The translations under genes were made by a program, and so were the position numbers. The notes below the pieces were generated by a model. The model did no database searches, was not told the DNA's origin, and saw only the letters and a list, made by a program, of their open reading frames with translations. Below, piece by piece: positions 1-64,000 of a stretch of 64,000 nucleotides of DNA. The stretch is from Treponema sp. (GTDB lineage Bacteria > Spirochaetota > Spirochaetia > Treponematales > Breznakiellaceae): the NCBI GenBank assembly GCA_031254315.1, contig JAIRUQ010000013.1, positions 1 through 64,000 of the forward strand, read 5' to 3'. Each line of letters begins with the position of its first letter. Within the stretch, counting starts at the first letter, position 1.

Positions 1-479
1 CTGCGGTGGGTGCTTGCGTTGGTAAACGGCTTATCGCCGTAAAATTTTTCTATGACGGGGTCGGTAAAAACGATAGGATCGGACATTAAAGTTATGGGGA
101 AAACGGCGGTAATTACGCCTTTGTTTGCCGCGTTGGTAGTTTCCGCCCCGTCAACCTTAAAGAAGCCGGCTTTTACGCCTTTCAGGGTAAACCCTTTTTT
201 AGCCTTCAGGGTGATGGTGGCGGTGTAAACCGTATCCATCTTAAAGGTGTCATTGTCAGGCTTAGGTTCCCAGCCTACCGTTCCGGTGTACTGCGCCGTT
301 CCGACAATTTCCGTTACCGGCGTTTCCCCGGCCACAGGGGCGGTAACGCCCTGAATGTCGGCCATGTTGATAACCTTACTAGGTTCGCTTTTTGTGTCAT
401 TGGGACAAGCCGCAAAGCCCAATGCGATTACCACCAAAAAGGTGACAGTCACTTTTTTCCTGAAAATGCTTGTTTTCAT
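1..479 (-). CDS. Partial lipoprotein with repeat-type beta domains (3' end beyond window)
   Basis: The frame opens at ATG 479 and runs off the left edge, so only about 159 N-terminal residues are visible. An AAGGAAGG ribosome site lies just upstream of the ATG. Residues 1-25 form a basic start, a hydrophobic core and a lipobox ending LGFAAC, so Cys25 should be lipidated and the protein exported to the inner or outer membrane surface. After a short polar linker comes a Val/Thr-rich unit containing PVAGETPVTE, TAQYTGTVGWEP and VYTATITLKAKKGFTLKGV. This unit resembles repeated extracellular modules I associate with large treponemal surface proteins, which are usually tandem. What is seen is the signal, lipobox and one unit; the rest of the architecture and the function are unknown. 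Confidence 0.75.
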   Translation of the reverse strand, partial: MKTSIFRKKVTVTFLVVIALGFAACPNDTKSEPSKVINMADIQGVTAPVAGETPVTEIVGTAQYTGTVGWEPKPDNDTFKMDTVYTATITLKAKKGFTLKGVKAGFFKVDGAETTNAANKGVITAVFPITLMSDPIVFTDPVIEKFYGDKPFTNASTHR

Positions 480-561
480 ACTTCCTTCCTTTGAAATGCT
501 ATTTTTTTCGTGTGAAACAGTATTCCATTGTGATTTATAACCCTAGTCTTTGCGGAAAGAT

Positions 562-611
562 ATAGTCATTTATGATGATTTTGCATGAAATGGCATAGTC
601 ATTTATGATGA
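562..611. repeat. Two 17-bp direct repeats 33 bp apart, upstream of the lipoprotein gene
   Basis: ATAGTCATTTATGATGA occurs at 562-578 and again, identical, at 595-611. Each copy contains TCATTTATGA, a small palindrome. The spacing is about three helical turns and the pair lies 83-132 bp upstream of the lipoprotein start at 479. This fits a pair of operator half-sites for a dimeric regulator, but no regulator is identified. Confidence 0.45.
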
Positions 612-621
612 GACGGCTAAA

Positions 622-654
622 AAAGGCTCCCGGCGGTCATTTTCCTGGGCCTTT
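622..654 (-). terminator. Possible imperfect terminator hairpin after the 61-residue gene
   Basis: AAAGGCTCCCGG (622-633) can pair imperfectly with CCTGGGCCTTT (644-654). It lies about 30 bp beyond the stop codon of the small minus-strand gene. The stem has mismatches and only short A/T flanks, so this is a weak call. Confidence 0.25.
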
Positions 655-681
655 GCGTTATAGATATTCCTGCGGTGTTGC

Positions 682-867
682 CTACGCCAAAACCGCTTTT
701 TTGGCAAGGTTTTCTTGGTGTATGGCTTTGCAGGCGGCAATATCTCTGGACAGTTCTTTTTTTTCTTCTTCAGTCAACTCCCTGCTGACAATCTGAATCT
801 CGTTGTTTTCAAGAGCTTCCATAAACTGGTCAAGGTCAACTTCTTCTTTTGTGTCCAAGTTATACAT
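682..867 (-). CDS. Small acidic protein, second gene of a two-gene module
   Basis: This 61-residue protein has no recognised family. It is highly charged (about 15 Glu/Asp), probably helical, and carries LTEEEKKELSRDIAACKAIHQ in its second half. The start at 867 is supported by a strong AGGAGG site 8 bp upstream. It follows the GNAT-like gene by only 15 bp on the same strand, so the two are very likely one transcript. A small acidic partner next to a GNAT-like protein recalls toxin-antitoxin pairs, but gene order here (large protein first) is not the classic one and no DNA-binding motif is visible. Function unknown; expression and pairing are the supported parts. Confidence 0.6.
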   Translation of the reverse strand: MYNLDTKEEVDLDQFMEALENNEIQIVSRELTEEEKKELSRDIAACKAIHQENLAKKAVLA

Positions 868-882
868 ACCTGTTTCCTCCTG

Positions 883-1386
883 TTAAAAATATTTATCTGT
901 TAAGTTCTGCGCATCCGTTTCAAAAATAGCCATTCTGTTACCTCCGAGATGTACCGCACCCAGCGTTTTTTCATAATGGGAAATTAGGGCGGTTTTAGCG
1001 TCAAAAGCGATAACCCCGTCAAAGCCATAATCCTTTGATAATTTACAGCCGTAAGCGGTCAAGTTACCGCAAACCCCGATATATTTCTTTCCTTTGCCGA
1101 TGTTATTCGGCGCGTTTTCTATGAGGTACATAAACACATGATCTTCCATTTTTTTCAGCGACACTAAGCCTTGTATGGCTTGCGGTTCTTTTTCTATAAC
1201 GAGTTTATACACTTGATGTTCAGGTTCGGAAAGCTCCTGTTTCCAGTCAAAAAGCCAGCCGTTTTTTATGACGGTTTCTTTCAAGTCTGCTTGCGTTACC
1301 AGTAAAACAAGGGTGTCAAGAGATTTACCCGTTTCGGCGTTTTCGATTGATTCGGTGATTTTGTCTATTTCAAAATCAAGTTCCAT
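883..1386 (-). CDS. GNAT-like acetyltransferase-fold protein, first gene of a two-gene module
   Basis: The protein has 167 residues. The C-terminal half holds KKYIGVCGNLTAYGCKLS, FDGVIAFDAKT, LISHYEKTLGA and NRMAIFETDA, an arrangement (helix, strand, helix, closing strand) that I recognise from a family of short GNAT-fold proteins of unknown substrate found in many gut bacteria. No classic acetyl-CoA pyrophosphate loop of the R/Q-x-x-G-x-G/A type is obvious, so activity is uncertain. There is no signal peptide. It has a good promoter whose -10 box ends 6 bp before the ATG, so the message may be leaderless. A 61-residue protein is encoded 15 bp downstream. What is known is family resemblance only; the reaction is not known. 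Confidence 0.65.
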   Translation of the reverse strand: MELDFEIDKITESIENAETGKSLDTLVLLVTQADLKETVIKNGWLFDWKQELSEPEHQVYKLVIEKEPQAIQGLVSLKKMEDHVFMYLIENAPNNIGKGKKYIGVCGNLTAYGCKLSKDYGFDGVIAFDAKTALISHYEKTLGAVHLGGNRMAIFETDAQNLTDKYF

Positions 1387-1392
1387 GCCTAC

Positions 1393-1421
1393 AGTATACC
1401 GAATTTCTCATTCTTGCGCAA
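1393..1421 (-). promoter_or_regulatory. Sigma70-type promoter directly abutting the GNAT-like start
   Basis: On the minus strand TTGCGC (1416-1421) and TATACT (1393-1398) are separated by 17 bp. Only six bases lie between the -10 box and the ATG at 1386, so transcription should begin at or beside the start codon. No ribosome-binding site fits between them. Confidence 0.65.
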
Positions 1422-1565
1422 CGAGTTGTGAACAAGGCAAAACCGTTCCGAAAGTACCTGCAAAGATAACAGTTACCAAATTTTCATAGTGCTGACTTGA
1501 CCGAGACACCACTACATATGGTGTACCATGTCGCATAACACCACTAGACAAATTTGGTATCAGCT

Positions 1566-1625
1566 ACCGTTGCGTGCCCGTTAGCCTGAGTAGCGCGCCG
1601 TGAAGATGCATGGCGCTTGCTCGAG
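1566..1625. repeat. Partial R4 repeat
   Basis: Read on the minus strand this stretch contains GGCGCGCTACTCAGGCTAA, which matches the left end of the longer R4 copies at 38147-38268 and 8177-8300. The rest of the element is missing. It sits between two minus-strand genes, in a 376-bp gap that otherwise holds only R1 material and a small palindrome near 1513-1531. Confidence 0.5.
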
Positions 1626-1639
1626 AACTTGAAATTTTG

Positions 1640-1760
1640 AGAAAAAGGTCAACTAATTAAACGAATTAAGATGAATAAATACTTAAAAGAGAAAAGATCA
1701 ACGAATTGCGCGAATAAAACGAATTAAGACGAATGCTTAAGAAGAAAAGGGCAACAAATT
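1640..1760. repeat. R1 repeat, two direct half-copies
   Basis: Two consecutive degenerate copies of the pattern GATCAACGAATTGCGCGAAT...AACGAATTAAGACGAAT...CTTAAG are visible, the second better conserved. They end at the stop codon of the LPLW-tailed gene. R1 is also found at 6641-6750, 9490-9575 and 15856-16036. Confidence 0.7.
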
Positions 1761-1762
1761 AC

Positions 1763-2905
1763 TCACCTTTTTCGCTTCACGATAAACAGCACTACGCCGC
1801 CAGCCAGCACAACCACACCGCCTATAATAGCAATTAACGCCCACAATGGAAGTGATTGTGAAGATTTGCCGCTTTGAATAAAATCGTCTGCTTGGCTTAA
1901 TCCAGCGGCGGCATTATCGGTATTCAGAAGAGGATAGTTTTCCTCAATGGTACGGTTGAGGGCTGAGTCATTTGACCTATCAAGAGGATGCGGATAGTCC
2001 ATGCTACCGTCCGCTCGGCGTGGCCAGAAAGTTATTTTTGACAAATCATATGGTGCATAGTTAGTGGGATGGGTGTTGTAATGATCAAGGTAATAAATAA
2101 TCCCCCCTATTTGTTGTCTTATTTCAAAATCAACAAGGGCATACGTTGTACAATATGTTTTATCAATTGCGGCTATGTCTTCTTTGTAATAGACATCAAG
2201 ATAATCGCCGTCAATGACAAAATACAGGTACAAAACAGTGCCTCTTCTCCGTTCGGGTAAATTTATCTTCATGCTTCGGAGTAGGGTGTCCCATAAATAG
2301 TCAGGGATCTGTGTATTCCATGTTACCGTAACACAATATCCGTCTTGAATATGTTCGATCCGTCTAATCCAGAATTGATCACGAATTAACCCGCCGATAG
2401 ATATAGTACCCTGCGTTATCACCAATGAATACTCAAACGCACCTACTTCATACCATTGTATGACTGACTCATTTGCTCTTATGTCATCAACATGTCGTTG
2501 TTCATGTGGTATTATTATGTCCCTGTTTCCTGTACGCATTACATCGAGAAAATAAGCGTTTATCCAAATTTTTGATTGCGGATCGGCACTTGTCAGAAAA
2601 GTCTCGTCAAATATTTCTTCGGTGTCTTTTGCGGTAAAAGTATTAGCGGCTATATAATAGCTTGTGTTTCCAAAAATGATACTGGTATGAGCAAAACTTG
2701 GAATCCCGTTTACTTCACCACGGTAAGGCGCAGGTACACTTGAGATAAGAGAACCTTTGGGGATTATTATTGTTGCTCTGGAATCTGTTAGAGGGGGGCT
2801 ATTCCATACAGGGGTGTCTTCCAAAATACGGAATAAATCTTCTGATAATACTAGCTGAGTAACGGCAGACAATAATATAACCATCATAAATATCCTTTTC
2901 AACAT
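1763..2905 (-). CDS. Secreted protein with C-terminal LPLW membrane tail (paralogue of 37000-38091)
   Basis: About 380 residues. The N-terminus is a signal peptide (hydrophobic core MMVILLSAVTQLVLS), followed by a long soluble region rich in aromatic and beta-forming residues and with no family I recognise. The C-terminus has the order FIQSGKSSQ, LPLWALIAIIGG, a hydrophobic span, then KRKR. This is either a stop-transfer anchor or a sorting signal of the motif-helix-basic type. The tail and the preceding RRADGSxDY motif are shared with the protein at 37000-38091, while the rest differs widely. An ATG at 2911 is also possible, but AAGGAG is spaced better for 2905. Function is unknown; a surface or periplasmic location is inferred. 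Confidence 0.75.
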   Translation of the reverse strand: MLKRIFMMVILLSAVTQLVLSEDLFRILEDTPVWNSPPLTDSRATIIIPKGSLISSVPAPYRGEVNGIPSFAHTSIIFGNTSYYIAANTFTAKDTEEIFDETFLTSADPQSKIWINAYFLDVMRTGNRDIIIPHEQRHVDDIRANESVIQWYEVGAFEYSLVITQGTISIGGLIRDQFWIRRIEHIQDGYCVTVTWNTQIPDYLWDTLLRSMKINLPERRRGTVLYLYFVIDGDYLDVYYKEDIAAIDKTYCTTYALVDFEIRQQIGGIIYYLDHYNTHPTNYAPYDLSKITFWPRRADGSMDYPHPLDRSNDSALNRTIEENYPLLNTDNAAAGLSQADDFIQSGKSSQSLPLWALIAIIGGVVVLAGGVVLFIVKRKR

Positions 2906-3258
2906 AATCATCTCTCCTTGTATTCATCGTCATGATCAAACGGATTAAGTGTTGTACATATTGACCCACTTCAACCGAAATCTCTGAAAGATGCGTCAAT
3001 AAATACAACTTGTTTTCATGATCATTTTTTATGATAAGTAACCTGCCATATACTTGTCCACCATTATAATTATCTGCTTCAATATTTCCTTGCCAAGTAA
3101 CTGCCCATACTGTACCATATATATCATGACTGCCCTTCAGCCGTCAATGTTTGGTAGGGATTAACCTTTTTTGGTTTTTGTTGTTATATATATGTAACCC
3201 CTAAAAACCCCGGTTGGGTTTTTAGAAGTTCCCTATATAAAGAGGTTTTCTGAAAACA
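2906..3258. other. Intergenic region between divergent genes
   Basis: This 353-bp AT-rich gap separates the divergent LPLW-tailed gene and the export operon. TCATGATCA occurs twice, at 2930-2938 and 3016-3024, and a perfect hairpin lies at 3201-3225. I see no convincing open frame, tRNA or strong promoter pair; promoters for both directions must lie here. Confidence 0.5.
3201..3225. terminator. Perfect 10-bp hairpin upstream of the export operon
   Basis: CTAAAAACCC (3201-3210) and GGGTTTTTAG (3216-3225) are exact inverted repeats around the loop CGGTT. The loop is the same as in the hairpin at 10597-10633. There is no long T tract after it on either strand. It lies 33 bp before the ATG at 3259, so in the transcript it would be either a leader structure or, if transcription begins later, an operator-like element. 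Confidence 0.5.
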
Positions 3259-4563
3259 ATGAAAAAGGACATAAAACAACTGCCGGTTCTCTGCCTTCTG
3301 CTCTTGCTCCTTTGTGTGTCGTGTTCGGGGAAAAAGAGCGGAACAGCGTCCTACGAGTTTACCACTATACAGCGTGGAACGCTGGAGCGTACGGTTTCGT
3401 CAAGCGGGACGATTAACCCGGTCGCTACGGTCAGGGTTTTGCCCCGAATGAGCGGCAAAGTAGAAAGAGTCTATGTCGATTACAACGCCACTGTAAAAAG
3501 AGGGGATGTTCTCGCCCAGCTAAATACCGATATGCTCCGTCTTCAAAGGGACCAAAAGCAGGCGTCTGTTCAAAAGGCGCGCGCCAATTATGAATTACAG
3601 CTGATCAGTTACCAAAATCAGGAAGTCCTTGCCGAAAGGGGGCTTATTTCCGAGTATGAGCTTAGAACAAGCAGAACTACCCTCAATAATCAAAGGGCTG
3701 ATCTCGCTGTCGAAGAGGCGAATTTAAGGGTTATCGAAACAGAGATAAATCAATACGCGTTTATAACGTCTCCGATAGACGGGATTGTGCTTGACCGTAA
3801 TATCAATGTCGGAGATACGGTCGTGGATTCTTCAAGCAATAATTCAAGCAGTATTTTTACCATTGCCGAAAACCTGCGTGAGATGCAAATTGAGGCGATG
3901 ATAGGAGAGATTGATGTTGCTTCCATACACAAGGATCAGGCGGTGCGTTTTACCCTTGAGAGCCTTCCGGGGCGCAGATTTTCAGGCGTTGTAGATACAC
4001 TGCGGATGGTTCCTGTTGTGTCGAATAACGTGGTTTCCTATACGGTAATTATCAATGTTGAAAACCGTGACGGCTCTTTGCTTCCGGGTATGACATGCGC
4101 CGTGGATTTTATCGTAGAGCGAAGCGAGGATGTTCTTTTGGTTGCTAACGCGGCTCTGCGATACCAGCCTACAACACTGGATGAGGAAATAATTTCCGAT
4201 ATGGTTTTTATAGCAAGCCTTGAAAATATGCCGGAAGAGAGAAGAGAGGCGGCGATTTCAGCGAGGGAACAGCAGAAGGAACAAGCCTCACAGCAGAGAC
4301 AGCAGACTAATACAGGCGGCGGGCTTACAGGTCTTATGATGCCTCAGACAGGTATGAGACCGAACAGACCTTCCAATCAAAGTCAGGGAGGAGAGCAGAG
4401 ACGCACCCAAGCTGTTGTTATGCGAAATATATGGTTTTTTAACAGTGAAGGCAAACTTGACGTAATTCAGGTACGCACAGGAATAAGCAATGGTTCGTCT
4501 ACGGAAGTTTTTTTACCGGAAGAGTTTGAAGGACTGCAAGTGATTCTGCGGGAGAAGATTTAG
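3259..4563 (+). CDS. MacA/HlyD-type periplasmic adaptor lipoprotein
   Basis: The 434-residue protein is the periplasmic adaptor of a tripartite ABC export system. A hydrophobic N-terminus ends in LCVSC, so Cys22 is the likely lipidation site. Then come a biotinyl-lipoyl-like half (RVLPRMSGKVERVYVDYN), a coiled-coil hairpin (about residues 95-165), the second lipoyl half (FITSPIDGIVLDRNINVGD) and beta-barrel and membrane-proximal domains. A Gln/Asn-rich insert at about residues 335-385 is unusual for the family. The stop codon overlaps the next gene start by one base, and ATPase, permease and outer-membrane channel follow directly. The family exports macrolides, peptides or lipoproteins; the substrate here cannot be told. 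Confidence 0.9.
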   Translation: MKKDIKQLPVLCLLLLLLCVSCSGKKSGTASYEFTTIQRGTLERTVSSSGTINPVATVRVLPRMSGKVERVYVDYNATVKRGDVLAQLNTDMLRLQRDQKQASVQKARANYELQLISYQNQEVLAERGLISEYELRTSRTTLNNQRADLAVEEANLRVIETEINQYAFITSPIDGIVLDRNINVGDTVVDSSSNNSSSIFTIAENLREMQIEAMIGEIDVASIHKDQAVRFTLESLPGRRFSGVVDTLRMVPVVSNNVVSYTVIINVENRDGSLLPGMTCAVDFIVERSEDVLLVANAALRYQPTTLDEEIISDMVFIASLENMPEERREAAISAREQQKEQASQQRQQTNTGGGLTGLMMPQTGMRPNRPSNQSQGGEQRRTQAVVMRNIWFFNSEGKLDVIQVRTGISNGSSTEVFLPEEFEGLQVILREKI

Positions 4564-5384
4564 TGTCTGTTATTGAGATGCGCCAAATAAAGCGCGAATA
4601 CCGAATGGAGGTAAAAAAGAAGAAATCATCGTCAAAAGAGGATAACGCTGTTGTTGTCCGAGCCCTTCGCGGCGTTGATTTCTCTGCGCAGACCGGAGAA
4701 TTTATTTCTGTAATGGGACCTTCAGGCTCCGGCAAATCAACATTGATGAATATTATCGGCTGTCTGGACAAACCTTCAGGCGGAACTTATGTGTTAGACG
4801 GCATAGAAACCTCTACTTCGGATTCAGATACTTTCGCTTTTATAAGAAATATAAAAATTGGTTTTGTGTTTCAGTCTTTTAACTTACTTGCCCGAACCAC
4901 CGCGCTTGAAAATGTAGAGTTACCGCTCTTTTACCGCCAAAAGAAAAAAGGCGAAAAGCGCAAATTATTCGGAAGTGAAGCCGCAGTTCGCAAAGAGAAA
5001 GCAATGACCGCTTTAAAAGATGTCGGTCTTGAACAGCGCATGGATCACTTTCCTTCACAGCTTTCGGGCGGACAACAACAGCGTGTCGCCATAGCGAGGG
5101 CGATGGTAAATGATCCCGCTTTTATTCTTGCCGATGAGCCTACAGGAAACCTTGATACAGGCATGACGCTGGAAATTATGGGGCTTTTTCAACAGTTAAA
5201 CGACATGGGCAAGACAATTATAATGGTAACGCACGAGCCGGAACTCGCGGCGTACACAAAGCGCATTATTACCCTGCGCGACGGACAGCTTGTCTCCGAT
5301 AAACAGGTTACAGATCGGCGAAGCGCTGTAACTGATCTCGCTCAGTGGAAAAAAGACCACGCCCTCTTAGCGGAGGAAGAATGA
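4563..5384 (+). CDS. MacB/LolD-type ABC transporter ATPase
   Basis: This 273-residue ATPase energises the export complex. Visible motifs are Walker [10 protein letters not shown], the Q-loop in FVFQSFNLL, the signature [14 protein letters not shown], Walker [12 protein letters not shown] and the switch histidine in MVTHEPE. The start is a GTG at 4563 that shares its G with the upstream stop codon and has GGAGAAG in front; an ATG at 4578 is an alternative. A lysine-rich insert lies near residues 115-130 after the Q-loop. In E. coli MacB the ATPase is fused to the permease, whereas here they are two genes, as in LolCDE-like and many Gram-positive systems. The end overlaps the permease start as ATGA. 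Confidence 0.93.
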
Positions 5385-6598
5385 ACGTTTTACAACTTTT
5401 GCATACCTGTATTCGCTCTATCCTTCGCAACCGCATGAGAAGTCTTCTTACATCGTTAGGCGTTATTATCGGCGTTGGCTCTGTAATAATTATGGTCGCC
5501 CTTGGCGAAGGCTCACAACAGGCGATTGAAGAGCGAATTACCGCTATGGGGACAAATTTATTGCAAATAACGTACCGCAGGCAGTCGGCTCGCAGTGGTC
5601 AGCAGGTTCTTATACGGGCAAGTTCTTTTAGCAAGAATGACATTGAAAAACTAAAGAATGAATCAAGTTATGCCACTGCGATTTCCGGTGTTGTTCAGTC
5701 AAACGCAAATGTGATTGGCGCAGACGGAAACGTTCAAGTTTCGGTTCAGGGCGTTGAGCCTGATTTTTTCATTGCCCGAAACTGGAACATTGGAGAGGGC
5801 GATATCTTTGATGAATACGATTTGCAGACAAGAAGCAGGGTAGCGGTGCTTGGAACCACCACGGCAAAAACCCTTTATGGAAACTCCTCTGCCGCGTTGG
5901 GACAGCAGATGCGAATAGGGAACGTCTATTTTAACATTATAGGCATTTTGGAAAGCAAGGGCGCCGGAATGGCGGGCAACGATCAGGACGAAATTGTCTT
6001 TGTTCCGCTGGACACCGCGATGACACGGCTTAACAATTCGCGTAACATCAATATGATAGTGATAAGCGTTATCAGTAAGGATTACATGAGCGCGGCGCAA
6101 AAAGAAACCGAATTGATCCTACGCGAATCTCGCAATATTCCAGACGGGGTAAACGCCGATTTTAACGTGATGAATCAAGCCGACATGATAGAAATGGCGT
6201 CCGCTACATCAAAAACGCTTACAACATTGTTAGCCGCCATTGCGGGCGTTTCGCTTTTAGTAGGCGGAATCGGGATTATGAACATTATGCTGGTCTCTGT
6301 TACAGAGCGCACACGCGAAATAGGCATTCGCATGGCGGTAGGCGGCAGAAAACGTGATATACTTTTACAGTTTCTTACAGAGTCTGTAATTTTAAGTTTA
6401 ATGGGAGGGCTTCTTGGAATTGGCATGGCTTTCCTTGTGTGCCATATAATGTCGGTAATGGGAATTGCTACCGCTATAAATCCGCTAATTATAGCCATAT
6501 CGACCATTTTTGCCGCTCTTGTCGGCGTTATTTTCGGGTATTATCCCGCCTTAAAAGCGGCTCGTTTATACCCGATAGACGCATTGAGGTATGAGTGA
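5381..6598 (+). CDS. MacB/FtsX-type ABC permease
   Basis: 405 residues from the ATG at 5381, which follows GGAGGAAGA and overlaps the upstream stop codon (ATGA). An N-terminal membrane helix (LLTSLGVIIGVGSVIIMVALG) is followed by a large periplasmic MacB core domain (about residues 45-270) and the FtsX domain with three helices, including the conserved ERTREIGIRMAVGGRKRDI coupling segment and the terminal PALKAARLYPIDALRYE. Such permeases use ATP to move the adaptor mechanically instead of carrying substrate across the inner membrane. Together with the flanking adaptor, ATPase and TolC-like genes it forms a complete tripartite exporter. Confidence 0.93.
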   Translation: MNVLQLLHTCIRSILRNRMRSLLTSLGVIIGVGSVIIMVALGEGSQQAIEERITAMGTNLLQITYRRQSARSGQQVLIRASSFSKNDIEKLKNESSYATAISGVVQSNANVIGADGNVQVSVQGVEPDFFIARNWNIGEGDIFDEYDLQTRSRVAVLGTTTAKTLYGNSSAALGQQMRIGNVYFNIIGILESKGAGMAGNDQDEIVFVPLDTAMTRLNNSRNINMIVISVISKDYMSAAQKETELILRESRNIPDGVNADFNVMNQADMIEMASATSKTLTTLLAAIAGVSLLVGGIGIMNIMLVSVTERTREIGIRMAVGGRKRDILLQFLTESVILSLMGGLLGIGMAFLVCHIMSVMGIATAINPLIIAISTIFAALVGVIFGYYPALKAARLYPIDALRYE

Positions 6599-6606
6599 GG
6601 AACGTT

Positions 6607-8082
6607 ATGCACAAATTATACGGTCTTTTACAACATCGTAAATTTAAGAAGAGAGGATCAACGAATGAACACGAATTATACGAATTACACGAAAATATTA
6701 TTAGTTTTCATTCGTATAATTCGCGTAATTCGTTGACTCTTTTTCTTAAGTTGATGTTGTGTTTTTTATTTTTATTTGGCGTAAGTGTTGGGGCGTTCGC
6801 TCAGACCGTCAACCTTGAGCAGGCGAGGACGCTTGGACTTGCGAACTCGCGCTCATTGGCAAGATACGAACTCGCGATTCGAAGCAGTGTATTAGATGAA
6901 AGAAACCAGTTGTATTCGATGCTACCGCAAGTTTCTGCTGAATACAGGGCTTCAATGTATTATCTAAGGAATTGGGAATTTTTTAATCCGATTGATACAC
7001 TTTCCGCCTCAGCCGGTATCTCTATAACGCAAATAATTTTTCAGGGCGGAAAGAGTTTTATTCAAAGAGCTATTAGCGCAATCTCAACGGAGTCCGTAAG
7101 AAAGGACGCGCTCGCTGAGTATTTTAACGTCATCGACACTATTGATAACGCTTATTATGCGGTACTGGAAGCGTCGGCGGCTTTGGAAGCGGAAGAAACT
7201 TCACTTCAAGCCGCAAATATTGCCTCTTCAATCGCCGAGGTACGTTACGCGAGTGGAATGATAAATCAGGGCGATTATCTGCGCGCACTTGCGGACAAGG
7301 AGACGCGGGAGAACACGCGTAATCAGGCACGGCGCAATCTTGCCCTTACTCTAACAAGGTTTAAGACATTGACAGGCATTACAGAAACGGTAGAACTTGA
7401 ACAGATTGATTTTGCTTCTTATGAAGATATGATTTTGCGCCTTGCTTCAATTTCTGATGAAGAGGCGGACGCGTTATTTGAAAGATTTTGGAATATGCTG
7501 ACCGCCGCGAATCCCTCTCTTGCGAAGGCGGCTTTGAACAGCCAAAGGGCGGAAAGAAATCTTACACTTACAAAACGTGATTACGCCCCAACAATAAGCG
7601 CGACAATTTTTTCAGGCGATATTGGTTTTGTATCTCCCAATAACTTTAGCAATTCAGGTAGCGGCGGAATTAGTCTTACGGGAAGAATACCCATAGATTT
7701 TTGGGTTTTGAATAACCGTATTGAAAGGAGCGAGATTGCGCGCGATACATCCGTTCTGGAGTACACAAACACAGAAACTTCACTGGAACAGGAACTACGA
7801 AATTCCCTCTCAAATATTTTTTCTCAGGCTGGAAACGCTATTTCTTCACGCAGAACTCTTGAGTACACCGAAAGACACTTTGAGTATGTAATGGAACGTT
7901 ACAGACTTTTGCAAAGTTCAGTGTCCGATTTGAACGAAGCGACATCGCTTTATATTTCAAGCAGAAACAGTTTGAACAGAGCAAATTACAGTTTTCTGCA
8001 AAGTCTCTCAAAAATTCGCTCGTTATGCGCTATTGACGATGAGGATCAGCTTGTGAGTACTTTTGTAGGAAGTGGAGAGTAG
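6607..8082 (+). CDS. TolC-like outer-membrane efflux protein with a repeat in its 5' end
   Basis: The outer-membrane channel of the exporter. Two outer-membrane-efflux-protein repeats are visible: NLEQARTLGLANSRSLARYE at the start of the mature protein and the second unit around AANPSLAKAALNSQRAERN. ATG 6607 has GAGG six bases upstream; a GTG at 6595 overlaps the permease stop. From either start about 50 residues precede the hydrophobic signal core (LCFLFLFGVSVGAFAQ). Those residues are encoded by an R1 palindrome at 6641-6750 that keeps the frame open. An internal ATG at 6754 would give a normal signal peptide but has no ribosome site. Thus the channel call is sure, the N-terminus is not. 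Confidence 0.85.
   Translation: MHKLYGLLQHRKFKKRGSTNEHELYELHENIISFHSYNSRNSLTLFLKLMLCFLFLFGVSVGAFAQTVNLEQARTLGLANSRSLARYELAIRSSVLDERNQLYSMLPQVSAEYRASMYYLRNWEFFNPIDTLSASAGISITQIIFQGGKSFIQRAISAISTESVRKDALAEYFNVIDTIDNAYYAVLEASAALEAEETSLQAANIASSIAEVRYASGMINQGDYLRALADKETRENTRNQARRNLALTLTRFKTLTGITETVELEQIDFASYEDMILRLASISDEEADALFERFWNMLTAANPSLAKAALNSQRAERNLTLTKRDYAPTISATIFSGDIGFVSPNNFSNSGSGGISLTGRIPIDFWVLNNRIERSEIARDTSVLEYTNTETSLEQELRNSLSNIFSQAGNAISSRRTLEYTERHFEYVMERYRLLQSSVSDLNEATSLYISSRNSLNRANYSFLQSLSKIRSLCAIDDEDQLVSTFVGSGE
6641..6750. repeat. R1 palindromic repeat inside the TolC-like gene start
   Basis: The left arm runs from TTTAAGAAGAGAGGATCAAC and the right arm ends ATTCGTTGACTCTTTTTCTTAAG-like, with ATTATACGAATTACACGAA facing TTCGTATAATTCGCGTAATT in the middle. 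The element is an imperfect inverted repeat of about 110 bp and has no in-frame stop in the TolC frame. Confidence 0.8.
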
Positions 8083-8110
8083 GTGTTTGATGGAAATGTT
8101 TAAGAATTAA

Positions 8111-8176
8111 GAATTTTACCACGGAGGACACGGAGTTTTGATAAGAGTTCTTCCTCTTCCTCCGTGAAACTCCGTG
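8111..8176. repeat. R2 palindromic repeat (right outer arm missing)
   Basis: TTTTACCACGGAGGACACGG on the left faces TTCCTCCGTGAAACTCCGTG on the right. The outer left arm GGAAATGTTTAAGAATTAAG precedes it at about 8094. The right outer arm is replaced by R4 sequence. It lies in the 283-bp gap between the convergent TolC-like and aldo/keto reductase genes. Confidence 0.8.
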
Positions 8177-8300
8177 TACGGCGCACTGCGAGGACTAAAG
8201 CCCTCGCGCAGTGTTCGTCTAGTTAGCCTTTGTTGTGCGCCACGCCGTGTTAAATTGTTTATCCACACCGTTTTCACGGTGCATACTTGGGCGTGTGGTT
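8177..8300. repeat. R4 repeat
   Basis: GGCGCACTGC, GGACTAAAGCCCTCGCGC, TGTGCGCCACGCCGTG, CACACCGTTTTCACGGTG and GGGCGTGTGG occur in this order, as in the copies at 38147-38268 and, reversed, 36597-36715. Several nested hairpins are possible, followed by a T-rich stretch, so the element may serve as a two-way terminator for the convergent genes. Confidence 0.7.
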
Positions 8301-8365
8301 TTATTTTCTTCTAACATATCTTGAACGTTGACTTATATCAAGCATAGGCTCGTTTGAGAGGTTCC

Positions 8366-9445
8366 TTAATTAGCGATCTCTTTTAAACGTCTGATAATAT
8401 CGATGTGCTGGGTGCAAGCCGCTTCACACTGACCACATTCGGTGCATTTTGCCGCTCCCGATCTTTCAAGGTTCCAGTGCCATTTGAGCCGGTCTCCGAT
8501 TGGGTCGTCGATTGCTTTATTCAGTAACTTCTGGTTGTAAGTGTCCATGTAATAAGGAATGGGAATCCCGACAGGGCAGTTGTCGCAGTACGCGCATCCG
8601 GTGCAGATACCTTCAAAGGAAGAGGCGGCTTTTGATTTAACTTCTTCAAGTTCTGCGGGAGTGCGCGGCTTGTAGTTTTCTATCGCTTGCAGAGCTTCGT
8701 TGACGTGTTCAATTGTATCAAAGCCGACGAGTGTATTTGTAATCTCGCTGTGATCCCAAAGGAAACGCAGAGCGGCGACAGCGGCTGTCTCGCCCTCCCT
8801 GCGGATAAACTTAAAAAGATCGGGGTGTTGGGGAATAACGCCGCCGCCAAGAGGGTTCATAACAACAGCGCCGAGTTTTTTTTCTCTTATCGCGTCAAAG
8901 GCATCCTGCCTTGTTTGAAAATTGTAGGCGGAATAGCCAAACAATACGCCTTCAAAAACTCCTTCCATCAACAGTTTTTTTATTTCATTTTTAATTAAAT
9001 GGCTGGAAATACAAATATGATTAATTAATCCTTCTTCTTTTAACTTTCTAAAAGTTTTTATTATATCATTCTTTTTTCTGTTTTCCCAATTATCAAGAGT
9101 AGTTATGCACCATATATGGTAAAAGTCGATTGTACTGATATCTAGGCGTTTAAGCTGTCCCTCAATTTCGCCTCGTATACCGCTTTCCGTACTTTCAAAA
9201 GTTTTGGTAGCGGAAAAGTAGGGCAGTCCCCGTTTTCGCATTTCGGCGAAAGCCTTGCCGTAGACAATCTCGCTCCTTGTCTCAAAATAACCGGGAGCCG
9301 TGTCAAAGTAATTAACCCCGCCTTCCGCCGCAGACACCATCATGCGGACACACTCATCATGGTTATCGACATTCTTAAACCTCATCCCGCCAAACCCAAG
9401 AAGAGAAACCTTTTTCCCGGTTTGACCGTATTCTCTGTAAATCAT
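8366..9445 (-). CDS. Aldo/keto reductase with C-terminal 4Fe-4S cluster domain
   Basis: 359 residues. The first 270 form an aldo/keto reductase barrel with the catalytic tetrad visible as Asp48 (NYFDTAPGY), Tyr53, Lys81 (SATKT) and His110 (FYHIW). The C-terminal 90 residues carry cysteine clusters of the ferredoxin type: CTGCAYCDNCPVGIPIP and CTECGQCEAACTQ. This fusion is common in anaerobes and suggests electron exchange with ferredoxin-like partners; the substrate is unknown. There is no ribosome site before the ATG at 9445, and TATACT (minus strand, 9452-9457) ends six bases upstream, so a leaderless message is possible. The gene stands alone, between R4/R2 repeats downstream and R1/R2 repeats upstream. 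Confidence 0.9.
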   Translation of the reverse strand: MIYREYGQTGKKVSLLGFGGMRFKNVDNHDECVRMMVSAAEGGVNYFDTAPGYFETRSEIVYGKAFAEMRKRGLPYFSATKTFESTESGIRGEIEGQLKRLDISTIDFYHIWCITTLDNWENRKKNDIIKTFRKLKEEGLINHICISSHLIKNEIKKLLMEGVFEGVLFGYSAYNFQTRQDAFDAIREKKLGAVVMNPLGGGVIPQHPDLFKFIRREGETAAVAALRFLWDHSEITNTLVGFDTIEHVNEALQAIENYKPRTPAELEEVKSKAASSFEGICTGCAYCDNCPVGIPIPYYMDTYNQKLLNKAIDDPIGDRLKWHWNLERSGAAKCTECGQCEAACTQHIDIIRRLKEIAN

Positions 9446-9489
9446 GGTTATAGTATAGCATATTTTTTAGGAATAAAAAAGAAAAAAAT

Positions 9490-9575
9490 TAAGAGATCAA
9501 CGAATTGCGCGAATGAAACGAATAAATCCATATTTTCCAATAAAATATTCGTTTAATTCGTTAATCCTCTTCTCT
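9490..9575. repeat. R1 palindromic repeat
   Basis: TTAAGAGATCAACGAATTGC and ATATTCGTTTAATTCGTTAA are the facing arms of an imperfect inverted repeat. It directly abuts half an R2 element on its right, so the gap between the two minus-strand genes is a chain of three repeat families. Confidence 0.75.
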
Positions 9576-9645
9576 TCTTCCTCCGTGAACTCCGTGGTAA
9601 ATTCTTCTTCTTCCATTGCTCACTTCTCATTGCTCACTTTCTCAC
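9571..9645. repeat. R2 half-copy followed by short R3 repeats
   Basis: CTTCCTCCGTGAACTCCGTG followed by GTAAATTCTTCTTCTTCC is the right arm of R2 without its partner. TTGCTCACTTCTCATTGCTC then gives two R3-like units running up to the metA stop codon. Confidence 0.7.
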
Positions 9646-10559
9646 AAATCCCCCAAATCATAAGGCGTTTCCTGATAAACATAATTCAGCCAGTTATCAA
9701 AAAACAGATTCGCGTGCGCGCGCCAGCGGACAATAGGCGCTTTTGACGGATCATTATCGGGGTAATAATTTTTTGGTATTTCTATTGGCAGTCCTTTTGA
9801 GACATCCCTGCGGTATTCGCGGTCAAGGGTGAGAGGGTCGTATTCCATGTGCCCGGTAACGTAGATTTCCCTTCCCTCGCGCGCGGTCGCGATAAAAACC
9901 CCCGTTTCGGGTGTTTCTGACTGGATCGTAAGGCGCGGATTTGCCGCTATTGCGTCGCGGTCGCATGCAGTGTGCCTTGATTGAGGAGCGAGAAATTCAT
10001 CGTCAAAACCGCGAAAGAGCAGATTGTCCTGTTCTTTTACGGCATGGGGAAAAACGCCAAAAAGTTTCTTTTCCAGAGGCTTTTTTGGGATGCCGTACCT
10101 GCGGTAAAGAGCGGCTTGCGCTCCCCAGCAGATGTGTAGGCAGGAAAGGACATTGTTCTGCGAATAATCGATTATCTGCGCCAGTTCATCCCAATAATCA
10201 ACTTCTTCAAAGGGCAGAGTTTCTACAGGAGCGCCCGTGATGATAAGCCCGTCAAAACGTAACTTTGCGCGGACAATTTCTTCGGCGTTTATGTAAAATT
10301 TTTCAAGATGACCGGGAGGCGCGTTTTTAGAAGAGTGGCTCCCCATTTTTAGAAAAGTAATATCCACCTGTAGCGGATTGTTCCCCAATAACTTCAAAAG
10401 CTGGATTTCCGTATCTATTGTGGTCGGCATGAGGTTGACAATACCGACTTTCAACGGTCTTATATCCTGAGATTTTGCGCGATCTTCTGTTATTACAAAG
10501 ACACTTTCACGCGCCAATGAGTCGTATGCGGGCAAATCTCTGGGTATTTTAATCGGCAT
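9642..10559 (-). CDS. metA: Homoserine O-acyltransferase (MetA family), probably acetyl-CoA specific
   Basis: 305 residues, full length. MetA activates homoserine for methionine synthesis. The catalytic Cys144 lies in LHICWGAQAAL, and His237 and Glu239 in TGHMEYD. NLMPTTIDTEIQLLKLLGN is the family's N-terminal signature. In E. coli numbering (two less), the residue at 111 sets the acyl donor: Gly for succinyl-CoA, Glu for acetyl-CoA. Here the segment reads TGAPVETLPFEE, with Glu113 at that place, so acetyl-CoA is the expected donor despite the family name. The gene stands alone. A promoter-like pair lies immediately before the ATG with no ribosome site. Confidence 0.93.
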   Translation of the reverse strand: MPIKIPRDLPAYDSLARESVFVITEDRAKSQDIRPLKVGIVNLMPTTIDTEIQLLKLLGNNPLQVDITFLKMGSHSSKNAPPGHLEKFYINAEEIVRAKLRFDGLIITGAPVETLPFEEVDYWDELAQIIDYSQNNVLSCLHICWGAQAALYRRYGIPKKPLEKKLFGVFPHAVKEQDNLLFRGFDDEFLAPQSRHTACDRDAIAANPRLTIQSETPETGVFIATAREGREIYVTGHMEYDPLTLDREYRRDVSKGLPIEIPKNYYPDNDPSKAPIVRWRAHANLFFDNWLNYVYQETPYDLGDL

Positions 10560-10565
10560 TTCCCA

Positions 10566-10594
10566 AATCTAACATATATTAATAGAAAAGCCAA
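10566..10594 (-). promoter_or_regulatory. Possible metA promoter abutting the start codon
   Basis: On the minus strand TTGGCT (10589-10594) and TAGATT (10566-10571) are 17 bp apart, and six bases separate the -10 box from the ATG at 10559. An alternative -10, TATTAA, lies about ten bases further upstream, so the leaderless reading is tentative. Confidence 0.4.
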
Positions 10595-10596
10595 TT

Positions 10597-10633
10597 GACT
10601 TGTCCAAGAACCCGGTTGGTTCTCGGACAAGTC
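10597..10633. terminator. Long hairpin with CGGTT loop
   Basis: A 16-bp arm (10597-10612) faces its complement at 10618-10633 with one mismatch; the loop is CGGTT, as at 3211-3215. No clear T tract follows. It is the first of three successive hairpins between the divergent metA and response-regulator genes. Confidence 0.5.
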
Positions 10634-10635
10634 TT

Positions 10636-10668
10636 GCATTTTTTCAGGCTAAAGCCTTGCAAAAATGC
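10636..10668. terminator. Second hairpin in the metA-regulator gap
   Basis: GCATTTTT pairs with AAAAATGC and AGGCT with AGCCT inside it, with ATTTTAT following on the plus strand. The AGGCTAAAGCCT core resembles the core of R4. Confidence 0.45.
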
Positions 10669-10681
10669 GATTTTATAAAGA

Positions 10682-10713
10682 AGTTGTTCAGAAACTGAAG
10701 TTTCCGAACAACT
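10682..10713. terminator. Third hairpin in the metA-regulator gap
   Basis: AGTTGTTCAGAAACT (10682-10696) faces AGTTTCCGAACAACT (10699-10713) with one mismatch. The AAACTGAAGTTT core resembles the reverse complement of the core of the terminator at 57970-58001. The remaining 180 bp before the regulator start are AT-rich and show no gene. Confidence 0.5.
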
Positions 10714-10895
10714 CTAATATATTCACGCAAATCGCTGTGAAATCACGGTATTCTTAATGCTTACTCACGTTTTTTTAACAATTTATGGTAAAATTTTTCT
10801 TGAAGTTTTATACGAAATGCAGTAAAATGAAAATATTAGGTTACTTGGTCAAAATTTGCCAAAATTGATAAATTGTTGAGACATTGGGGGCATTG

Positions 10896-11924
10896 ATGAA
10901 AACAATATTCATTGTTGATGATAGCGATACAAACCTGTCAATGGCAGAAGCTGTACTAGATGATCAATACCGTGTTATGACCATGCCTTCCGCTTCAAAA
11001 ATGTTCAGCCTTCTTGGAAAAGTAGCCCCCGACTTAATTCTGCTGGATATAGAAATGCCGGAAATGGACGGATTTGAGACAATTAAAAAACTCAAAGCCG
11101 AAAGTTCTTATGCCGATATTCCAGTCATGTTTCTTACGGGACGCAACGACCCCGATGTAGAAGCTAAAGGTCTGGAACTGGGCGCGGTCGATTTTGTTAC
11201 AAAGCCCTTTTCCGCGCCCGTGCTTCTTAACCGGATAAAAACCCACTTGGGTATTGATGAAATAATACGGGAGAGGACGGCTCAAGTCAGGCAGTTGCAG
11301 AACAGCATTGTAGCGGTTCTTGCGGATATGGTAGAAAGCAGAGACAAGGGAACCGGCGGTCATATTGAGCGGACATCAATTTACATACAAATATTACTGC
11401 AGAAAATGAAAGAACGCAGTGTGTATGCCACTGAAATCGGCGAATGGGACATTGAAAAAATCGTATCGTCGGCGCGTATGCACGATCTGGGAAAAATCTC
11501 CATTACCGATGTAATTATAAATAAAACGGGCAAGCTCACCGAGGAAGAATATGATGTAATGAAAAAACATGCTGAGGAAGGTGAGCGGATAATCGATGAA
11601 ATTATCTCCAGAACCAGCGAAGATGAATTTTTGCAGTACGCTAAATTGTTTGCCGGCACTCATCATGAACGATGGGACGGCAAAGGCTATCCGCGCGGAC
11701 TTAAAGAAAACGAAATTCCTCTGCAGGGACGGATAATGGCGATTGTGGATGTATACGACGCGCTTGTTTCCGAGCGTCCGTATAAGAAGGCGTTCTCTGA
11801 CGAAGAAGCAATTAAAATTATCATGCAAAATTCAGGAACCCATTTTGATCCAAAAATCGCCTCGCTTTTCTTTGAAGTAAAAGACCATATAAAATCTGCA
11901 AAGGCAGATATTGCATGCGTTTAA
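10896..11924 (+). CDS. Response regulator with HD-GYP domain (RpfG-like c-di-GMP phosphodiesterase)
   Basis: 342 residues from ATG 10896, preceded by TGGGGG. A receiver domain (about 1-120) has the acidic pair in IVDDS, phosphorylation site Asp51 in LILLDIEMPEMDG and the conserved Lys in TKPFSAP. A short helix links to an HD-GYP domain with HDLGKI, the GTHHERWDGKGYPRGL segment and VDVYDALVSERPYK. The GYP motif is intact (HERWDGKGYP), so hydrolysis of cyclic di-GMP is expected on family grounds. Its end overlaps the start of the hybrid histidine kinase, so kinase and phosphodiesterase probably form one pathway that lowers c-di-GMP, often linked to motility in spirochaetes. Confidence 0.9.
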   Translation: MKTIFIVDDSDTNLSMAEAVLDDQYRVMTMPSASKMFSLLGKVAPDLILLDIEMPEMDGFETIKKLKAESSYADIPVMFLTGRNDPDVEAKGLELGAVDFVTKPFSAPVLLNRIKTHLGIDEIIRERTAQVRQLQNSIVAVLADMVESRDKGTGGHIERTSIYIQILLQKMKERSVYATEIGEWDIEKIVSSARMHDLGKISITDVIINKTGKLTEEEYDVMKKHAEEGERIIDEIISRTSEDEFLQYAKLFAGTHHERWDGKGYPRGLKENEIPLQGRIMAIVDVYDALVSERPYKKAFSDEEAIKIIMQNSGTHFDPKIASLFFEVKDHIKSAKADIACV

Positions 11925-14900
11925 TGTTAAAGAAAATACTTACCATTGTTACTCATGTACAGGTACTGGTAGTAATTATTGCTTTCTCTCTTATGGTTTT
12001 TTTTAGCTACTATTTCATGAGCGATATTGAACGCAAACACTTATTAAAAGATGTAAATAACGCAATTTCTAACGTACAGGTCTATATTGAATCTGATCTT
12101 ATGGAACCGGAAACCGCACTTGGAGTGTTCGCGGAAGTAATTCAAAGTATAATTCTTCACGGCGCTTCTCCTTCCGATGTAAATGATTATATCATTCAAA
12201 CAACCGATTATTTATTAAAAAAAGAAAGGAATATAACGTATGCTAACGGCATTTATGGTTGTTTTCCTGTGTTTGACGGGCTACTTATATCGGGAATAGG
12301 CTGGGTTCCGCCGGATGATTTTGTGCCTGAAGATCGTCCGTGGTATAAAGTAGCGGTTGAAGCGAACGGAAAAGTCGGAATTACGGAACCATATTTGGAC
12401 ATGGTAACAAATACCGCGACAATGACATTTTCGCGTTGTCTTTTTGGCAGAGAAGGACAGCTTTTGGGAGTTATCTGTGTTGACGTAATGTTTGACAGAA
12501 TTATGGAGTTTGCTGTCAACGCCGGTGTTTCTCATGACAGTTACGGAATACTGCTTGACAGTAATTTCAGGGTAATCGCTCATCCTGTCCCGGCGTATAT
12601 TGGCAAGCATGTTGATCTCATGAACGATGGCGATGCAATAAGAGAAGAGTTAATGCAGGGCAAAGAAATTTCGGAACGACCGGCGATAGATCACCTTGAG
12701 AACCCGTCTGTTCTTTTTGCAAGGAGATTAAATAACGGCTGGTACATGGGAATTATTGCCTATTCAAAAAGTTATTACAAAAGCGTTAATGATATTGGAA
12801 ACATTCTGGTCGCGCTTGGGATTGTTTTTGCCGCCATTTTAAGCGGAATCTTAATATACATGATCTTAGCAAGAAAAAGAGCGGAAGAAAGAATTCAAAT
12901 AATGACCGATGCTACTCCTTTGGGCATTACTATGTGGGATGAAAACATCAATCTTATCGATTTAAACTACGAAGCGGCTAGAGTACTCGGCATATACAGC
13001 AAAGAAAAATACCGTCAAATATACAGGGAAACAGTGCCGGAATTTCAGGAAGACGGCAGAAGATCCACGGAAGTTCATGCTGATTTTATTAGTACGGCAT
13101 TTAAAAAAGGCGAAAACCATACAAGGTGGGTTCAAAATTCAATATACGGAGAAAAAATAACATTTGACGCCTCCGCATTCCGCCTGATATTAAGAGATAA
13201 ACCTGTTATCGCGGTGTACTGCCGTGATATTCGCGATCTTGACAGCGCTATCGCAAAGATTCGTGAAGCAGACGAGTGCAGAGAAACTTTGTTTGACACA
13301 ACGCCCCTTGGCAGTTTTATGATTGACAGCTCCTTAAAAATACTGGAATGTAATCAGGAAATTGTAAGACTGCTTGGAATACCGGATAAACAAACATATA
13401 TCGATAGATTTCTTGATTTTTCGCCTGAATACCAGCCGGATGGGAAGTTGTCTTCCGTCAAGAGGGCGGAAAAAATTAAAGCCGCGTTTGAAGAAGGTTA
13501 CGGTCGTTTTGAGTGGCAACACCGCAAATTAAGCGGTGAAATAATACCGTGCGAAATAACCCTTTTTTGCGTAATGTTCAAAGGCGAAAAAATGATCTGC
13601 GGCTATACGCGTGATTTGCGTGAGCTGAAATCCATGATGGCAAAAATGCGGGAAGCTGATGAGTGTACCCAAGTCTTGTTTGACGCGACTCCTCTTAGCT
13701 CTTTTATGATTGATCGAAGCTCAAAAGTTCTTGAGTGTAATCAGGAAGTTGTAAAACTGCTAGGACTTTCGGATAAGCAGGAATATATCGACAATGTCTT
13801 TAAATATTTTCCCGAATATCAGCCTTCGGGAGAGGTGTCAAGTGAATATGTAAATAAATTTGTTGATGAAGCGTTTGAAGAAGGTTCCTGCCGCTTTGAA
13901 TGGATGCACCAGAAAATGGACGGGGAGCAGATACCTACCGAAGTTACTCTGGTACGCGTTAAGTTCAGGGGCGAGTACATGGTTGCAGGTTACATAAGGG
14001 ATTTAAGAGAGTTAAAAACAATGATTACGGAAATGCGCAGAGCGGAAGTTGCCGAAGAAAGCAGTAAGGCAAAGAGCGACTTCCTTGCGAAAATGAGCCA
14101 TGAAATACGCACGCCCATGAACGCTATTCTTGGAATTACGGAAATTCAGCTTCAGGACGATACTCTTCCGCTTGTTACAAAAGAAGCGCTGGAAAGGATT
14201 TACAATTCCGGCGATTTATTGCTTGGAATAATCAACGACATACTTGACCTTTCTAAAATTGAATCGGGAAAATTTGAGCTTGTACAATCGCGCTTTGATA
14301 TAGCAAGCCTTATTTACGACACTGTAAAATTAAATGTTCTGCGCTTTGAAAGTAAACCGATAGATTTTAAACTGTTTGTAAGTGAAGATATGCCGCAAGT
14401 TTTTCTGGGAGATGAACTTAGAATAAAACAGATTCTCAACAACCTTCTTACCAATGCGTTTAAATATACGGATGAAGGACAAGTGGAATTAAGAATGAGT
14501 GTAGAGCCGCTTAAAAACAATTCCGATGTCAAACTAATATTCCGTGTTAGTGATACAGGGCAGGGAATGACGGCGGAACAGCTTAAAAGGCTTGGCGATA
14601 AATTCAGCCGTTTTAACCTTGAGTCCAACCGTAAAACAGAAGGAACTGGGCTTGGCATGAATATTACACAAAATTTAATACAGCTAATGAACGGCGAATT
14701 CCATATTGAAAGCACTCCCGGAATGGGCTCGACATTTACAGTGCGTCTTCCTCTGTCATGTGATAATTCCGTTATGGTAGGCAAGGAATTAGCTGAAAGC
14801 CTCATGAAACTGAACCTAAAAAACACAGCTAAAATGAGGAGCGCTCAGATAAAGCAGGAGTTTATGCCGTATGGGCGTGTTTTAGTAGTAGATGATGTTG

Positions 14901-15844
14901 AAACAAATCTGTATGTTGCGCGCGGTCTTATGGCTCCTTACGGGCTGTCAATTGATACGGCGGAAAGCGGTTTTGAAACCATTAATAGAGTAAGAGGCGG
15001 CTCTACATACGACATAATTTTTATGGATCACATGATGCCGGGCATGGACGGCATAGAAGCGGCAAAAATTTTACGCAACATGGGATATAAAAAACCAATT
15101 GTCGCATTAACCGCAAATGCCCTCGCAGGGCAGGCTGAAATCTTTATGAAGAACGGTTTTGATGATTTTATTTCCAAACCGATAGATATTCGCCAGCTTA
15201 ATGCGGTGCTGAACAAAATGATACGCGACAAACAAACGCCGGAAGTTCTTGAAGAAGCCTCCAAACAGCGGCACAATCTGTATGCGACAGGCAAGCACAA
15301 TATAGCCATTGAACCGCAATTAGCCGAGTTCTTTGTACGCGACGCGAAAAAAGCCAAAGATACATTAATCGCCATCAGCGAAAACAACTGCAGAAGAAGC
15401 GATGATATTCCTTCATTCATTATTAATGTCCACGCGATTAAAAGCGCCCTTGCGAATGTCGGGGAAGGCGAACTTTCATCAAAAGCTATGGAACTTGAAC
15501 AGGCAGGACGGGAGCAAAATATCAATTTAATTTTATCTTCTCTGCCCGCCTTCCTTGAGTCTCTGCAAAATGTTATAGATAAACTTAAACCGGACGAAGA
15601 AGACACAGGCGAAGAAGGCAATTCCATCACAAGCGAGGATCAGGCTTTGCTGACGGAAAAACTGCTTGCCATACAGGACGCATGCGCTTCTCTCAATAAA
15701 AAAGCCGCAAAAGACGCGCTTGCCTGCATAAAAGAGAAGAGCTGGCCCAGACCAATCAGGGAAAAACTCAGCGCTCTTGCCGAGCATTTGCTTCACAGCG
15801 AATTTGAAGAAGCCGCTGGAATAGCGAAGGAAATCAATGGATAA
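11924..15844 (+). CDS. Hybrid sensor histidine kinase (Cache, three PAS, HisKA, ATPase, receiver, Hpt)
   Basis: About 1306 residues; ATG 11924 overlaps the previous stop, and ATG 11915 is possible too. Positions below count from 11915. One helix at 10-33 and another at 296-318 enclose a periplasmic dCache-like domain (PEDRPWYKVAVEANG near 138-152). Inside the cell follow three PAS-like units starting near 330, 455 and 585; the second and third are close copies. Then come HisKA (His729 in KMSHEIRTPMNAILG), the ATPase domain (N-box NNLLTNAFKY, DTGQGM, EGTGLGMNI), a receiver (Asp1038 in FMDHMMPGMDG) and an Hpt domain (His1173 in NVHAIKSALANVG). A full phosphorelay is thus encoded, and the overlapping HD-GYP regulator is the likely output. 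Confidence 0.92.
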   Translation: MLKKILTIVTHVQVLVVIIAFSLMVFFSYYFMSDIERKHLLKDVNNAISNVQVYIESDLMEPETALGVFAEVIQSIILHGASPSDVNDYIIQTTDYLLKKERNITYANGIYGCFPVFDGLLISGIGWVPPDDFVPEDRPWYKVAVEANGKVGITEPYLDMVTNTATMTFSRCLFGREGQLLGVICVDVMFDRIMEFAVNAGVSHDSYGILLDSNFRVIAHPVPAYIGKHVDLMNDGDAIREELMQGKEISERPAIDHLENPSVLFARRLNNGWYMGIIAYSKSYYKSVNDIGNILVALGIVFAAILSGILIYMILARKRAEERIQIMTDATPLGITMWDENINLIDLNYEAARVLGIYSKEKYRQIYRETVPEFQEDGRRSTEVHADFISTAFKKGENHTRWVQNSIYGEKITFDASAFRLILRDKPVIAVYCRDIRDLDSAIAKIREADECRETLFDTTPLGSFMIDSSLKILECNQEIVRLLGIPDKQTYIDRFLDFSPEYQPDGKLSSVKRAEKIKAAFEEGYGRFEWQHRKLSGEIIPCEITLFCVMFKGEKMICGYTRDLRELKSMMAKMREADECTQVLFDATPLSSFMIDRSSKVLECNQEVVKLLGLSDKQEYIDNVFKYFPEYQPSGEVSSEYVNKFVDEAFEEGSCRFEWMHQKMDGEQIPTEVTLVRVKFRGEYMVAGYIRDLRELKTMITEMRRAEVAEESSKAKSDFLAKMSHEIRTPMNAILGITEIQLQDDTLPLVTKEALERIYNSGDLLLGIINDILDLSKIESGKFELVQSRFDIASLIYDTVKLNVLRFESKPIDFKLFVSEDMPQVFLGDELRIKQILNNLLTNAFKYTDEGQVELRMSVEPLKNNSDVKLIFRVSDTGQGMTAEQLKRLGDKFSRFNLESNRKTEGTGLGMNITQNLIQLMNGEFHIESTPGMGSTFTVRLPLSCDNSVMVGKELAESLMKLNLKNTAKMRSAQIKQEFMPYGRVLVVDDVETNLYVARGLMAPYGLSIDTAESGFETINRVRGGSTYDIIFMDHMMPGMDGIEAAKILRNMGYKKPIVALTANALAGQAEIFMKNGFDDFISKPIDIRQLNAVLNKMIRDKQTPEVLEEASKQRHNLYATGKHNIAIEPQLAEFFVRDAKKAKDTLIAISENNCRRSDDIPSFIINVHAIKSALANVGEGELSSKAMELEQAGREQNINLILSSLPAFLESLQNVIDKLKPDEEDTGEEGNSITSEDQALLTEKLLAIQDACASLNKKAAKDALACIKEKSWPRPIREKLSALAEHLLHSEFEEAAGIAKEING

Positions 15845-15855
15845 AACTAGTTAAG

Positions 15856-16036
15856 ACTTAAGAGAAGAGTCAACGAATTACGCGAATAATACGAATGAAC
15901 GCGAATGAAGAGGAAGAAAGTATGGACTTCACCGGAAAGATAGGTACTTTCTTAAAGCCTTAATTCGCGCCCATTCGCGCAATTCGTTGACAAATTCCTC
16001 TTTTCCTCCTCTTAATTCGTACAATTCGTTGACAAA
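15856..16036. repeat. Expanded R1 repeat before the rimP promoter
   Basis: AGAGTCAACGAATTACGCGA on the left faces two right half-copies, GCGCAATTCGTTGACAAATT and TACAATTCGTTGACAAATTT. A middle section carries its own small inverted repeat AAGAAAGTA/TACTTTCTT. It fills most of the 300-bp gap between the kinase and rimP. Confidence 0.75.
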
Positions 16037-16050
16037 TTTCCTCAAAACTA

Positions 16051-16079
16051 TTGACATAAACTAAAAAAAACGATACCTT
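16051..16079 (+). promoter_or_regulatory. Probable promoter of the rimP-nusA-infB operon
   Basis: A consensus -35 TTGACA (16051-16056) is followed after 17 bp by TACCTT (16074-16079), a weak -10. It is the only such pair in the gap and lies before the hairpin at 16102-16134. Confidence 0.55.
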
Positions 16080-16101
16080 AAAGTTAGTTTAGTTTTTCAT
16101 T

Positions 16102-16134
16102 AAAAAAAGGGCTCAAAGGAGACCCTTTTTTTTT
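16102..16134 (+). terminator. Intrinsic terminator or attenuator in the rimP-nusA leader
   Basis: GGGCTC (16109-16114) pairs with GAGACCC (16119-16125, one bulged A), extended by facing A and T tracts, and ends in nine T residues. The rimP ribosome site AGGAAG starts immediately after the T tract. Lying downstream of the promoter and upstream of the first gene, it can stop transcription before the operon. Confidence 0.65.
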
Positions 16135-16144
16135 AGGAAGTGGA

Positions 16145-16618
16145 ATGCGGTATACCGGCAAAACGGGCGAAAAACAGGAAATAGAGCCTGTTGTCCAGCC
16201 GTTAAATGCTGTTCTTGAGGGGCTGGGGTTCAATCTTATTGAACTTACTGTTTCCAGACACAAGGGTAGTGTGCAGGTCAGGGCGGTAATTTACAACGGG
16301 CGCTCCATTGGCACGGATGATTGTTCAAAAGTCCACCGTGCTATTATGCCCAGATTGGAACTGCTCTTTCCTCAGCAGGATATTTATCTGGAGGTTTCTT
16401 CTCCGGGGATAGACCGGCTGATTAAGGACGGAGCCGAATTCCCACACTATAAGGGCAGGGGAGTGCGGTGTTACCGCACGGATATTTCAGACTGGACGGC
16501 GGGAATTTTAGAGGACGCCGGTGAAAATGGAATTTTGATAAAGACAAAGGATGGGGTAGAAAGTTTGAGCTTTGATATTATAGCGAAAGCCAAGCTGGAC
16601 TCCTCGCAGGAGGTATAA
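16145..16618 (+). CDS. rimP: Ribosome maturation factor RimP
   Basis: 157 residues, usual length. RimP acts in maturation of the 30S subunit. Visible family features are the N-terminal alpha/beta domain with LEGLGFNLIELTVSR and VRAVIYNG, the segment TDDCSKVHRAIMPRLE, and LEVSSPGIDRLIKDGAEF, the most conserved RimP motif, before a small SH3-like C-terminal domain. AGGAAG lies 4 bp before the ATG. The gene leads the rimP-nusA-infB-rbfA-truB operon, and nusA follows after 1 bp. Confidence 0.93.
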   Translation: MRYTGKTGEKQEIEPVVQPLNAVLEGLGFNLIELTVSRHKGSVQVRAVIYNGRSIGTDDCSKVHRAIMPRLELLFPQQDIYLEVSSPGIDRLIKDGAEFPHYKGRGVRCYRTDISDWTAGILEDAGENGILIKTKDGVESLSFDIIAKAKLDSSQEV

Positions 16619-16619
16619 A

Positions 16620-18113
16620 TTGGGAACAGATATGTCGCAGGCAATTCGTCAGTTAAATCAGGATCGCGGAATTCCTGAAGAACTGATACTGCGTACCATT
16701 GAAGATACTCTAATTACCGCTTACAAGCACCGTTTTGGAAGCGCGGATAACGCGGTTGTAAAGTTTGATGAAGAAAATTTAGAAGTCTCGATTTTCGCGC
16801 AGAAAAAGATCGTGGAACAGGACGGCGTTTACGACCCTGTAACCGAAATTGATCTTATAGAAGCCAGAGAAATGAACCCTGACGCCGAAGTAGGCGATGA
16901 AATACTTGTAGAAATTGATCCCAAGCAGTTTGATCGTATAGCCGTTCAAAGCGCGAAGCAAAAAGCCCATCAGTCAATCAGGGATATACAAAAAGACAGC
17001 CTTTACTCCGAGTTCAAGGATAAAGAGGGTGAAATTATAATCGGTTATTATCAGCGTGAACGCAACGGCACTATTTATGTGGACATCGGTAAAATGGAAG
17101 GCGTCCTTCCAAAGAAATTTCAGTCTCCGCGTGAAACTTACCATGTCAACGACAGAATAAAAGCGCTTATCGCGGAAGTAAAAAAAGATTCGTCCGGGCT
17201 TCAAATTGTTCTTTCCAGAACACATACCGACTTTGTACGCGCAATTTTTGAACTTGAAGTCCCCGAAGTTTACGACAAAACCGTAGAAATTCACAAGATC
17301 GTCCGTGAACCGGGCTTCCGTACAAAATTGGCTGTTTATTCAAACCGCGAAGATGTTGATCCTGTCGGCGCGTGCGTAGGGCTAAAAGGCGTGCGCATTC
17401 AGGCTGTAATCAAAGAGCTTGAAGGAGAAAAGATCGATATTCTTAAATACGATCCCGAACCAAAACGTTTTATTAAAAACGCGCTTTCTCCGGCGGAAGT
17501 TCGTGATGTTATAATTCTTGATGAAGCTAAACATCAGGCGCTCGCTGTTGTAAGCGATACAATGTTGTCCCTCGCGATAGGAAAGCAGGGGCTTAATGTG
17601 CGCCTCGCAAACAGGCTTGTTGACTGGAACATCGATGTAAAAACAGAATCGCAGTTCGCGGAAATGGATATTGCCGCTGAATCGCGCCGCGCGGTTTCCG
17701 AGCTTTTCGGTGATACTGAATCCTACGATAATGAAATTACCCGTATCAGCGAGTTGAATGGCGTGGATGAACGTATCGTAAAAACCCTCCTTGATCACGG
17801 CATTGATTTAATCGAAGACTTCATGGGGTTAAGTCAGGAAGAGATCGAGGCAAAGGGACTCACTGCCGAAGAAATCGAGGGGTTACGCAAACTTATTGAT
17901 GATGTCGTAGAAATTGTAGAAGAAGAGCAATTTGAAGAGCCGCAGGGAGAAAAAACCGCGGAAGATGAAGAAGAAAGCGAAGGCGAAGAGGGAGAAGAAG
18001 CTGAAGCTGAAGAATATGAATGTCCTGAATGCGGAGCGAAAATAACCGTAGACATGACAACCTGCCCAAGTTGCGGTATTGGTTTGAGTTTTGAGTACGA
18101 AGAGGAGGAATAG
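16620..18113 (+). CDS. nusA: Transcription factor NusA with acidic tail and C-terminal zinc-ribbon
   Basis: 497 residues. The TTG at 16620 is chosen because AGGAGG lies six bases before it; ATG 16632 is too far from this site. The N-terminal RNA-polymerase-binding domain is followed by S1 (GTIYVDIGKMEGVLPKKF), KH1 (DPVGACVGLKGVRIQAVIKEL) and KH2 (LAIGKQGLNVRLANRL). After a helix-hairpin-helix-like unit (ELNGVDERIVKTLLDHGID) the chain ends in a Glu-rich stretch and a four-cysteine knuckle CPECG...CPSCG. NusA binds the elongation complex, modulating pausing, termination and antitermination. The zinc-ribbon tail is not present in E. coli NusA and may be a lineage feature. Confidence 0.95.
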   Translation: MGTDMSQAIRQLNQDRGIPEELILRTIEDTLITAYKHRFGSADNAVVKFDEENLEVSIFAQKKIVEQDGVYDPVTEIDLIEAREMNPDAEVGDEILVEIDPKQFDRIAVQSAKQKAHQSIRDIQKDSLYSEFKDKEGEIIIGYYQRERNGTIYVDIGKMEGVLPKKFQSPRETYHVNDRIKALIAEVKKDSSGLQIVLSRTHTDFVRAIFELEVPEVYDKTVEIHKIVREPGFRTKLAVYSNREDVDPVGACVGLKGVRIQAVIKELEGEKIDILKYDPEPKRFIKNALSPAEVRDVIILDEAKHQALAVVSDTMLSLAIGKQGLNVRLANRLVDWNIDVKTESQFAEMDIAAESRRAVSELFGDTESYDNEITRISELNGVDERIVKTLLDHGIDLIEDFMGLSQEEIEAKGLTAEEIEGLRKLIDDVVEIVEEEQFEEPQGEKTAEDEEESEGEEGEEAEAEEYECPECGAKITVDMTTCPSCGIGLSFEYEEEE

Positions 18114-18124
18114 AAAAAGGATTT

Positions 18125-20635
18125 ATGGCGGAAGATACTGACAAAAATAAAAAATCAAAAGCGCCACTGATAAAACACTCAAAAGGTGATCAGGAAAGTC
18201 CCGCGGAAAAAAATTCCGCGGAACAGGGTGAACCTCGCAAAGTAAAAGTTGTGCTAAAAAAAGCAGTAAGCGCCGCAAAAAAAACTACACCTAAAACTTC
18301 TGCCGGCGCTCCTTCAGGAAAATCCTCGTCAAAGAAAACAGAAAACCACGAAGAAAAAAAACAGCACGGAGAAGAAGCGCCAAAGGTAAATTCTTTCTCG
18401 ATAGCCCAGCGTCCTGCCGCCGCCGCGGGAAGAGTTGGCGGTAAATTAGTCGGCGGAAATCAAGGGCACGCGCCGAGGCATGGACGCTCACAGCCGCGCG
18501 GCGGAAATAAGGAAAAAAGTGACTTCACCGGGAATAAAGGCGGTGGGCATTCAGGACAGCGTCAAGGCGGCGGTCACGGATCAGGCTCAAGACCGCCCTT
18601 TACTCCAAAACAAGGCGGCGGCGGTTCTGGGCAACGTCAGGGCGGCGGCTTTAATAGACCTGCGCAGGGCGGCGGTTTTAACAGACCTGCGCAAGGCGGC
18701 GGTGGACGCGGCGGCTCAGGCTCGGCTCCCACAGGACCTATCCCTGAAGGAAAGGGAACCGCGAAACGCAAGTTTATTACCAAAAAGCCGGCGTATAACC
18801 GCAAAGAAAAAGAACTTGAAATGGAGGAAAAACTCCTCCAGACAAAGAAAAAAATAACACATGTCGCGAATCCGGTTCCAAAATCAATCGATATAATGGA
18901 AGTTATTTCGGTTTCTGAATTGGCGCGAAAAATGAACTTAAAAGCTTCCGATTTAATTCAAAAACTGATGAGCATGGGGCAGATGGTTACGATTAACCAG
19001 CAAATAGACGCAGATACGGCTACCATTTTGGCGGCAGAATTCGGCGCGGATGTAAAAATTGTCAGTCTCTATGACGAGACGGTAATAGAAACCGCCTCGG
19101 ACGATAACGCGATAATGCTCCCTCGCCCTCCGGTTGTTACGGTAATGGGACATGTCGATCACGGAAAGACAAAACTGTTAGACGCAATTCGCAAAGCCGA
19201 TGTTGTGTCGGGCGAATTTGGCGGCATTACCCAGCACATCGGCGCGTACATGGTAGAAACGCCGCATGGCAGTCTCACATTTCTTGACACGCCGGGTCAC
19301 GAAGCGTTTACGCGCATGAGGGCGCGCGGCGCTCAAATAACAGATATCGTAATCCTTGTTGTCGCCGCAGATGACGGCGTTATGCCGCAAACAATTGAAG
19401 CTATCAATCACGCGAAAGACGCCGACGTACCGATTATTGTCGCTGTTAATAAAATTGACAAACCTGAGGCGAACCCCGACAGAGTAAAAAGCCAGCTCTC
19501 CGATCTTGGGCTTATGCCTGAAGACTGGGGCGGACAGACAATGTTTGTCGAGCTTTCCGCCCTGCAAAAGACCGGTATTGATAAACTCATCGAAGCGATA
19601 TTGCTTGAATCGGAGCTTTTGGACTTAAAAGCCAATTTCCAGCGTACCGCAGAGGGAAAAATTCTTGAGTCTAAAGTTGATCACGGACGCGGAATTGTAG
19701 CGACTGTAATGGTAGAAAGGGGAACGCTCGCGGTAGGCGATTCATTTGTTGCCGGCATTTGGCCCGGCAAGGTACGCGCCATTTTTAACGACAAGGGCGA
19801 AAAGATCAACAAGGCGACTCCTTCAATGCCGGTTGAAGTTCTTGGCTTTGAAGGCATTCCAAACGCGGGAGACCCATTACAGGTAGTTTCGGACGAAAAG
19901 AAAGCGAGGGAGTTTTCAGCCAAACGTCAGGAATTAAAACGTTTTGAGGATGCGAAGACAATTATAAAAGTTACCATGGAGAATATCCATGACATGATAA
20001 GCGACGGCGCGATTCAGGAATTAAAGGTAATCATAAAAGCCGACGTTCAAGGCTCCGCGGAAGCTCTTAAATCGAGCCTTGAAAAACTTTCTACAAAGGA
20101 GATTCGTCTTCATTGTATACAGGCGCTTCCGGGACCAATCAACGAAGGCGATGTAGACCTTGCTATTGCCTCAAAGGCTATTATTATAGGGTTTAACGTT
20201 CGCCCTCTGCCAAAGGCAAAAATACTCGCGGATCAGGAAAAAGTAGATATAAGAAAATATAATATTATCTATAAAGCAGTAGACGAAATTAGACTAGCTA
20301 TGGAAGGAATGTTAAAGCCTGAGACAAGAGAAGAAGTGGTAGCGATGGTAGAAGTACGCGATACATTCAAGGTTCCGAAGATCGGAATAATTGCCGGTTG
20401 TTATGTGCTAAGCGGAACTGTCAAGCGAAGCTGTACCGTCAATCTTCTGCGCAATCAAATTGTTATCCATACGGGAAAAATCGCCTCTTTGCGGCGGTTC
20501 AAAGATGACGCGCGCGAAGTCGCGGCGGGCTATGAATGCGGAATAGGGCTGGAAGGTTTTAACGATATTAATGTAGGCGATCAATTAGAGGCAATCGAAA
20601 CCGTAGAAATCGCCAGAAAACTGAGTTCTTCCTGA
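18125..20635 (+). CDS. infB: Translation initiation factor IF-2
   Basis: 836 residues. IF-2 brings initiator tRNA to the 30S subunit and promotes subunit joining. A low-complexity N-terminus (about 1-220) has Lys-rich then Gly-rich segments with repeats of GGGFNRPAQ and GSGQRQGG. An IF-2 N-domain follows (SVSELARKMNLKASDLIQKL). The GTPase shows G1 GHVDHGKT at 342-349, G3 DTPGHEAF, G4 NKID and G5 SALQ; domains II, III and IV follow to the end. ATG 18125 is preceded by AAAAAGGA. The stop codon overlaps the rbfA start (TGATG). Confidence 0.96.
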   Translation: MAEDTDKNKKSKAPLIKHSKGDQESPAEKNSAEQGEPRKVKVVLKKAVSAAKKTTPKTSAGAPSGKSSSKKTENHEEKKQHGEEAPKVNSFSIAQRPAAAAGRVGGKLVGGNQGHAPRHGRSQPRGGNKEKSDFTGNKGGGHSGQRQGGGHGSGSRPPFTPKQGGGGSGQRQGGGFNRPAQGGGFNRPAQGGGGRGGSGSAPTGPIPEGKGTAKRKFITKKPAYNRKEKELEMEEKLLQTKKKITHVANPVPKSIDIMEVISVSELARKMNLKASDLIQKLMSMGQMVTINQQIDADTATILAAEFGADVKIVSLYDETVIETASDDNAIMLPRPPVVTVMGHVDHGKTKLLDAIRKADVVSGEFGGITQHIGAYMVETPHGSLTFLDTPGHEAFTRMRARGAQITDIVILVVAADDGVMPQTIEAINHAKDADVPIIVAVNKIDKPEANPDRVKSQLSDLGLMPEDWGGQTMFVELSALQKTGIDKLIEAILLESELLDLKANFQRTAEGKILESKVDHGRGIVATVMVERGTLAVGDSFVAGIWPGKVRAIFNDKGEKINKATPSMPVEVLGFEGIPNAGDPLQVVSDEKKAREFSAKRQELKRFEDAKTIIKVTMENIHDMISDGAIQELKVIIKADVQGSAEALKSSLEKLSTKEIRLHCIQALPGPINEGDVDLAIASKAIIIGFNVRPLPKAKILADQEKVDIRKYNIIYKAVDEIRLAMEGMLKPETREEVVAMVEVRDTFKVPKIGIIAGCYVLSGTVKRSCTVNLLRNQIVIHTGKIASLRRFKDDAREVAAGYECGIGLEGFNDINVGDQLEAIETVEIARKLSSS

Positions 20636-20979
20636 TGTCTCAATTTAGAATAGAACGGCTGGGTCAGATGATTCAGGAAAAAATAGGCTCTCTAATCATT
20701 GAAGGCAAAGTTAAAGACAATCGTGTAAATACGTTTATGTCGATAACAAAGGTTGACGTATCAAAAGATTTGTCTTTTGCCGATGTTTATGTTTCTGATA
20801 TTCGCGGTAAAATAAGCGAAAAAGAAGTTGAGGGGCTTCAAAGCGCCGCAGGTTTTCTTCAATCCCAGCTTGGGGCTGTAATGCACATCAGAAAAATCCC
20901 CCGTCTTCGCTTTCACGCTGATAAAAGCATTGGTGAAAGTTTCGACCTTATAAAGAAAATTGAAAAACTTGTTGAATAG
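20635..20979 (+). CDS. rbfA: Ribosome-binding factor RbfA
   Basis: 114 residues. RbfA is a KH-fold protein that binds the 30S subunit late in 16S rRNA processing. Family features visible are QFRIERLGQMIQEKIGSLI at the N-terminus, ITKVDVSKDLSFADVYVS in the middle and LRFHADKSIGESFDLIKKIE at the end. Its ATG overlaps the infB stop codon, so the two are translationally coupled. truB follows after 4 bp. Confidence 0.94.
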   Translation: MSQFRIERLGQMIQEKIGSLIIEGKVKDNRVNTFMSITKVDVSKDLSFADVYVSDIRGKISEKEVEGLQSAAGFLQSQLGAVMHIRKIPRLRFHADKSIGESFDLIKKIEKLVE

Positions 20980-20983
20980 TGAA

Positions 20984-21856
20984 ATGAACAGCGCCATAAT
21001 TCTCCTTGACAAAAAACCGGGTCTCACTTCCTTTGACACGTTACGCGACATAAAACGCTCTCTTGGAACGAGAAAGGTGGGGCACACCGGTACTTTGGAC
21101 AAATTCGCGTCGGGGCTTTTAGTCGTTCTTGCGGGAAGGGCGTTAAAACTCAGCAGGTGGTTTTCCCTCTGCGATAAAAAGTACCAAGGCAGGCTCCATT
21201 TTGGTATTGAGACTAACACCCTCGATCCTGAAGGGGATGTAATCGCCGAAGCTCCGCTCCCTTCCCGCGAAAATGTAGAAAAGGCTCTCTCTCAATTTAC
21301 AGGAGAGATCATGCAAGCTCCGCCTGAGTATTCGGCTATTAGTGTGAACGGACAGCGAGCCTCAGACCTTGCCCGAAAAGGCAAGCCGCCCGAAATGAAA
21401 AAACGACCTGTGAGCATCCATAAAATTGATCTGCTTTCATGGGAGCCGCCCTTCGCGGACATTTTTGTCCATTGTTCAAGCGGCACTTATATCCGTTCCC
21501 TTGCGAGGGATATCGCGCTTTCCGCAGGGAGCAGGGCGCACCTCTGTTCGTTAGTAAGAACGCAAGTTGGCGGTTTTTCCCTTGATGATGCCGACGGCTC
21601 CCTTCGCCCTGTTAATAAGGTAACTATAAGCGCCCTCGGTCTTCCCCACTTTGAAATTACTCCGCCTGAGGGTGAAAAAATAATACAGGGCAAACCGCTT
21701 GAGCCGCTTCTTAAAGACAAATCGCTTTTTTTTGAACAGAAAGATTTGCCAAATGACGGGCAGGACATTACAGCGGCTGTTTTTTCGGAGGAAACGCTTG
21801 TCGCCGTTGTAGAAAAGACAGGCGGAAGCTGGAAATACGCCTGTGTGCTTGGATAG
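20984..21856 (+). CDS. truB: tRNA pseudouridine(55) synthase TruB
   Basis: 290 residues from ATG 20984; upstream TTG codons in frame would overlap rbfA and have no better ribosome site. TruB makes pseudouridine 55 in the T loop of tRNAs. DKKPGLTSFDTLRDIK opens the protein, and the catalytic Asp39 lies in GHTGTLDKFASGLL. Also visible are YQGRLHFGIETNTLDPEGDV and the SGTYIRSLARDIA motif. The C-terminal part is longer than the core enzyme and less conserved. It is the last gene of the nusA-infB operon; a repeat-filled gap follows. Confidence 0.95.
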   Translation: MNSAIILLDKKPGLTSFDTLRDIKRSLGTRKVGHTGTLDKFASGLLVVLAGRALKLSRWFSLCDKKYQGRLHFGIETNTLDPEGDVIAEAPLPSRENVEKALSQFTGEIMQAPPEYSAISVNGQRASDLARKGKPPEMKKRPVSIHKIDLLSWEPPFADIFVHCSSGTYIRSLARDIALSAGSRAHLCSLVRTQVGGFSLDDADGSLRPVNKVTISALGLPHFEITPPEGEKIIQGKPLEPLLKDKSLFFEQKDLPNDGQDITAAVFSEETLVAVVEKTGGSWKYACVLG

Positions 21857-21859
21857 GTG

Positions 21860-21925
21860 GTCAATGAGCAATGAGGGGGCGGCGCAGAAACAGGGAGCGG
21901 CGAGATTAGCCGATGAGCAGGGAGC
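21860..21925. repeat. R3-type repeat unit
   Basis: TCAATGAGCAATGAGGGGGC, GGCGCAGAAACAGGGAGCGG and GCCGATGAGCAGGGAGC match the 50-57-bp units of the tandem array at 36712-36985. It lies directly after truB. Confidence 0.65.
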
Positions 21926-21939
21926 AAAGGAAGAGAGAA

Positions 21940-22028
21940 GAATTTAACCACGGAGGACACGGAGAACACGGAGGAAGAGGGAGAAATAGTACCAAAACTC
22001 TGTGTTTCTCCGTGGTTTTCTTCTTCTT
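21940..22028. repeat. R2 palindromic repeat
   Basis: AACCACGGAGGACACGGAGA and TGTGTTTCTCCGTGGTTTTC are the facing arms of this copy. It has R3 sequence on both sides, in the 340-bp gap between truB and rpsO. Confidence 0.8.
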
Positions 22029-22029
22029 T

Positions 22030-22107
22030 GTTCCCTGCTCATTGCTCATTGCTCATTGCTCATTGCTCCCTGCTCATTGCTCCCTGCTCATTGCTAATTG
22101 CTCATTG
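22030..22107. repeat. Heptanucleotide tandem array (R3), about ten units
   Basis: GCTCATT is repeated head to tail with the variants GCTCCCT and GCTAATT, about ten units in all. Seven-base periodicity makes every frame open, which explains apparent reading frames here. The array ends about 9 bp before the rpsO -35 box. Confidence 0.85.
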
Positions 22108-22115
22108 TCTTGCGC

Positions 22116-22144
22116 TTGACATTTTCCTAATTTTATGCCATAAA
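22116..22144 (+). promoter_or_regulatory. rpsO promoter
   Basis: A perfect -35 TTGACA (22116-22121) and -10 CATAAA (22139-22144) are 17 bp apart. Transcription should begin near 22151, giving a leader of about 46 bases with a small GGGGTTTTCCCC hairpin (22155-22166) and the TAGGAG ribosome site. S15 represses its own message through leader structures in several bacteria; whether this one does cannot be seen. Confidence 0.65.
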
Positions 22145-22196
22145 GTAACAAAATGGGGTTTTCCCCTCAAAAAGAGTACCCAATTAGGAGATATAT

Positions 22197-22466
22197 ATGG
22201 CATTAACCAAAGAAAGCGCGGCTTTAATCGTTGAAAAATTCGGAAGGAACGAGAAAGATACAGGCGCGACGGAAGTTCAGATTGCGCTGCTTACTGAACG
22301 AATCAACCAGCTTACAGAACACTGCAAGCAGTTTAAGAAAGACAGAACAGGTCAAAGGGGGCTTTTGATCTTGGTCGGAAAACGCAGAAGGATGTTAAAG
22401 TACATTCAGCGGACAAATCTGACAGGCTACCGCAAGCTGATTAAAGAGCTGGGACTGCGTAAATAA
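22197..22466 (+). CDS. rpsO: 30S ribosomal protein S15
   Basis: 89 residues, standard length. S15 binds 16S rRNA early in assembly of the platform. Family motifs are TGATEVQIALLTERINQLTEH, seen here with the helix that follows, HCKQFKKDRTGQRGLL and GKRRRMLKYIQRTN. TAGGAG precedes the ATG. It has its own promoter and is coupled to pnp by a one-base overlap, the same order as in E. coli. Confidence 0.97.
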   Translation: MALTKESAALIVEKFGRNEKDTGATEVQIALLTERINQLTEHCKQFKKDRTGQRGLLILVGKRRRMLKYIQRTNLTGYRKLIKELGLRK

Positions 22467-24610
22467 TGATGCAAAAAGTAACACTCAATATAGCCGGTAA
22501 AGACTTGGTTCTTGAAACCGGCAGGATCGCGAAGCAGGCTAACGGCTCTGTTTTCGCTCAGTACGCGGGCTCGGCGGTAATAGCCACAGTCTGCTGTTCA
22601 TCGGAACCGGTAGAGGGGCTTGATTATGTACCTCTTACCGTTGATTACAACGATAAATATTATGCCGCCGGGAAAATTCCGGGCGGTTTTATAAAGAGGG
22701 AAAGCCGTCCAAAAGACAAGGAAATCCTTGTCTCGCGTCTTATCGACCGACCCATGCGCCCCCTCTTTGAAAAAAGTTTTGGTCGCGAAATTCAGTTGAT
22801 CCCGACAACATTGTCCACAGATCAGGTGAATCCCCCCGACATTCTGGCTATCATCGCCGCCTCTGCGGCTGTCCACATTTCTGACATTCCGTTTAACGGT
22901 CCTGTCGCAGGGGTGCGTGTCTGCCAAGTAAACGGTGAGCTTGTCGTAAACCCAACTTTTGAGCAGATTGAAAGCTCCACTATGGAAATCGTTGTTGCCG
23001 GAACTAAAGACGGCATTACAATGGTAGAAGGCGGCGCGAAAGAAGTAAGCGAAGAGCTGATGATCGAAGCGCTGGATAAAGCGCACGCGACTATCAAAGA
23101 ATTCTGCGCACTGCAGGAAAAACTGCGCGAGCTGTCAGGAAAAGAGAAGCTCCCCCTTACTTCGCCCTCATATTCACTGGAGAACGGGGACGCTATTCGC
23201 TCTGCCGCTTATCCAAAACTTCAAGCGGCGTGTTTCCTTCCCGCCAAGCACGAGAGGCGCGATGGGATTAAAGCGATAAAAGCGGAATTTGCCGCTCAAT
23301 ACGCCTCCCAGCTTGAAGATGAAATGCAGAAAAAACTTTTTAACGCCTTATTTGAAGATATGCAGTATGAAATATTGCGTTCTTCAATTTTGAATAACGG
23401 TAAGCGTGTTGACGGTCGCGGTCTTGAAGACATTCGCAATATTACATGCGAGATTGACATCTTACAGAGAACGCACGGTTCCGCTCTTTTTACGCGCGGT
23501 GAAACACAATCCCTCGTTGTTACTACATTAGGAACTGTTTTTGACGAGCAGATTTTCGATGACATTGAAGGCGACAAACGCGAAAACTTTATGCTCCATT
23601 ATAATTTTCCGCCCTATTCAGTCGGCGAGGTTGGCAGGATGGGAACAGGACGCAGGGAAATAGGACATGGCAATTTAGCTCAACGTTCATTAAAAGCGAT
23701 TATTCCTTCAAAAGAAGATTTCCCGTACACAATCCGTGTAGTTTCAGAAATAATGGAATCCAACGGCTCATCTTCAATGGCTTCTGTCTGCGGCGGCACT
23801 TTATCAATGTTACACGCCGGTGTTCCAATTAAAAAGCCCGTCGCCGGAATCGCGATGGGTCTTATCACCGAGGGAAAGGCCGGTCCCGGCGACAGGTTCG
23901 CCGTGTTATCTGACATTCTGGGTGAAGAAGACCATTTAGGCGATATGGACTTTAAGGTTGCCGGGACAAAGGACGGAATTACCGGTTTTCAGATGGATAT
24001 AAAGATTGCCGGGGTAAGCTCTGAAATTATGCGCAAAGCCCTTGATCAGGCAAAACGCGGAAGGATGCATATTCTTTCTATTATGAACCAATGTATCGAA
24101 AGACCGTCTGATCAGATCAGTGAATACGCGCCAAAAATTGTTACACTTCGCATTGATATTGATAAGATTGGCGCTCTTATCGGTCCCGGCGGCAAAAATA
24201 TTAAGGCGTTATGCGAACAGTATTCGGTTAGAATCAATACTGAAGATGACGGCACTGTTACAATTTTTGGAAAGAACACAAAGGATGCCGAGGAAGCGAA
24301 AACAGCTGTTGTCGGAATTACTTCTGACCCGGAAATAAACAGGGTATATGACGGCGTTGTAAAACGCATTATGGAGTTTGGCGCGTTTGTGGAGATACTG
24401 CCGGGCAAGGAAGGACTTGTCCACATCAGTAAACTTTCCAGACAGCGAATTGCGCAGGTTACCGATGTGCTTAAAGAGGGTCAGCAGATTCCTGTAAAGT
24501 TACTCGAAATTGACAAACAGGGCAGGCTCAACCTTTCGTATATTGACGCTATTGATCCAAATGGCGCAGGCGGTGAAAATACGCGGACTAATACCGCACC
24601 GCGCAGATAG
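22466..24610 (+). CDS. pnp: Polynucleotide phosphorylase
   Basis: 714 residues. PNPase degrades RNA 3' to 5' by phosphorolysis as a trimer and takes part in mRNA turnover. Two RNase PH domains are visible, the first with GSVFAQYAGSAVIATVC and the second with THGSALFTRGETQSLV and the catalytic region GDRFAVLSDILGEEDHLGDMD given here in part. A KH domain (IGPGGKNIKALCEQY) and an S1 domain (GVVKRIMEFGAFVEILPGKEG) end the protein. The start overlaps the rpsO stop by one base; ATG 22469 is an alternative. Confidence 0.96.
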   Translation: MMQKVTLNIAGKDLVLETGRIAKQANGSVFAQYAGSAVIATVCCSSEPVEGLDYVPLTVDYNDKYYAAGKIPGGFIKRESRPKDKEILVSRLIDRPMRPLFEKSFGREIQLIPTTLSTDQVNPPDILAIIAASAAVHISDIPFNGPVAGVRVCQVNGELVVNPTFEQIESSTMEIVVAGTKDGITMVEGGAKEVSEELMIEALDKAHATIKEFCALQEKLRELSGKEKLPLTSPSYSLENGDAIRSAAYPKLQAACFLPAKHERRDGIKAIKAEFAAQYASQLEDEMQKKLFNALFEDMQYEILRSSILNNGKRVDGRGLEDIRNITCEIDILQRTHGSALFTRGETQSLVVTTLGTVFDEQIFDDIEGDKRENFMLHYNFPPYSVGEVGRMGTGRREIGHGNLAQRSLKAIIPSKEDFPYTIRVVSEIMESNGSSSMASVCGGTLSMLHAGVPIKKPVAGIAMGLITEGKAGPGDRFAVLSDILGEEDHLGDMDFKVAGTKDGITGFQMDIKIAGVSSEIMRKALDQAKRGRMHILSIMNQCIERPSDQISEYAPKIVTLRIDIDKIGALIGPGGKNIKALCEQYSVRINTEDDGTVTIFGKNTKDAEEAKTAVVGITSDPEINRVYDGVVKRIMEFGAFVEILPGKEGLVHISKLSRQRIAQVTDVLKEGQQIPVKLLEIDKQGRLNLSYIDAIDPNGAGGENTRTNTAPRR

Positions 24611-24648
24611 CTGGGGGCGCGATCTTTGCCTGAGCAAGTGAGGACAGC

Positions 24649-25095
24649 TTGAAAGAAGTATTGTTAAAGATACTCAAAGCCGATCCCCGAGTTATACTCC
24701 CAAAGTACGAAAGCGAAGGCGCTTCCGGCATGGATTTACGCGCGTTTCTTGATTCGGAGCAGACAATACCTCCTATGGGCAGGGTAATAATCCCGACAGG
24801 CTTAAAAATTGAAGTCCCCGAAGGTTATGAAGCGCAGGTACGCCCCCGCTCCGGTTTAGCCTTAAAAACAGGCGTTACTGTGCTTAATTCACCCGGTACA
24901 ATAGACAGTGATTATCGCGGAGATGTTAACATAATTCTTGTTAACCTTAGTACAAATAATGTTACAATTAAAGATGGGGAGCGGATTGCCCAGTTGGTTA
25001 TAGCTCCCGTCTGCCGCTCTCATGTCGCGGAGGTAGGAGAGCTTGCCCAAAGTGTGAGGGGAAGCAGCGGCTTTGGGTCTACAGGCGTTCATTGA
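24649..25095 (+). CDS. dut: dUTP diphosphatase
   Basis: 148 residues, trimeric dUTPase type. It converts dUTP to dUMP, keeping uracil out of DNA. All five motifs are visible: GASGMDLRA, RPRSGLALK, LNSPGTIDSDYRGDV with the catalytic Asp, GERIAQLVIAP, and RGSSGFGSTG at the C-terminus. The start is TTG at 24649 with GAGGA a few bases upstream; no ATG gives a complete motif 1. It lies between pnp and the lptF-like gene. Confidence 0.95.
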   Translation: MKEVLLKILKADPRVILPKYESEGASGMDLRAFLDSEQTIPPMGRVIIPTGLKIEVPEGYEAQVRPRSGLALKTGVTVLNSPGTIDSDYRGDVNIILVNLSTNNVTIKDGERIAQLVIAPVCRSHVAEVGELAQSVRGSSGFGSTGVH

Positions 25096-25111
25096 AACGT
25101 CCGGAGTAAAA

Positions 25112-26394
25112 ATGAAAAATTTTGCGTTACTTGAAAGCAAACGTAACCTTTCCCCAACACTTTTCCGTTATGTTTTATATGAAATGCTTTTTTCATTTGC
25201 TATATGTTTCCTTTTCTTCTTTTTCATATTTTTTGTAAATCAGATACTGTTAATGGCTCAGGAAGTGTTGACAAAGAAGGTTCCTTCTAATCAGGTCGCC
25301 ATGTTAATTCTTTTTTCCCTTCCCGCAGTTATAGCGATGTCCGCGCCCTTTGCCTGCCTTGTCGGAACATTGATGACTGTAGGGCGGCTAACCTCTGACA
25401 ATGAAATTCTTGTTATGCTTTCATCCGGGCTTTCATATAAAAATGTTTTTATTCCCGCAATTACGGTAGGGATTGTAATTTCACTATTATCTTTTTTTAC
25501 CAACGACGTACTGCTTCCCGCCGGTACTGTTCAATTTAACAAATTGTGGCGAAAAATCCTTGTTTCAACTCCCGCACTGGAACTGCATGGCAATTCTGTA
25601 AAAAGGTTTCAAGATACGGTAATTGTAACAGGCGGCGTTACGGGCAATATAATTAACAATCTGCTTATTTTAGACAAAACTAGTGACGGAGAACGCCGTA
25701 TTATAATGGCAAGAACCGCCGAATTAAAAGACGGCGGACGTGAGGGTCTCAGTTTGAATCTTGAAGACGCGTTTGTTCAGTCTTCAAAGGAAGTTGTAAG
25801 GGAAGATTATGATTATGCCGTAACAGAGAATTTGCAGTATTGGGTTTCTAATGAGGATATTATGCAATCACCTGTTAGTGTAAGCCCAAGAGAAATGAGT
25901 TCAAGGGACGTAAGCAGTGCGATAAAAAAAAGGAGGGCAGAGCTTGCCGTGCGTATTAATGACAGGATTACAAGAATGGCAGGTCATGCTGTAACTTTGG
26001 AAAATATATTAAGAGCTGGACCAGAAACAGATGGGTGGAACCGCAGAGCCTCCAGTGTTGGCTCCTTTAACCGTGAAGTTAGTGCGATCAAATCGCTTCA
26101 AAATGACAGAAGCCTGTTAATTTATATAATTGAAATTTACAGAAAATTTTCAGTTCCGTTCGGAGCGTTTTGTTTTGTATTTCTCGCTGTCTCTTTAGGG
26201 CTTATGGCAAAAAAGAGCGGACAGACAGTCGGTTTTATTTTTGGCAACATTATCGCAGTCCTTTACTGGTCTATGCTTTTTATAGGACAGACAATGGGTT
26301 TGCGCGTAGGAACGCCGCCATTCTTGTCAATGTGGCTTCCTAATATTTTATCTCTTGGTATTGGCGTTATTTTGGCGATAATTAAGGTACGCAG

Positions 26395-26398
<4 letters not shown>
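25112..26398 (+). CDS. LptF/LptG-family permease (first of a pair)
   Basis: 428 residues from ATG 25112, with GGAG eight bases before it; a longer frame from 25073 would overlap dut. Helices lie near residues 25-50, 60-85 and 100-120 and again in the last 120 residues, with a periplasmic domain of about 180 residues between, the YjgP/YjgQ arrangement. In other Gram-negative bacteria LptF and LptG form the membrane part of the LPS extractor with the LptB ATPase. A Ser/Arg-rich insert before the last helices is less typical. The next gene is its partner, joined by ATGA overlap. Confidence 0.88.
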
Positions 26399-29981
<3,583 letters not shown>

Positions 29982-29990
29982 TCATATATT

Positions 29991-30944
29991 ATGAAAAATG
30001 ATAAAATTCAGGAAATTATAGATCAATGTCTTAATCAATTTCCGTGTACTGTTGATGTCCGCTATGATGAGCCAATGAAAAATCATACCACATTTAAAGT
30101 CGGCGGTCTTGCGGATTGTATGCTTTGTCCCGACGGTGAAGGGTTCACGTCTTTTTGTAAAGAGCTTCTAAATCGCGCCGAAGATACGGATATTCCTGTA
30201 TTTGTTTTAGGCGGCGGCGCGAACATTGTCGTTTCCGATAATGGAATTCGGGGTATAGTGCTGGACACAGGATTGTGGAAAACAGAAAGTTTATTAAAAA
30301 TGAGCGAAGAAGAATTTGTTTTTAAGAGCGGAACTGTTGTTGATAAAGCTGTTGAACTTTCTGCCGCCGAAGGTCTTGGCGGACTTGAGTTTTTAGCGGG
30401 AATGCCCGGCACTATCGGCGGAGCTGTCTGGATGAATGCGCGTTGTTACGGCGGCGAAATAGCGGATGTGTTAAGCTGGGCGGAAATAATTTGCAAAGAG
30501 CAGGGGAGCTATGTTGTTAAAAGGATTTCTGCAGGGCAGGGCTTTGGTTACAAACTCAGTCCTTTTCAAAAAATGGACTGCCTGATCATAAACGCCGCTT
30601 TTAAGCTAAAAAAAGACGATAAAGAAAAACTGCTCTCTGTTATAGCTAAATACAGGAAAGACAGGCAGGAAAAGGGGCATTACCTTTTCCCCTGCGCAGG
30701 CTCAGTTTTTAAGAATAACCATGATTTTGGAAAACCTACAGGGCAGCTCATTGACGAAATTGGCTTGAAAGGGTATAAAATAGGTGGTGCGCAAATAGCT
30801 CCCTTCCACGGCAATATCATTATTAATACCGGCAATGCGAGCGCAAAAGATATTCGCTCTCTGGTTGACGATGTTGCAGAAAAGGTAAAAACAGCCACAG
30901 GTTTTGTACTTGAGCCTGAGATTATTTTTGCAGGTCAGTGGTAA
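29991..30944 (+). CDS. murB: UDP-N-acetylenolpyruvoylglucosamine reductase
   Basis: 317 residues. MurB reduces the enolpyruvyl group to make UDP-MurNAc for peptidoglycan. The FAD-binding half shows NHTTFKVGG, LGGGANIVVSD and FLAGMPGTIGGAVWMNARCYGGE. The catalytic Ser lies in FPCAGSVFKN, and LIDEIGLKGYKIGGAQIA and the final Glu of FVLEPEIIF complete the active site; this is the short type II form. The gene follows the HEAT-repeat gene by 9 bp without an obvious ribosome site. Confidence 0.94.
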   Translation: MKNDKIQEIIDQCLNQFPCTVDVRYDEPMKNHTTFKVGGLADCMLCPDGEGFTSFCKELLNRAEDTDIPVFVLGGGANIVVSDNGIRGIVLDTGLWKTESLLKMSEEEFVFKSGTVVDKAVELSAAEGLGGLEFLAGMPGTIGGAVWMNARCYGGEIADVLSWAEIICKEQGSYVVKRISAGQGFGYKLSPFQKMDCLIINAAFKLKKDDKEKLLSVIAKYRKDRQEKGHYLFPCAGSVFKNNHDFGKPTGQLIDEIGLKGYKIGGAQIAPFHGNIIINTGNASAKDIRSLVDDVAEKVKTATGFVLEPEIIFAGQW

Positions 30945-30963
30945 GATTATAAGGAATGAAAAT

Positions 30964-31845
30964 ATGAAAAAGTTTGCGGGTTTTTTAATTTTAACAAGTC
31001 TCATATTGCTAGGTTGTGCAGATCAGCAGGGCAAGAATATGGTGTTGATAAAAGGCGGAGTGTTTGCAATGGGAAGCCACTTTACTGAAGCGGCTCGTGA
31101 TTTGGATGAAGTTCAACATCAGGTAACGCTCAGTTCTTTTTATATCGGAAAATATGAGGTAACTCAGAAGGACTATAAAAGAATGATGGGGAAAAACAAC
31201 AGCAAATTCACCGGAGATAATCTGCCGGTAGAAACCATAACTTGGTATGACGCGATAAAATATTGCAATAAACTTAGCCGTCGCGCGGGATTAAAACCGG
31301 CGTACAAGATAAAAAAAACATCTGTAACATGGGATCGCGGGGCAAACGGTTACCGTCTGCCTACAGAGGCTGAATGGGAATACGCCTGCCGTGCGGGGAC
31401 GGAGACTCCGTTTTCCACAGGAGATGACATAACTACAGATGAGGCTAACTATAACGGTAGATTTCCGTATAACAAAAATGAAGATGATGGTGAAAGTGAA
31501 TATGTCGGCGGAATCCAAGAGTGGGATGAAATCGAAGATTGGAATGAGAATGAAGAAGGAATATACCTTGAAAAAACGACACCTGTCGGAACTTTCCCCC
31601 CAAATGCTTTTGGTCTTTTTGACATGCACGGCAATGTTTTTGAATGGTGCTGGGACTGGTATGGTTATTATATGCCTGAATCGCAGGCTGACCCTATAGG
31701 AGCTGATTCCGGCTCTTTTAGGGTGATACGCGGCGGTTCTTGGACAAACGGCGCAAACGCGATTCGCTCCGCCTACCGGGGTATTTACATTACCGGTGAC
31801 GGCAATGACCGTATAGGGTTTCGGCTCGTGCGAAATGCCCGTTAG
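30964..31845 (+). CDS. Formylglycine-generating-enzyme-like lipoprotein
   Basis: 293 residues from ATG 30964, preceded by AAGGAA; longer frames into murB are not supported. A short signal ends in LLGC, so Cys18 is probably lipidated. The rest is one FGE-sulfatase/SUMF1-type domain: MVLIKGGVFAMGS, YIGKYEVTQKDYKRMMG, GYRLPTEAEWEYACRAG, MHGNVFEWCWDWY and VIRGGSWTNGA through IGFRLVR. The paired active-site cysteines of true formylglycine-generating enzymes are not recognisable, so it is more likely a ligand-binding or structural relative. Such paralogues are numerous in treponemes as surface lipoproteins. Confidence 0.88.
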   Translation: MKKFAGFLILTSLILLGCADQQGKNMVLIKGGVFAMGSHFTEAARDLDEVQHQVTLSSFYIGKYEVTQKDYKRMMGKNNSKFTGDNLPVETITWYDAIKYCNKLSRRAGLKPAYKIKKTSVTWDRGANGYRLPTEAEWEYACRAGTETPFSTGDDITTDEANYNGRFPYNKNEDDGESEYVGGIQEWDEIEDWNENEEGIYLEKTTPVGTFPPNAFGLFDMHGNVFEWCWDWYGYYMPESQADPIGADSGSFRVIRGGSWTNGANAIRSAYRGIYITGDGNDRIGFRLVRNAR

Positions 31846-31901
31846 GTACTTGTCATAATTTTATTTTTTTGATACTCTTTAAAAGGATATGTCCAGAAAG
31901 T

Positions 31902-32000
31902 AAGAATTTTACCACGGAGGACACAGAGGACACGGAGATTTTATAAGATTTCTGCTTCTTCCTCCGTGTTCTCCGTGCCCTCCGTGGTTTAATATTCTTC
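31902..32000. repeat. R2 palindromic repeat
   Basis: TTTTACCACGGAGGACACAG and TCCGTGCCCTCCGTGGTTTA are the inner arms; GGATATGTCCAGAAAG (from 31886) and CTTTGACATTTCC are the outer arms. The right end contains TTGACA but no good -10 box lies 15-19 bp after it. Confidence 0.8.
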
Positions 32001-32022
32001 TTTGACATTTCCTAACCTCTTT

Positions 32023-32053
32023 TCTGACCGCAAGTTAAATTTTGACGGTCAGA
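32023..32053 (+). promoter_or_regulatory. Inverted repeat in the rpsF leader
   Basis: TCTGACCG (32023-32030) and CGGTCAGA (32046-32053) are a perfect 8-bp inverted repeat, 22 bp before the rpsF ATG. It may be an operator or a leader hairpin; the S6-S18 complex is known to bind rpsF leaders in many bacteria, but I cannot confirm the required motif here. Confidence 0.45.
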
Positions 32054-32074
32054 CATTGGCCATAAGGAGGAACT

Positions 32075-32368
32075 ATGCGCCGATACGAACTTACGGTTAT
32101 CTTCCCAATGGAAGAAGACCAGCACAGGGCAGGGCGGGAACAATTGCTTTCCGATCTTCAAGCCAACGGAGTCGAGACCGAAAAAACCGATGAACTCGGT
32201 GAAAAAGCTCTCGCCTATGAAATCAAAAAAAGAACACGCGGAAGATACGTTCTTTTGGTAATTAAATCCGATCCGTCAAAGATTACCGTTTTAGACCGGA
32301 TTTTCAAACTGAACGCCAATCTCCTCAAATACCTCTTTGTAAGAATTGAGGAACAGGAGCAAAAATGA
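32075..32368 (+). CDS. rpsF: 30S ribosomal protein S6
   Basis: 97 residues. S6 pairs with S18 on the platform of the 30S subunit. The chain shows MRRYELTVIF, the strand-turn LGEKALAYEIKKRTRGRYVLL and a C-terminal ILKYLFVRIEE-like end, all family features. AAGGAGG lies six bases before the ATG. It is the first gene of the rpsF-ssb-rpsR-DUF2232-rplI-dnaB group, and its stop codon overlaps ssb. Confidence 0.95.
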   Translation: MRRYELTVIFPMEEDQHRAGREQLLSDLQANGVETEKTDELGEKALAYEIKKRTRGRYVLLVIKSDPSKITVLDRIFKLNANLLKYLFVRIEEQEQK

Positions 32369-32817
32369 CAGACCTTAATCGTGTTGTTTTAATTGGACGT
32401 CTTACAAGAGAAGCGGAATTAAAATACACATCCGGCGGACAGGCTGTCTGTAAGTTTTCAATCGCCGTAAATCGCAGAAAGAAAAACGGCGATCAATGGG
32501 AAGATGAGGCGAACTTTTTTGATATTGTATTATGGGGAAAACAGGGAGAGTCTCTTCATCAGTATCTTTTAAAAGGAAAAATGGTAGGAGTTGACGGAGA
32601 ACTCCGCCAAGATCGCTGGCAACAGGACGGACAGAACAGATCAAAGATAGAGATAGTCGCGAATAATCTTCAGCTTCTGGGAGGCGGTTCTTCTTCGGGT
32701 GAACGGCAAAATAACCAGAATAATTCCGGCGCTGATAATTCGCGCGATTCTTCGAGTGAACCTCAGTCTTATAATTCATCAAAAGACGATGGTTTTACCG
32801 ATGATATTCCATTCTAA
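32365..32817 (+). CDS. ssb: Single-stranded DNA-binding protein
   Basis: 150 residues. The OB fold covers about residues 1-105: [51 protein letters not shown] and [16 protein letters not shown] disordered Asn/Ser-rich linker follows, and the last residues DDIPF form the acidic tip by which SSB recruits replication and repair proteins. The ATG overlaps the rpsF stop by four bases. The place between rpsF and rpsR is conserved in many bacteria. Confidence 0.96.
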
Positions 32818-32837
32818 TAGACAAACAAGGAGCTTAT

Positions 32838-33167
32838 ATGTCTGATGATAAATATTTTGATAACGAACAACATTCCCGCCATGACAGGGGAATGGATATG
32901 CAAATGGACGACCGCGACGGCGACGACCGCGGACGCGGCGGCAAGGGCGGAGGCAAAGTCTTTTTTAAGAAAAAGATTTGCAAATTCTGCGCCCAGAAAA
33001 TGAAGATTGACTACAAAGAAGCTGATACGCTCAGGCGCTTTATTACAGAAAGGGGAAAAATTCTGCCGCGCAGAATTACGGGGACTTGCGCCAAACACCA
33101 GCGCGCCCTTGCCCTTGCCATAAAGCAGGCAAGAAGTATCGCGCTTCTGCCGTATGTAGCCGAATAG
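32838..33167 (+). CDS. rpsR: 30S ribosomal protein S18 with acidic Gly-rich N-terminal extension
   Basis: 109 residues, about 30 more than usual. The C-terminal 65 residues are typical S18: [50 protein letters not shown] and RSIALLPYV. The extra N-terminus is rich in Asp, His, Arg and Gly ([16 protein letters not shown]) and has no known role. Two cysteines in the CKFCAQ segment match the zinc-type S18. AAGGAG precedes the ATG. Confidence 0.94.
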
Positions 33168-33176
33168 CGAAGTCTT

Positions 33177-34157
33177 ATGTTGCAGGAAGAAGGGAGTGTC
33201 TCTGCAGGGGACGGTATTCAAATATCTAAAACTTCTCTTGTTACAATAATTATTTGTACAGGACTAAGTGTTCTTTTTAGAAACATCCCTCCTCTTTCAA
33301 TGATTTACCTATCTCCGCTTGGTTATGCTCTAATAGCAACCGGCTCTTTCTGGCTTACGTTTTGCGCGGCGGCGGCAGTAAACATTATTCTGTATATTGT
33401 TTCATTCATCTCAAGTCCAAACGCAGGAAGCGAAATATTGCTACTAGTTGCTTTCTTTATAATACTTGATCTTTGCTACTTGTGGATAATGGGCGGAAAA
33501 AATCTCAGAACATTATACCGCTTTATTTTTGCCTCTGCCGCAGGAGCAATCGCTCTTTTATTCTTTGTTTTCAGGAAAGATACTACTTTTTACACGATGT
33601 TTTACAGTGTTGCCGAGAATTTATCTTCGGCTCTTACAGGCTCTCTTGAAGGAGAGGTGGTAGAAGGCTCAATTCAGCTATCGCCTGAAAGACTTATAGA
33701 ATCTACCCAAAATATGCTTTTACGCGGCGGCGCATTGGTCAGTATGCTCTTAATTTTTTTCATTAGCCGTCAGATAGCCCTTGCGGTTATTATGCTTATT
33801 AAAAGGCAAAAGTTTGAGACAGGGTTTATCACGTTTTGCGCGCCTGCCAACACGGCTTGGGTAATTTTAGGCTCGTTCGTTACTATCCTGTTGACAAAAG
33901 CCCTCAGCGCGGATATTATAGAAATAATAGCATGGAATGCCTTTGTCGTCAGCGCTATAATTTTTCTGACGCAAGGCGCGGGTGTTTTGATGTACTGGTT
34001 CTCCCGGAAATCAAATACATTCCGTATTATTAGTATTGTAGTTCTTACGATTGTAATATTCATCAGCCCATTGAATATTCTTGCTATCGCGGCGTTGCTG
34101 ATATTGGGCATTGCGGATAATTGGCGTCAATTCAGGATTCCTTCTAACCGTGAATGA
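33177..34157 (+). CDS. DUF2232-family membrane protein
   Basis: 326 residues with about eight hydrophobic helices, for example LVTIIICTGLSVLF, ALIATGSFWLTFCAAAAV, AGAIALLFFVF, LVSMLLIFFISRQIALAVIML and ISIVVLTIVIFISPLNIL. The length, the helix pattern and the location between rpsR and rplI match the DUF2232/YybS family, of unknown function, found at this place in several phyla. No ribosome site lies before the ATG, so translation may depend on rpsR coupling. The function is not known. Confidence 0.75.
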   Translation: MLQEEGSVSAGDGIQISKTSLVTIIICTGLSVLFRNIPPLSMIYLSPLGYALIATGSFWLTFCAAAAVNIILYIVSFISSPNAGSEILLLVAFFIILDLCYLWIMGGKNLRTLYRFIFASAAGAIALLFFVFRKDTTFYTMFYSVAENLSSALTGSLEGEVVEGSIQLSPERLIESTQNMLLRGGALVSMLLIFFISRQIALAVIMLIKRQKFETGFITFCAPANTAWVILGSFVTILLTKALSADIIEIIAWNAFVVSAIIFLTQGAGVLMYWFSRKSNTFRIISIVVLTIVIFISPLNILAIAALLILGIADNWRQFRIPSNRE

Positions 34158-34222
34158 AAGTAACGCCGCACAGCCTCTACTCCGAGGCGACAGTCGCTGT
34201 TTGGCGGCTGAATTTAATTTTG

Positions 34223-34265
34223 ATATCCCGTAAGACTTTTCGGGATATTGTGCGATAATATCGCA
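34223..34265 (+). promoter_or_regulatory. Two hairpins in the rplI leader
   Basis: ATATCCCG (34223-34230) pairs with CGGGATAT (34241-34248); TGCGAT (34251-34256) pairs with ATCGCA (34260-34265). The second stem ends at the first bases of the ribosome site AGGAG (34265-34269). They could limit rplI translation or mark a processing site. Confidence 0.45.
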
Positions 34266-34275
34266 GGAGTTCGGT

Positions 34276-34869
34276 ATGAAAGTTATTTTGAACAAGGATC
34301 TCGCTACTCTTGGTGAAGAGGGAGATGTAAAGGAAGTAGCGAAAGGCTACGCGCGCAACTATCTTTTTCCGCGTGGGATCGCCCTTCCGTATACGCCGCG
34401 CATGATTAAAATCATCGAAGGGCGCAGGGCGGAAATAGAATCTCGCAAGGAACAAAAACGCCTTGACGCGAGAGGGATCAAAGAAAAACTTGACGCTCTT
34501 GAATTATCTATAACAATGCCTGCCGGAGCGAACGGCAAACTTTACGGAGCGGTTACAAACCAAACCATCGCGGAAGAACTGGCGAAGAGCGGATTTCAGA
34601 TTGAGAGAAAGCGCATAGAACTTGCCGGAAGTGGTTTTAAGAACGTAGGTAAATACAAAGCGACGGTAAAACTTTACGAAAACCAGACGGCTGAAATTTC
34701 AGTTGTAATTATCGCGGCGGAAATAAAGACTGAAGCGTCTGCCCCTAAGCCTGAAAGAAAACGCGGCAGAAGGAATGAAAGCCGAAGGGAAGAGCAGAGT
34801 GTTCAGGAAGAGGCTTCTGAAACTCCAAAAGAAGCCGAGGCTCCGGTTGCGGAAACCGCCGCCGAATAG
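34276..34869 (+). CDS. rplI: 50S ribosomal protein L9 with charged C-terminal extension
   Basis: 197 residues against about 150 in most bacteria. The N-terminal domain shows MKVILNKDLATLGEEGDVKE and the GYARNYLFPRGIA motif; a long helix (MIKIIEGRRAEIESRKEQKR) joins it to the C-terminal domain with GKLYGAVTNQTIAEEL. The extra tail of about 45 residues is rich in Glu, Arg, Pro and Ala and probably disordered. L9 stabilises the ribosome and affects frame maintenance. Confidence 0.94.
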   Translation: MKVILNKDLATLGEEGDVKEVAKGYARNYLFPRGIALPYTPRMIKIIEGRRAEIESRKEQKRLDARGIKEKLDALELSITMPAGANGKLYGAVTNQTIAEELAKSGFQIERKRIELAGSGFKNVGKYKATVKLYENQTAEISVVIIAAEIKTEASAPKPERKRGRRNESRREEQSVQEEASETPKEAEAPVAETAAE

Positions 34870-34888
34870 CCTAAACTAAATTATCGTA

Positions 34889-36253
34889 ATGGCAGGACCA
34901 AGGGATAAAACACCTCCTCATGATGACGAGCTTGAGCAAGCCGCTTTAGGCAGTCTCTTAACAGATAGCGAGGCTGTAACGACGGCGATCCAGCTTCGTT
35001 TGCATCATACGGATTTTTATTCACGCGCGAATGACAGAGTATATGAAGCCATCATGAGTCTTGACGCCAAAGGACTTCGCCCCGACATTCAGACTGTTGT
35101 TCAGGAATTGAAACAGATGGGCAAACTTGACGAAGCCGGCGGCGCGTCCTATGTTTCGAGCCTTACAACGGTCATTCCCTCCAGCGCTAATATTGATTAT
35201 TACGCTCAAATGGTAAAGAACTATTCCCTAAAACGCGCGCTTTTAAAAGTCGCTTCCAATATTGGGATTAACGCCTATGACGAGTCAAAAGAAGCGAAGG
35301 AAGTTCTTGAAGAAGTTCAGCAGACTATTTTTGAACTCAGCGATAACAGGCAGGTTTTTTCTTCGAGAAAAATAGGCGAGGTGCTGAAGGAAACGATATA
35401 TCTTCTTGATAAAGTCAAAGATTCAAAAAATCCTATAACGGGAATCCCTACAGGATATGAAAAACTTGACCTCTTGACTTCCGGTTTTCAGCGAGATGAA
35501 TTTATCATAATAGGAGCTAGACCGTCTGTAGGAAAGACCGCCCTCGCGCTCAATATGGCGGCGAATATCGCTTTTGTTCACAAAATACCCATCGCTTTTT
35601 TCTCGCTTGAAATGTCCGACATCGCTCTTGTCCAGCGTCTTATAAGCAGTGAGGCTATGGTTCAGGCGCAAAACCTGCGAAGCGGTTTTTTAAGTTCAGG
35701 CGATTATAAAAAAATAATTGATGTAATGAGTCTTATATACGAAGCGCCTTTTCACATTGTCGATATTCCTAATATGGACTTGCTCAATCTTCGCTCTCAG
35801 GCGAGAAAATTAAGGGCGCAACAGGAAGTGCAGATAATCTTTATTGATTATCTCGGTCTTATAGGACATGAGAATAACTCTTTGCCCCGTTATGAACAGA
35901 TTTCCGGTATTTCCCGCTCCCTAAAGAGCCTTGCACGTGAATTGCATATTCCCATAGTGGTTCTCTGCCAGCTTACCCGAGACGCCCAATGGGAGGCTCC
36001 TACTCTGGCGCATTTAAGGGATTCAGGCTCAATAGAGCAGGACGCGGATTTGGTGCTGTTTTTGAACCGGGAACAGCCGAAAAAAAACAAAAAAGACGAG
36101 AATGAGAAGCCGGTTTCGCTTGATGTTATCCCTACCGATCTTATTATTGCCAAGCAAAGAAACGGTCCAATAGGGGTGGTTAAGCTGGAAATGGCGGCAA
36201 AATACGCCAAATTTACGCCTTTGGCAAAGGAACATTCAGAAAATTTTACTTGA
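34889..36253 (+). CDS. dnaB: Replicative DNA helicase DnaB
   Basis: 454 residues. DnaB is the hexameric helicase of the replication fork. The N-terminal domain shows PHDDELEQAALGSLL and LKQMGKLDEAGGASYVSSL; the motor domain shows Walker A GARPSVGKTALALN, FFSLEMS, the Walker B region IIFIDYLGLI, LCQLTRDA and LRDSGSIEQDADLVLFL. KQRNGPIGVVKLEM closes the protein. There is no ribosome site before ATG 34889. It lies 19 bp after rplI in the usual bacterial order. Confidence 0.96.
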   Translation: MAGPRDKTPPHDDELEQAALGSLLTDSEAVTTAIQLRLHHTDFYSRANDRVYEAIMSLDAKGLRPDIQTVVQELKQMGKLDEAGGASYVSSLTTVIPSSANIDYYAQMVKNYSLKRALLKVASNIGINAYDESKEAKEVLEEVQQTIFELSDNRQVFSSRKIGEVLKETIYLLDKVKDSKNPITGIPTGYEKLDLLTSGFQRDEFIIIGARPSVGKTALALNMAANIAFVHKIPIAFFSLEMSDIALVQRLISSEAMVQAQNLRSGFLSSGDYKKIIDVMSLIYEAPFHIVDIPNMDLLNLRSQARKLRAQQEVQIIFIDYLGLIGHENNSLPRYEQISGISRSLKSLARELHIPIVVLCQLTRDAQWEAPTLAHLRDSGSIEQDADLVLFLNREQPKKNKKDENEKPVSLDVIPTDLIIAKQRNGPIGVVKLEMAAKYAKFTPLAKEHSENFT

Positions 36254-36278
36254 AAAAAAATTATTTTATTGCTATTAT
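36250..36278 (+). promoter_or_regulatory. Promoter of the ComFB-like gene
   Basis: TTGAAA (36250-36255) and TATTAT (36273-36278) are 17 bp apart, inside and just after the dnaB stop. The predicted start near 36285 gives a leader of about 13 bases that holds only a G-run ribosome site. Confidence 0.6.
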
Positions 36279-36297
36279 ATCTACATTGGGGGGGAAT

Positions 36298-36594
36298 ATG
36301 GCTTTTATTGACGAATATGATTTTGATTTATTAAAAAATGAAGCGGAGGTTCTTGTAATCCGTGAAATGGAGTACCAGCTAAAGTCCGAATCTGAGGATA
36401 TGTGCCGCTGTAATGAATGTATTGTTGATATTGCCGCGATCGCGTTAAATGGAGTAAAACCATTATACCGTTTTTCACTTCTTGGCACTCTTTACGCTTC
36501 TCAGGCAATGACCGAACGAGCCTACGCTAACAGCGTTAAACAAGCGGTAGCTCAAGCGATAAAGAAGGTAAAGAAAAACCCGGCACACGATTAG
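36298..36594 (+). CDS. ComFB-family protein
   Basis: 98 residues from ATG 36298, preceded by a run of G; a longer frame from 36250 starts within dnaB and lacks support. EDMCRCNECIVDIAAIALNGVKPLYRF is the core of the late-competence ComFB family: Cys residues spaced C-x-C-x-x-C bind zinc, and the following helix is the most conserved part. A C-terminal helix is Lys-rich. ComFB-like proteins have been reported to bind cyclic dinucleotides in cyanobacteria; whether this one does is unknown. It has its own promoter, so it need not follow dnaB control. Confidence 0.82.
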   Translation: MAFIDEYDFDLLKNEAEVLVIREMEYQLKSESEDMCRCNECIVDIAAIALNGVKPLYRFSLLGTLYASQAMTERAYANSVKQAVAQAIKKVKKNPAHD

Positions 36595-36596
36595 CG

Positions 36597-36715
36597 CCCA
36601 AGCAAGCACCGCGTCAAGCGGTGTCTGATGAATAAGTCTACACGGCGTGGCGCACAAGAAACGTAACTAAGATGAAAAGGGCGCGAAGGCTTTAGCCTGA
36701 GCAGTGCGCCCTGAG
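36597..36715. repeat. R4 repeat (reversed)
   Basis: On the minus strand the same order of blocks as at 8177-8300 is seen: GGCGCACTGCTCAGGCTAAA, TGTGCGCCACGCCGTG and the small hairpin ACACCGCTTGACGCGGTG. It is the outer left border of the LPLW-tailed gene unit. Confidence 0.7.
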
Positions 36716-36985
36716 CAATGAGGGTGCGGCACAGTAACAATGTGCGGCGTGATTAGCCAATGAGCAATGAGGGAGCGGCGCGGTAACAGGGCGCGGCGTG
36801 ATTAGCTAATGAGCAATGAGATGGCGGCGCAGTAACAATGCACGGCGTGATTAGCCAATGTGCAGGGAGCAATGAGGGAGTGGCACAGTAACAATGTGCG
36901 GCGTGATTAGCCAATGAGCAGGGAGCAATGAGGGAGCGGCACAGTAACAATGTGCGGCGTGTTCTCCCAATGAGCAATGGAAGAG
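36712..36985. repeat. Five tandem units of 50-57 bp (R3)
   Basis: The unit is GCGGCACAGTAACAATGTGC, GGCGTGATTAGCCAATGAGC and AGGGAGCAATGAGGGA in succession. Five copies follow without unique spacers, differing by a few substitutions and by a 6-7-bp GCAATGA/GCAGGGA step. Together with the R4 copy they fill the 405-bp gap before the minus-strand LPLW-tailed gene. Confidence 0.85.
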
Positions 36986-36999
36986 GGAAGTCCTCTCCG

Positions 37000-38091
37000 T
37001 TACTTTTTTCGCTTTACAACAAACAGCACTACGCCGCCAGCCACCACAACCGCACCGCCTATAATAGCAATTAACGCCCACAATGGAAGTGATTGTGAAG
37101 ATTTGCCGCTTTGAATAAAATCGTCCGTTTGGCTTACTTCGGCGGCGGTATTATCGGTTTCAAGAAGAGGAGGGATTTCTTCCACAGTATGAGGAGTGGG
37201 AAGTGAATAGTCCCTACTACCGTCCGCACGACGAGGAAACTGTACTCTTGATAAATCACAAGTGTTTGTTTTTATCAATAATTCAAACTGCTTTGCAAAT
37301 TCTTGCCGAACCTTTATAAGCGAGCCAAATCTTTGCAAAAAATTATTAACATACAAATCCAGATAATCACCGTCTTCTTTCAGTAACAGTAAGAAATACT
37401 CATTATCCTTTACATAAGACCAATTAAAATTAGAACCAGCTTTAGGATCAGTATTACTGTTAGCTCTAATACAAATCACATTGTACCCATAAGCGGTTTT
37501 CTGTATTTCTTTTATCATTAAGCAGTATCTGGTAATAGTAAGACGAATTACTGCATTGTAAAACATAACCTCACCATAATAATTAATTCCATAACGCCCA
37601 TAACTCATATACCAGTTATTCAGTATATCACCTGTATAATCATCTATTGATTCCCAAGGAAGCCAGTATGATTCAAAACCGATAAGTGTATCTCTTGTTT
37701 GACTGCTCAATACATCGGCATAATACGAAGGAACCCAAAGTTCCTCGTTATCCCTCGAATGATTTATAGCTATATTTTGTGAAAAAGTATCGACCGTATT
37801 TAATGGCATTAATTTTTCTGCCTCAGTTACGTAGTCCCAGTCCCTGCCATCTTTTAATAACCGAATTGCAAGAGAAAAAGAATAATCTTCAGTTAAGTCT
37901 TGAGAATAGTTTATACTATTATGGCAGGTAACAATATCGTCTTTTTCCAGATAATGAACCGGTGTTGAGCTATTATTAAGCAAAGGAATGTATTTAGCTC
38001 TTTCCAGTACTCGAAACTGAAGTTCTTCCGCAAATAAGTGACTCGATAAAATGATAAAGAAGATAAAAAGAAAGAATAATGTCTTTTTCAT
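37000..38091 (-). CDS. Secreted protein with C-terminal LPLW membrane tail (paralogue of 1763-2905)
   Basis: 363 residues from ATG 38091, which has AAGGAG seven bases upstream. A signal peptide (TLFFLFIFFIILSSHLFA) is followed by a soluble region rich in Tyr, Asn and Asp with short similarity to the paralogue near its start (FRVLERAKYIPLL). QFPRRADGSRDY, DDFIQSGKSSQ, LPLWALIAIIGG, a hydrophobic span and KRKK end the protein. The last 140 bp are almost identical in DNA to the paralogue, although the rest has diverged. It is boxed by inverted R4/R3 repeats, which suggests movement or recombination as a unit. Function is unknown. Confidence 0.77.
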   Translation of the reverse strand: MKKTLFFLFIFFIILSSHLFAEELQFRVLERAKYIPLLNNSSTPVHYLEKDDIVTCHNSINYSQDLTEDYSFSLAIRLLKDGRDWDYVTEAEKLMPLNTVDTFSQNIAINHSRDNEELWVPSYYADVLSSQTRDTLIGFESYWLPWESIDDYTGDILNNWYMSYGRYGINYYGEVMFYNAVIRLTITRYCLMIKEIQKTAYGYNVICIRANSNTDPKAGSNFNWSYVKDNEYFLLLLKEDGDYLDLYVNNFLQRFGSLIKVRQEFAKQFELLIKTNTCDLSRVQFPRRADGSRDYSLPTPHTVEEIPPLLETDNTAAEVSQTDDFIQSGKSSQSLPLWALIAIIGGAVVVAGGVVLFVVKRKK

Positions 38092-38146
38092 TTTTATGCT
38101 CCTTTTTCCCACTTCTTATCGATCTTCATTCGTTTCAATTCGCTTC

Positions 38147-38268
38147 AGGCGCGCTACTCGGACTAAAGTCCTCGCGCATTTTTCATCTGGGCTACATTTA
38201 TTTAACGGCGTGCCGTTATTACCTTATTCATCCGCACAGCTAAAACGCTGTGCATATTTTGGCGTGTT
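38147..38268. repeat. R4 repeat
   Basis: GGCGCGCTACTCGGACTAAA, GTCCTCGCGCATTTTTCATC, AACGGCGTGCCGTT and GCTAAAACGCTGTGC follow the R4 order. The orientation is opposite to the copy at 36597-36715. Confidence 0.65.
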
Positions 38269-38277
38269 GACTCTTCT

Positions 38278-38342
38278 CTTCATTGCTCATTAGCTAGACT
38301 GCCGCATGTTGTTTGTACGCCGCCCCCTCATTGCTCACTTTA
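38278..38342. repeat. R3 repeat unit (reversed)
   Basis: On the minus strand GAGCAATGAGGGGGCGGCGT and CTAGCTAATGAGCAATG match the tandem units at 36712-36985. It closes the right side of the LPLW-gene unit and runs into the end of the CpXC gene. Confidence 0.6.
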
Positions 38343-38949
38343 GCGCATCTGGTCGTAACATATTTTGAACCGACAAATATGAGCGTACCCTCAACAACGG
38401 AAAAACATCGCTTTTGGGGCGTTTTTTATAATCGTCCAGTTTTTTTTCATACATTTCCATCGGTATTCGCATCACGGCTACTTCGTCCACTTTAATTCCG
38501 TCAAGATGAAATTCTATGCCGGAAGGACCTTTGCCATAATACCACGCGTTAACATCCTTATCGGGATAATTTTCCGCGGCTTTGGCAAGAAGCAGTGATT
38601 TTAACGTTTCGATAATTACGGGCTCCAGATCGTCTTTTATTACGGCAAGGCGATCCGCCATTTCAGGAAAACCGATAATAGTTTCAAATTGTGAGGCTTC
38701 TTTTTTATTTCGATAGAACTCGCCACGGTCAAGCTCCGGTATTACTTTCATTTTTAGATTTTTTGATTTCCAGATAACGGTAATTTTTAATTCGGGTTTG
38801 TGCTTCTTTCCACAAAAAGAACAATTATAACTCATAAAAGTTCCGTTAAATATTTGTTCAAGATACTTTTCTTCATTATCAAGATTGATTTCTTCTTCGT
38901 ACTCAATTGTAAAATTGGCTCCGCAAGGACAGTTAATGTTTCTTTTCAT
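38335..38949 (-). CDS. CpXC-domain protein
   Basis: 204 residues from ATG 38949, preceded by GGAGG. Two zinc-type pairs, CPCG near the N-terminus (NINCPCGANFTIEYE) and CSFCGKKH, match the CpXC domain (after Cys-Pro-X-Cys), which is of unknown function. The C-terminal half is predicted alpha/beta with no recognised domain. It is the last gene after rseP, 10 bp downstream. Its stop codon lies in R3 repeat sequence, so the final residues may be repeat-derived. No signal peptide is present. Confidence 0.72.
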   Translation of the reverse strand: MKRNINCPCGANFTIEYEEEINLDNEEKYLEQIFNGTFMSYNCSFCGKKHKPELKITVIWKSKNLKMKVIPELDRGEFYRNKKEASQFETIIGFPEMADRLAVIKDDLEPVIIETLKSLLLAKAAENYPDKDVNAWYYGKGPSGIEFHLDGIKVDEVAVMRIPMEMYEKKLDDYKKRPKSDVFPLLRVRSYLSVQNMLRPDALK

Positions 38950-38959
38950 TATATACCTC

Positions 38960-40312
38960 CTATATTCCGCGTACAAAAAACAGTATGTCTCCGAACAAAG
39001 CAAAGACCATCAAACTAAAAATGATAACCATGCCGCATGTTTGGAATATGGCAATTGCTTTTGGGTGCGCCGGTTTTCCACGTATCATTTCTACAAGGAA
39101 GAGGATTATCATGCCACCGTCAATAATTGGCAGGGGCAGAAGGTTCATAACGCAAAGGAGAATTGAAATAATAGCGATAAAGTTCGCTATTGAGCGCAGT
39201 CCTGTTCCAAACCCCTGCTCAAAACCCTGAGTCGCCATGTCTCCCATCATGTAAGTTATGCGCGCGGGTCCCGAAACCGCCTGTGTAAGATCGATTCCCT
39301 TGAAAAGGAGCCCAAGGCTCTTTATAGAAATAACGACAGTTCTGGAGCCCTCGTAAACGCCTTTTGCTACAGCCTGAGGAAGTGAAAGATTCGGCGTGCG
39401 GTAACTTATATAAGACCATGAAAAACCAAGAAGCTCCTCCAAATCCTTACCTGTAAATTCAGCTTGTTCCCGCGCGCCATTACGCTCAAAAACAAGGGTA
39501 AGCGTGTCGGGCTTTGATCCTATAATATTTGAAAAGTCTACGCTGTTGCGTATATTCTCCCCGTTAGCTGATATGATAATGTCGCCGGGTAGAAGACCGG
39601 CTTTGGCGGCGGAACTGCCATCAATTACATCTCCAATTACAGGGTCAGCCCAGTAAGAGACCCCTATTTTCCCCGCTCCGGTTGATTTTTCAAGAGCGGG
39701 AGTAACTTGCAGATTAACAATCTGTCCGTCCCTTTCGACTGTAACAGTCAGAGACTTGTCAGGGTTTAAGGCGAAAATTTCGCGTAATTCATGGAAGTAG
39801 GAAATGTTCTGTCCGTTTATTTGAATAATACGGTCGCCTGTCTTTAAACCTGATGTATCGGCAGGATAAACTTCACCCGGCTTTAATTCTGAGGCAAGAA
39901 CTATTTTGTTGTCAAAAGTTGGAACTTCAAAGCCAAAGCCCCAAATAAAGGAAAGCAAAACGACGGCAAAGAGCAAATTAAAAAAAGGACCGGCGAAAGA
40001 GACAAGTATTCTTGCCGCCGGGCTTGCGGCAAGAAAAGAGCCTTTTTCAGGCATTACGCCCTTGTTCATATTTTCCCATGCTTCTTTATAATCAGACTCT
40101 CCCTGCATTTTGCAGTAGCCGCCGACGGGAAACATTCCGATACGGTATTCAACATCCCCAATTTTCTTTTTTAGGAGCGGGTTTCCCCATCCTATTGAAA
40201 ACGCTTCTACATTTATTTTGACAAGACGCGCGGCGAGAAAATGCCCAAGCTCATGAAAAAATACCACTATTCCAAGACCAAAAAGCCCCAGTAAAATTTT
40301 TACAATTAACAT
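38960..40312 (-). CDS. rseP: RseP-type site-2 membrane metalloprotease
   Basis: 450 residues. The zinc motif is HELGH at residues 20-24 in the first helix, and the third ligand Asp lies in LPLPIIDGGM near residue 395. Two PDZ domains lie between, with TSGLKTGDRIIQINGQNI and AAKAGLLPGDIIISANGENI. Four membrane helices are visible. RseP enzymes cut transmembrane anti-sigma factors and clear signal peptides from the inner membrane. The gene follows dxr by 29 bp in the rpsB-to-rseP order seen in many bacteria. No anti-sigma partner lies in this window. Confidence 0.93.
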   Translation of the reverse strand: MLIVKILLGLFGLGIVVFFHELGHFLAARLVKINVEAFSIGWGNPLLKKKIGDVEYRIGMFPVGGYCKMQGESDYKEAWENMNKGVMPEKGSFLAASPAARILVSFAGPFFNLLFAVVLLSFIWGFGFEVPTFDNKIVLASELKPGEVYPADTSGLKTGDRIIQINGQNISYFHELREIFALNPDKSLTVTVERDGQIVNLQVTPALEKSTGAGKIGVSYWADPVIGDVIDGSSAAKAGLLPGDIIISANGENIRNSVDFSNIIGSKPDTLTLVFERNGAREQAEFTGKDLEELLGFSWSYISYRTPNLSLPQAVAKGVYEGSRTVVISIKSLGLLFKGIDLTQAVSGPARITYMMGDMATQGFEQGFGTGLRSIANFIAIISILLCVMNLLPLPIIDGGMIILFLVEMIRGKPAHPKAIAIFQTCGMVIIFSLMVFALFGDILFFVRGI

Positions 40313-40341
40313 AAAAAATCCTTATTTATTATATCATAATT

Positions 40342-41445
40342 TTATAGATAAGAAAAAGCCCTCTGTCTCGCGTTTTTGTCGGCGTTTAATACAGTGTCTT
40401 TATCAATCTTGGAGCAATTCCAATCCGCCTGTAAGACGCTTTCCGTTATTCGCGGTATATCCAAAAAACCGATTTTTCGCTCCAGAAAAGCGGTAACTGC
40501 CGTTTCGTTGGTGGCGTTATAGGCGCATGGATAAAGACAGCCAAGTTTCGCGGCTTCGTAGGCAAGTTTGAGCATCGGGAATTTTTCCGTGTCAGGTTTT
40601 GAAAACTCCAGAGTGAGGGAATCGAAATCAAGCGGCTCAAGGGTTAACGGAGTTGTTTCAGGGTAATAAATAGCGTCGTGAATGGGATTGCGCATATCGG
40701 GCTTTGAAAGCTGAGCGTAAACGGCTCCGTTACAGAGGCGTATCATCGAATGGACAATACTCTGCGGATGGATAACAGTTTTTATTTTATCAACAGGCGT
40801 ATTGAAAAAGACATTTGCTTCTATTACCTCAAGACCTTTATTCGCCATAGAAGCGGAATCAATCGTTATCTTTTGCCCCATCTTCCAAGTGGGATGAGAG
40901 AGAGCGTCCTGCGCCGTCACTTTTTCCATCTCTTGCAAGCTCAAGTTTCTAAAGGGACCTCCCGAAGCGGTTAGTATTATCTCGCTTACCGCGCCGGTAT
41001 TATGAGCGGCAAAGTAGCGCAGTAAATGAAAAATCGCCGAATGTTCAGAATCTACAGGAATAATGTTTACATTTTTTTCTTTTGCCAGACGGACGGCTAA
41101 CTTTCCTGCCATGACAATGGTCTCCTTATTGGCAAGCGCTAAATGAGAGCCGCTTTCAATCGCCGCGAGAGACGGCTGGAAACCTGCCGCTCCCGATATG
41201 CCGTTTATTGTTATGTCCGCTTTGACGTTGGAAATAGCGGAAAGGAGTTTTTGCGTACCGTCTTTTTCTTCCGTTAGCACACAAACGGCGGAAGGGAAGA
41301 GTTTTGACAACTCGTCAAGTTTTTCGCGGCTGGAGCGAGCGGCTAAAAGGACGACTTCAAAGTTTTCTTTGTCCCTTAAAATTATATCGACTGAACTTTT
41401 CCCGATTGAGCCGGTCGCTCCAAGGAGCGCTATTCGTTTTTTCAT
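40342..41445 (-). CDS. dxr: 1-deoxy-D-xylulose 5-phosphate reductoisomerase
   Basis: 367 residues from ATG 41445, two bases after the cdsA stop codon; an upstream ATG at 41463 would overlap cdsA. Dxr makes 2-C-methylerythritol 4-phosphate in isoprenoid synthesis. The NADPH loop is LLGATGSIGKSS, the substrate and metal site shows VDSEHSAIFHLL, LTASGGPFR and the conserved ANVFFNTPVDKIKTVIHPQSIVHSM region in parts. The C-terminal helices are complete. Its link with uppS upstream connects isoprenoid supply with use in wall synthesis. Confidence 0.95.
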   Translation of the reverse strand: MKKRIALLGATGSIGKSSVDIILRDKENFEVVLLAARSSREKLDELSKLFPSAVCVLTEEKDGTQKLLSAISNVKADITINGISGAAGFQPSLAAIESGSHLALANKETIVMAGKLAVRLAKEKNVNIIPVDSEHSAIFHLLRYFAAHNTGAVSEIILTASGGPFRNLSLQEMEKVTAQDALSHPTWKMGQKITIDSASMANKGLEVIEANVFFNTPVDKIKTVIHPQSIVHSMIRLCNGAVYAQLSKPDMRNPIHDAIYYPETTPLTLEPLDFDSLTLEFSKPDTEKFPMLKLAYEAAKLGCLYPCAYNATNETAVTAFLERKIGFLDIPRITESVLQADWNCSKIDKDTVLNADKNARQRAFSYL

Positions 41446-41447
41446 AG

Positions 41448-42308
41448 TTAAATAAAAAGACAATAAAGGAAATAAAATACAGGAGCGGCGACAACGATAG
41501 AATCAATTGAATCAAGAATGCCGCCTCTTCCAAGCATTAAATTTCCCGAATCCTTAAAATCACAGCTTCTTTTAATAGCGGATTCCGCGAGATCGCCGAG
41601 GGCGGCGGCAATTCCCGTACAAAAACCGATTATAAGCGAAATGAGAATTAAATTTGAAAGAGGGGCTTCTTCACTTAAGGGAAAAACTCCCGAATAGATC
41701 AACACAGCGCAGACGGGAACAATGACAGAGCCAAGAATTCCGCCGATAAAACCGGCGATGCTTTTATTTGGGCTTACGGCGATTATTCCTCGGTTTTTCT
41801 CACCGAATAACGATCCAAAAAACCATCCAAGTGAATCAGTAGCGAATGTTATCAATAGGAATATAAGGATCGCGTAATTATTTTCCCAGACGTTCATTTT
41901 TATCAGCCAGTACATAAAAAAGCCCGGATAGACAAGCAGAGAAAATCCGCCAATAACTTTATTTACGGCGTTTTCGATTTCCGCCGAACGGGAAAATACT
42001 CCCGAAAGCAACGCCCAGCCCACGCCTGCCATTACAAAAGTAGGGACTATCCATTCAGGCAAATTAAAACTTATATGGAGCGTAAGTGAGAGGGGGGCGA
42101 GTATTCCATAGATAAAACTTTCAACCTTTGTAATGAAAATATTTTTTTTCTTCAGCATCGAAGATAATTCAAGCGCTCCGATTCCGGAAAGGAAAATGGC
42201 GACTATATTCATCGCGAGGTTATGGTGATAGGGGATGAAGATAACAAGAGCGATGACCGCAGGCACTGCTATTATAAACATTAATAATCGTTCTATTATT
42301 TTTTTCAT
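41448..42308 (-). CDS. cdsA: Phosphatidate cytidylyltransferase
   Basis: 286 residues with about seven membrane helices. CdsA makes CDP-diacylglycerol for phospholipid synthesis. The signature near the C-terminus is KRSCDFKDSGNLMLGRGG followed by ILDSIDSIV, with the conserved Asp pair; the usual PGHGG is LGRGG here. FATDSLGWFFGSLFGE in the middle is also characteristic. It overlaps uppS by four bases and precedes dxr by two. Confidence 0.93.
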   Translation of the reverse strand: MKKIIERLLMFIIAVPAVIALVIFIPYHHNLAMNIVAIFLSGIGALELSSMLKKKNIFITKVESFIYGILAPLSLTLHISFNLPEWIVPTFVMAGVGWALLSGVFSRSAEIENAVNKVIGGFSLLVYPGFFMYWLIKMNVWENNYAILIFLLITFATDSLGWFFGSLFGEKNRGIIAVSPNKSIAGFIGGILGSVIVPVCAVLIYSGVFPLSEEAPLSNLILISLIIGFCTGIAAALGDLAESAIKRSCDFKDSGNLMLGRGGILDSIDSIVVAAPVFYFLYCLFI

Positions 42309-43003
42309 GCCTTTACACCACCGTAACGCCTGTCCCTTTTTTGAAAATCCAAAATAGCGGTTTCCAAATCTTCTTTATCCCAATCAGGCCAGAGTTTATC
42401 AGAAAAATACAATTCAGAATAGGCTCCTTCCCAGAGGAGAAAATTGCTTGTTCTGTATTCTCCCGCGCTTCGTATTATCATATCAGGGTCGGGAATATCG
42501 GGATTATCAAGATATGATGAAATATCATTTTCGCTGATTTTGTCTGCTTCCTGATTGGCAAGCGCGAATTTTTTGAGCGCCCGTACAATCTCGTCCCTGC
42601 CGCCGTAATTAATGGCGAGTATAACCTGCATTCCGTCAAAATCCGCCGTGTTAGCGATTGAGTCTGAAATTTCTTTTTGAATGTCAGGCGGCAAAACCGA
42701 GAAGTCTCCCGCGTGGCGCACTCGAATTTTATTTTGTCTGCTAAAATCAAATTCCGCGCGCAAATACTGTTTTACCAAACCCAAAATAAACCCCACCTCT
42801 TCCGCTGTACGTTTCCAGTTTTCAGTTGAGAAGGCGTAAAGCGTTAAATACTTTATGCCGAGGACGCTTGCCGCTTTTACAATTCGCTTGGCGGCTTTTA
42901 ATCCTTCAAGGTGTCCCTGCGTCCTTACAAGCCCGCGCTGTTGAGCCCAGCGTCCGTTGCCGTCCATGATGATGCCTATATGAGCAGGGATGCCTTTCTC
43001 CAT
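42305..43003 (-). CDS. uppS: Undecaprenyl diphosphate synthase (cis-prenyltransferase)
   Basis: 232 residues. UppS makes the C55 lipid carrier for peptidoglycan and other polymers. IGIIMDGNGRWAQQRGL holds the diphosphate-binding Asp, and HLEGLKAAKRIVKAA, LYAFSTENWKR and the C-terminal PDWDKEDLETAILDFQKRDR complete the family signature. A one-base overlap with frr upstream and a four-base overlap with cdsA downstream show tight coupling. Confidence 0.95.
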   Translation of the reverse strand: MEKGIPAHIGIIMDGNGRWAQQRGLVRTQGHLEGLKAAKRIVKAASVLGIKYLTLYAFSTENWKRTAEEVGFILGLVKQYLRAEFDFSRQNKIRVRHAGDFSVLPPDIQKEISDSIANTADFDGMQVILAINYGGRDEIVRALKKFALANQEADKISENDISSYLDNPDIPDPDMIIRSAGEYRTSNFLLWEGAYSELYFSDKLWPDWDKEDLETAILDFQKRDRRYGGVKA

Positions 43004-43557
43004 TATACTTCCATTATTTCTTTTTCTTTTTCTTCAAGCACTTTGTTAATCTGATTGATGTAATTGTCTGTAAGTTTTTGAAGATCATCCGCGCCTTTTG
43101 TTTCGTCATCTTCGGTTATTTTTGTGTCTTTAAGAAGTTTTTTTAGCTCTTCATTACCGTCTCTGCGAATGTTGCGAACCGATACCCTTGACTGTTCCGC
43201 CTGATTTTTCGCCAGCTTTACAAGCTCTTTGCGCCTTTCTTCTGTAAGCGGCGGAATTGATATGCGGATAACTTTGCCGTCATTGGACGGATTTAGAGAA
43301 AGCTCCGAAGAACGGATTGCCTTTTCTATTTCTGTGATAAGACTCTTATCCCACGGCTGAATGACAATCAGCCTCGCCTCAGGGACGGCGATATTCGCTA
43401 CCTGATTAAGGGGAGATTTTTCTCCGTAAGCGTCCACACGAATTCTATCGAATAGCGATGCCGAAGCCCGCCCTGTCCTAAGAGAGGCAAAACCTTCTTT
43501 AAGGCTTGCCAGTGTCTTTTTCATTCGATCTTCGTTAGAAGAAATAACATCCTGCAT
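43003..43557 (-). CDS. frr: Ribosome recycling factor
   Basis: 184 residues, normal length. RRF splits the post-termination ribosome with EF-G. LKEGFASLRTGRASASLFDRI and VANIAVPEARLIVIQPWDKS are the core motifs, followed by PPLTEERRKELVKLAKNQAE and the closing helices of domain I. It lies 3 bp after tsf and overlaps uppS. Confidence 0.96.
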   Translation of the reverse strand: MQDVISSNEDRMKKTLASLKEGFASLRTGRASASLFDRIRVDAYGEKSPLNQVANIAVPEARLIVIQPWDKSLITEIEKAIRSSELSLNPSNDGKVIRISIPPLTEERRKELVKLAKNQAEQSRVSVRNIRRDGNEELKKLLKDTKITEDDETKGADDLQKLTDNYINQINKVLEEKEKEIMEV

Positions 43558-43560
43558 AAA

Positions 43561-44421
43561 TTACTCCGCGCCTACTCTGTAGTAAACATAATCGCTTACC
43601 GTAAGTTTTGCTCCTGATTTTTTCGCGCATTCTTCAACGGCTTTCGCCACGGTCATTTTTTCGTCTTTAACATAACCTTGTTCCATAAGACATATTTCGC
43701 TCAAGAATTTGTTTGTTTTGCCCTGAAGAATTCCTGCCAGTACATTTTCCGGTTTGCCTTTGAGTTTTTCGTCCTGTTCCATTTGTGTGCGGAAAATTCC
43801 TTCCTGTTCCTTGAGCCATCCTTGATCGATTTTACTGCGATCAATCGCTGTAGGATTAAACGCCGCTATGTGCAACGCGAGTGAAAAAATAAAAGATTTT
43901 ACATCTTCATTTTTGAAAATTTCCGGTTTGTCGGATTCGCATTTTACGACAACGCCTATGTTTCCGTCTCCGTGAATATACTGTGAAAGATATTCGTTGG
44001 AAGACGCTTTTACAAGACAGAGCCGCTTAAGCCCCATATTTTCCCTGATCTTTGTGGCGAGTTCCTGCACCATGCCGTTAAGCTCATCGTTTGGCTCTGT
44101 TATTCCGTCTTTGAGGGCTTTGTCGGCTATTGTTCCGCCAAGGGCGATAAAATCGGGGTTTCTCGCGACAAAGTCTGTCTCGGCGTTAAGTTCAACTAAC
44201 GCGATTACTGAGCCGTCATCTTTTGCTTTTACAAAAATCTTTCCCTGATTTGTCGCTCGTCCCGCTCTTTTTTCAAGAGCGGCAAGACCTTTCTCCTTGA
44301 GAAGTTTTTCAGCTTTGGCAAAATCGCCTTCTGTAGAAACGAGCGCGTTTTTACATTCCATCATACCTGCTCCGGTTTTTTCCCGGAGTTTTTTTACATC
44401 ACTAGCGCTAATATCAGCCAT
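43561..44421 (-). CDS. tsf: Elongation factor Ts
   Basis: 286 residues. EF-Ts is the guanine nucleotide exchange factor for EF-Tu. The N-terminal domain shows KKLREKTGAGMMECKNALVS, and the core shows ALVELNAETDFVARNPDF, both typical. The two-subdomain core is complete, with LMEQGYVKDEKMTVAKAVEE near the end. It lies 11 bp after rpsB with a clear AAGGAG site. Confidence 0.96.
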   Translation of the reverse strand: MADISASDVKKLREKTGAGMMECKNALVSTEGDFAKAEKLLKEKGLAALEKRAGRATNQGKIFVKAKDDGSVIALVELNAETDFVARNPDFIALGGTIADKALKDGITEPNDELNGMVQELATKIRENMGLKRLCLVKASSNEYLSQYIHGDGNIGVVVKCESDKPEIFKNEDVKSFIFSLALHIAAFNPTAIDRSKIDQGWLKEQEGIFRTQMEQDEKLKGKPENVLAGILQGKTNKFLSEICLMEQGYVKDEKMTVAKAVEECAKKSGAKLTVSDYVYYRVGAE

Positions 44422-44432
44422 TATTTTTCTCC

Positions 44433-45332
44433 TTATTCATCTTCATAAACTTTATCAACATCAACATGAATCTGAGTGGCGGGCTCTTCTTCTTCGACTA
44501 TTTCATCTTCTTTCGCGGCTCTGTAAGCCTCTTCGGTTGTGTATTTGTCGATATCGATTTCCATGTCTTCTTCTTTCATGGACGTGTCGGTTAACAATCC
44601 TTCCATATCTTCATCCTCGTCGCCGAGAGTTTCGATAATCTTCAAGCCAACTTCGTTATCGGCTTCTACTACGGCATTTGCGACGATCTGGGTGAAAAGG
44701 GTAATCGCCCTAATCGCGTCATCGTTGCCGGGAATTGGGTAATCAATGCCTTCGGGGTTACAGTTTGTGTCAACAACCGCGACAACGGGAATGCCCTGTC
44801 TTTGCGCTTCGGCGACAGCGATCCCTTCTTTGCGTGTGTCGATGATAAAAAGAATGCCCGGAAGTTCTTTCATTTCTTTGATTCCGCCGAGGTTTTTTTG
44901 GAGCTTGATACGTTCTTTACCGAGGGACGCGATTTCTTTTTTTGTGAGATTTTCGAAAGTTCCGTCAACTTCCATTTTTTCAAGTTTTTTTAGACGCAAC
45001 AGCGATTTTTTAATGGTTACGAAATTTGTAAGCATACCGCCGAGCCAGCGGTTGTTTACATAGAACATACCGCAACGTTCCGCTTCTTTTTGAACAGCCT
45101 GTTGGGCTTGTTTTTTTGTTCCTACAAAAAGGACTGTTTTTCCCGCCGCGACGGTTTTCCGCACCGCGTCATAGGCATCTTTGATAGCCTGTATTGTCTT
45201 TTGCAGGTCGATGATGTGAATGCCGTTTCGTTCCGCGAAAATGTACTTTTTCATACGCGGATCCCAGCGTTTCACCTGATGGCCGAAATGTACTCCTGAT
45301 TCCAGGAGATTCTTCATGGTTACAACAGCCAA
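44433..45332 (-). CDS. rpsB: 30S ribosomal protein S2 with acidic C-terminal extension
   Basis: 299 residues, about 55 more than E. coli S2. The start is TTG at 45332, chosen because AGGAGG lies six bases upstream; ATG 45317 is the alternative. [32 protein letters not shown] and [12 protein letters not shown] are S2 signatures, and [20 protein letters not shown] marks the end of the core. The remaining tail is Glu/Asp-rich. The ribosome site overlaps the end of an R2 repeat just upstream. Confidence 0.95.
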
Positions 45333-45349
45333 GTTTTCCTCCTAACATT

Positions 45350-45478
45350 GGAGGTTGTCCGAAAAGAATATTAAACCACGGAGGACACGGAGGACACGGA
45401 GTTTTGATGTGCTTTTGCCTCTTTCTCCGTGTTCTCCGTGTTCTCCGTGGTGAAATTCTTATTCTTGGACATCTCCAT
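45350..45478. repeat. R2 palindromic repeat, full length
   Basis: Outer arms GGAGGTTGTCCGAAAAGAAT and ATTCTTATTCTTGGACATCT and inner arms AAACCACGGAGGACACGG and TCCGTGTTCTCCGTGGTG are all present, about 128 bp in total. It lies between maf and rpsB, and the rpsB promoter must lie in or above it. Confidence 0.85.
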
Positions 45479-45539
45479 CCGTCACTATATCTCACCAAAA
45501 GTGGTTTCCCATTTTGGCGGAAATTCAGCCGCCCGAAGC

Positions 45540-46124
45540 TCAAGCTCCGAATGGACAGCCGTTATCTTTAAGCATGACATAAAACTCGCGCAATGGCAAG
45601 CCCACAACCGTACTTGGACAGCCCTCGATTTTCTCGACAAAACAGCCCGCAAGCCCCTGAATACGGTAAGCGCCCGCTACCCCCTGCCATTCACCGCTTT
45701 CAAGATAGCGCTCAATTTCTTCTTTTGAAAGGGCGGCAAAATGAACCGTACAACAAGCGGTTCTGCAGTCGATTTTCTTTTCCCTGCCGTTGTAAAGGGC
45801 GATGGAAGTTATCACCTGATGAAGGCTCCCCGAAAGCTCGGACAGCATAGCGAAAGCGTTATCACGGTCATAAGGCTTTCCGAGGATTTTGTTGTTAATA
45901 GCGACAACGGTGTCCGCGCCGAAAATCCACGGCGGATTGTCTTTTATTTCATTGAGAACTTTTTCTACTTTTTTTACCGCAAGTTCACGGGTAAGCTCTA
46001 TTGGGTCTGTTTGGGTAGTAGCGCTTTCGTCAATATCGGCAGGTACAACAGAGAAGGGCAGTCCAAGAAGTTTGAAGTATTCCTGCCGCCGTAAAGAGCC
46101 GGAAGCGAGAATGATCTGTTCCAT
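45540..46124 (-). CDS. maf: Maf-family nucleotide pyrophosphatase
   Basis: 194 residues. Maf proteins hydrolyse non-canonical or modified nucleoside triphosphates such as dTTP, UTP or methylated forms. ILASGSLRRQEYFKLLGLPF is the N-terminal signature, with the VVPADIDES segment; the catalytic Asp lies in IFGADTVVAINNKILGKP. Subtype (dTTP/UTP or m7GTP) cannot be decided with certainty. There is no ribosome site; GATAAT (minus strand, 46130-46135) ends five bases before the ATG, so the message may be leaderless. It stands upstream of rpsB on the same strand. Confidence 0.92.
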   Translation of the reverse strand: MEQIILASGSLRRQEYFKLLGLPFSVVPADIDESATTQTDPIELTRELAVKKVEKVLNEIKDNPPWIFGADTVVAINNKILGKPYDRDNAFAMLSELSGSLHQVITSIALYNGREKKIDCRTACCTVHFAALSKEEIERYLESGEWQGVAGAYRIQGLAGCFVEKIEGCPSTVVGLPLREFYVMLKDNGCPFGA

Positions 46125-46199
46125 GGGGAATTATCGCATGAAAGAGGGGGGAGATGCTATTAGATTGATACTGCTAGGTTTTTAATGTCTCGGCTCTTT

Positions 46200-46339
46200 A
46201 GAAATGTATGCTTTTTAAGGTTTTATTGGGGGCCTGTCAGGGCAAAAAATGCCGTGGCGGAGCACGACATTTTTGCCTATGGAAGCCGCTTGCGCGGCAT
46301 CTACAAACCCCTCAAGTATTTTAATCAGCATACATTTCT
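46200..46339. repeat. 140-bp element with terminal inverted repeats
   Basis: AGAAATGTATGC (46200-46211) and GCATACATTTCT (46328-46339) are perfect inverted repeats, and similarity continues inward for about 25 bp. Inside are two further hairpins, GGCAAAAAATG...CATTTTTGCC and GCCGCTTGCGCGGC. The gap 46125-46571 shows no credible gene. Confidence 0.6.
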
Positions 46340-46421
46340 GAATAGGGGGCATATATACATCCCTATATATGGGGTGGGTGGGGATTGGCTTTTTTATTCG
46401 AAAGTCTGGTTTAATACCCCG

Positions 46422-46566
46422 GAGCTCTGCTCCGGTTGAAACAAATCAAGACATTTTAAGGTTTGGTATTAATCCAGACGGTATAATAAATTTCCTCTCG
46501 AACGAGCCTCCGCTTGATATAACTCAACGTTTAAGATACCGCGGAGCTCTGCTTCGCGGAGGCTCA
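46422..46566. repeat. Nested hairpins after the LRR lipoprotein gene
   Basis: CCGGAGCTCTGCTCCGG near 46422-46438 is a tight hairpin. GAGCCTCCGC (46504-46513) faces GCGGAGGCTC (46556-46565), enclosing another GCGGAGCTCTGCTTCGCGG hairpin. They lie just past the stop codon of the minus-strand LRR gene and may act as its terminator. Confidence 0.5.
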
Positions 46567-46571
46567 TTACT

Positions 46572-47429
46572 TTACCTTAATTGTACATTCCATTGACCAT
46601 TACTATAGGTGTAAGTCCCGGCTCTGCTTCCTTGGCTCTTATAGAATTCGGCAAATTCGGAACCAAATCCTCCGGTATAATCTATTGCCCGAACGTCAAA
46701 CCAAAGCGTAACATTTTTACCAATGATTACGGTGGTAAGGTCATTGCCGGAAAATGCACCACCTTCTATTTTAGTAATGTTGTCTGGAATGGTTATATTG
46801 GTTAGTCGATTTCCTGCAAATGCCCATTCATCGATTTGAATAACACTGTTTGGAATGGTTATGTTGGTTAGTCGGTTTCCTGCAAATGCTTCCCATCTGA
46901 TGTAAGTGATGCCATTGGGGAGAGTTGCGCTGATAAGTTGATTACCTGCAAATGCCAACCCTCCGATTTCAATAACGCTGTCCGGAATTATTATATTGGT
47001 TAATTGATTATCTCTAAATGCACCATCTCCTATTTTAGTAACACCGTATGGAATGGTTACGCTCGTAAGCTGATATTTTGAGATCCATACTGCTGATGGA
47101 TGTTCACCTTCCCAATCCCCATCTCTAAATGCATTATTACCAATCCCAGTAACAGGCAATCCTTGTATTTGCGGAGGAATATTTACATTCATATTGCTCC
47201 CTATATACCCTGTGATTATTATACCATCACCTTCTCTTTGCCACCTGAAATCATCTTCGCTGTTATATTGTATGGGAACTTGTTCCTGAACCTGTTCAAT
47301 TTCTTGTCCGATTTCTTGTTGAATTTGAGAGATTTCTTGCCGGTTTTGGTTTTGCTGACGACGGTTACAAGCCACAAGCGCCAACAAAACAAAAATTAAC
47401 ACGATAAAACAAATCGTTTTCTTGTTCAT
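46572..47429 (-). CDS. BspA-like leucine-rich-repeat lipoprotein
   Basis: 285 residues. The signal peptide ends LALVAC, so Cys21 is the likely lipid anchor. A Gln/Glu-rich linker (about 22-55) is followed by a beta strand region and at least six LRR_5 (Treponema pallidum type) repeats of about 23 residues, for example LTNITIPNSVIQIDEWAFAGN and LTSVTIPYGVTKIGDGAFRDN given here in register. BspA-type proteins bind host or matrix proteins or other cells. GGAGGAA precedes the ATG by eight bases. The last 40 residues are outside the repeats. Confidence 0.88.
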   Translation of the reverse strand: MNKKTICFIVLIFVLLALVACNRRQQNQNRQEISQIQQEIGQEIEQVQEQVPIQYNSEDDFRWQREGDGIIITGYIGSNMNVNIPPQIQGLPVTGIGNNAFRDGDWEGEHPSAVWISKYQLTSVTIPYGVTKIGDGAFRDNQLTNIIIPDSVIEIGGLAFAGNQLISATLPNGITYIRWEAFAGNRLTNITIPNSVIQIDEWAFAGNRLTNITIPDNITKIEGGAFSGNDLTTVIIGKNVTLWFDVRAIDYTGGFGSEFAEFYKSQGSRAGTYTYSNGQWNVQLR

Positions 47430-47460
47430 AAAATAGTTCCTCCAATTTATAAAAATTTAT

Positions 47461-47480
47461 AATAACAAATAATTGTTATT
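47461..47480 (-). terminator. Hairpin between the low-GC gene and the LRR gene
   Basis: AATAACAA and TTGTTATT form a perfect 8-bp stem with a four-base loop; the flanks are A/T runs on both strands. It lies 13 bp after the stop codon of the gene at 47494. Confidence 0.45.
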
Positions 47481-47493
47481 TTTTCAATAGTAT

Positions 47494-48267
47494 TTATCTT
47501 ATTTCAAAATAATCGCTACGATGTTCAAACCAATTTAATCTTATAAACCATCTATCACTATTATCAAAAGCATTATCATAAAAATATGTTGTTTTTTCAA
47601 CAGTTTTATTATTGTTATTTATTTTATAGTTTAAAATAAATAAATCAATTTTTGCCTCATCATTAACTATAACGTTAGTATTAACATAAATTCCAACGGC
47701 TATTAAGACTGTATCTGTCAGCCAACAAATAGCGTTTAAGCCGCTACTAATACCCCAATCTTCACCGAAAAAGACATTTCCGCTTCTATCAGCTAATAAT
47801 AATGTGCTTACATCATCAAAATCACCGCCAATAGTGTATTTTCCTGATGCTAACCTTTTTGGTTGTGTACGATTATAATCATAGTATCCGATTGTATTTC
47901 CCGAATAATTCCACCTCATAAAAACAGGATAAGTTAATTCTCTTTGATGGGAATTATTAAAATTTATTATTTCTGTTCCGCCCAATGTGAAATTATTAAT
48001 TTCTATATTTTTATTTGCTTTTTTTACTTCGTTTATCCACCATAATAATTCAGGAGGGAAATTTATTTCTTCTTTATTCAAAACATTATTATTTATTATG
48101 TTTTCTTCTATATTTTTACTGTCATTAGTATAATATAACATTAAATCTACTAATTGTTTATTCATTTCAGTGATCTTTTTATTTTCAGATATATTATATA
48201 TAAGTAAAAAACACGCGGTAATAAAGAATAATGAAAGTAAAATAACAGCTATTTTATAAGATTTCAT
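47494..48267 (-). CDS. Hypothetical membrane-anchored protein of low GC content
   Basis: 257 residues, not recognised. An N-terminal hydrophobic helix (IAVILLSLFFITACFLLIY) is a signal anchor, though FFITAC could also be read as a lipobox. The rest is Asn-, Ile- and Tyr-rich with likely beta structure (SGKYTIGGDFDDVSTLLLAD, SGNVFFGEDWG). The coding region is visibly more AT-rich than its neighbours. A ribosome site GGAG lies 12 bases before the ATG, somewhat far. The composition and isolation suggest later acquisition. No function can be given. Confidence 0.65.
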   Translation of the reverse strand: MKSYKIAVILLSLFFITACFLLIYNISENKKITEMNKQLVDLMLYYTNDSKNIEENIINNNVLNKEEINFPPELLWWINEVKKANKNIEINNFTLGGTEIINFNNSHQRELTYPVFMRWNYSGNTIGYYDYNRTQPKRLASGKYTIGGDFDDVSTLLLADRSGNVFFGEDWGISSGLNAICWLTDTVLIAVGIYVNTNVIVNDEAKIDLFILNYKINNNNKTVEKTTYFYDNAFDNSDRWFIRLNWFEHRSDYFEIR

Positions 48268-48324
48268 AATATGATTTTACTCCTTTGCCCCTTTAATACA
48301 TGCTCTCCGCTTTCTAAACACTGT

Positions 48325-48376
48325 TTTTCTCTTCCTCTGTGTTCTCTGTGTCCTCCGTGGTTGATCTTCTTCTCTC
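48325..48376. repeat. R2 half-copy
   Basis: TTCCTCTGTGTTCTCTGTGT and CCTCCGTGGTTGATCTTCTT form the right inner arm of R2; no left arm is found. It lies between the low-GC gene and nadE. Confidence 0.6.
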
Positions 48377-48385
48377 TTCCTTTTC

Positions 48386-49111
48386 TCAAGGCTTAAAACT
48401 CGGCATCAACTCAAGTTTATGAATATTCATTTGGTGAAGCCTATCAATTTTTTCCTTGACCTTTTGATCCTCGCAAATACCTTCGCGGATATACTTGTCA
48501 AGCACATCATAAGTGAAGCCAAGATTTTCTTCATCGCTGAGACCTGAAAGACCGTCTTCAGGTGTTTTTTCGGGGAATTTTGCGGGTAACAGTATTCCGC
48601 CAATCGCTTTTACTTCCGCGCAGGTCAGATGGGACAAGGGGCTAAAGTCCCCTGCCGCGTCGCCGTACTTTGTGGCGTAACCGACCCAGTCTTCGCTGAG
48701 GTTACAGGTATTGGCTACTCGTCCGTTTATAATCGCGGATACGGCGTAGAGCGTTGTCATTCTGATCCTCGCGGGAATATTTACCAGCGCCTGCCTGTTA
48801 GGTGAAAGAGAGCCTTCTTTTATGGAAGACAGAAGAGCGTCTACGCTGTCTTTAATATTGATTTCAGTGTGTTCTATTCCAAGGTGAGCGACAAGTTCAC
48901 GCGAATAACCGATGTCTCCCTGCTGCCCCTGTGGCATCAGTACCCCGTAAACTCTTTTTACCCCAAGTGCCTGTACGCAAAGAGCGGCAACAGTAGAGCT
49001 GTCCTTTCCGCCGCTGATGCCTATCACGGCATGGCAATCGCCTCCGTTTTTTTCAAAATAATCGCGTATCCATTGTACAAGCGCGTCCTTTGTTTTTTCC
49101 GCGTCAAACAT
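48386..49111 (-). CDS. nadE: NAD+ synthase, ammonia-dependent
   Basis: 241 residues, the short form without a glutaminase domain. NadE amidates deamido-NAD+ using ATP. The PP-loop is GISGGKDSSTVAALC; NTCNLSEDWVGYATKYGDAAGDFSP and TPEDGLSGLSDEENLG are further substrate-site motifs, quoted in part. AAAGGAG lies before the ATG. The start overlaps the esterase gene by eight bases, so this housekeeping enzyme is the third gene of a GH43-esterase operon, which is unusual company. Confidence 0.93.
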   Translation of the reverse strand: MFDAEKTKDALVQWIRDYFEKNGGDCHAVIGISGGKDSSTVAALCVQALGVKRVYGVLMPQGQQGDIGYSRELVAHLGIEHTEINIKDSVDALLSSIKEGSLSPNRQALVNIPARIRMTTLYAVSAIINGRVANTCNLSEDWVGYATKYGDAAGDFSPLSHLTCAEVKAIGGILLPAKFPEKTPEDGLSGLSDEENLGFTYDVLDKYIREGICEDQKVKEKIDRLHQMNIHKLELMPSFKP

Positions 49112-51011
49112 TTGTTTCTCCTTTATTTAGTTCTATTTTGAAGGGAAGGGCGGGAAGCCCATCCTTATTAAATAATTGCCTGTCACGCGGGTTATCCGCC
49201 CATGCGTATAAAAGTTTTTTCGCTCCTTTTATAGCGGAAATATCAACAGAAATAACATTTTTCCCTTTAATTTTTGCCGGCAGACGCACCTGTCCATCAT
49301 CTGTGGTAACGCTGACATATACATTTGAATTTGGTTCTGTAGGCTCACATATTTTCAGAGAATAAAGAGGAGCTTTAATGGTTAAACCCATACCGCAATT
49401 TTCAAAATACAATAATATATTATTTTTTTGCAATTGGAAGGATGATAATGTTGGTCCTGGCGATGAATTATTTACGCCGAATAATGTTTTTTCTGCCGTG
49501 AGGAAAAGCCTGTAAGCCACATCCTTTTTGTTAAGAGGATGTAAATCGTTCCATTCACCCAGATCAAGAGCTGTCGCCATTCCGGTGGCGGGGAGAGCCA
49601 ACGCGTCTTTTTGCGCCTCTCTGATAATCGCCCAAGATGACTTTTCGTCGTTATCGGAAGGGAGTTTCCAAATTGGCAGTTGGACAAAGAGGAAAGGCAA
49701 CACTTCGTTTTTATTTTTTTTCCGCCAGTCTTGAATCATCAATTTGAATAACTGCGCGTAATCATTGGGATCGGAATCGTTTGATTCGCCCTGATACCAG
49801 ATAACGCCCTTAAAAGGGAATTTTAACACAGGGGCGATCATCGCGTTGTAGTTTCCCATTGGATGACGTTGAAAGAAAAATTCAGGCGGACGCGCGGAAC
49901 AGATCGCTCCTGTTTTGTATTTCCATACTCCTGATAATTTAACCGATTCGTTATCTGTAAATATACAGAAAGGTTTGCCTTTTGTAACTCCGCCTTCGCC
50001 GTTGTTGCATGTAACTCTGATAACGATGCGATTTTTTCCCTTTACAATTATTTCGGCGGGGATGTATTTGCGCGGCGGATAACGGTAGCCTGTGTTTCCT
50101 GTCTCAACGCCGTTTACATAAACCGTGTCGGCATCTGTAATAGTGCCAAGCCAGAGTTTTGAATTTTTAGAAGCGAAGGAAGATGACGCTTTAAATTCTT
50201 TCGCGAGCCAAATTACGCCGCAAAAATTTGAAAGCCCCGTTGACGCAAAATCATCCGGTAATTTTATATCATTCCAGCTTGAAATATCTGTCTGCGGATT
50301 TTGCCAAGATTCAGCAAGCCCTGTGTCATTAGTTTTTAATTCTTCTTCCCATTTTTGAATAGCGGAATTTGTTGTATTTGTAATTTCTTCGCGCTTGGCG
50401 GTATCGGCGTACTGTCTGCCTTCGGCAATTTTTCCGGGAAACGAAGAAAGAGCGTCCTCGCTCATCCACGCTTCAACAGGAGTGCCGCCCCATGCCGTAT
50501 TTACAAGCCCAATAGGGATGCGGTACTTTTCGTAGAGTTTTTTCGCGAAAAACCACGCAGTCCCTGAAAACTCATGGAGTGTTTCAGCCGACGCTCTAAG
50601 CCAACAGCCGCCTGATAATTCTTCGCGTGGAGCGGAAAAATCCCATTCTTGATTAACCTTAAATTGCCTAATTAAAGGGAAATCTTTTAACTTCCATTCT
50701 TCGGGAAAATCGTCCTGAAGGCGGTTCATCGCCATCTCCATATTGCTCTGCCCTGAACATAGCCAAACATCTCCTATGTAAATGTCCGCTATTTTGACGG
50801 AAGAATTATCGCAGACAATTTCCATCTCGAAGGGACCGCCTGCTTTCGCGGGCTCAAGGGTTACGAGCCATTTTCCGTCAACATTTTGCGAGTTGTATGT
50901 TTTACCCAAAAAGGAGACGGTTGTCTCCTTGGATGACCAAACCGGAAAGTTCGCTTCCCTTTGAATTATCATCCCAGAGCTTATAAATGGCGATAGATTC
51001 AGATCATTCAT
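49104..51011 (-). CDS. Sialate-O-acetylesterase-like carbohydrate esterase
   Basis: 635 residues without a signal peptide. The catalytic Ser86 lies in DVWLCSGQSNMEMAM, the SGNH-type nucleophile block; GVIWYQGESN and the late DLGEWNDLHPLNKKDVAYR (His and Asp of the triad) complete the active site. A galactose-binding-like insert (about 260-370) interrupts the esterase domain, as in many family members. Enzymes of this group deacetylate sialic acid or acetylated xylan; next to GH43 and xylanases, xylo-oligosaccharide deacetylation in the cytosol is the likely task. It overlaps both neighbouring genes by eight bases. Confidence 0.87.
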   Translation of the reverse strand: MNDLNLSPFISSGMIIQREANFPVWSSKETTVSFLGKTYNSQNVDGKWLVTLEPAKAGGPFEMEIVCDNSSVKIADIYIGDVWLCSGQSNMEMAMNRLQDDFPEEWKLKDFPLIRQFKVNQEWDFSAPREELSGGCWLRASAETLHEFSGTAWFFAKKLYEKYRIPIGLVNTAWGGTPVEAWMSEDALSSFPGKIAEGRQYADTAKREEITNTTNSAIQKWEEELKTNDTGLAESWQNPQTDISSWNDIKLPDDFASTGLSNFCGVIWLAKEFKASSSFASKNSKLWLGTITDADTVYVNGVETGNTGYRYPPRKYIPAEIIVKGKNRIVIRVTCNNGEGGVTKGKPFCIFTDNESVKLSGVWKYKTGAICSARPPEFFFQRHPMGNYNAMIAPVLKFPFKGVIWYQGESNDSDPNDYAQLFKLMIQDWRKKNKNEVLPFLFVQLPIWKLPSDNDEKSSWAIIREAQKDALALPATGMATALDLGEWNDLHPLNKKDVAYRLFLTAEKTLFGVNNSSPGPTLSSFQLQKNNILLYFENCGMGLTIKAPLYSLKICEPTEPNSNVYVSVTTDDGQVRLPAKIKGKNVISVDISAIKGAKKLLYAWADNPRDRQLFNKDGLPALPFKIELNKGETNV

Positions 51012-52599
51012 TCAGTCCCCTGTATTCAGCCCAAAAAACATCGGCGAAATTTCCGGTATTTGTGCCGTTTGCGCTCGCGAAAACTCCCGCCAATGTTCCG
51101 GTAAAGCCGCCCGCGTATTCTGTGCTTAGAATACGGGCGTCAATGCCGTCCGCGAACCGTATAAGTGAATATTGATCTTTTCCGTAAAAAAAAGCAAGTT
51201 TCATTTCTTCGCAGATAACGGATAAAACAAGAGGGGAGGGGAGTGAAGGAACTTCCGTAGAGGCGATTATTTCATCAGAGGAGCCTGCCGCTTTTATGAG
51301 CCGCAAAGAAACGCCGCTGGAAGAAGAGAATATTTCAAAACGGTAATTCCAGTCCTCGTTTTGGAGTAAAACTATTCCCGCTGTTTCCATGTTTGTTTTT
51401 GGCAGAAATTCCAAAGATACGGAAAACGCCCAGTTTTTATGCCTAAGCCTTCTTCCGGCAAAAGCGAGGTGCTCTTTTTCGCGTATTGTCTGCGGTTTTG
51501 TAAAGAGCCTTAACACGCCTGCTCTTTCTTTTAAGCTGAATGCGCGTAACTTTTCATCGGCTGGCATTCTTAAAGTCAGCCAGTGAATAGGAAGTTTTTC
51601 GCTAAAATGGTCGCAGGACGGCTCTAAACTCCACTGCGGAGATTTCATGAGTTCACTTTCTATATTGACCGTTATCTGATCTTCAACAAGCCCCGATTTT
51701 GTAGCGACGCAAAGCCACTCGTCTTCCCAATAGACCGGAACCATAAAAGTTTCACGCCCAAGGGGGCATACGCCGTCAAATTGACGGGAGGCAAGATGTA
51801 TCATCCACCAGTTCCCCTTACCGTCATCAACAATGTCGGCATGCCCAACATTGATAATTTCCGCGTTTCTTCCAAGATGTCTGTGCGTCAGAATAGGGTT
51901 ACTTTTCTTCCCTTCCCATTTACCGTGTATATCCTTCGCCCTTGCTACACATACCGCGTGATCAATGCCGGTTCCCCCTTCGGCGTGTAAAAGATAATAC
52001 CAGCCGTTAATTTTATAAATATGCGGTCCTTCGGGCCAGATAACGTCACGTAACGCACCGCGCCAAATGCCGATGTTTTCACCTATCAGGGGATTTTTTC
52101 CTTTTTCTAAAAGAGAAATATCGATTTCACGAATGTATATTTCATAATTACCCGGATATGCTTCTCCTTCGGGAGCGGGGTGAGTGCCGCAGTACCAAAC
52201 CTTACCGTTGTCATCAAAAAAAATCGAAGGGTCTATTCCGTCCGCGCCGGTAAGCCAGACAGGGTCCGACCAGGGACCGGCAGGAGTTTTAGCGCTAATG
52301 ATAAAATTCCCTCCTCCACTGATTAAAGTGCAAAGAATATAAAATATTCCCTTATTTTCACGGATAGTCGGCGCAAACAATCCCTGTGAAATCTGATTCC
52401 CGTCAGAACAAAGCTGACCGGGACGGTCAATCGCGTTTCCTATTTGTTTCCAGTGAATAAGGTCGGTACTGTGAAAAATTGGAATCCCGGGAAAATAGGC
52501 AAATGTCGAAGTAACAAGATAGAAATCATTGCCTGCCCTGCAAATTGAAGGGTCGGGGTAAAAACCGCTTAATATCGGATTACGGTAACTTAATTCCAT
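51004..52599 (-). CDS. GH43 beta-xylosidase/arabinofuranosidase
   Basis: 531 residues, no signal peptide, so cytosolic. The five-bladed propeller holds the catalytic base Asp16 (GFYPDPSICR), the pKa-setting Asp123 (ADGIDPSIFFDD) and the acid Glu190 (WPEGPHIY). The C-terminal 200 residues form the beta-sandwich typical of XynB-like enzymes. It should release xylose or arabinose from imported oligomers. No ribosome site is seen before the ATG. The gene begins an operon with the esterase and nadE and is divergent from the cytosolic GH5 gene. Confidence 0.92.
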   Translation of the reverse strand: MELSYRNPILSGFYPDPSICRAGNDFYLVTSTFAYFPGIPIFHSTDLIHWKQIGNAIDRPGQLCSDGNQISQGLFAPTIRENKGIFYILCTLISGGGNFIISAKTPAGPWSDPVWLTGADGIDPSIFFDDNGKVWYCGTHPAPEGEAYPGNYEIYIREIDISLLEKGKNPLIGENIGIWRGALRDVIWPEGPHIYKINGWYYLLHAEGGTGIDHAVCVARAKDIHGKWEGKKSNPILTHRHLGRNAEIINVGHADIVDDGKGNWWMIHLASRQFDGVCPLGRETFMVPVYWEDEWLCVATKSGLVEDQITVNIESELMKSPQWSLEPSCDHFSEKLPIHWLTLRMPADEKLRAFSLKERAGVLRLFTKPQTIREKEHLAFAGRRLRHKNWAFSVSLEFLPKTNMETAGIVLLQNEDWNYRFEIFSSSSGVSLRLIKAAGSSDEIIASTEVPSLPSPLVLSVICEEMKLAFFYGKDQYSLIRFADGIDARILSTEYAGGFTGTLAGVFASANGTNTGNFADVFWAEYRGLNE

Positions 52600-52609
52600 G
52601 GCTTGATTT

Positions 52610-52624
52610 TATCATTTATTGATA
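52610..52624. promoter_or_regulatory. Palindrome between the divergent GH43 and GH5 genes
   Basis: TATCATTTATTGATA has perfect 5-bp arms around five bases, 11 bp upstream of the GH43 start and 39 bp upstream of the GH5 start. TATAATAAAATAG beyond it may be part of the GH5 promoter. It is a candidate operator for both genes. Confidence 0.4.
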
Positions 52625-52662
52625 TATAATAAAATAGATAAAATTGAGATTGGGAGGGAAAA

Positions 52663-53691
52663 ATGCCGACGGTAATTCCATTTTCAAAAGGGGTGAATTT
52701 TTCAAAATGGTTTGAATCTCGCACCTTTAATGATATTGTCTTCGATAAATTTACAGAGCAGGATTTTGCCGATCTAAAAAGCCTTGGCGGCGATGTTATC
52801 CGCCTTCCGGTTGCTTTTCATAACTTTACCCTTGGCGACAAAAAGCATACCCTTGAACCAGAATTGTTAAAATACCTCGACACGGTTTTGGATTGGGCTG
52901 AAAAATATCAAATCTATCTTATTGTCGATAACCATTCTTTTCATCCTGTAAACCCAACAGATGTTAATATTGATAAAATACTCATTCCTGTTTGGGAACA
53001 AGTAGCGAAGCGTTATAAGAACAGGAGTAGTTATTTAATATATGAAATCTTGAATGAGCCGCATGGTATCAGCGATGAGCGGTGGGGTAAGATTCAGCTT
53101 GCGGCGATAAAAGCGATAAGAAAGATCGATAAAGAGCATATAATCATTGTTGGCGGCATTAATTATAATTCAATCGAAAAATTGTTTAGTATTCCCGTTT
53201 ATAAGGAAAAAAATCTGCTTTATACATTTCACTTTTATGACCCTCATATTTTTACACATCAGGGCGCGACATGGAATAAGCCCTCACTCGCGCCTCTTAG
53301 CGGTCTTCCGTTTCCCGGGGCAAAAGAAAGTATTCCGCCGATTCATGAAACTTTTAAGGGAACATGGGTAGAGGTTTCCCTTAACAACTACGAGCATGAT
53401 TCAAAGTTGTCTGTTCTATCGGCGACCTTGGATAAGGTGTCCTCTTTTTCTAAAGAGCGAAATGCTTCTGTTTTTTGCGGAGAGTTTGGAGTGTTTATGA
53501 ATCAAAGCCCGGCAGAAGATCGTATTAAATGGTATAAATTTATATGCGAAGAATTTGCCAAACGGAATATTACATGGACATGCTGGGATTATTTTGGCGG
53601 TTTTGGTTTGTTTAATAAAGCACAGGGAAGAGCAAAATTTCCTGAAGAGCTAAACACTGAACTTGTTAAAACAATTGGTTTTAAGTGTTAA
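52663..53691 (+). CDS. GH5 glycoside hydrolase without signal peptide
   Basis: 342 residues. The GH5 (cellulase A) barrel shows VIRLPVAFHNF, LIVDNHSF, the acid/base Glu132 in YEILNEPHG, and the nucleophile Glu274 in VFCGEFGVF; HFYDPHIFTHQGATW lies between. With no signal peptide it should act in the cytosol, probably on short beta-glucan, mannan or xyloglucan-type oligomers; substrate cannot be told from the sequence. GGGAGG precedes the ATG. The gene at 53880 encodes a close paralogue with a lipoprotein signal. Confidence 0.92.
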   Translation: MPTVIPFSKGVNFSKWFESRTFNDIVFDKFTEQDFADLKSLGGDVIRLPVAFHNFTLGDKKHTLEPELLKYLDTVLDWAEKYQIYLIVDNHSFHPVNPTDVNIDKILIPVWEQVAKRYKNRSSYLIYEILNEPHGISDERWGKIQLAAIKAIRKIDKEHIIIVGGINYNSIEKLFSIPVYKEKNLLYTFHFYDPHIFTHQGATWNKPSLAPLSGLPFPGAKESIPPIHETFKGTWVEVSLNNYEHDSKLSVLSATLDKVSSFSKERNASVFCGEFGVFMNQSPAEDRIKWYKFICEEFAKRNITWTCWDYFGGFGLFNKAQGRAKFPEELNTELVKTIGFKC

Positions 53692-53741
53692 AAGTCAGTA
53701 TCTTCCATAAAACGACAGATATTGATATAATAGGAAATGTC

Positions 53742-53850
53742 TAGGAATTAAGAATTTTACCACGGAGGACACGGAGTTCACGGAGAAAGAAGCAAAAACA
53801 CATCAGAACGCCGTGTCCTCCGTGGTTTATTCTTCTTCTTGGATAGTCCA
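53742..53850. repeat. R2 palindromic repeat, full length
   Basis: Outer arms AATGTCTAGGAATTAAGAAT and TATTCTTCTTCTTGGATAGT and inner arms TTTTACCACGGAGGACACGG and GCCGTGTCCTCCGTGGTT are all visible. It separates the two GH5 paralogues. Confidence 0.85.
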
Positions 53851-53879
53851 CATCTTCAAGTATATGTAGGAGTATTGTT

Positions 53880-55565
53880 ATGAAGAATAAATTGTTTTTA
53901 ATTATTGCAGTGGTTTTTTTTGCATGTAATAGTACGGAATATAAAACGGAGGATTATACGGAACAAGATGTACAGGCGGCTGTCATTTCAGCGCCATTTT
54001 CAAAGGGAGTGAATTTTTCTCAGTGGTTTGAATCGTTTTCTGCGGGAAGCATTCCGTTTACAAGGTATACAGAGCAGGATTTTAAAGATGTAAAAAGCCT
54101 TGGAGTTGATGTGATCAGACTGCCAATCAGAATGCACAGTATGACAAGCGGTGCGCCTAATTATACGCTTGATACGCTGTTCCTGCAATTTCTTGATCAA
54201 GCGGTAAGCTGGGCTGAAAAATACGAAATTTACATCATCATAGACAACCATTCTTTTGATCCTGTACGTGCTACAAGTAATGATATTGATAGAGTTCTCA
54301 TTCCTGTATGGGAACAAATTGCACGGCGTTATCGAAACCGAAGTGATTATGTAATTTATGAGATTTTAAATGAACCCCACGGCATTGATGATACCCTCTG
54401 GGGAAATATTCAGGGGAGAACAGTAGAAGCAATCCGCCGTATAGATCAAAAACATTTTATTATAGTAGGCGGAACCGATTACAATTCAATCCGTAAACTT
54501 TTAGCCCTGCCTGTATATGCCGATTCCAAACTGATATATACTTTTCACTTTTATGATCCGCATGTCTTTACGCATCAGGGAGCGACATGGGGCGAGCCGT
54601 CTATGGGAAACCTTTCCGGCGTACCGTTCCCTTATGATCCAAAAAGAATGCCAAGAGTACCCGCTAATTTAATTGGCACTTGGCTTGAAAACGCTATTAA
54701 TGGTTATAGAATAGCCGCATCCCCTACCGCGCTTTATAACTCTCTTGACAGAGTTGTAAATTTTTCCAGAGAACGTAATGTCCCTGTATTTTGCGGAGAG
54801 TTTGGCGTGTTTATGATACAAAGCCCGCCAGCTGATCGCGTAAAATGGTATGAAGTTGTGTCTAACGCTCTTGATAAGCGCAATATTTCGCGGGCAAGCT
54901 GGGATTATTACGGCGGGTTTGGCGTATTTAATTCAGGAAACGGAAATTTTAATTACGACTTAAATACAGAAGTGGTACGCGCAATGGGTTTTACTCCTCC
55001 CGCGCAAATTCAGCGCACGGAAGAACAGTTTAATACAGGTTTTGTTATATTTGATGATTATCCAAACCGTAATTATGTAAGCGCGGGCTCCTGGGGCGAT
55101 AATGTAGATTTCAGTCTTTATGATACAAATCAGGCGCGGGGACAATTCGCTATCCGCTGGGCAAATGCGTCTCAATACAACGCTTTTTATTTTTCTTTTG
55201 ATGCTTCAAAAATGGATTTTCGCTACCTTGCGGAAAACGGCTATTATTTGGAATTCATGGCAAGGGTAGACCGTCCTGCGAACTTCGATGTACGTTTCTT
55301 GAATACTGAAAGTTCATCGTCTACTCCGTGGCGAATACGTTATACGATAGATCAAAGTATGATTCCTGCGGACAGAAATTGGCATACTATTCGCATACCT
55401 CTTTCGCAGATGACAGAACACGGAGCATGGATTAGTTCAACACAAAGGTGGGTTGAGCCAAAAGGTGAGTTTTCATGGAGATATATAGAACGGCTTGAAT
55501 TTGTCGCCGAACACTCAGCATTGCCGGGTACGATTTGGTTTGATGAGATAAGGATCACTCAATAG
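53880..55565 (+). CDS. GH5 lipoprotein with C-terminal carbohydrate-binding-like domain
   Basis: 561 residues. The signal peptide ends VFFAC, so Cys16 should be lipidated. The barrel (about 37-372) parallels the upstream GH5 almost motif for motif: VIRLPIRMHS, IDNHSF, acid/base Glu165 in YEILNEPHG and nucleophile Glu307 in VFCGEFGVF. The C-terminal 175 residues form a jelly-roll-like domain (FDDYPNRNYVSAGSWGDNVD to GTIWFDEIRIT) resembling CBM11-type or related binding modules. A surface-bound endo-enzyme is the expected role, with the cytosolic paralogue acting on its products. Confidence 0.92.
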   Translation: MKNKLFLIIAVVFFACNSTEYKTEDYTEQDVQAAVISAPFSKGVNFSQWFESFSAGSIPFTRYTEQDFKDVKSLGVDVIRLPIRMHSMTSGAPNYTLDTLFLQFLDQAVSWAEKYEIYIIIDNHSFDPVRATSNDIDRVLIPVWEQIARRYRNRSDYVIYEILNEPHGIDDTLWGNIQGRTVEAIRRIDQKHFIIVGGTDYNSIRKLLALPVYADSKLIYTFHFYDPHVFTHQGATWGEPSMGNLSGVPFPYDPKRMPRVPANLIGTWLENAINGYRIAASPTALYNSLDRVVNFSRERNVPVFCGEFGVFMIQSPPADRVKWYEVVSNALDKRNISRASWDYYGGFGVFNSGNGNFNYDLNTEVVRAMGFTPPAQIQRTEEQFNTGFVIFDDYPNRNYVSAGSWGDNVDFSLYDTNQARGQFAIRWANASQYNAFYFSFDASKMDFRYLAENGYYLEFMARVDRPANFDVRFLNTESSSSTPWRIRYTIDQSMIPADRNWHTIRIPLSQMTEHGAWISSTQRWVEPKGEFSWRYIERLEFVAEHSALPGTIWFDEIRITQ

Positions 55566-56240
55566 TTATGTGTTGATATTGTTATTCGACCATTCTATCG
55601 CCTGTTGTCTTAACTCCTGCGAACTTGCGCAGTGGAGTTTTAATTTCATGTGCTCTTTGTGGGTGTCAATAGTTTTTGTGCTTAAATTAAGTCTGGACGC
55701 AATCTCAATTGTACCGAACCCTTTCCCGATAAGTGAAAATACTTGAAGTTCGCGGTTAGAAAGTTTTTGTATAGATAGAGAGCCGTCTTTTGAACCTTGC
55801 ATATTTCCACCGGTCATCGCCTGAAAAATTCGCTCTCTTTCGTTTTCACTTAAATAAACTTTTCCGTCCAGAATAGTGAAGATTGCTTCCATAATGTCAT
55901 CGGGAGGGGAAGTCTTCATAAGAAAACCGCGTGCGCCAAGGCGAAGAAGCCGCTCCGAATAAAAGCGTTCGTCATGAATGGATAACGCCAGTATTACAAT
56001 TTCAGGATTAAGGTCTTTTAGTTTTGAAATTATATCCATGCCGTTCTCTTTACCAAGACGGATTTCTACAATCGCGAGTTTTGGCTCTTCTTTTTCTGCA
56101 ATTGTCAGCGCTTCGTCCGCGTTTGAAGTTGTTCCGACAACATTGAATTTATGATAACTGTTAAGCAGGGTAGAAAGCCCAAGGCTGAACACCGGATGAT
56201 TATCGACAATTAACACTTTTATATTTCCGCTTCTTGCCAT
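55566..56240 (-). CDS. NarL/LuxR-type response regulator with Glu at the phosphorylation site
   Basis: 224 residues. The receiver (1-120) starts KVLIVDNHPVFSLGL and ends with the conserved Lys of FLMKTSP. The usual phosphorylated Asp is replaced by Glu59 (LAIVEIRLGKENGMD), and the second acidic pocket residue is Asn14 (VDNHP). The C-terminal LuxR helix-turn-helix is intact: LSNRELQVFSLIGKGFGTIEIASRLNLSTKTIDTHKEH, quoted in parts of fewer residues, with LSTKTIDTH as recognition helix. No kinase lies nearby. AGGA precedes the ATG. It sits within the xylan locus and may be its regulator, working without phosphorylation. Confidence 0.88.
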   Translation of the reverse strand: MARSGNIKVLIVDNHPVFSLGLSTLLNSYHKFNVVGTTSNADEALTIAEKEEPKLAIVEIRLGKENGMDIISKLKDLNPEIVILALSIHDERFYSERLLRLGARGFLMKTSPPDDIMEAIFTILDGKVYLSENERERIFQAMTGGNMQGSKDGSLSIQKLSNRELQVFSLIGKGFGTIEIASRLNLSTKTIDTHKEHMKLKLHCASSQELRQQAIEWSNNNINT

Positions 56241-56326
56241 GGTAAATTCCTAACATATTTTCCGTATATTGGGTATAGTACAATTTACCTATGTTAAATC
56301 GAGATATTTTTTATAATGATTGATAT

Positions 56327-57343
56327 ATGAATAAAAGTTTAAAAGATGCATTTGGTAATTCGTGCAAAATAGGAGCCGCTGTAAACCGCTATTTGCTTGA
56401 ACAAAAAGAAGCGGTTGATATAATCCGTAGGCATTTTAACTCTATAACGCCTGAAAATTCCATGAAATTTGGTCCCATTCATCCTAAGGAAGACCAATTT
56501 AACTGGGAAGAGAGTGATTTTATCGCGGATTTCGCACGGGAAAACAACATTGAAATGCGCGGTCACGTAATGGTCTGGCATAATCAAAATCCGCCGTGGC
56601 TGTTTCTTGAAGGAAATGAAAGCGCTTCAAAAAGTATATTGTTTAAGCGGCTTGAGGATCATATCGCATCTGTTACCAAGCGTTACGGTGACATTGTTGC
56701 TTCATGGGATGTGTTAAATGAAGCGATTGATGTTGACAACGGCGATGAAAACGGATTTCGTCTCAGTGATTGGTATAAAATCTGCGGAAAGGAAGTTTAT
56801 GAGTTTGCTTTTAAGCGTATGAGAGAAGCATGTCCAAAAGTAAAACTTGTATACAATGATTATAATAATGAATCAGGTCCAAAGATGGATGCTTCGATTC
56901 GTTTTCTTTCAGGGCTTTTGGACGCGGGCATTCCTGTTGACAGGGTGGGTATTCAGGGACACTGGTATTACAATTTCCCCGATGAAAAAACTTTGCGTAA
57001 CGCGATAGAACGTTATTCATCACTTGGGCTTGAAATAGAATTGACAGAGGTTGATATTTCTGTTTATCAATGGAGCGAGGCAAGAGAAAAAGCCCAATTT
57101 TTTTCTACAGCGCCTGAAGACAGGAAAGAACAGCAATCTCAGCGTTACAGAGAAATATTTGCCGCCGCTTGCGAATATCCATGCGTCAAAAATATTACAA
57201 CATGGGGCATTGCGGATAACTATACATGGCTTGACAATTTCCCCGTAAAGGAAAGAAAAAACTGGCCATTGTTGTTTGACGAACAGTACAGGGAAAAACC
57301 TGTAGTCGCGGACATTATAAGTGCCGCTGAAAAAAACTCTTAA
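56327..57343 (+). CDS. GH10 xylanase without signal peptide
   Basis: 338 residues. GH10 barrel motifs are ENSMKFGPIHP, GHVMVWHNQNPPW, acid/base Glu132 in WDVLNEAID and nucleophile Glu241 in IELTEVDISVY. There is no signal peptide, matching the intracellular GH10 xylanases that trim imported aldouronic or xylo-oligosaccharides. A -10-like TATAAT lies just upstream and no good ribosome site is seen. The deacetylase gene begins one base after its stop, so both are co-transcribed. Confidence 0.94.
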   Translation: MNKSLKDAFGNSCKIGAAVNRYLLEQKEAVDIIRRHFNSITPENSMKFGPIHPKEDQFNWEESDFIADFARENNIEMRGHVMVWHNQNPPWLFLEGNESASKSILFKRLEDHIASVTKRYGDIVASWDVLNEAIDVDNGDENGFRLSDWYKICGKEVYEFAFKRMREACPKVKLVYNDYNNESGPKMDASIRFLSGLLDAGIPVDRVGIQGHWYYNFPDEKTLRNAIERYSSLGLEIELTEVDISVYQWSEAREKAQFFSTAPEDRKEQQSQRYREIFAAACEYPCVKNITTWGIADNYTWLDNFPVKERKNWPLLFDEQYREKPVVADIISAAEKNS

Positions 57344-57970
57344 ATGAAATATATCGCTTTAACTTTTGATGACGGTCCTTGCGATGTTAGCGAAAATGGC
57401 GGCACTGCCGCTATGCTTTCGGTTTTAGAAAAACTTAACGTAAAAGTAACTTTTTTTGTAATTGGGCAGAATGTTCGGGACAACAATAAAGCCACGAAAG
57501 CTATTTTTGAGGCGGGACATGAACTCGCTAATCACAGCGACGGTTATGCACCTTTGGGCAATGCTCAAAAGAACGAAATATCAGCGAGCCTTGAATCGGC
57601 TAATGCCGCTATTAAAGAAATTACAGGAAAAAGTCCGTCTTTGTTTCGCGCTCCGAATTTGCAATACGGCAGTGAATTGTTTAATGTCTGTAAAGAAAAA
57701 GGAATGTCTTTAATTGGCGGAAGCGCTCATAATGACTGGGCTGTTGACGCTGAATCAATCTTGAAGAGCGTTTTGAATGACCCCAAAGACGGGGATATTA
57801 TTGTTCTGCATGAAAATAACACTTCCAAGGGGAATACAATGGCTGTTTTACCGCAAATAGTTGGGGGTTTAAGGGAAAGAGGTTTTGAAATACTAACAGT
57901 GAGCCGACTCGCTAAGCTAAAAGGAATAGTTTTAGAGCCGGGAATTAGTTATAATTCTTTTAATAATTAG
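57344..57970 (+). CDS. CE4 polysaccharide deacetylase with altered metal site
   Basis: 208 residues, no signal peptide. NodB-homology motifs are TFDDGP (Asp9, Asp10), motif 2 around His64 (ELANHSDGY), motif 3 FRAPN (for the usual RPPYG) and motif 5 IIVLHEN with His156. In canonical enzymes motif 2 is H-(S/T)-x-x-x-H, and both His bind the metal; here the second is Tyr68. The enzyme may bind metal differently or be inactive. Acetyl-xylo-oligosaccharide or chitooligosaccharide removal of acetyl groups is possible. It directly follows the cytosolic GH10 gene. Confidence 0.85.
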   Translation: MKYIALTFDDGPCDVSENGGTAAMLSVLEKLNVKVTFFVIGQNVRDNNKATKAIFEAGHELANHSDGYAPLGNAQKNEISASLESANAAIKEITGKSPSLFRAPNLQYGSELFNVCKEKGMSLIGGSAHNDWAVDAESILKSVLNDPKDGDIIVLHENNTSKGNTMAVLPQIVGGLRERGFEILTVSRLAKLKGIVLEPGISYNSFNN

Positions 57971-58001
57971 GCTTATTCAAAACTTCAGTCTTGAATAAGC
58001 C
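57970..58001. terminator. Bidirectional terminator between convergent genes
   Basis: GGCTTATTCAAAAC (57970-57983) faces GTCTTGAATAAGCC (57988-58001) with one mismatch around TTCA. It lies between the convergent deacetylase and GH10 lipoprotein genes, where a shared terminator is expected. Confidence 0.7.
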
Positions 58002-58027
58002 CCAAGTTAAAACAAAATGTTTTACTA

Positions 58028-59176
58028 TTAACGTTGATAATTCTCAAGAGTTTCAATTATTTTGTAGTAAGAGTCTTTTGCAAAACTTCTGGCGTTACCA
58101 TGAAATATTAGGGGAAGCGCTGATTTACGCCAGCTTTGCTCGTCATAGACTCCCCAGAATGTTACACGGTCAATGATGTCGGAATAGTCAAGGAACAACT
58201 TAAAATACTCGCCGTATAATTGTGCGGCTCTCGCTTTTCCGGCTTCTGTCGGGGGATTTCTGTTTGGAGAGTATTCACCCCATGATTGGGAGAGCACATC
58301 AAGTTCGCTGATGGCTATTCTTACGCCAAGGGGTTTAAAAAGATCAAGAGAGGCTTTAACACTTGCCGCTGATACGCCGGTATTATGATGGCTCTGCATT
58401 CCAATTCCTTCGATAAGGAGGCGGTTATCGTATTGCGGATCGATTAGCCAATCATTATTAACATCGCGTACCATATCACGAACCATTGTCGCTTTTCCAA
58501 CGTTATCTAAGCTATAATCATTGTAGTACAATATCGCATCTGAATCGGCTAAACGGGCGGCTTTGAATCCTTCATATACAAAATCAGCTCCTATCTTTTT
58601 AAACCAGGGGTTTTCTGATCGCATTGATGTTTCCCAGTTTGCTGAAGCGCTGACGCCATCGGGGAACACTTCATTTAGTACATCCCATGAATAAATTTTC
58701 CCCTTAAATTCAGTTACTACCCTTGTAATATATTCATTCATATATTCAAGAGCAGTTTCTTTTGATGTATTACCGTCAGTGCCTAAGTCTATCTGCCACT
58801 TAGGAATCTGGCTATGCCAAAGCAGAGTGTGCCCGACAACTTTCATGCCGGATGCTCTGGCGGCATTAACCATGTTATTTGCCGTATCAAAGCTATATTT
58901 TCCGCGAGAGGGGTTAAGATAGGAAGGTTTCATATGGTTTTCAGCGGTAAGCACAGCATAGTGGCGTGTAATGCGATCATTTGATATCATTCCGCCGCCG
59001 ACATCGTTTGGGCTAAAAATATTGCCAATCATAAAATAAGATGCGAATTGATCCTTCATTGGCTCAAGATTCATCATGTTGGAAGGGTCAGTGTCTTCTA
59101 TCAAACAAGTAGTGAAGACAAATAATACCGCTATACTCAGCGGCAGAAGCCTTGTTTTAAAATAGTTCTTTTTCAT
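58028..59176 (-). CDS. GH10 xylanase lipoprotein (operon gene 4)
   Basis: 382 residues. The signal ends VFTTC, with Cys24 the likely anchor. GH10 motifs: LTAENHMKPS, GHTLLWHSQIPKW, acid/base Glu169 in WDVLNEVFPDG and nucleophile Glu291 in AISELDVLSQ. The N-terminal region after the lipid Cys has a short linker and no binding module. Its ATG overlaps the GH30 stop codon by four bases. It is the last gene of the operon that starts at 63011. Confidence 0.94.
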   Translation of the reverse strand: MKKNYFKTRLLPLSIAVLFVFTTCLIEDTDPSNMMNLEPMKDQFASYFMIGNIFSPNDVGGGMISNDRITRHYAVLTAENHMKPSYLNPSRGKYSFDTANNMVNAARASGMKVVGHTLLWHSQIPKWQIDLGTDGNTSKETALEYMNEYITRVVTEFKGKIYSWDVLNEVFPDGVSASANWETSMRSENPWFKKIGADFVYEGFKAARLADSDAILYYNDYSLDNVGKATMVRDMVRDVNNDWLIDPQYDNRLLIEGIGMQSHHNTGVSAASVKASLDLFKPLGVRIAISELDVLSQSWGEYSPNRNPPTEAGKARAAQLYGEYFKLFLDYSDIIDRVTFWGVYDEQSWRKSALPLIFHGNARSFAKDSYYKIIETLENYQR

Positions 59177-60717
59177 TTTACTCTCCCATAAAAAGTTGTT
59201 ACTGAAAACGGAGCGAGATTCACAATGGCAGAATTACCGGATATCCTCTGTCTGCCAACTGATTTAAGTCTCTCTTTCTCAGATGTCCTAAAAATATCAA
59301 GCTGATCAAATTCAGCCCCTTCTAAATCTATAATAATAGAAGAAGGTGTCATTCTTTCATTAATCATAACGATTGCGATTTCATTTGTCTGCGGATTTCT
59401 GTACGCGCTTGAGTATACTCCTGTGTGCGGAGATGTACTACTTTCAATTCTGCGCCACCCGGGACGGATAAAGCGCGAATATTGTCCCATAACATAGAGA
59501 CGGTCAGAGACAACTAATTCGTCTTCATCTACATAAACCAATGAGCTTGGTAAACTTGCTTGGTTGCCTGTCCAAAGCCACCAGTAAAGAAAAGCGTTTG
59601 TCTGCGCTAAAGTCATGTCCCAGTGAATCATTCTCGCGTAATAAAGAGCGTTAAGAATCCCCGCTCCCGCAGGTATCTGCCCTGACGCTCCCGATACTTC
59701 CGACTGCCAAAAACGTTTTCCCGAAGCGACAATTTCAGGAAATGCCCTTGAACCTGCTCTCGATGAAGAATCGCTTGCCCCGTTGTACTGGTGCAGTCCT
59801 ATATGTGATATAACTCTCTGCGATTCAGGATCGTCAAGTGAAGGTTTGATCATATCATTAAAGTTTATGTTAAAATTTTCAAACTCCGGCATCATTATTC
59901 CGATGCCTCCCTCGCCTACAGCAACGCCCTTCATCGGGAACCTCTGTCCTATTACCTTTATAAAATCGCGCAGATCATTTCCGTTCCAGTAGGCGGATTC
60001 ATATTGAACTTTCCAGTTTGGTTCGTTCTGGACGGAAAGTATCGCAAGGGGAGCGCCCATCATTGCCTCAAAGTTTTTTACATAATCTGCAAGTAGATCG
60101 GCGTAATCGTTGTACTTGTCTCTGCGAAGTCTTCCCCATAAATCAGGTCTTGACCAATCCATCGTATAATTTTGCCTTACATTTACTCCTGTAACATCTT
60201 CTTTCCATTGCGTTACGCGATTATTGGGCGGAGTCCAGGGGGTACTCATTACTGTTAAGTTTTCAGGTCCATTCGCTCCAAGGGCTTTTATTTGTTGTAT
60301 AAGATTTTTTGTGCTTGAAATGTCCCAACTGTTCCAATTTAAGTTAAAAGTTTTTATACCATCTTGATTTTCAGTATAGCTGTAAGTATTGTCGCTGTTT
60401 CTTACCATAAAACCGTCGTTAAGGCTTGGATCATTGTCACCTTCAAGGCGTTCACGGAACGGAATACGGTTGCGTAAAATTGTAAAACCAACTCCATCCG
60501 TTTTTGAAAAGAGAAGTCTTACAAGGTCAAGCGCTGTCTGTTGATCACGGGGAAGTCTTGTCCAAGCGTTTGAGCCGCCAAAGCCGTCTATTACCTGACG
60601 GTATTCGTTGTAGTTTACTTTGACGGTTCCTTCAGGTGGACCGCCAAAAGAACCTGAGCCGCATGTTGAAAATAAAATGACAGCTACTACAACGGTGATA
60701 AAAGTTATTTTTTTCAT
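59173..60717 (-). CDS. GH30 glucuronoxylanase-like lipoprotein (operon gene 3)
   Basis: 514 residues. The signal ends LFSTC (Cys19). The barrel shows QVIDGFGGSNAW near the N-terminus, acid/base Glu232 in SVQNEPNW and nucleophile Glu340 in FWQSEVSGASG; the C-terminal side domain of beta type is complete (SAIVNLAPFSVTTFYG). The family includes GH30_8 xylanases that need a glucuronic acid branch, which would complement the GH10 enzymes around it; the subfamily is inferred. It overlaps the genes on both sides by four bases, so all are translated together. Confidence 0.9.
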   Translation of the reverse strand: MKKITFITVVVAVILFSTCGSGSFGGPPEGTVKVNYNEYRQVIDGFGGSNAWTRLPRDQQTALDLVRLLFSKTDGVGFTILRNRIPFRERLEGDNDPSLNDGFMVRNSDNTYSYTENQDGIKTFNLNWNSWDISSTKNLIQQIKALGANGPENLTVMSTPWTPPNNRVTQWKEDVTGVNVRQNYTMDWSRPDLWGRLRRDKYNDYADLLADYVKNFEAMMGAPLAILSVQNEPNWKVQYESAYWNGNDLRDFIKVIGQRFPMKGVAVGEGGIGIMMPEFENFNINFNDMIKPSLDDPESQRVISHIGLHQYNGASDSSSRAGSRAFPEIVASGKRFWQSEVSGASGQIPAGAGILNALYYARMIHWDMTLAQTNAFLYWWLWTGNQASLPSSLVYVDEDELVVSDRLYVMGQYSRFIRPGWRRIESSTSPHTGVYSSAYRNPQTNEIAIVMINERMTPSSIIIDLEGAEFDQLDIFRTSEKERLKSVGRQRISGNSAIVNLAPFSVTTFYGRVK

Positions 60718-61835
60718 AAGCGCAGTGTTCTGTTAGGATCGACAACGGCGAAAAACGCCTGTTTGGGATTTAAGTCTCCGTCAAAAAGGCACGGGTTTCC
60801 CATTGATTTCCAGCTACTTTCATCGTCCATGCCCCACATTGTTACCCTTGTTATGTGATCTTTGTATTCCTTAAAAAGATTGAAAAGCTGGGCATAGACA
60901 AGAGCCTGCTGACGGGCTTCCGTATCAAGTAAACGCGAATCTTTTCTTGTTCCAAAACTGGAGCCCCCGACGCTTCTTACTTCTACATCAAGCTCGCTTA
61001 TATCAACCTTTAACCCTAATCCTGCGAATCTTTCTATAGTATTGCGGACATCGTCAATCCTTACTGTAAGACCATAATGCGCTTGCAGTCCAATTGCGTC
61101 TATAAGGTTTCTGCTATTGCCTTCCGCCTTATAACGGTTGTTGATTTCTTCGATCATAGCCGCAGTTACCTGCGCTTTTCTTTGGTTGTTCAAATTGTAA
61201 TCATTGTAATAAAGCATTACATCGGGGTCTGCCGCTCTCGCCGTTCTAAAGGCAAGTTCAACATAATCAGCGCCTAACGCCTTGAACCAGCCGCTTTCTG
61301 TGCGAAGCTGGTTCCTCCAATCCTCGTAATTTTCCCCCGGATTTATCCGCTCTTTTACAGCTTCATTTACGACATCCCATGAAAAAATTCTGCCCTTATA
61401 ATGACTAAGAACGGTGTTAATGTGATTTATCATATTTTGTCTTACCTGTGCGGCAGTTCCTTCCGTCATCCATGAAGGGGTCTGATTATGCCAGACAAGA
61501 GTATGACCGTGTACCAATATATCGTTAGCCGCCATTTCATTTAGCATATTGTCGGCTTGCGCCCAGTTGTACTGTCCTCCTCTTATTGCCGGAGCAAGAG
61601 CGTCGGGTTTCATCTGGTTCTCACATGTTACGGTATTGTAGTGTGTTGTAAGCAGATCAAGATATTCACCTCTCAAATAACTTGGGGTAATTATATTCCC
61701 TATAAGGAAATAATCCTTATAAATTGTTTTAAGCGGCTGTGTTTGTCTTGTGTTAGAAGAGCCTGATGTTCCGCAATTTGTTACGTTAAACACAAGCAAA
61801 ATAGGTAATAAAAACACAAAGATTTTAATTTTCAT
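60714..61835 (-). CDS. GH10 xylanase lipoprotein (operon gene 2)
   Basis: 373 residues. The signal peptide ends NVTNC; Asn before Cys21 is acceptable only for a loose spirochaetal lipobox. GH10 motifs: VTCENQMKPDALAP, GHTLVWHNQTPSW, acid/base Glu158 in WDVVNEAV and nucleophile Glu281 in DISELDVEV. The closing WGMDDESSWKSMGNPCLFDG is shared with the gene upstream at 61848, showing that these are close paralogues. It begins 12 bp after that gene and overlaps the GH30 start. Confidence 0.94.
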   Translation of the reverse strand: MKIKIFVFLLPILLVFNVTNCGTSGSSNTRQTQPLKTIYKDYFLIGNIITPSYLRGEYLDLLTTHYNTVTCENQMKPDALAPAIRGGQYNWAQADNMLNEMAANDILVHGHTLVWHNQTPSWMTEGTAAQVRQNMINHINTVLSHYKGRIFSWDVVNEAVKERINPGENYEDWRNQLRTESGWFKALGADYVELAFRTARAADPDVMLYYNDYNLNNQRKAQVTAAMIEEINNRYKAEGNSRNLIDAIGLQAHYGLTVRIDDVRNTIERFAGLGLKVDISELDVEVRSVGGSSFGTRKDSRLLDTEARQQALVYAQLFNLFKEYKDHITRVTMWGMDDESSWKSMGNPCLFDGDLNPKQAFFAVVDPNRTLRL

Positions 61836-61847
61836 ATCTAAAACTCC

Positions 61848-63011
61848 TTAATTATATGCAGGATCGTTTGGATTGGAAACAGCCCAAAACGCTGGTTTGG
61901 CTTTTAAACTTCCGCCAAAAAGGCACGGGTTCCCACGCGATTTCCAACTGTTTCTGTCGTCAATGCCCCACATGGTTACGCGTGTTATCTGATCTGGAAA
62001 TTCTTCTTCTAAATCCAGTAAAAGCTTGAAAAGTCTCGCATAAGCGCGAGCTTGATCGTTCATTGTCGCCTCTGACATTCTGGTATTTGATCCGGTTCCG
62101 TAATTACCGTTTATATCTTTATCTTCTATATCAAGTTCGCTTATGTCTAATCTTATTCCCAAGCTAAGGAAACGTCTCATGTTTGTTTTTATTAGGTTAA
62201 AATGGGGAGTACCATCCCTATTCCCAAATATCCACCATGAACCATAATGCCCCTGCATTCCCATGCCTTCAATAAGTTTTCTGCTATTATTAGTATTATC
62301 AGGATCATTTTCCCACTGATTATTGATGTCCTCTATCATCTTATATACCGCCATAGGCTTATTGACACCGTTCATTCCATAATCATTGTAATATAAAATC
62401 GCATCAGGGTCGGCTTGGCGCGCTGTCTTAAAAGCCAAATAAATATAACCCGAGCCTAATTGTTTATACCAGTTGCTTTCTGTGCGCAGGCAGTCTTTCC
62501 AATTTGTTGCATTTGATAAGTTATCGGGAAACGCTTCATTTACAACATCCCAAGCATATACCTTTCCCTTAAAATGGGAAACTACTTCAGTAATGTATTT
62601 TTTAAGGTTACTTTCTGCATTACTGCTGTATAGCCATGAAGGTGTCATATCATGCCAAACAAGCGTATGACCGTGAATTTTTGTAATTCCATTATTGTTC
62701 AATTTTTTTATCATGTTATCTGCATCTGTCCATGTATAATTCCAAGAATTGCCTCGCAAAAGGAAACTTGGTTTCATATCGTTTTCGCATGTTACAGTAT
62801 TGTAATGGGTCGTAAGATATTTAAAATAATCACCGGACATATATGTGGAATTAATAATATTGCCAATCAAGAATTTGCCTTCATATATTTTCCACAATTT
62901 TTGATCCTCAGTAACTGCATTAATATCATAATCGGGAAGATCATCGAAAGATTCCAAACAGCTTCCGACTAAAAGAAAAACAGCAAACAGCGCAAATGCG
63001 GCTTTTTTCAT
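61848..63011 (-). CDS. GH10 xylanase lipoprotein (operon gene 1)
   Basis: 387 residues from ATG 63011, which has GGTGAGG upstream; a longer frame from 63038 lacks this and would spoil the signal peptide. The signal ends LVGSC (Cys18). GH10 motifs: VTCENDMKPSFL, GHTLVWHDMTPSW, acid/base Glu159 in WDVVNEAFPD and nucleophile Glu292 in DISELDIEDKD. It is the first gene of the four-gene GH10-GH10-GH30-GH10 operon and is divergent from the GH2 gene; the 97-bp gap holds a palindrome. Confidence 0.94.
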   Translation of the reverse strand: MKKAAFALFAVFLLVGSCLESFDDLPDYDINAVTEDQKLWKIYEGKFLIGNIINSTYMSGDYFKYLTTHYNTVTCENDMKPSFLLRGNSWNYTWTDADNMIKKLNNNGITKIHGHTLVWHDMTPSWLYSSNAESNLKKYITEVVSHFKGKVYAWDVVNEAFPDNLSNATNWKDCLRTESNWYKQLGSGYIYLAFKTARQADPDAILYYNDYGMNGVNKPMAVYKMIEDINNQWENDPDNTNNSRKLIEGMGMQGHYGSWWIFGNRDGTPHFNLIKTNMRRFLSLGIRLDISELDIEDKDINGNYGTGSNTRMSEATMNDQARAYARLFKLLLDLEEEFPDQITRVTMWGIDDRNSWKSRGNPCLFGGSLKAKPAFWAVSNPNDPAYN

Positions 63012-63063
63012 ATCAAACCTCACCTTGGGTAATTTCATTTAATATATCACAACTTGGACTATT

Positions 63064-63086
63064 TATCAAGTATAAAATATTTGATA
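63064..63086. promoter_or_regulatory. Palindrome between the divergent xylanase operon and GH2 gene
   Basis: TATCAA (63064-63069) and TTGATA (63081-63086) are perfect inverted arms, with further partial symmetry inside the 23-bp site. It lies 53 bp before the GH10 start and 23 bp before the GH2 start, the expected place for an operator acting on both. Confidence 0.5.
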
Positions 63087-63108
63087 CTATATAAGAGCGG
63101 AGGGAGAC

Positions 63109-64000
63109 TTGAAAGACAATTCGGCGGTTTTATTCAATAAAGACTGGAAATTTCTCTTGGGAGACGTAAAAAACGCCAAAGAAGTTAAATTTTGCGACCG
63201 TACATGGAAAAATGTTGAGCTACCCCATGATTGGGTTATCTCTCAGCCTTTTTCTATGGAAGAAAAGGAAGGATGGACGGCGCAAAATATGCAGGGTTTC
63301 TTTGCGTGGGAGGGGATTTGCTGGTATCGTAAGGAATTTTCACTTGAAAATATTAAAGGAAAGGCGGTTTTTATCTATTTTGGCGGCGCTTACCGCAACA
63401 GTACGGTTTATGTAAACGGAAAAGAAGCCGGAAAACGCGCAAATGGTTATTCCGGCTTTGAACTTGATATTACTGCTCTTGTTAATGAAGGAAAAAATTT
63501 GCTCACGGTAAGGCTGGATAATGGGTGTGAACCGCCTGATCGCTGGTATTCCGGCTCCGGTCTTTATCGCTATGTCTATCTTAAAATCGTTTCGTTTCCC
63601 TTCATTAAAACATGGGGCGTTCATGTTGAGCCTGAATTGGCGAAAAATAAAAAACAGGCGGTTATTACAATTTCTACTACAATTATTACAAAGGAAAAAA
63701 GTTCAGGCGTTGTTCGGGTAAAAATAATCGCACCGGATGGAAGCCTCGCAAATGAAGATACCGCGCCTTTTAATTTAAACGGAAAAAATGAAATTACCGT
63801 AAAGCAGTCAATGATTGTTAAGAGTCCTGCGTTGTGGTCGGCTGGGGGTCCTAATTTGTATCGCGCTGTTGTACAACTTGAGACTGACGAAAAAGCGCGA
63901 AGTAATACGGTTGAAGTTCAATTTGGAGTCCGTTCTATTGAAATTGCGTATAACAAAGGGATGAGCGTCAATGGGGAAAAAGTTAAACTAAAAGGAGTCT
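63109..64000 (+). CDS. GH2 glycoside hydrolase, N-terminal part (cut by window end)
   Basis: The frame starts at TTG 63109, with GGAGGGAG just upstream, and is open to the right edge (297 codons). The N-terminal sugar-binding domain of GH2 is visible: NKDWKFLLGD, VELPHDWVISQPF, WYRKEFSL, YVNGKEAGKRANGYSGFELDI in part, and DRWYSGSGLYRYVYL. The immunoglobulin-like domain follows (VHVEPELAKNKKQAVITIST) and the beginning of the barrel, with GVRSIEI and NGEKVKLKGV. No signal peptide. Beta-galactosidase, beta-mannosidase or beta-xylosidase-type activity cannot be distinguished, as the catalytic residues lie beyond the edge. Confidence 0.88.
   Translation, partial: MKDNSAVLFNKDWKFLLGDVKNAKEVKFCDRTWKNVELPHDWVISQPFSMEEKEGWTAQNMQGFFAWEGICWYRKEFSLENIKGKAVFIYFGGAYRNSTVYVNGKEAGKRANGYSGFELDITALVNEGKNLLTVRLDNGCEPPDRWYSGSGLYRYVYLKIVSFPFIKTWGVHVEPELAKNKKQAVITISTTIITKEKSSGVVRVKIIAPDGSLANEDTAPFNLNGKNEITVKQSMIVKSPALWSAGGPNLYRAVVQLETDEKARSNTVEVQFGVRSIEIAYNKGMSVNGEKVKLKGV

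Follow-up and report, generated by a model that had tools for sequence, protein, structure and literature searches.

The origin of receiver domains that lack the phospho-accepting aspartate, and the possible mimicry of phosphorylation by a natural Asp-to-Glu change, have usually been approached by engineered mutants, which gave conflicting answers. ChxR, which is of the OmpR/PhoB type, and SsrB, a member of the NarL family, are two response regulators in which a glutamate at the acceptor position, either natural or introduced, has been considered. In aspartate-less receivers (ALRs), Glu is the commonest replacement of the phospho-Asp (26 %) and is sometimes activating, and a single Asp-to-Glu change is often insufficient (PMC4395418). 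In SsrB, the Asp-to-Glu exchange abolishes DNA binding in cells (PMC6557628). Our literature search yielded nothing direct on two-component control of xylan use in Treponema.

Here, we analysed a response regulator with a Glu acceptor residue from a xylan locus of Treponema sp., located in a stretch of 64,000 nucleotides (the window), and compared it with its homologues in other spirochaetes, with respect to the acceptor pocket, the gene neighbourhood, the presence of a cognate kinase, and a putative operator. An earlier note on the same DNA had drawn attention to this gene, and its claims are taken up below where our results bear on them.

Results

The regulator (Table 1) comprises a Pfam Response_reg domain (PF00072) followed by a GerE domain (PF00196), both matched above their cut-offs, and thereby exhibits the domain order of the NarL/FixJ family, i.e., a receiver preceding a GerE/LuxR helix-turn-helix (HTH), whereas its score misses the cut-off of each NCBIfam equivalog among the matches listed. 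Its nearest solved relative is NarL (PDB 1a04, E 5e-24). In the alignment of both proteins, Glu59 falls onto the phospho-Asp (LLDLNM in NarL, IVEIRL in the regulator), and Asp13-Asn14 onto the Asp-Asp pair of NarL, with Asn14 taking the place of the second Mg-binding Asp. Hence, the protein departs from the family pattern of an acceptor Asp plus two Mg-binding acids at precisely the two residues (Glu59 and Asn14) that the earlier note had pointed out. Lys109 is in register with the conserved Lys of NarL, and Ser87 (T/S position) and Phe106 (Y/F position) are ordinary residues. A receiver fold with a replaced acceptor Asp is what defines an ALR, and this combination is found in the five orthologues carrying Glu59 as well as in a homologue from another genus (G166).

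Table 1 Features of the window discussed in the text
Feature	Position	Strand	Remarks
Response regulator, NarL/FixJ-type	55566..56240	-	224 aa + stop; receiver residues 9-120, GerE/LuxR HTH 159-210
Glu59 codon GAA (acceptor-position substitution)	56064..56066	-	computed from start codon at 56240
Asn14 codon AAT (acidic pair, second residue)	56199..56201	-	computed from start codon at 56240
18-bp element ATAGGTAAATTGTACTAT, conserved imperfect dyad	56275..56292	-	between the divergent regulator and GH10 genes; putative promoter box or operator for autoregulation
SASA-type carbohydrate esterase	49104..51011	-	
GH43 beta-xylosidase-type gene	51004..52599	-	GH43 + GH43_C2
GH5 cellulase/endoglycanase-like gene	52663..53691	+	conserved locus; 64-68% to orthologues
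GH5 gene	53880..55565	+	convergent with regulator
GH10 xylanase	56327..57343	+	338 aa; divergent from regulator; candidate direct target
Polysaccharide deacetylase (CE4-like)	57344..57970	+	directly 3' of GH10 gene
Four genes of conserved xylan locus	58028..63038	-	GH10 58028-59176, GH30 59173-60717, GH10 60714-61835, GH10 61848-63038
GH2 gene	63109..64000	+	start only inside window

As previously described for this locus, the regulator is situated between a GH5 and a GH10 gene, and is an orphan: none of the surrounding genes of the locus encodes a kinase. Past the window end, the same contig continues downstream of the GH2 gene with a mannonate-dehydratase-like gene and GH67. In each of the five genomes of the genus that carry the Glu type, GH10, GH30, and GH43 genes flank the regulator, which places it within the xylan locus, and this conserved neighbourhood suggests that it controls xylan genes. 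Xylan use by members of the genus does not require it, as GH67 is found in 15 of 40 genomes, the regulator in eight, and both together in only six.

Two further features of the window were noted. A dispersed repeat, CCACGGAGGACACGGAG, has 16 matches (0.01 expected), several of them as inverted pairs, at 8119, 9581, 21948, 31912-31987, 45376-45450, 48344, and 53760-53825, one copy lying between the two GH5 genes; in appearance, it resembles REP or MITE elements. Furthermore, a response regulator and a large hybrid histidine kinase are encoded in succession at 10884-15844, the former ending in an HD-type hydrolase domain that resembles HD-GYP on visual inspection. These genes are 40 kb away from the regulator of the xylan locus and apparently unrelated to it.

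Orthologues were searched in 40 genomes of the genus and in GTDB species genomes. Four were found in the same xylan-locus context, all of them in Treponema metagenome-assembled genomes (MAGs), which, from their isolate names, appear to be termite-gut bins. According to the earlier note, Asp in orthologues of this context would have indicated a local mutation or sequencing error; instead, all four carry Glu. The window does stem from a draft assembly of 127 contigs, but since four separately recorded MAGs agree on Glu in the same gene context, and encode it by both GAA and GAG in spite of near-saturated synonymous change, an erroneous or merely local origin of Glu59 can practically be dismissed. 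Residue 14 is less fixed than Glu59, being N, N, N, D, and D among the five orthologues. Some 50 further homologues from spirochaetes have Asp at the acceptor position, among them a paralogue elsewhere in the genome of the window (G000 C16, L029:9796-10473), which is 59 % identical to the regulator, lacks an adjacent kinase, and adjoins a sugar ABC transporter as well as a deacetylase gene, the latter divergent from it and homologous to the deacetylase gene of Table 1. A maximum-likelihood tree computed from 75 homologues recovers the five Glu proteins as monophyletic (100/97), whereas the Glu of G166, whose nearest relative G170 has Asp, needs a separate change. Thus, Asp-to-Glu replacement occurred twice independently.

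Might the receiver simply be decaying since the loss of its kinase, with Glu as a neutral or near-neutral change in a signal-blind protein whose HTH by itself may confer weak activity? The receiver indeed evolves faster in the Glu clade: the ratio of receiver to HTH differences is 2.4 there vs 1.2-1.7 in Asp groups (bootstrap P of 0.006, 0.037, and 0.14 against three comparison groups, the third not being significant), and the corresponding dN ratio is 2.9 vs 1.45-1.84. Likewise, Asp14 has been lost in three of five Glu orthologues, and changes are present in the otherwise conserved SMHDE segment. However, receiver dN/dS stays at ~0.1-0.3 where measurable (dS being often saturated), and therefore the receiver is still under purifying selection. 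Moreover, all five species share Glu59 in spite of GAA/GAG turnover and near-saturated dS, Lys109 and Ser87 persist, and Glu replaced Asp on two separate occasions. Taken together, we regard decay as an unlikely, though not far-fetched, explanation.

In other genera, 28 loci (L059:736-2973 on the minus strand and 27 others) encode, adjacent to an Asp-type regulator or in its vicinity, a protein of ~700 residues with the Pfam domains Peripla_BP_3, HisKA_3, and HATPase_c, that is, a LacI/PBP1 ligand domain joined to a kinase core. Invariant positions occur in both the ligand and the kinase parts of the ten members compared, and no hydrophobic 19-mer of transmembrane strength was detected. The protein remains far below all named-family cut-offs, and no named family fits. 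In spirochaetes, its loci lie near GH10/GH43/GH67 genes and LplABC-type sugar transporters. Adjacency and co-occurrence make this kinase the obvious candidate for the cognate partner of the Asp-type regulators. To judge from a limited open-access literature search, in which no published account of a LacI/PBP1-domain histidine kinase was found, such soluble LacI-domain histidine kinases of spirochaetes, linked to hemicellulose use, are undescribed.

A survey of 200 genomes of the family detected the regulator in 41 and the kinase in 34. Outside the genus of the window, the kinase accompanies the regulator in 32 of 33 genomes, the sole exception being G166, i.e., the second Glu case, whose assembly is 63 % complete, such that its kinase could be missing from the assembly alone. 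Inside the genus, a single-query search found the kinase in none of the eight regulator-bearing genomes, and profile searches returned no full-length match in these eight or in any of the six Glu-type genomes. Partial matches in related genomes were discarded, as they were kinase-core-only or PBP-domain-only pieces; that of G010 was part of a protein of 1110 aa with an N-terminal PBP1 domain and a C-terminal AraC HTH (L212:2033-5365), encoded next to a sugar permease gene, which is another route of LacI-domain sugar sensing within the genus. The genome of the window has 52 HATPase_c matches, yet no PBP1-domain kinase, and thus lacks the cognate kinase of a complete two-component system.

The acceptor is Asp in all 32 kinase-bearing genomes, and deviations of the acidic pair from D/E-D are confined to kinase-less ones (Asn14 in three Glu proteins, Ser14 in G010). 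For kinase absence vs Glu, the Fisher value of 1.9e-5 overstates the association: the genomes are not independent, and behind them stand about two Glu events and one or two losses of the kinase. Furthermore, Asp is kept in the kinase-less genomes G010, G028, and G037, and in the paralogue of the window genome; hence, kinase loss permits Glu but does not dictate it. The tree, together with these intermediate states, suggests that kinase loss preceded the Asp-to-Glu change. The kinase-less Asp-type regulator of G010 (L066:9989-10669) has the acidic pair Glu-Ser, is without the 18-bp element described below, and is possibly an intermediate state.

The intergenic region shared by the regulator and the divergent GH10 gene contains the 18-bp element of Table 1, located 34 bp from both start codons. 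With four mismatches allowed, the 18-bp box ATAGGKRAATTGTACTAT precedes Glu- and Asp-type regulator genes alike, in 24 of 58 spirochaete homologues (0.7 expected). It always has one orientation and lies ~52 bp before the start codon, once a number of start annotations are moved. When ten genomes were searched with two mismatches allowed, nearly every match was the promoter of the regulator itself. We propose that the regulator binds the element, which may be an autoregulatory operator; the fixed spacing also fits a core-promoter box. Within the locus, it sits between the regulator and GH10 and is absent at the other GH operons. A role as general operator of a xylan regulon was rejected, since genome-wide matches are almost confined to regulator genes, and the third match in the genome of the window (C30) is not beside xylan genes. 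We also abandoned the palindromes at 52610 and 63064, which the earlier note had put forward as targets: arms of equal or greater length appeared in 41 and 59 of 100 shuffles, respectively, and neither palindrome is obviously kept in orthologous intergenic regions.

A copy of the element with two mismatches is also present upstream of the Asp-type paralogue in the genome of the window. The coexistence of both regulator types with matching elements in one genome, along with the failure of Asp-to-Glu SsrB to bind DNA in cells (PMC6557628), would fit a regulator that is locked off by Glu and acts as a competitor or heterodimer partner of the paralogue. No close Asp-type paralogue was found in the four other Glu-type genomes at the threshold used, and therefore this cannot be the general role of the protein; we consider a locked-off competitor or partner quite improbable.

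Discussion

Our data can be combined into the following model. The ancestor would have been a pair consisting of a soluble histidine kinase, sensing sugars by its LacI/PBP1 domain, and a NarL-type response regulator, in spirochaetes often encoded beside xylan hydrolase and sugar ABC-transporter genes. The kinase gene was presumably lost in the Treponema genus of the window, and a fixed Glu would then have replaced the acceptor Asp in a single lineage comprising five species. Some of these species would also have lost the second Mg-binding acid, with the DNA-binding domain and the upstream 18-bp element remaining in place. The present-day regulator would be independent of phosphorylation; its amount, autoregulation, or a ligand or partner would determine how active it is, and it would act at least at the promoter shared with the divergent GH10 xylanase gene. 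Overall, we think it probable that kinase loss followed by Glu substitution left a phosphorylation-independent regulator of its own promoter and of the divergent GH10 gene.

With regard to activity, the earlier note had offered two possibilities, which fare differently. The case for control by means other than phosphorylation has become much stronger, given that the genome no longer contains the ancestral cognate kinase. Constant activity through mimicry by Glu has become less convincing in light of the lost DNA binding in SsrB (PMC6557628) and of the often insufficient effect of a single Asp-to-Glu change (PMC4395418), and we propose more generally that the regulator is probably active without phosphate. 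One could also imagine control by a different sensor through a modification or ligand at the altered pocket, e.g., modification of the Glu or binding of a metabolite. Such possibilities are given in the ALR review (PMC4395418), and the pocket Lys and Ser are retained; however, a conserved candidate partner gene was not found in the locus, and our analysis gave no positive evidence for this kind of control, which we therefore rate as highly improbable.

Returning to the model of kinase loss and Glu substitution, its wider form is more tentative. Possibly, a two-component xylan switch was turned, at least twice independently, by kinase loss and subsequent fixation of Glu into a one-component regulator that is constitutive or controlled by dosage and has retained the ancestral operator. 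The outcome would be a natural series of three forms, namely Asp with the kinase, Asp without it, and Glu without it. Related species offer these three natural states, together with a candidate operator, for testing.

Like NarL, UhpA, RcsB, and SsrB, the regulator belongs by domain order and fold to the NarL/FixJ family, from which it is set apart by Glu59 and by the absence of a cognate kinase in its genome. The ancestral kinase is reminiscent of LacI-family sensors in its LacI/RbsR-like ligand domain, and of UhpB/NarX-type kinases in its UhpB/MctS-like HisKA_3 core, but differs from all of them as a soluble fusion without HTH or membrane segments. The regulator resembles Glu-subclass ALRs such as ChxR of Chlamydia, likewise an orphan DNA-binding regulator with Glu in place of the phospho-Asp and a kept Lys, and its Asn14 recalls the frequent loss of the second acidic residue in ALRs (PMC4395418). 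As a protein, it adds a new example to the Glu class of aspartate-less receivers. Unlike ChxR, with its OmpR/PhoB-type architecture, it is of the NarL/GerE type, and unlike known ALRs, its Asp-type ancestor, the kinase of that ancestor, and the loss of this kinase are traceable in relatives. What is new here is this traceable history, along with two independent Glu substitutions and a conserved operator candidate.
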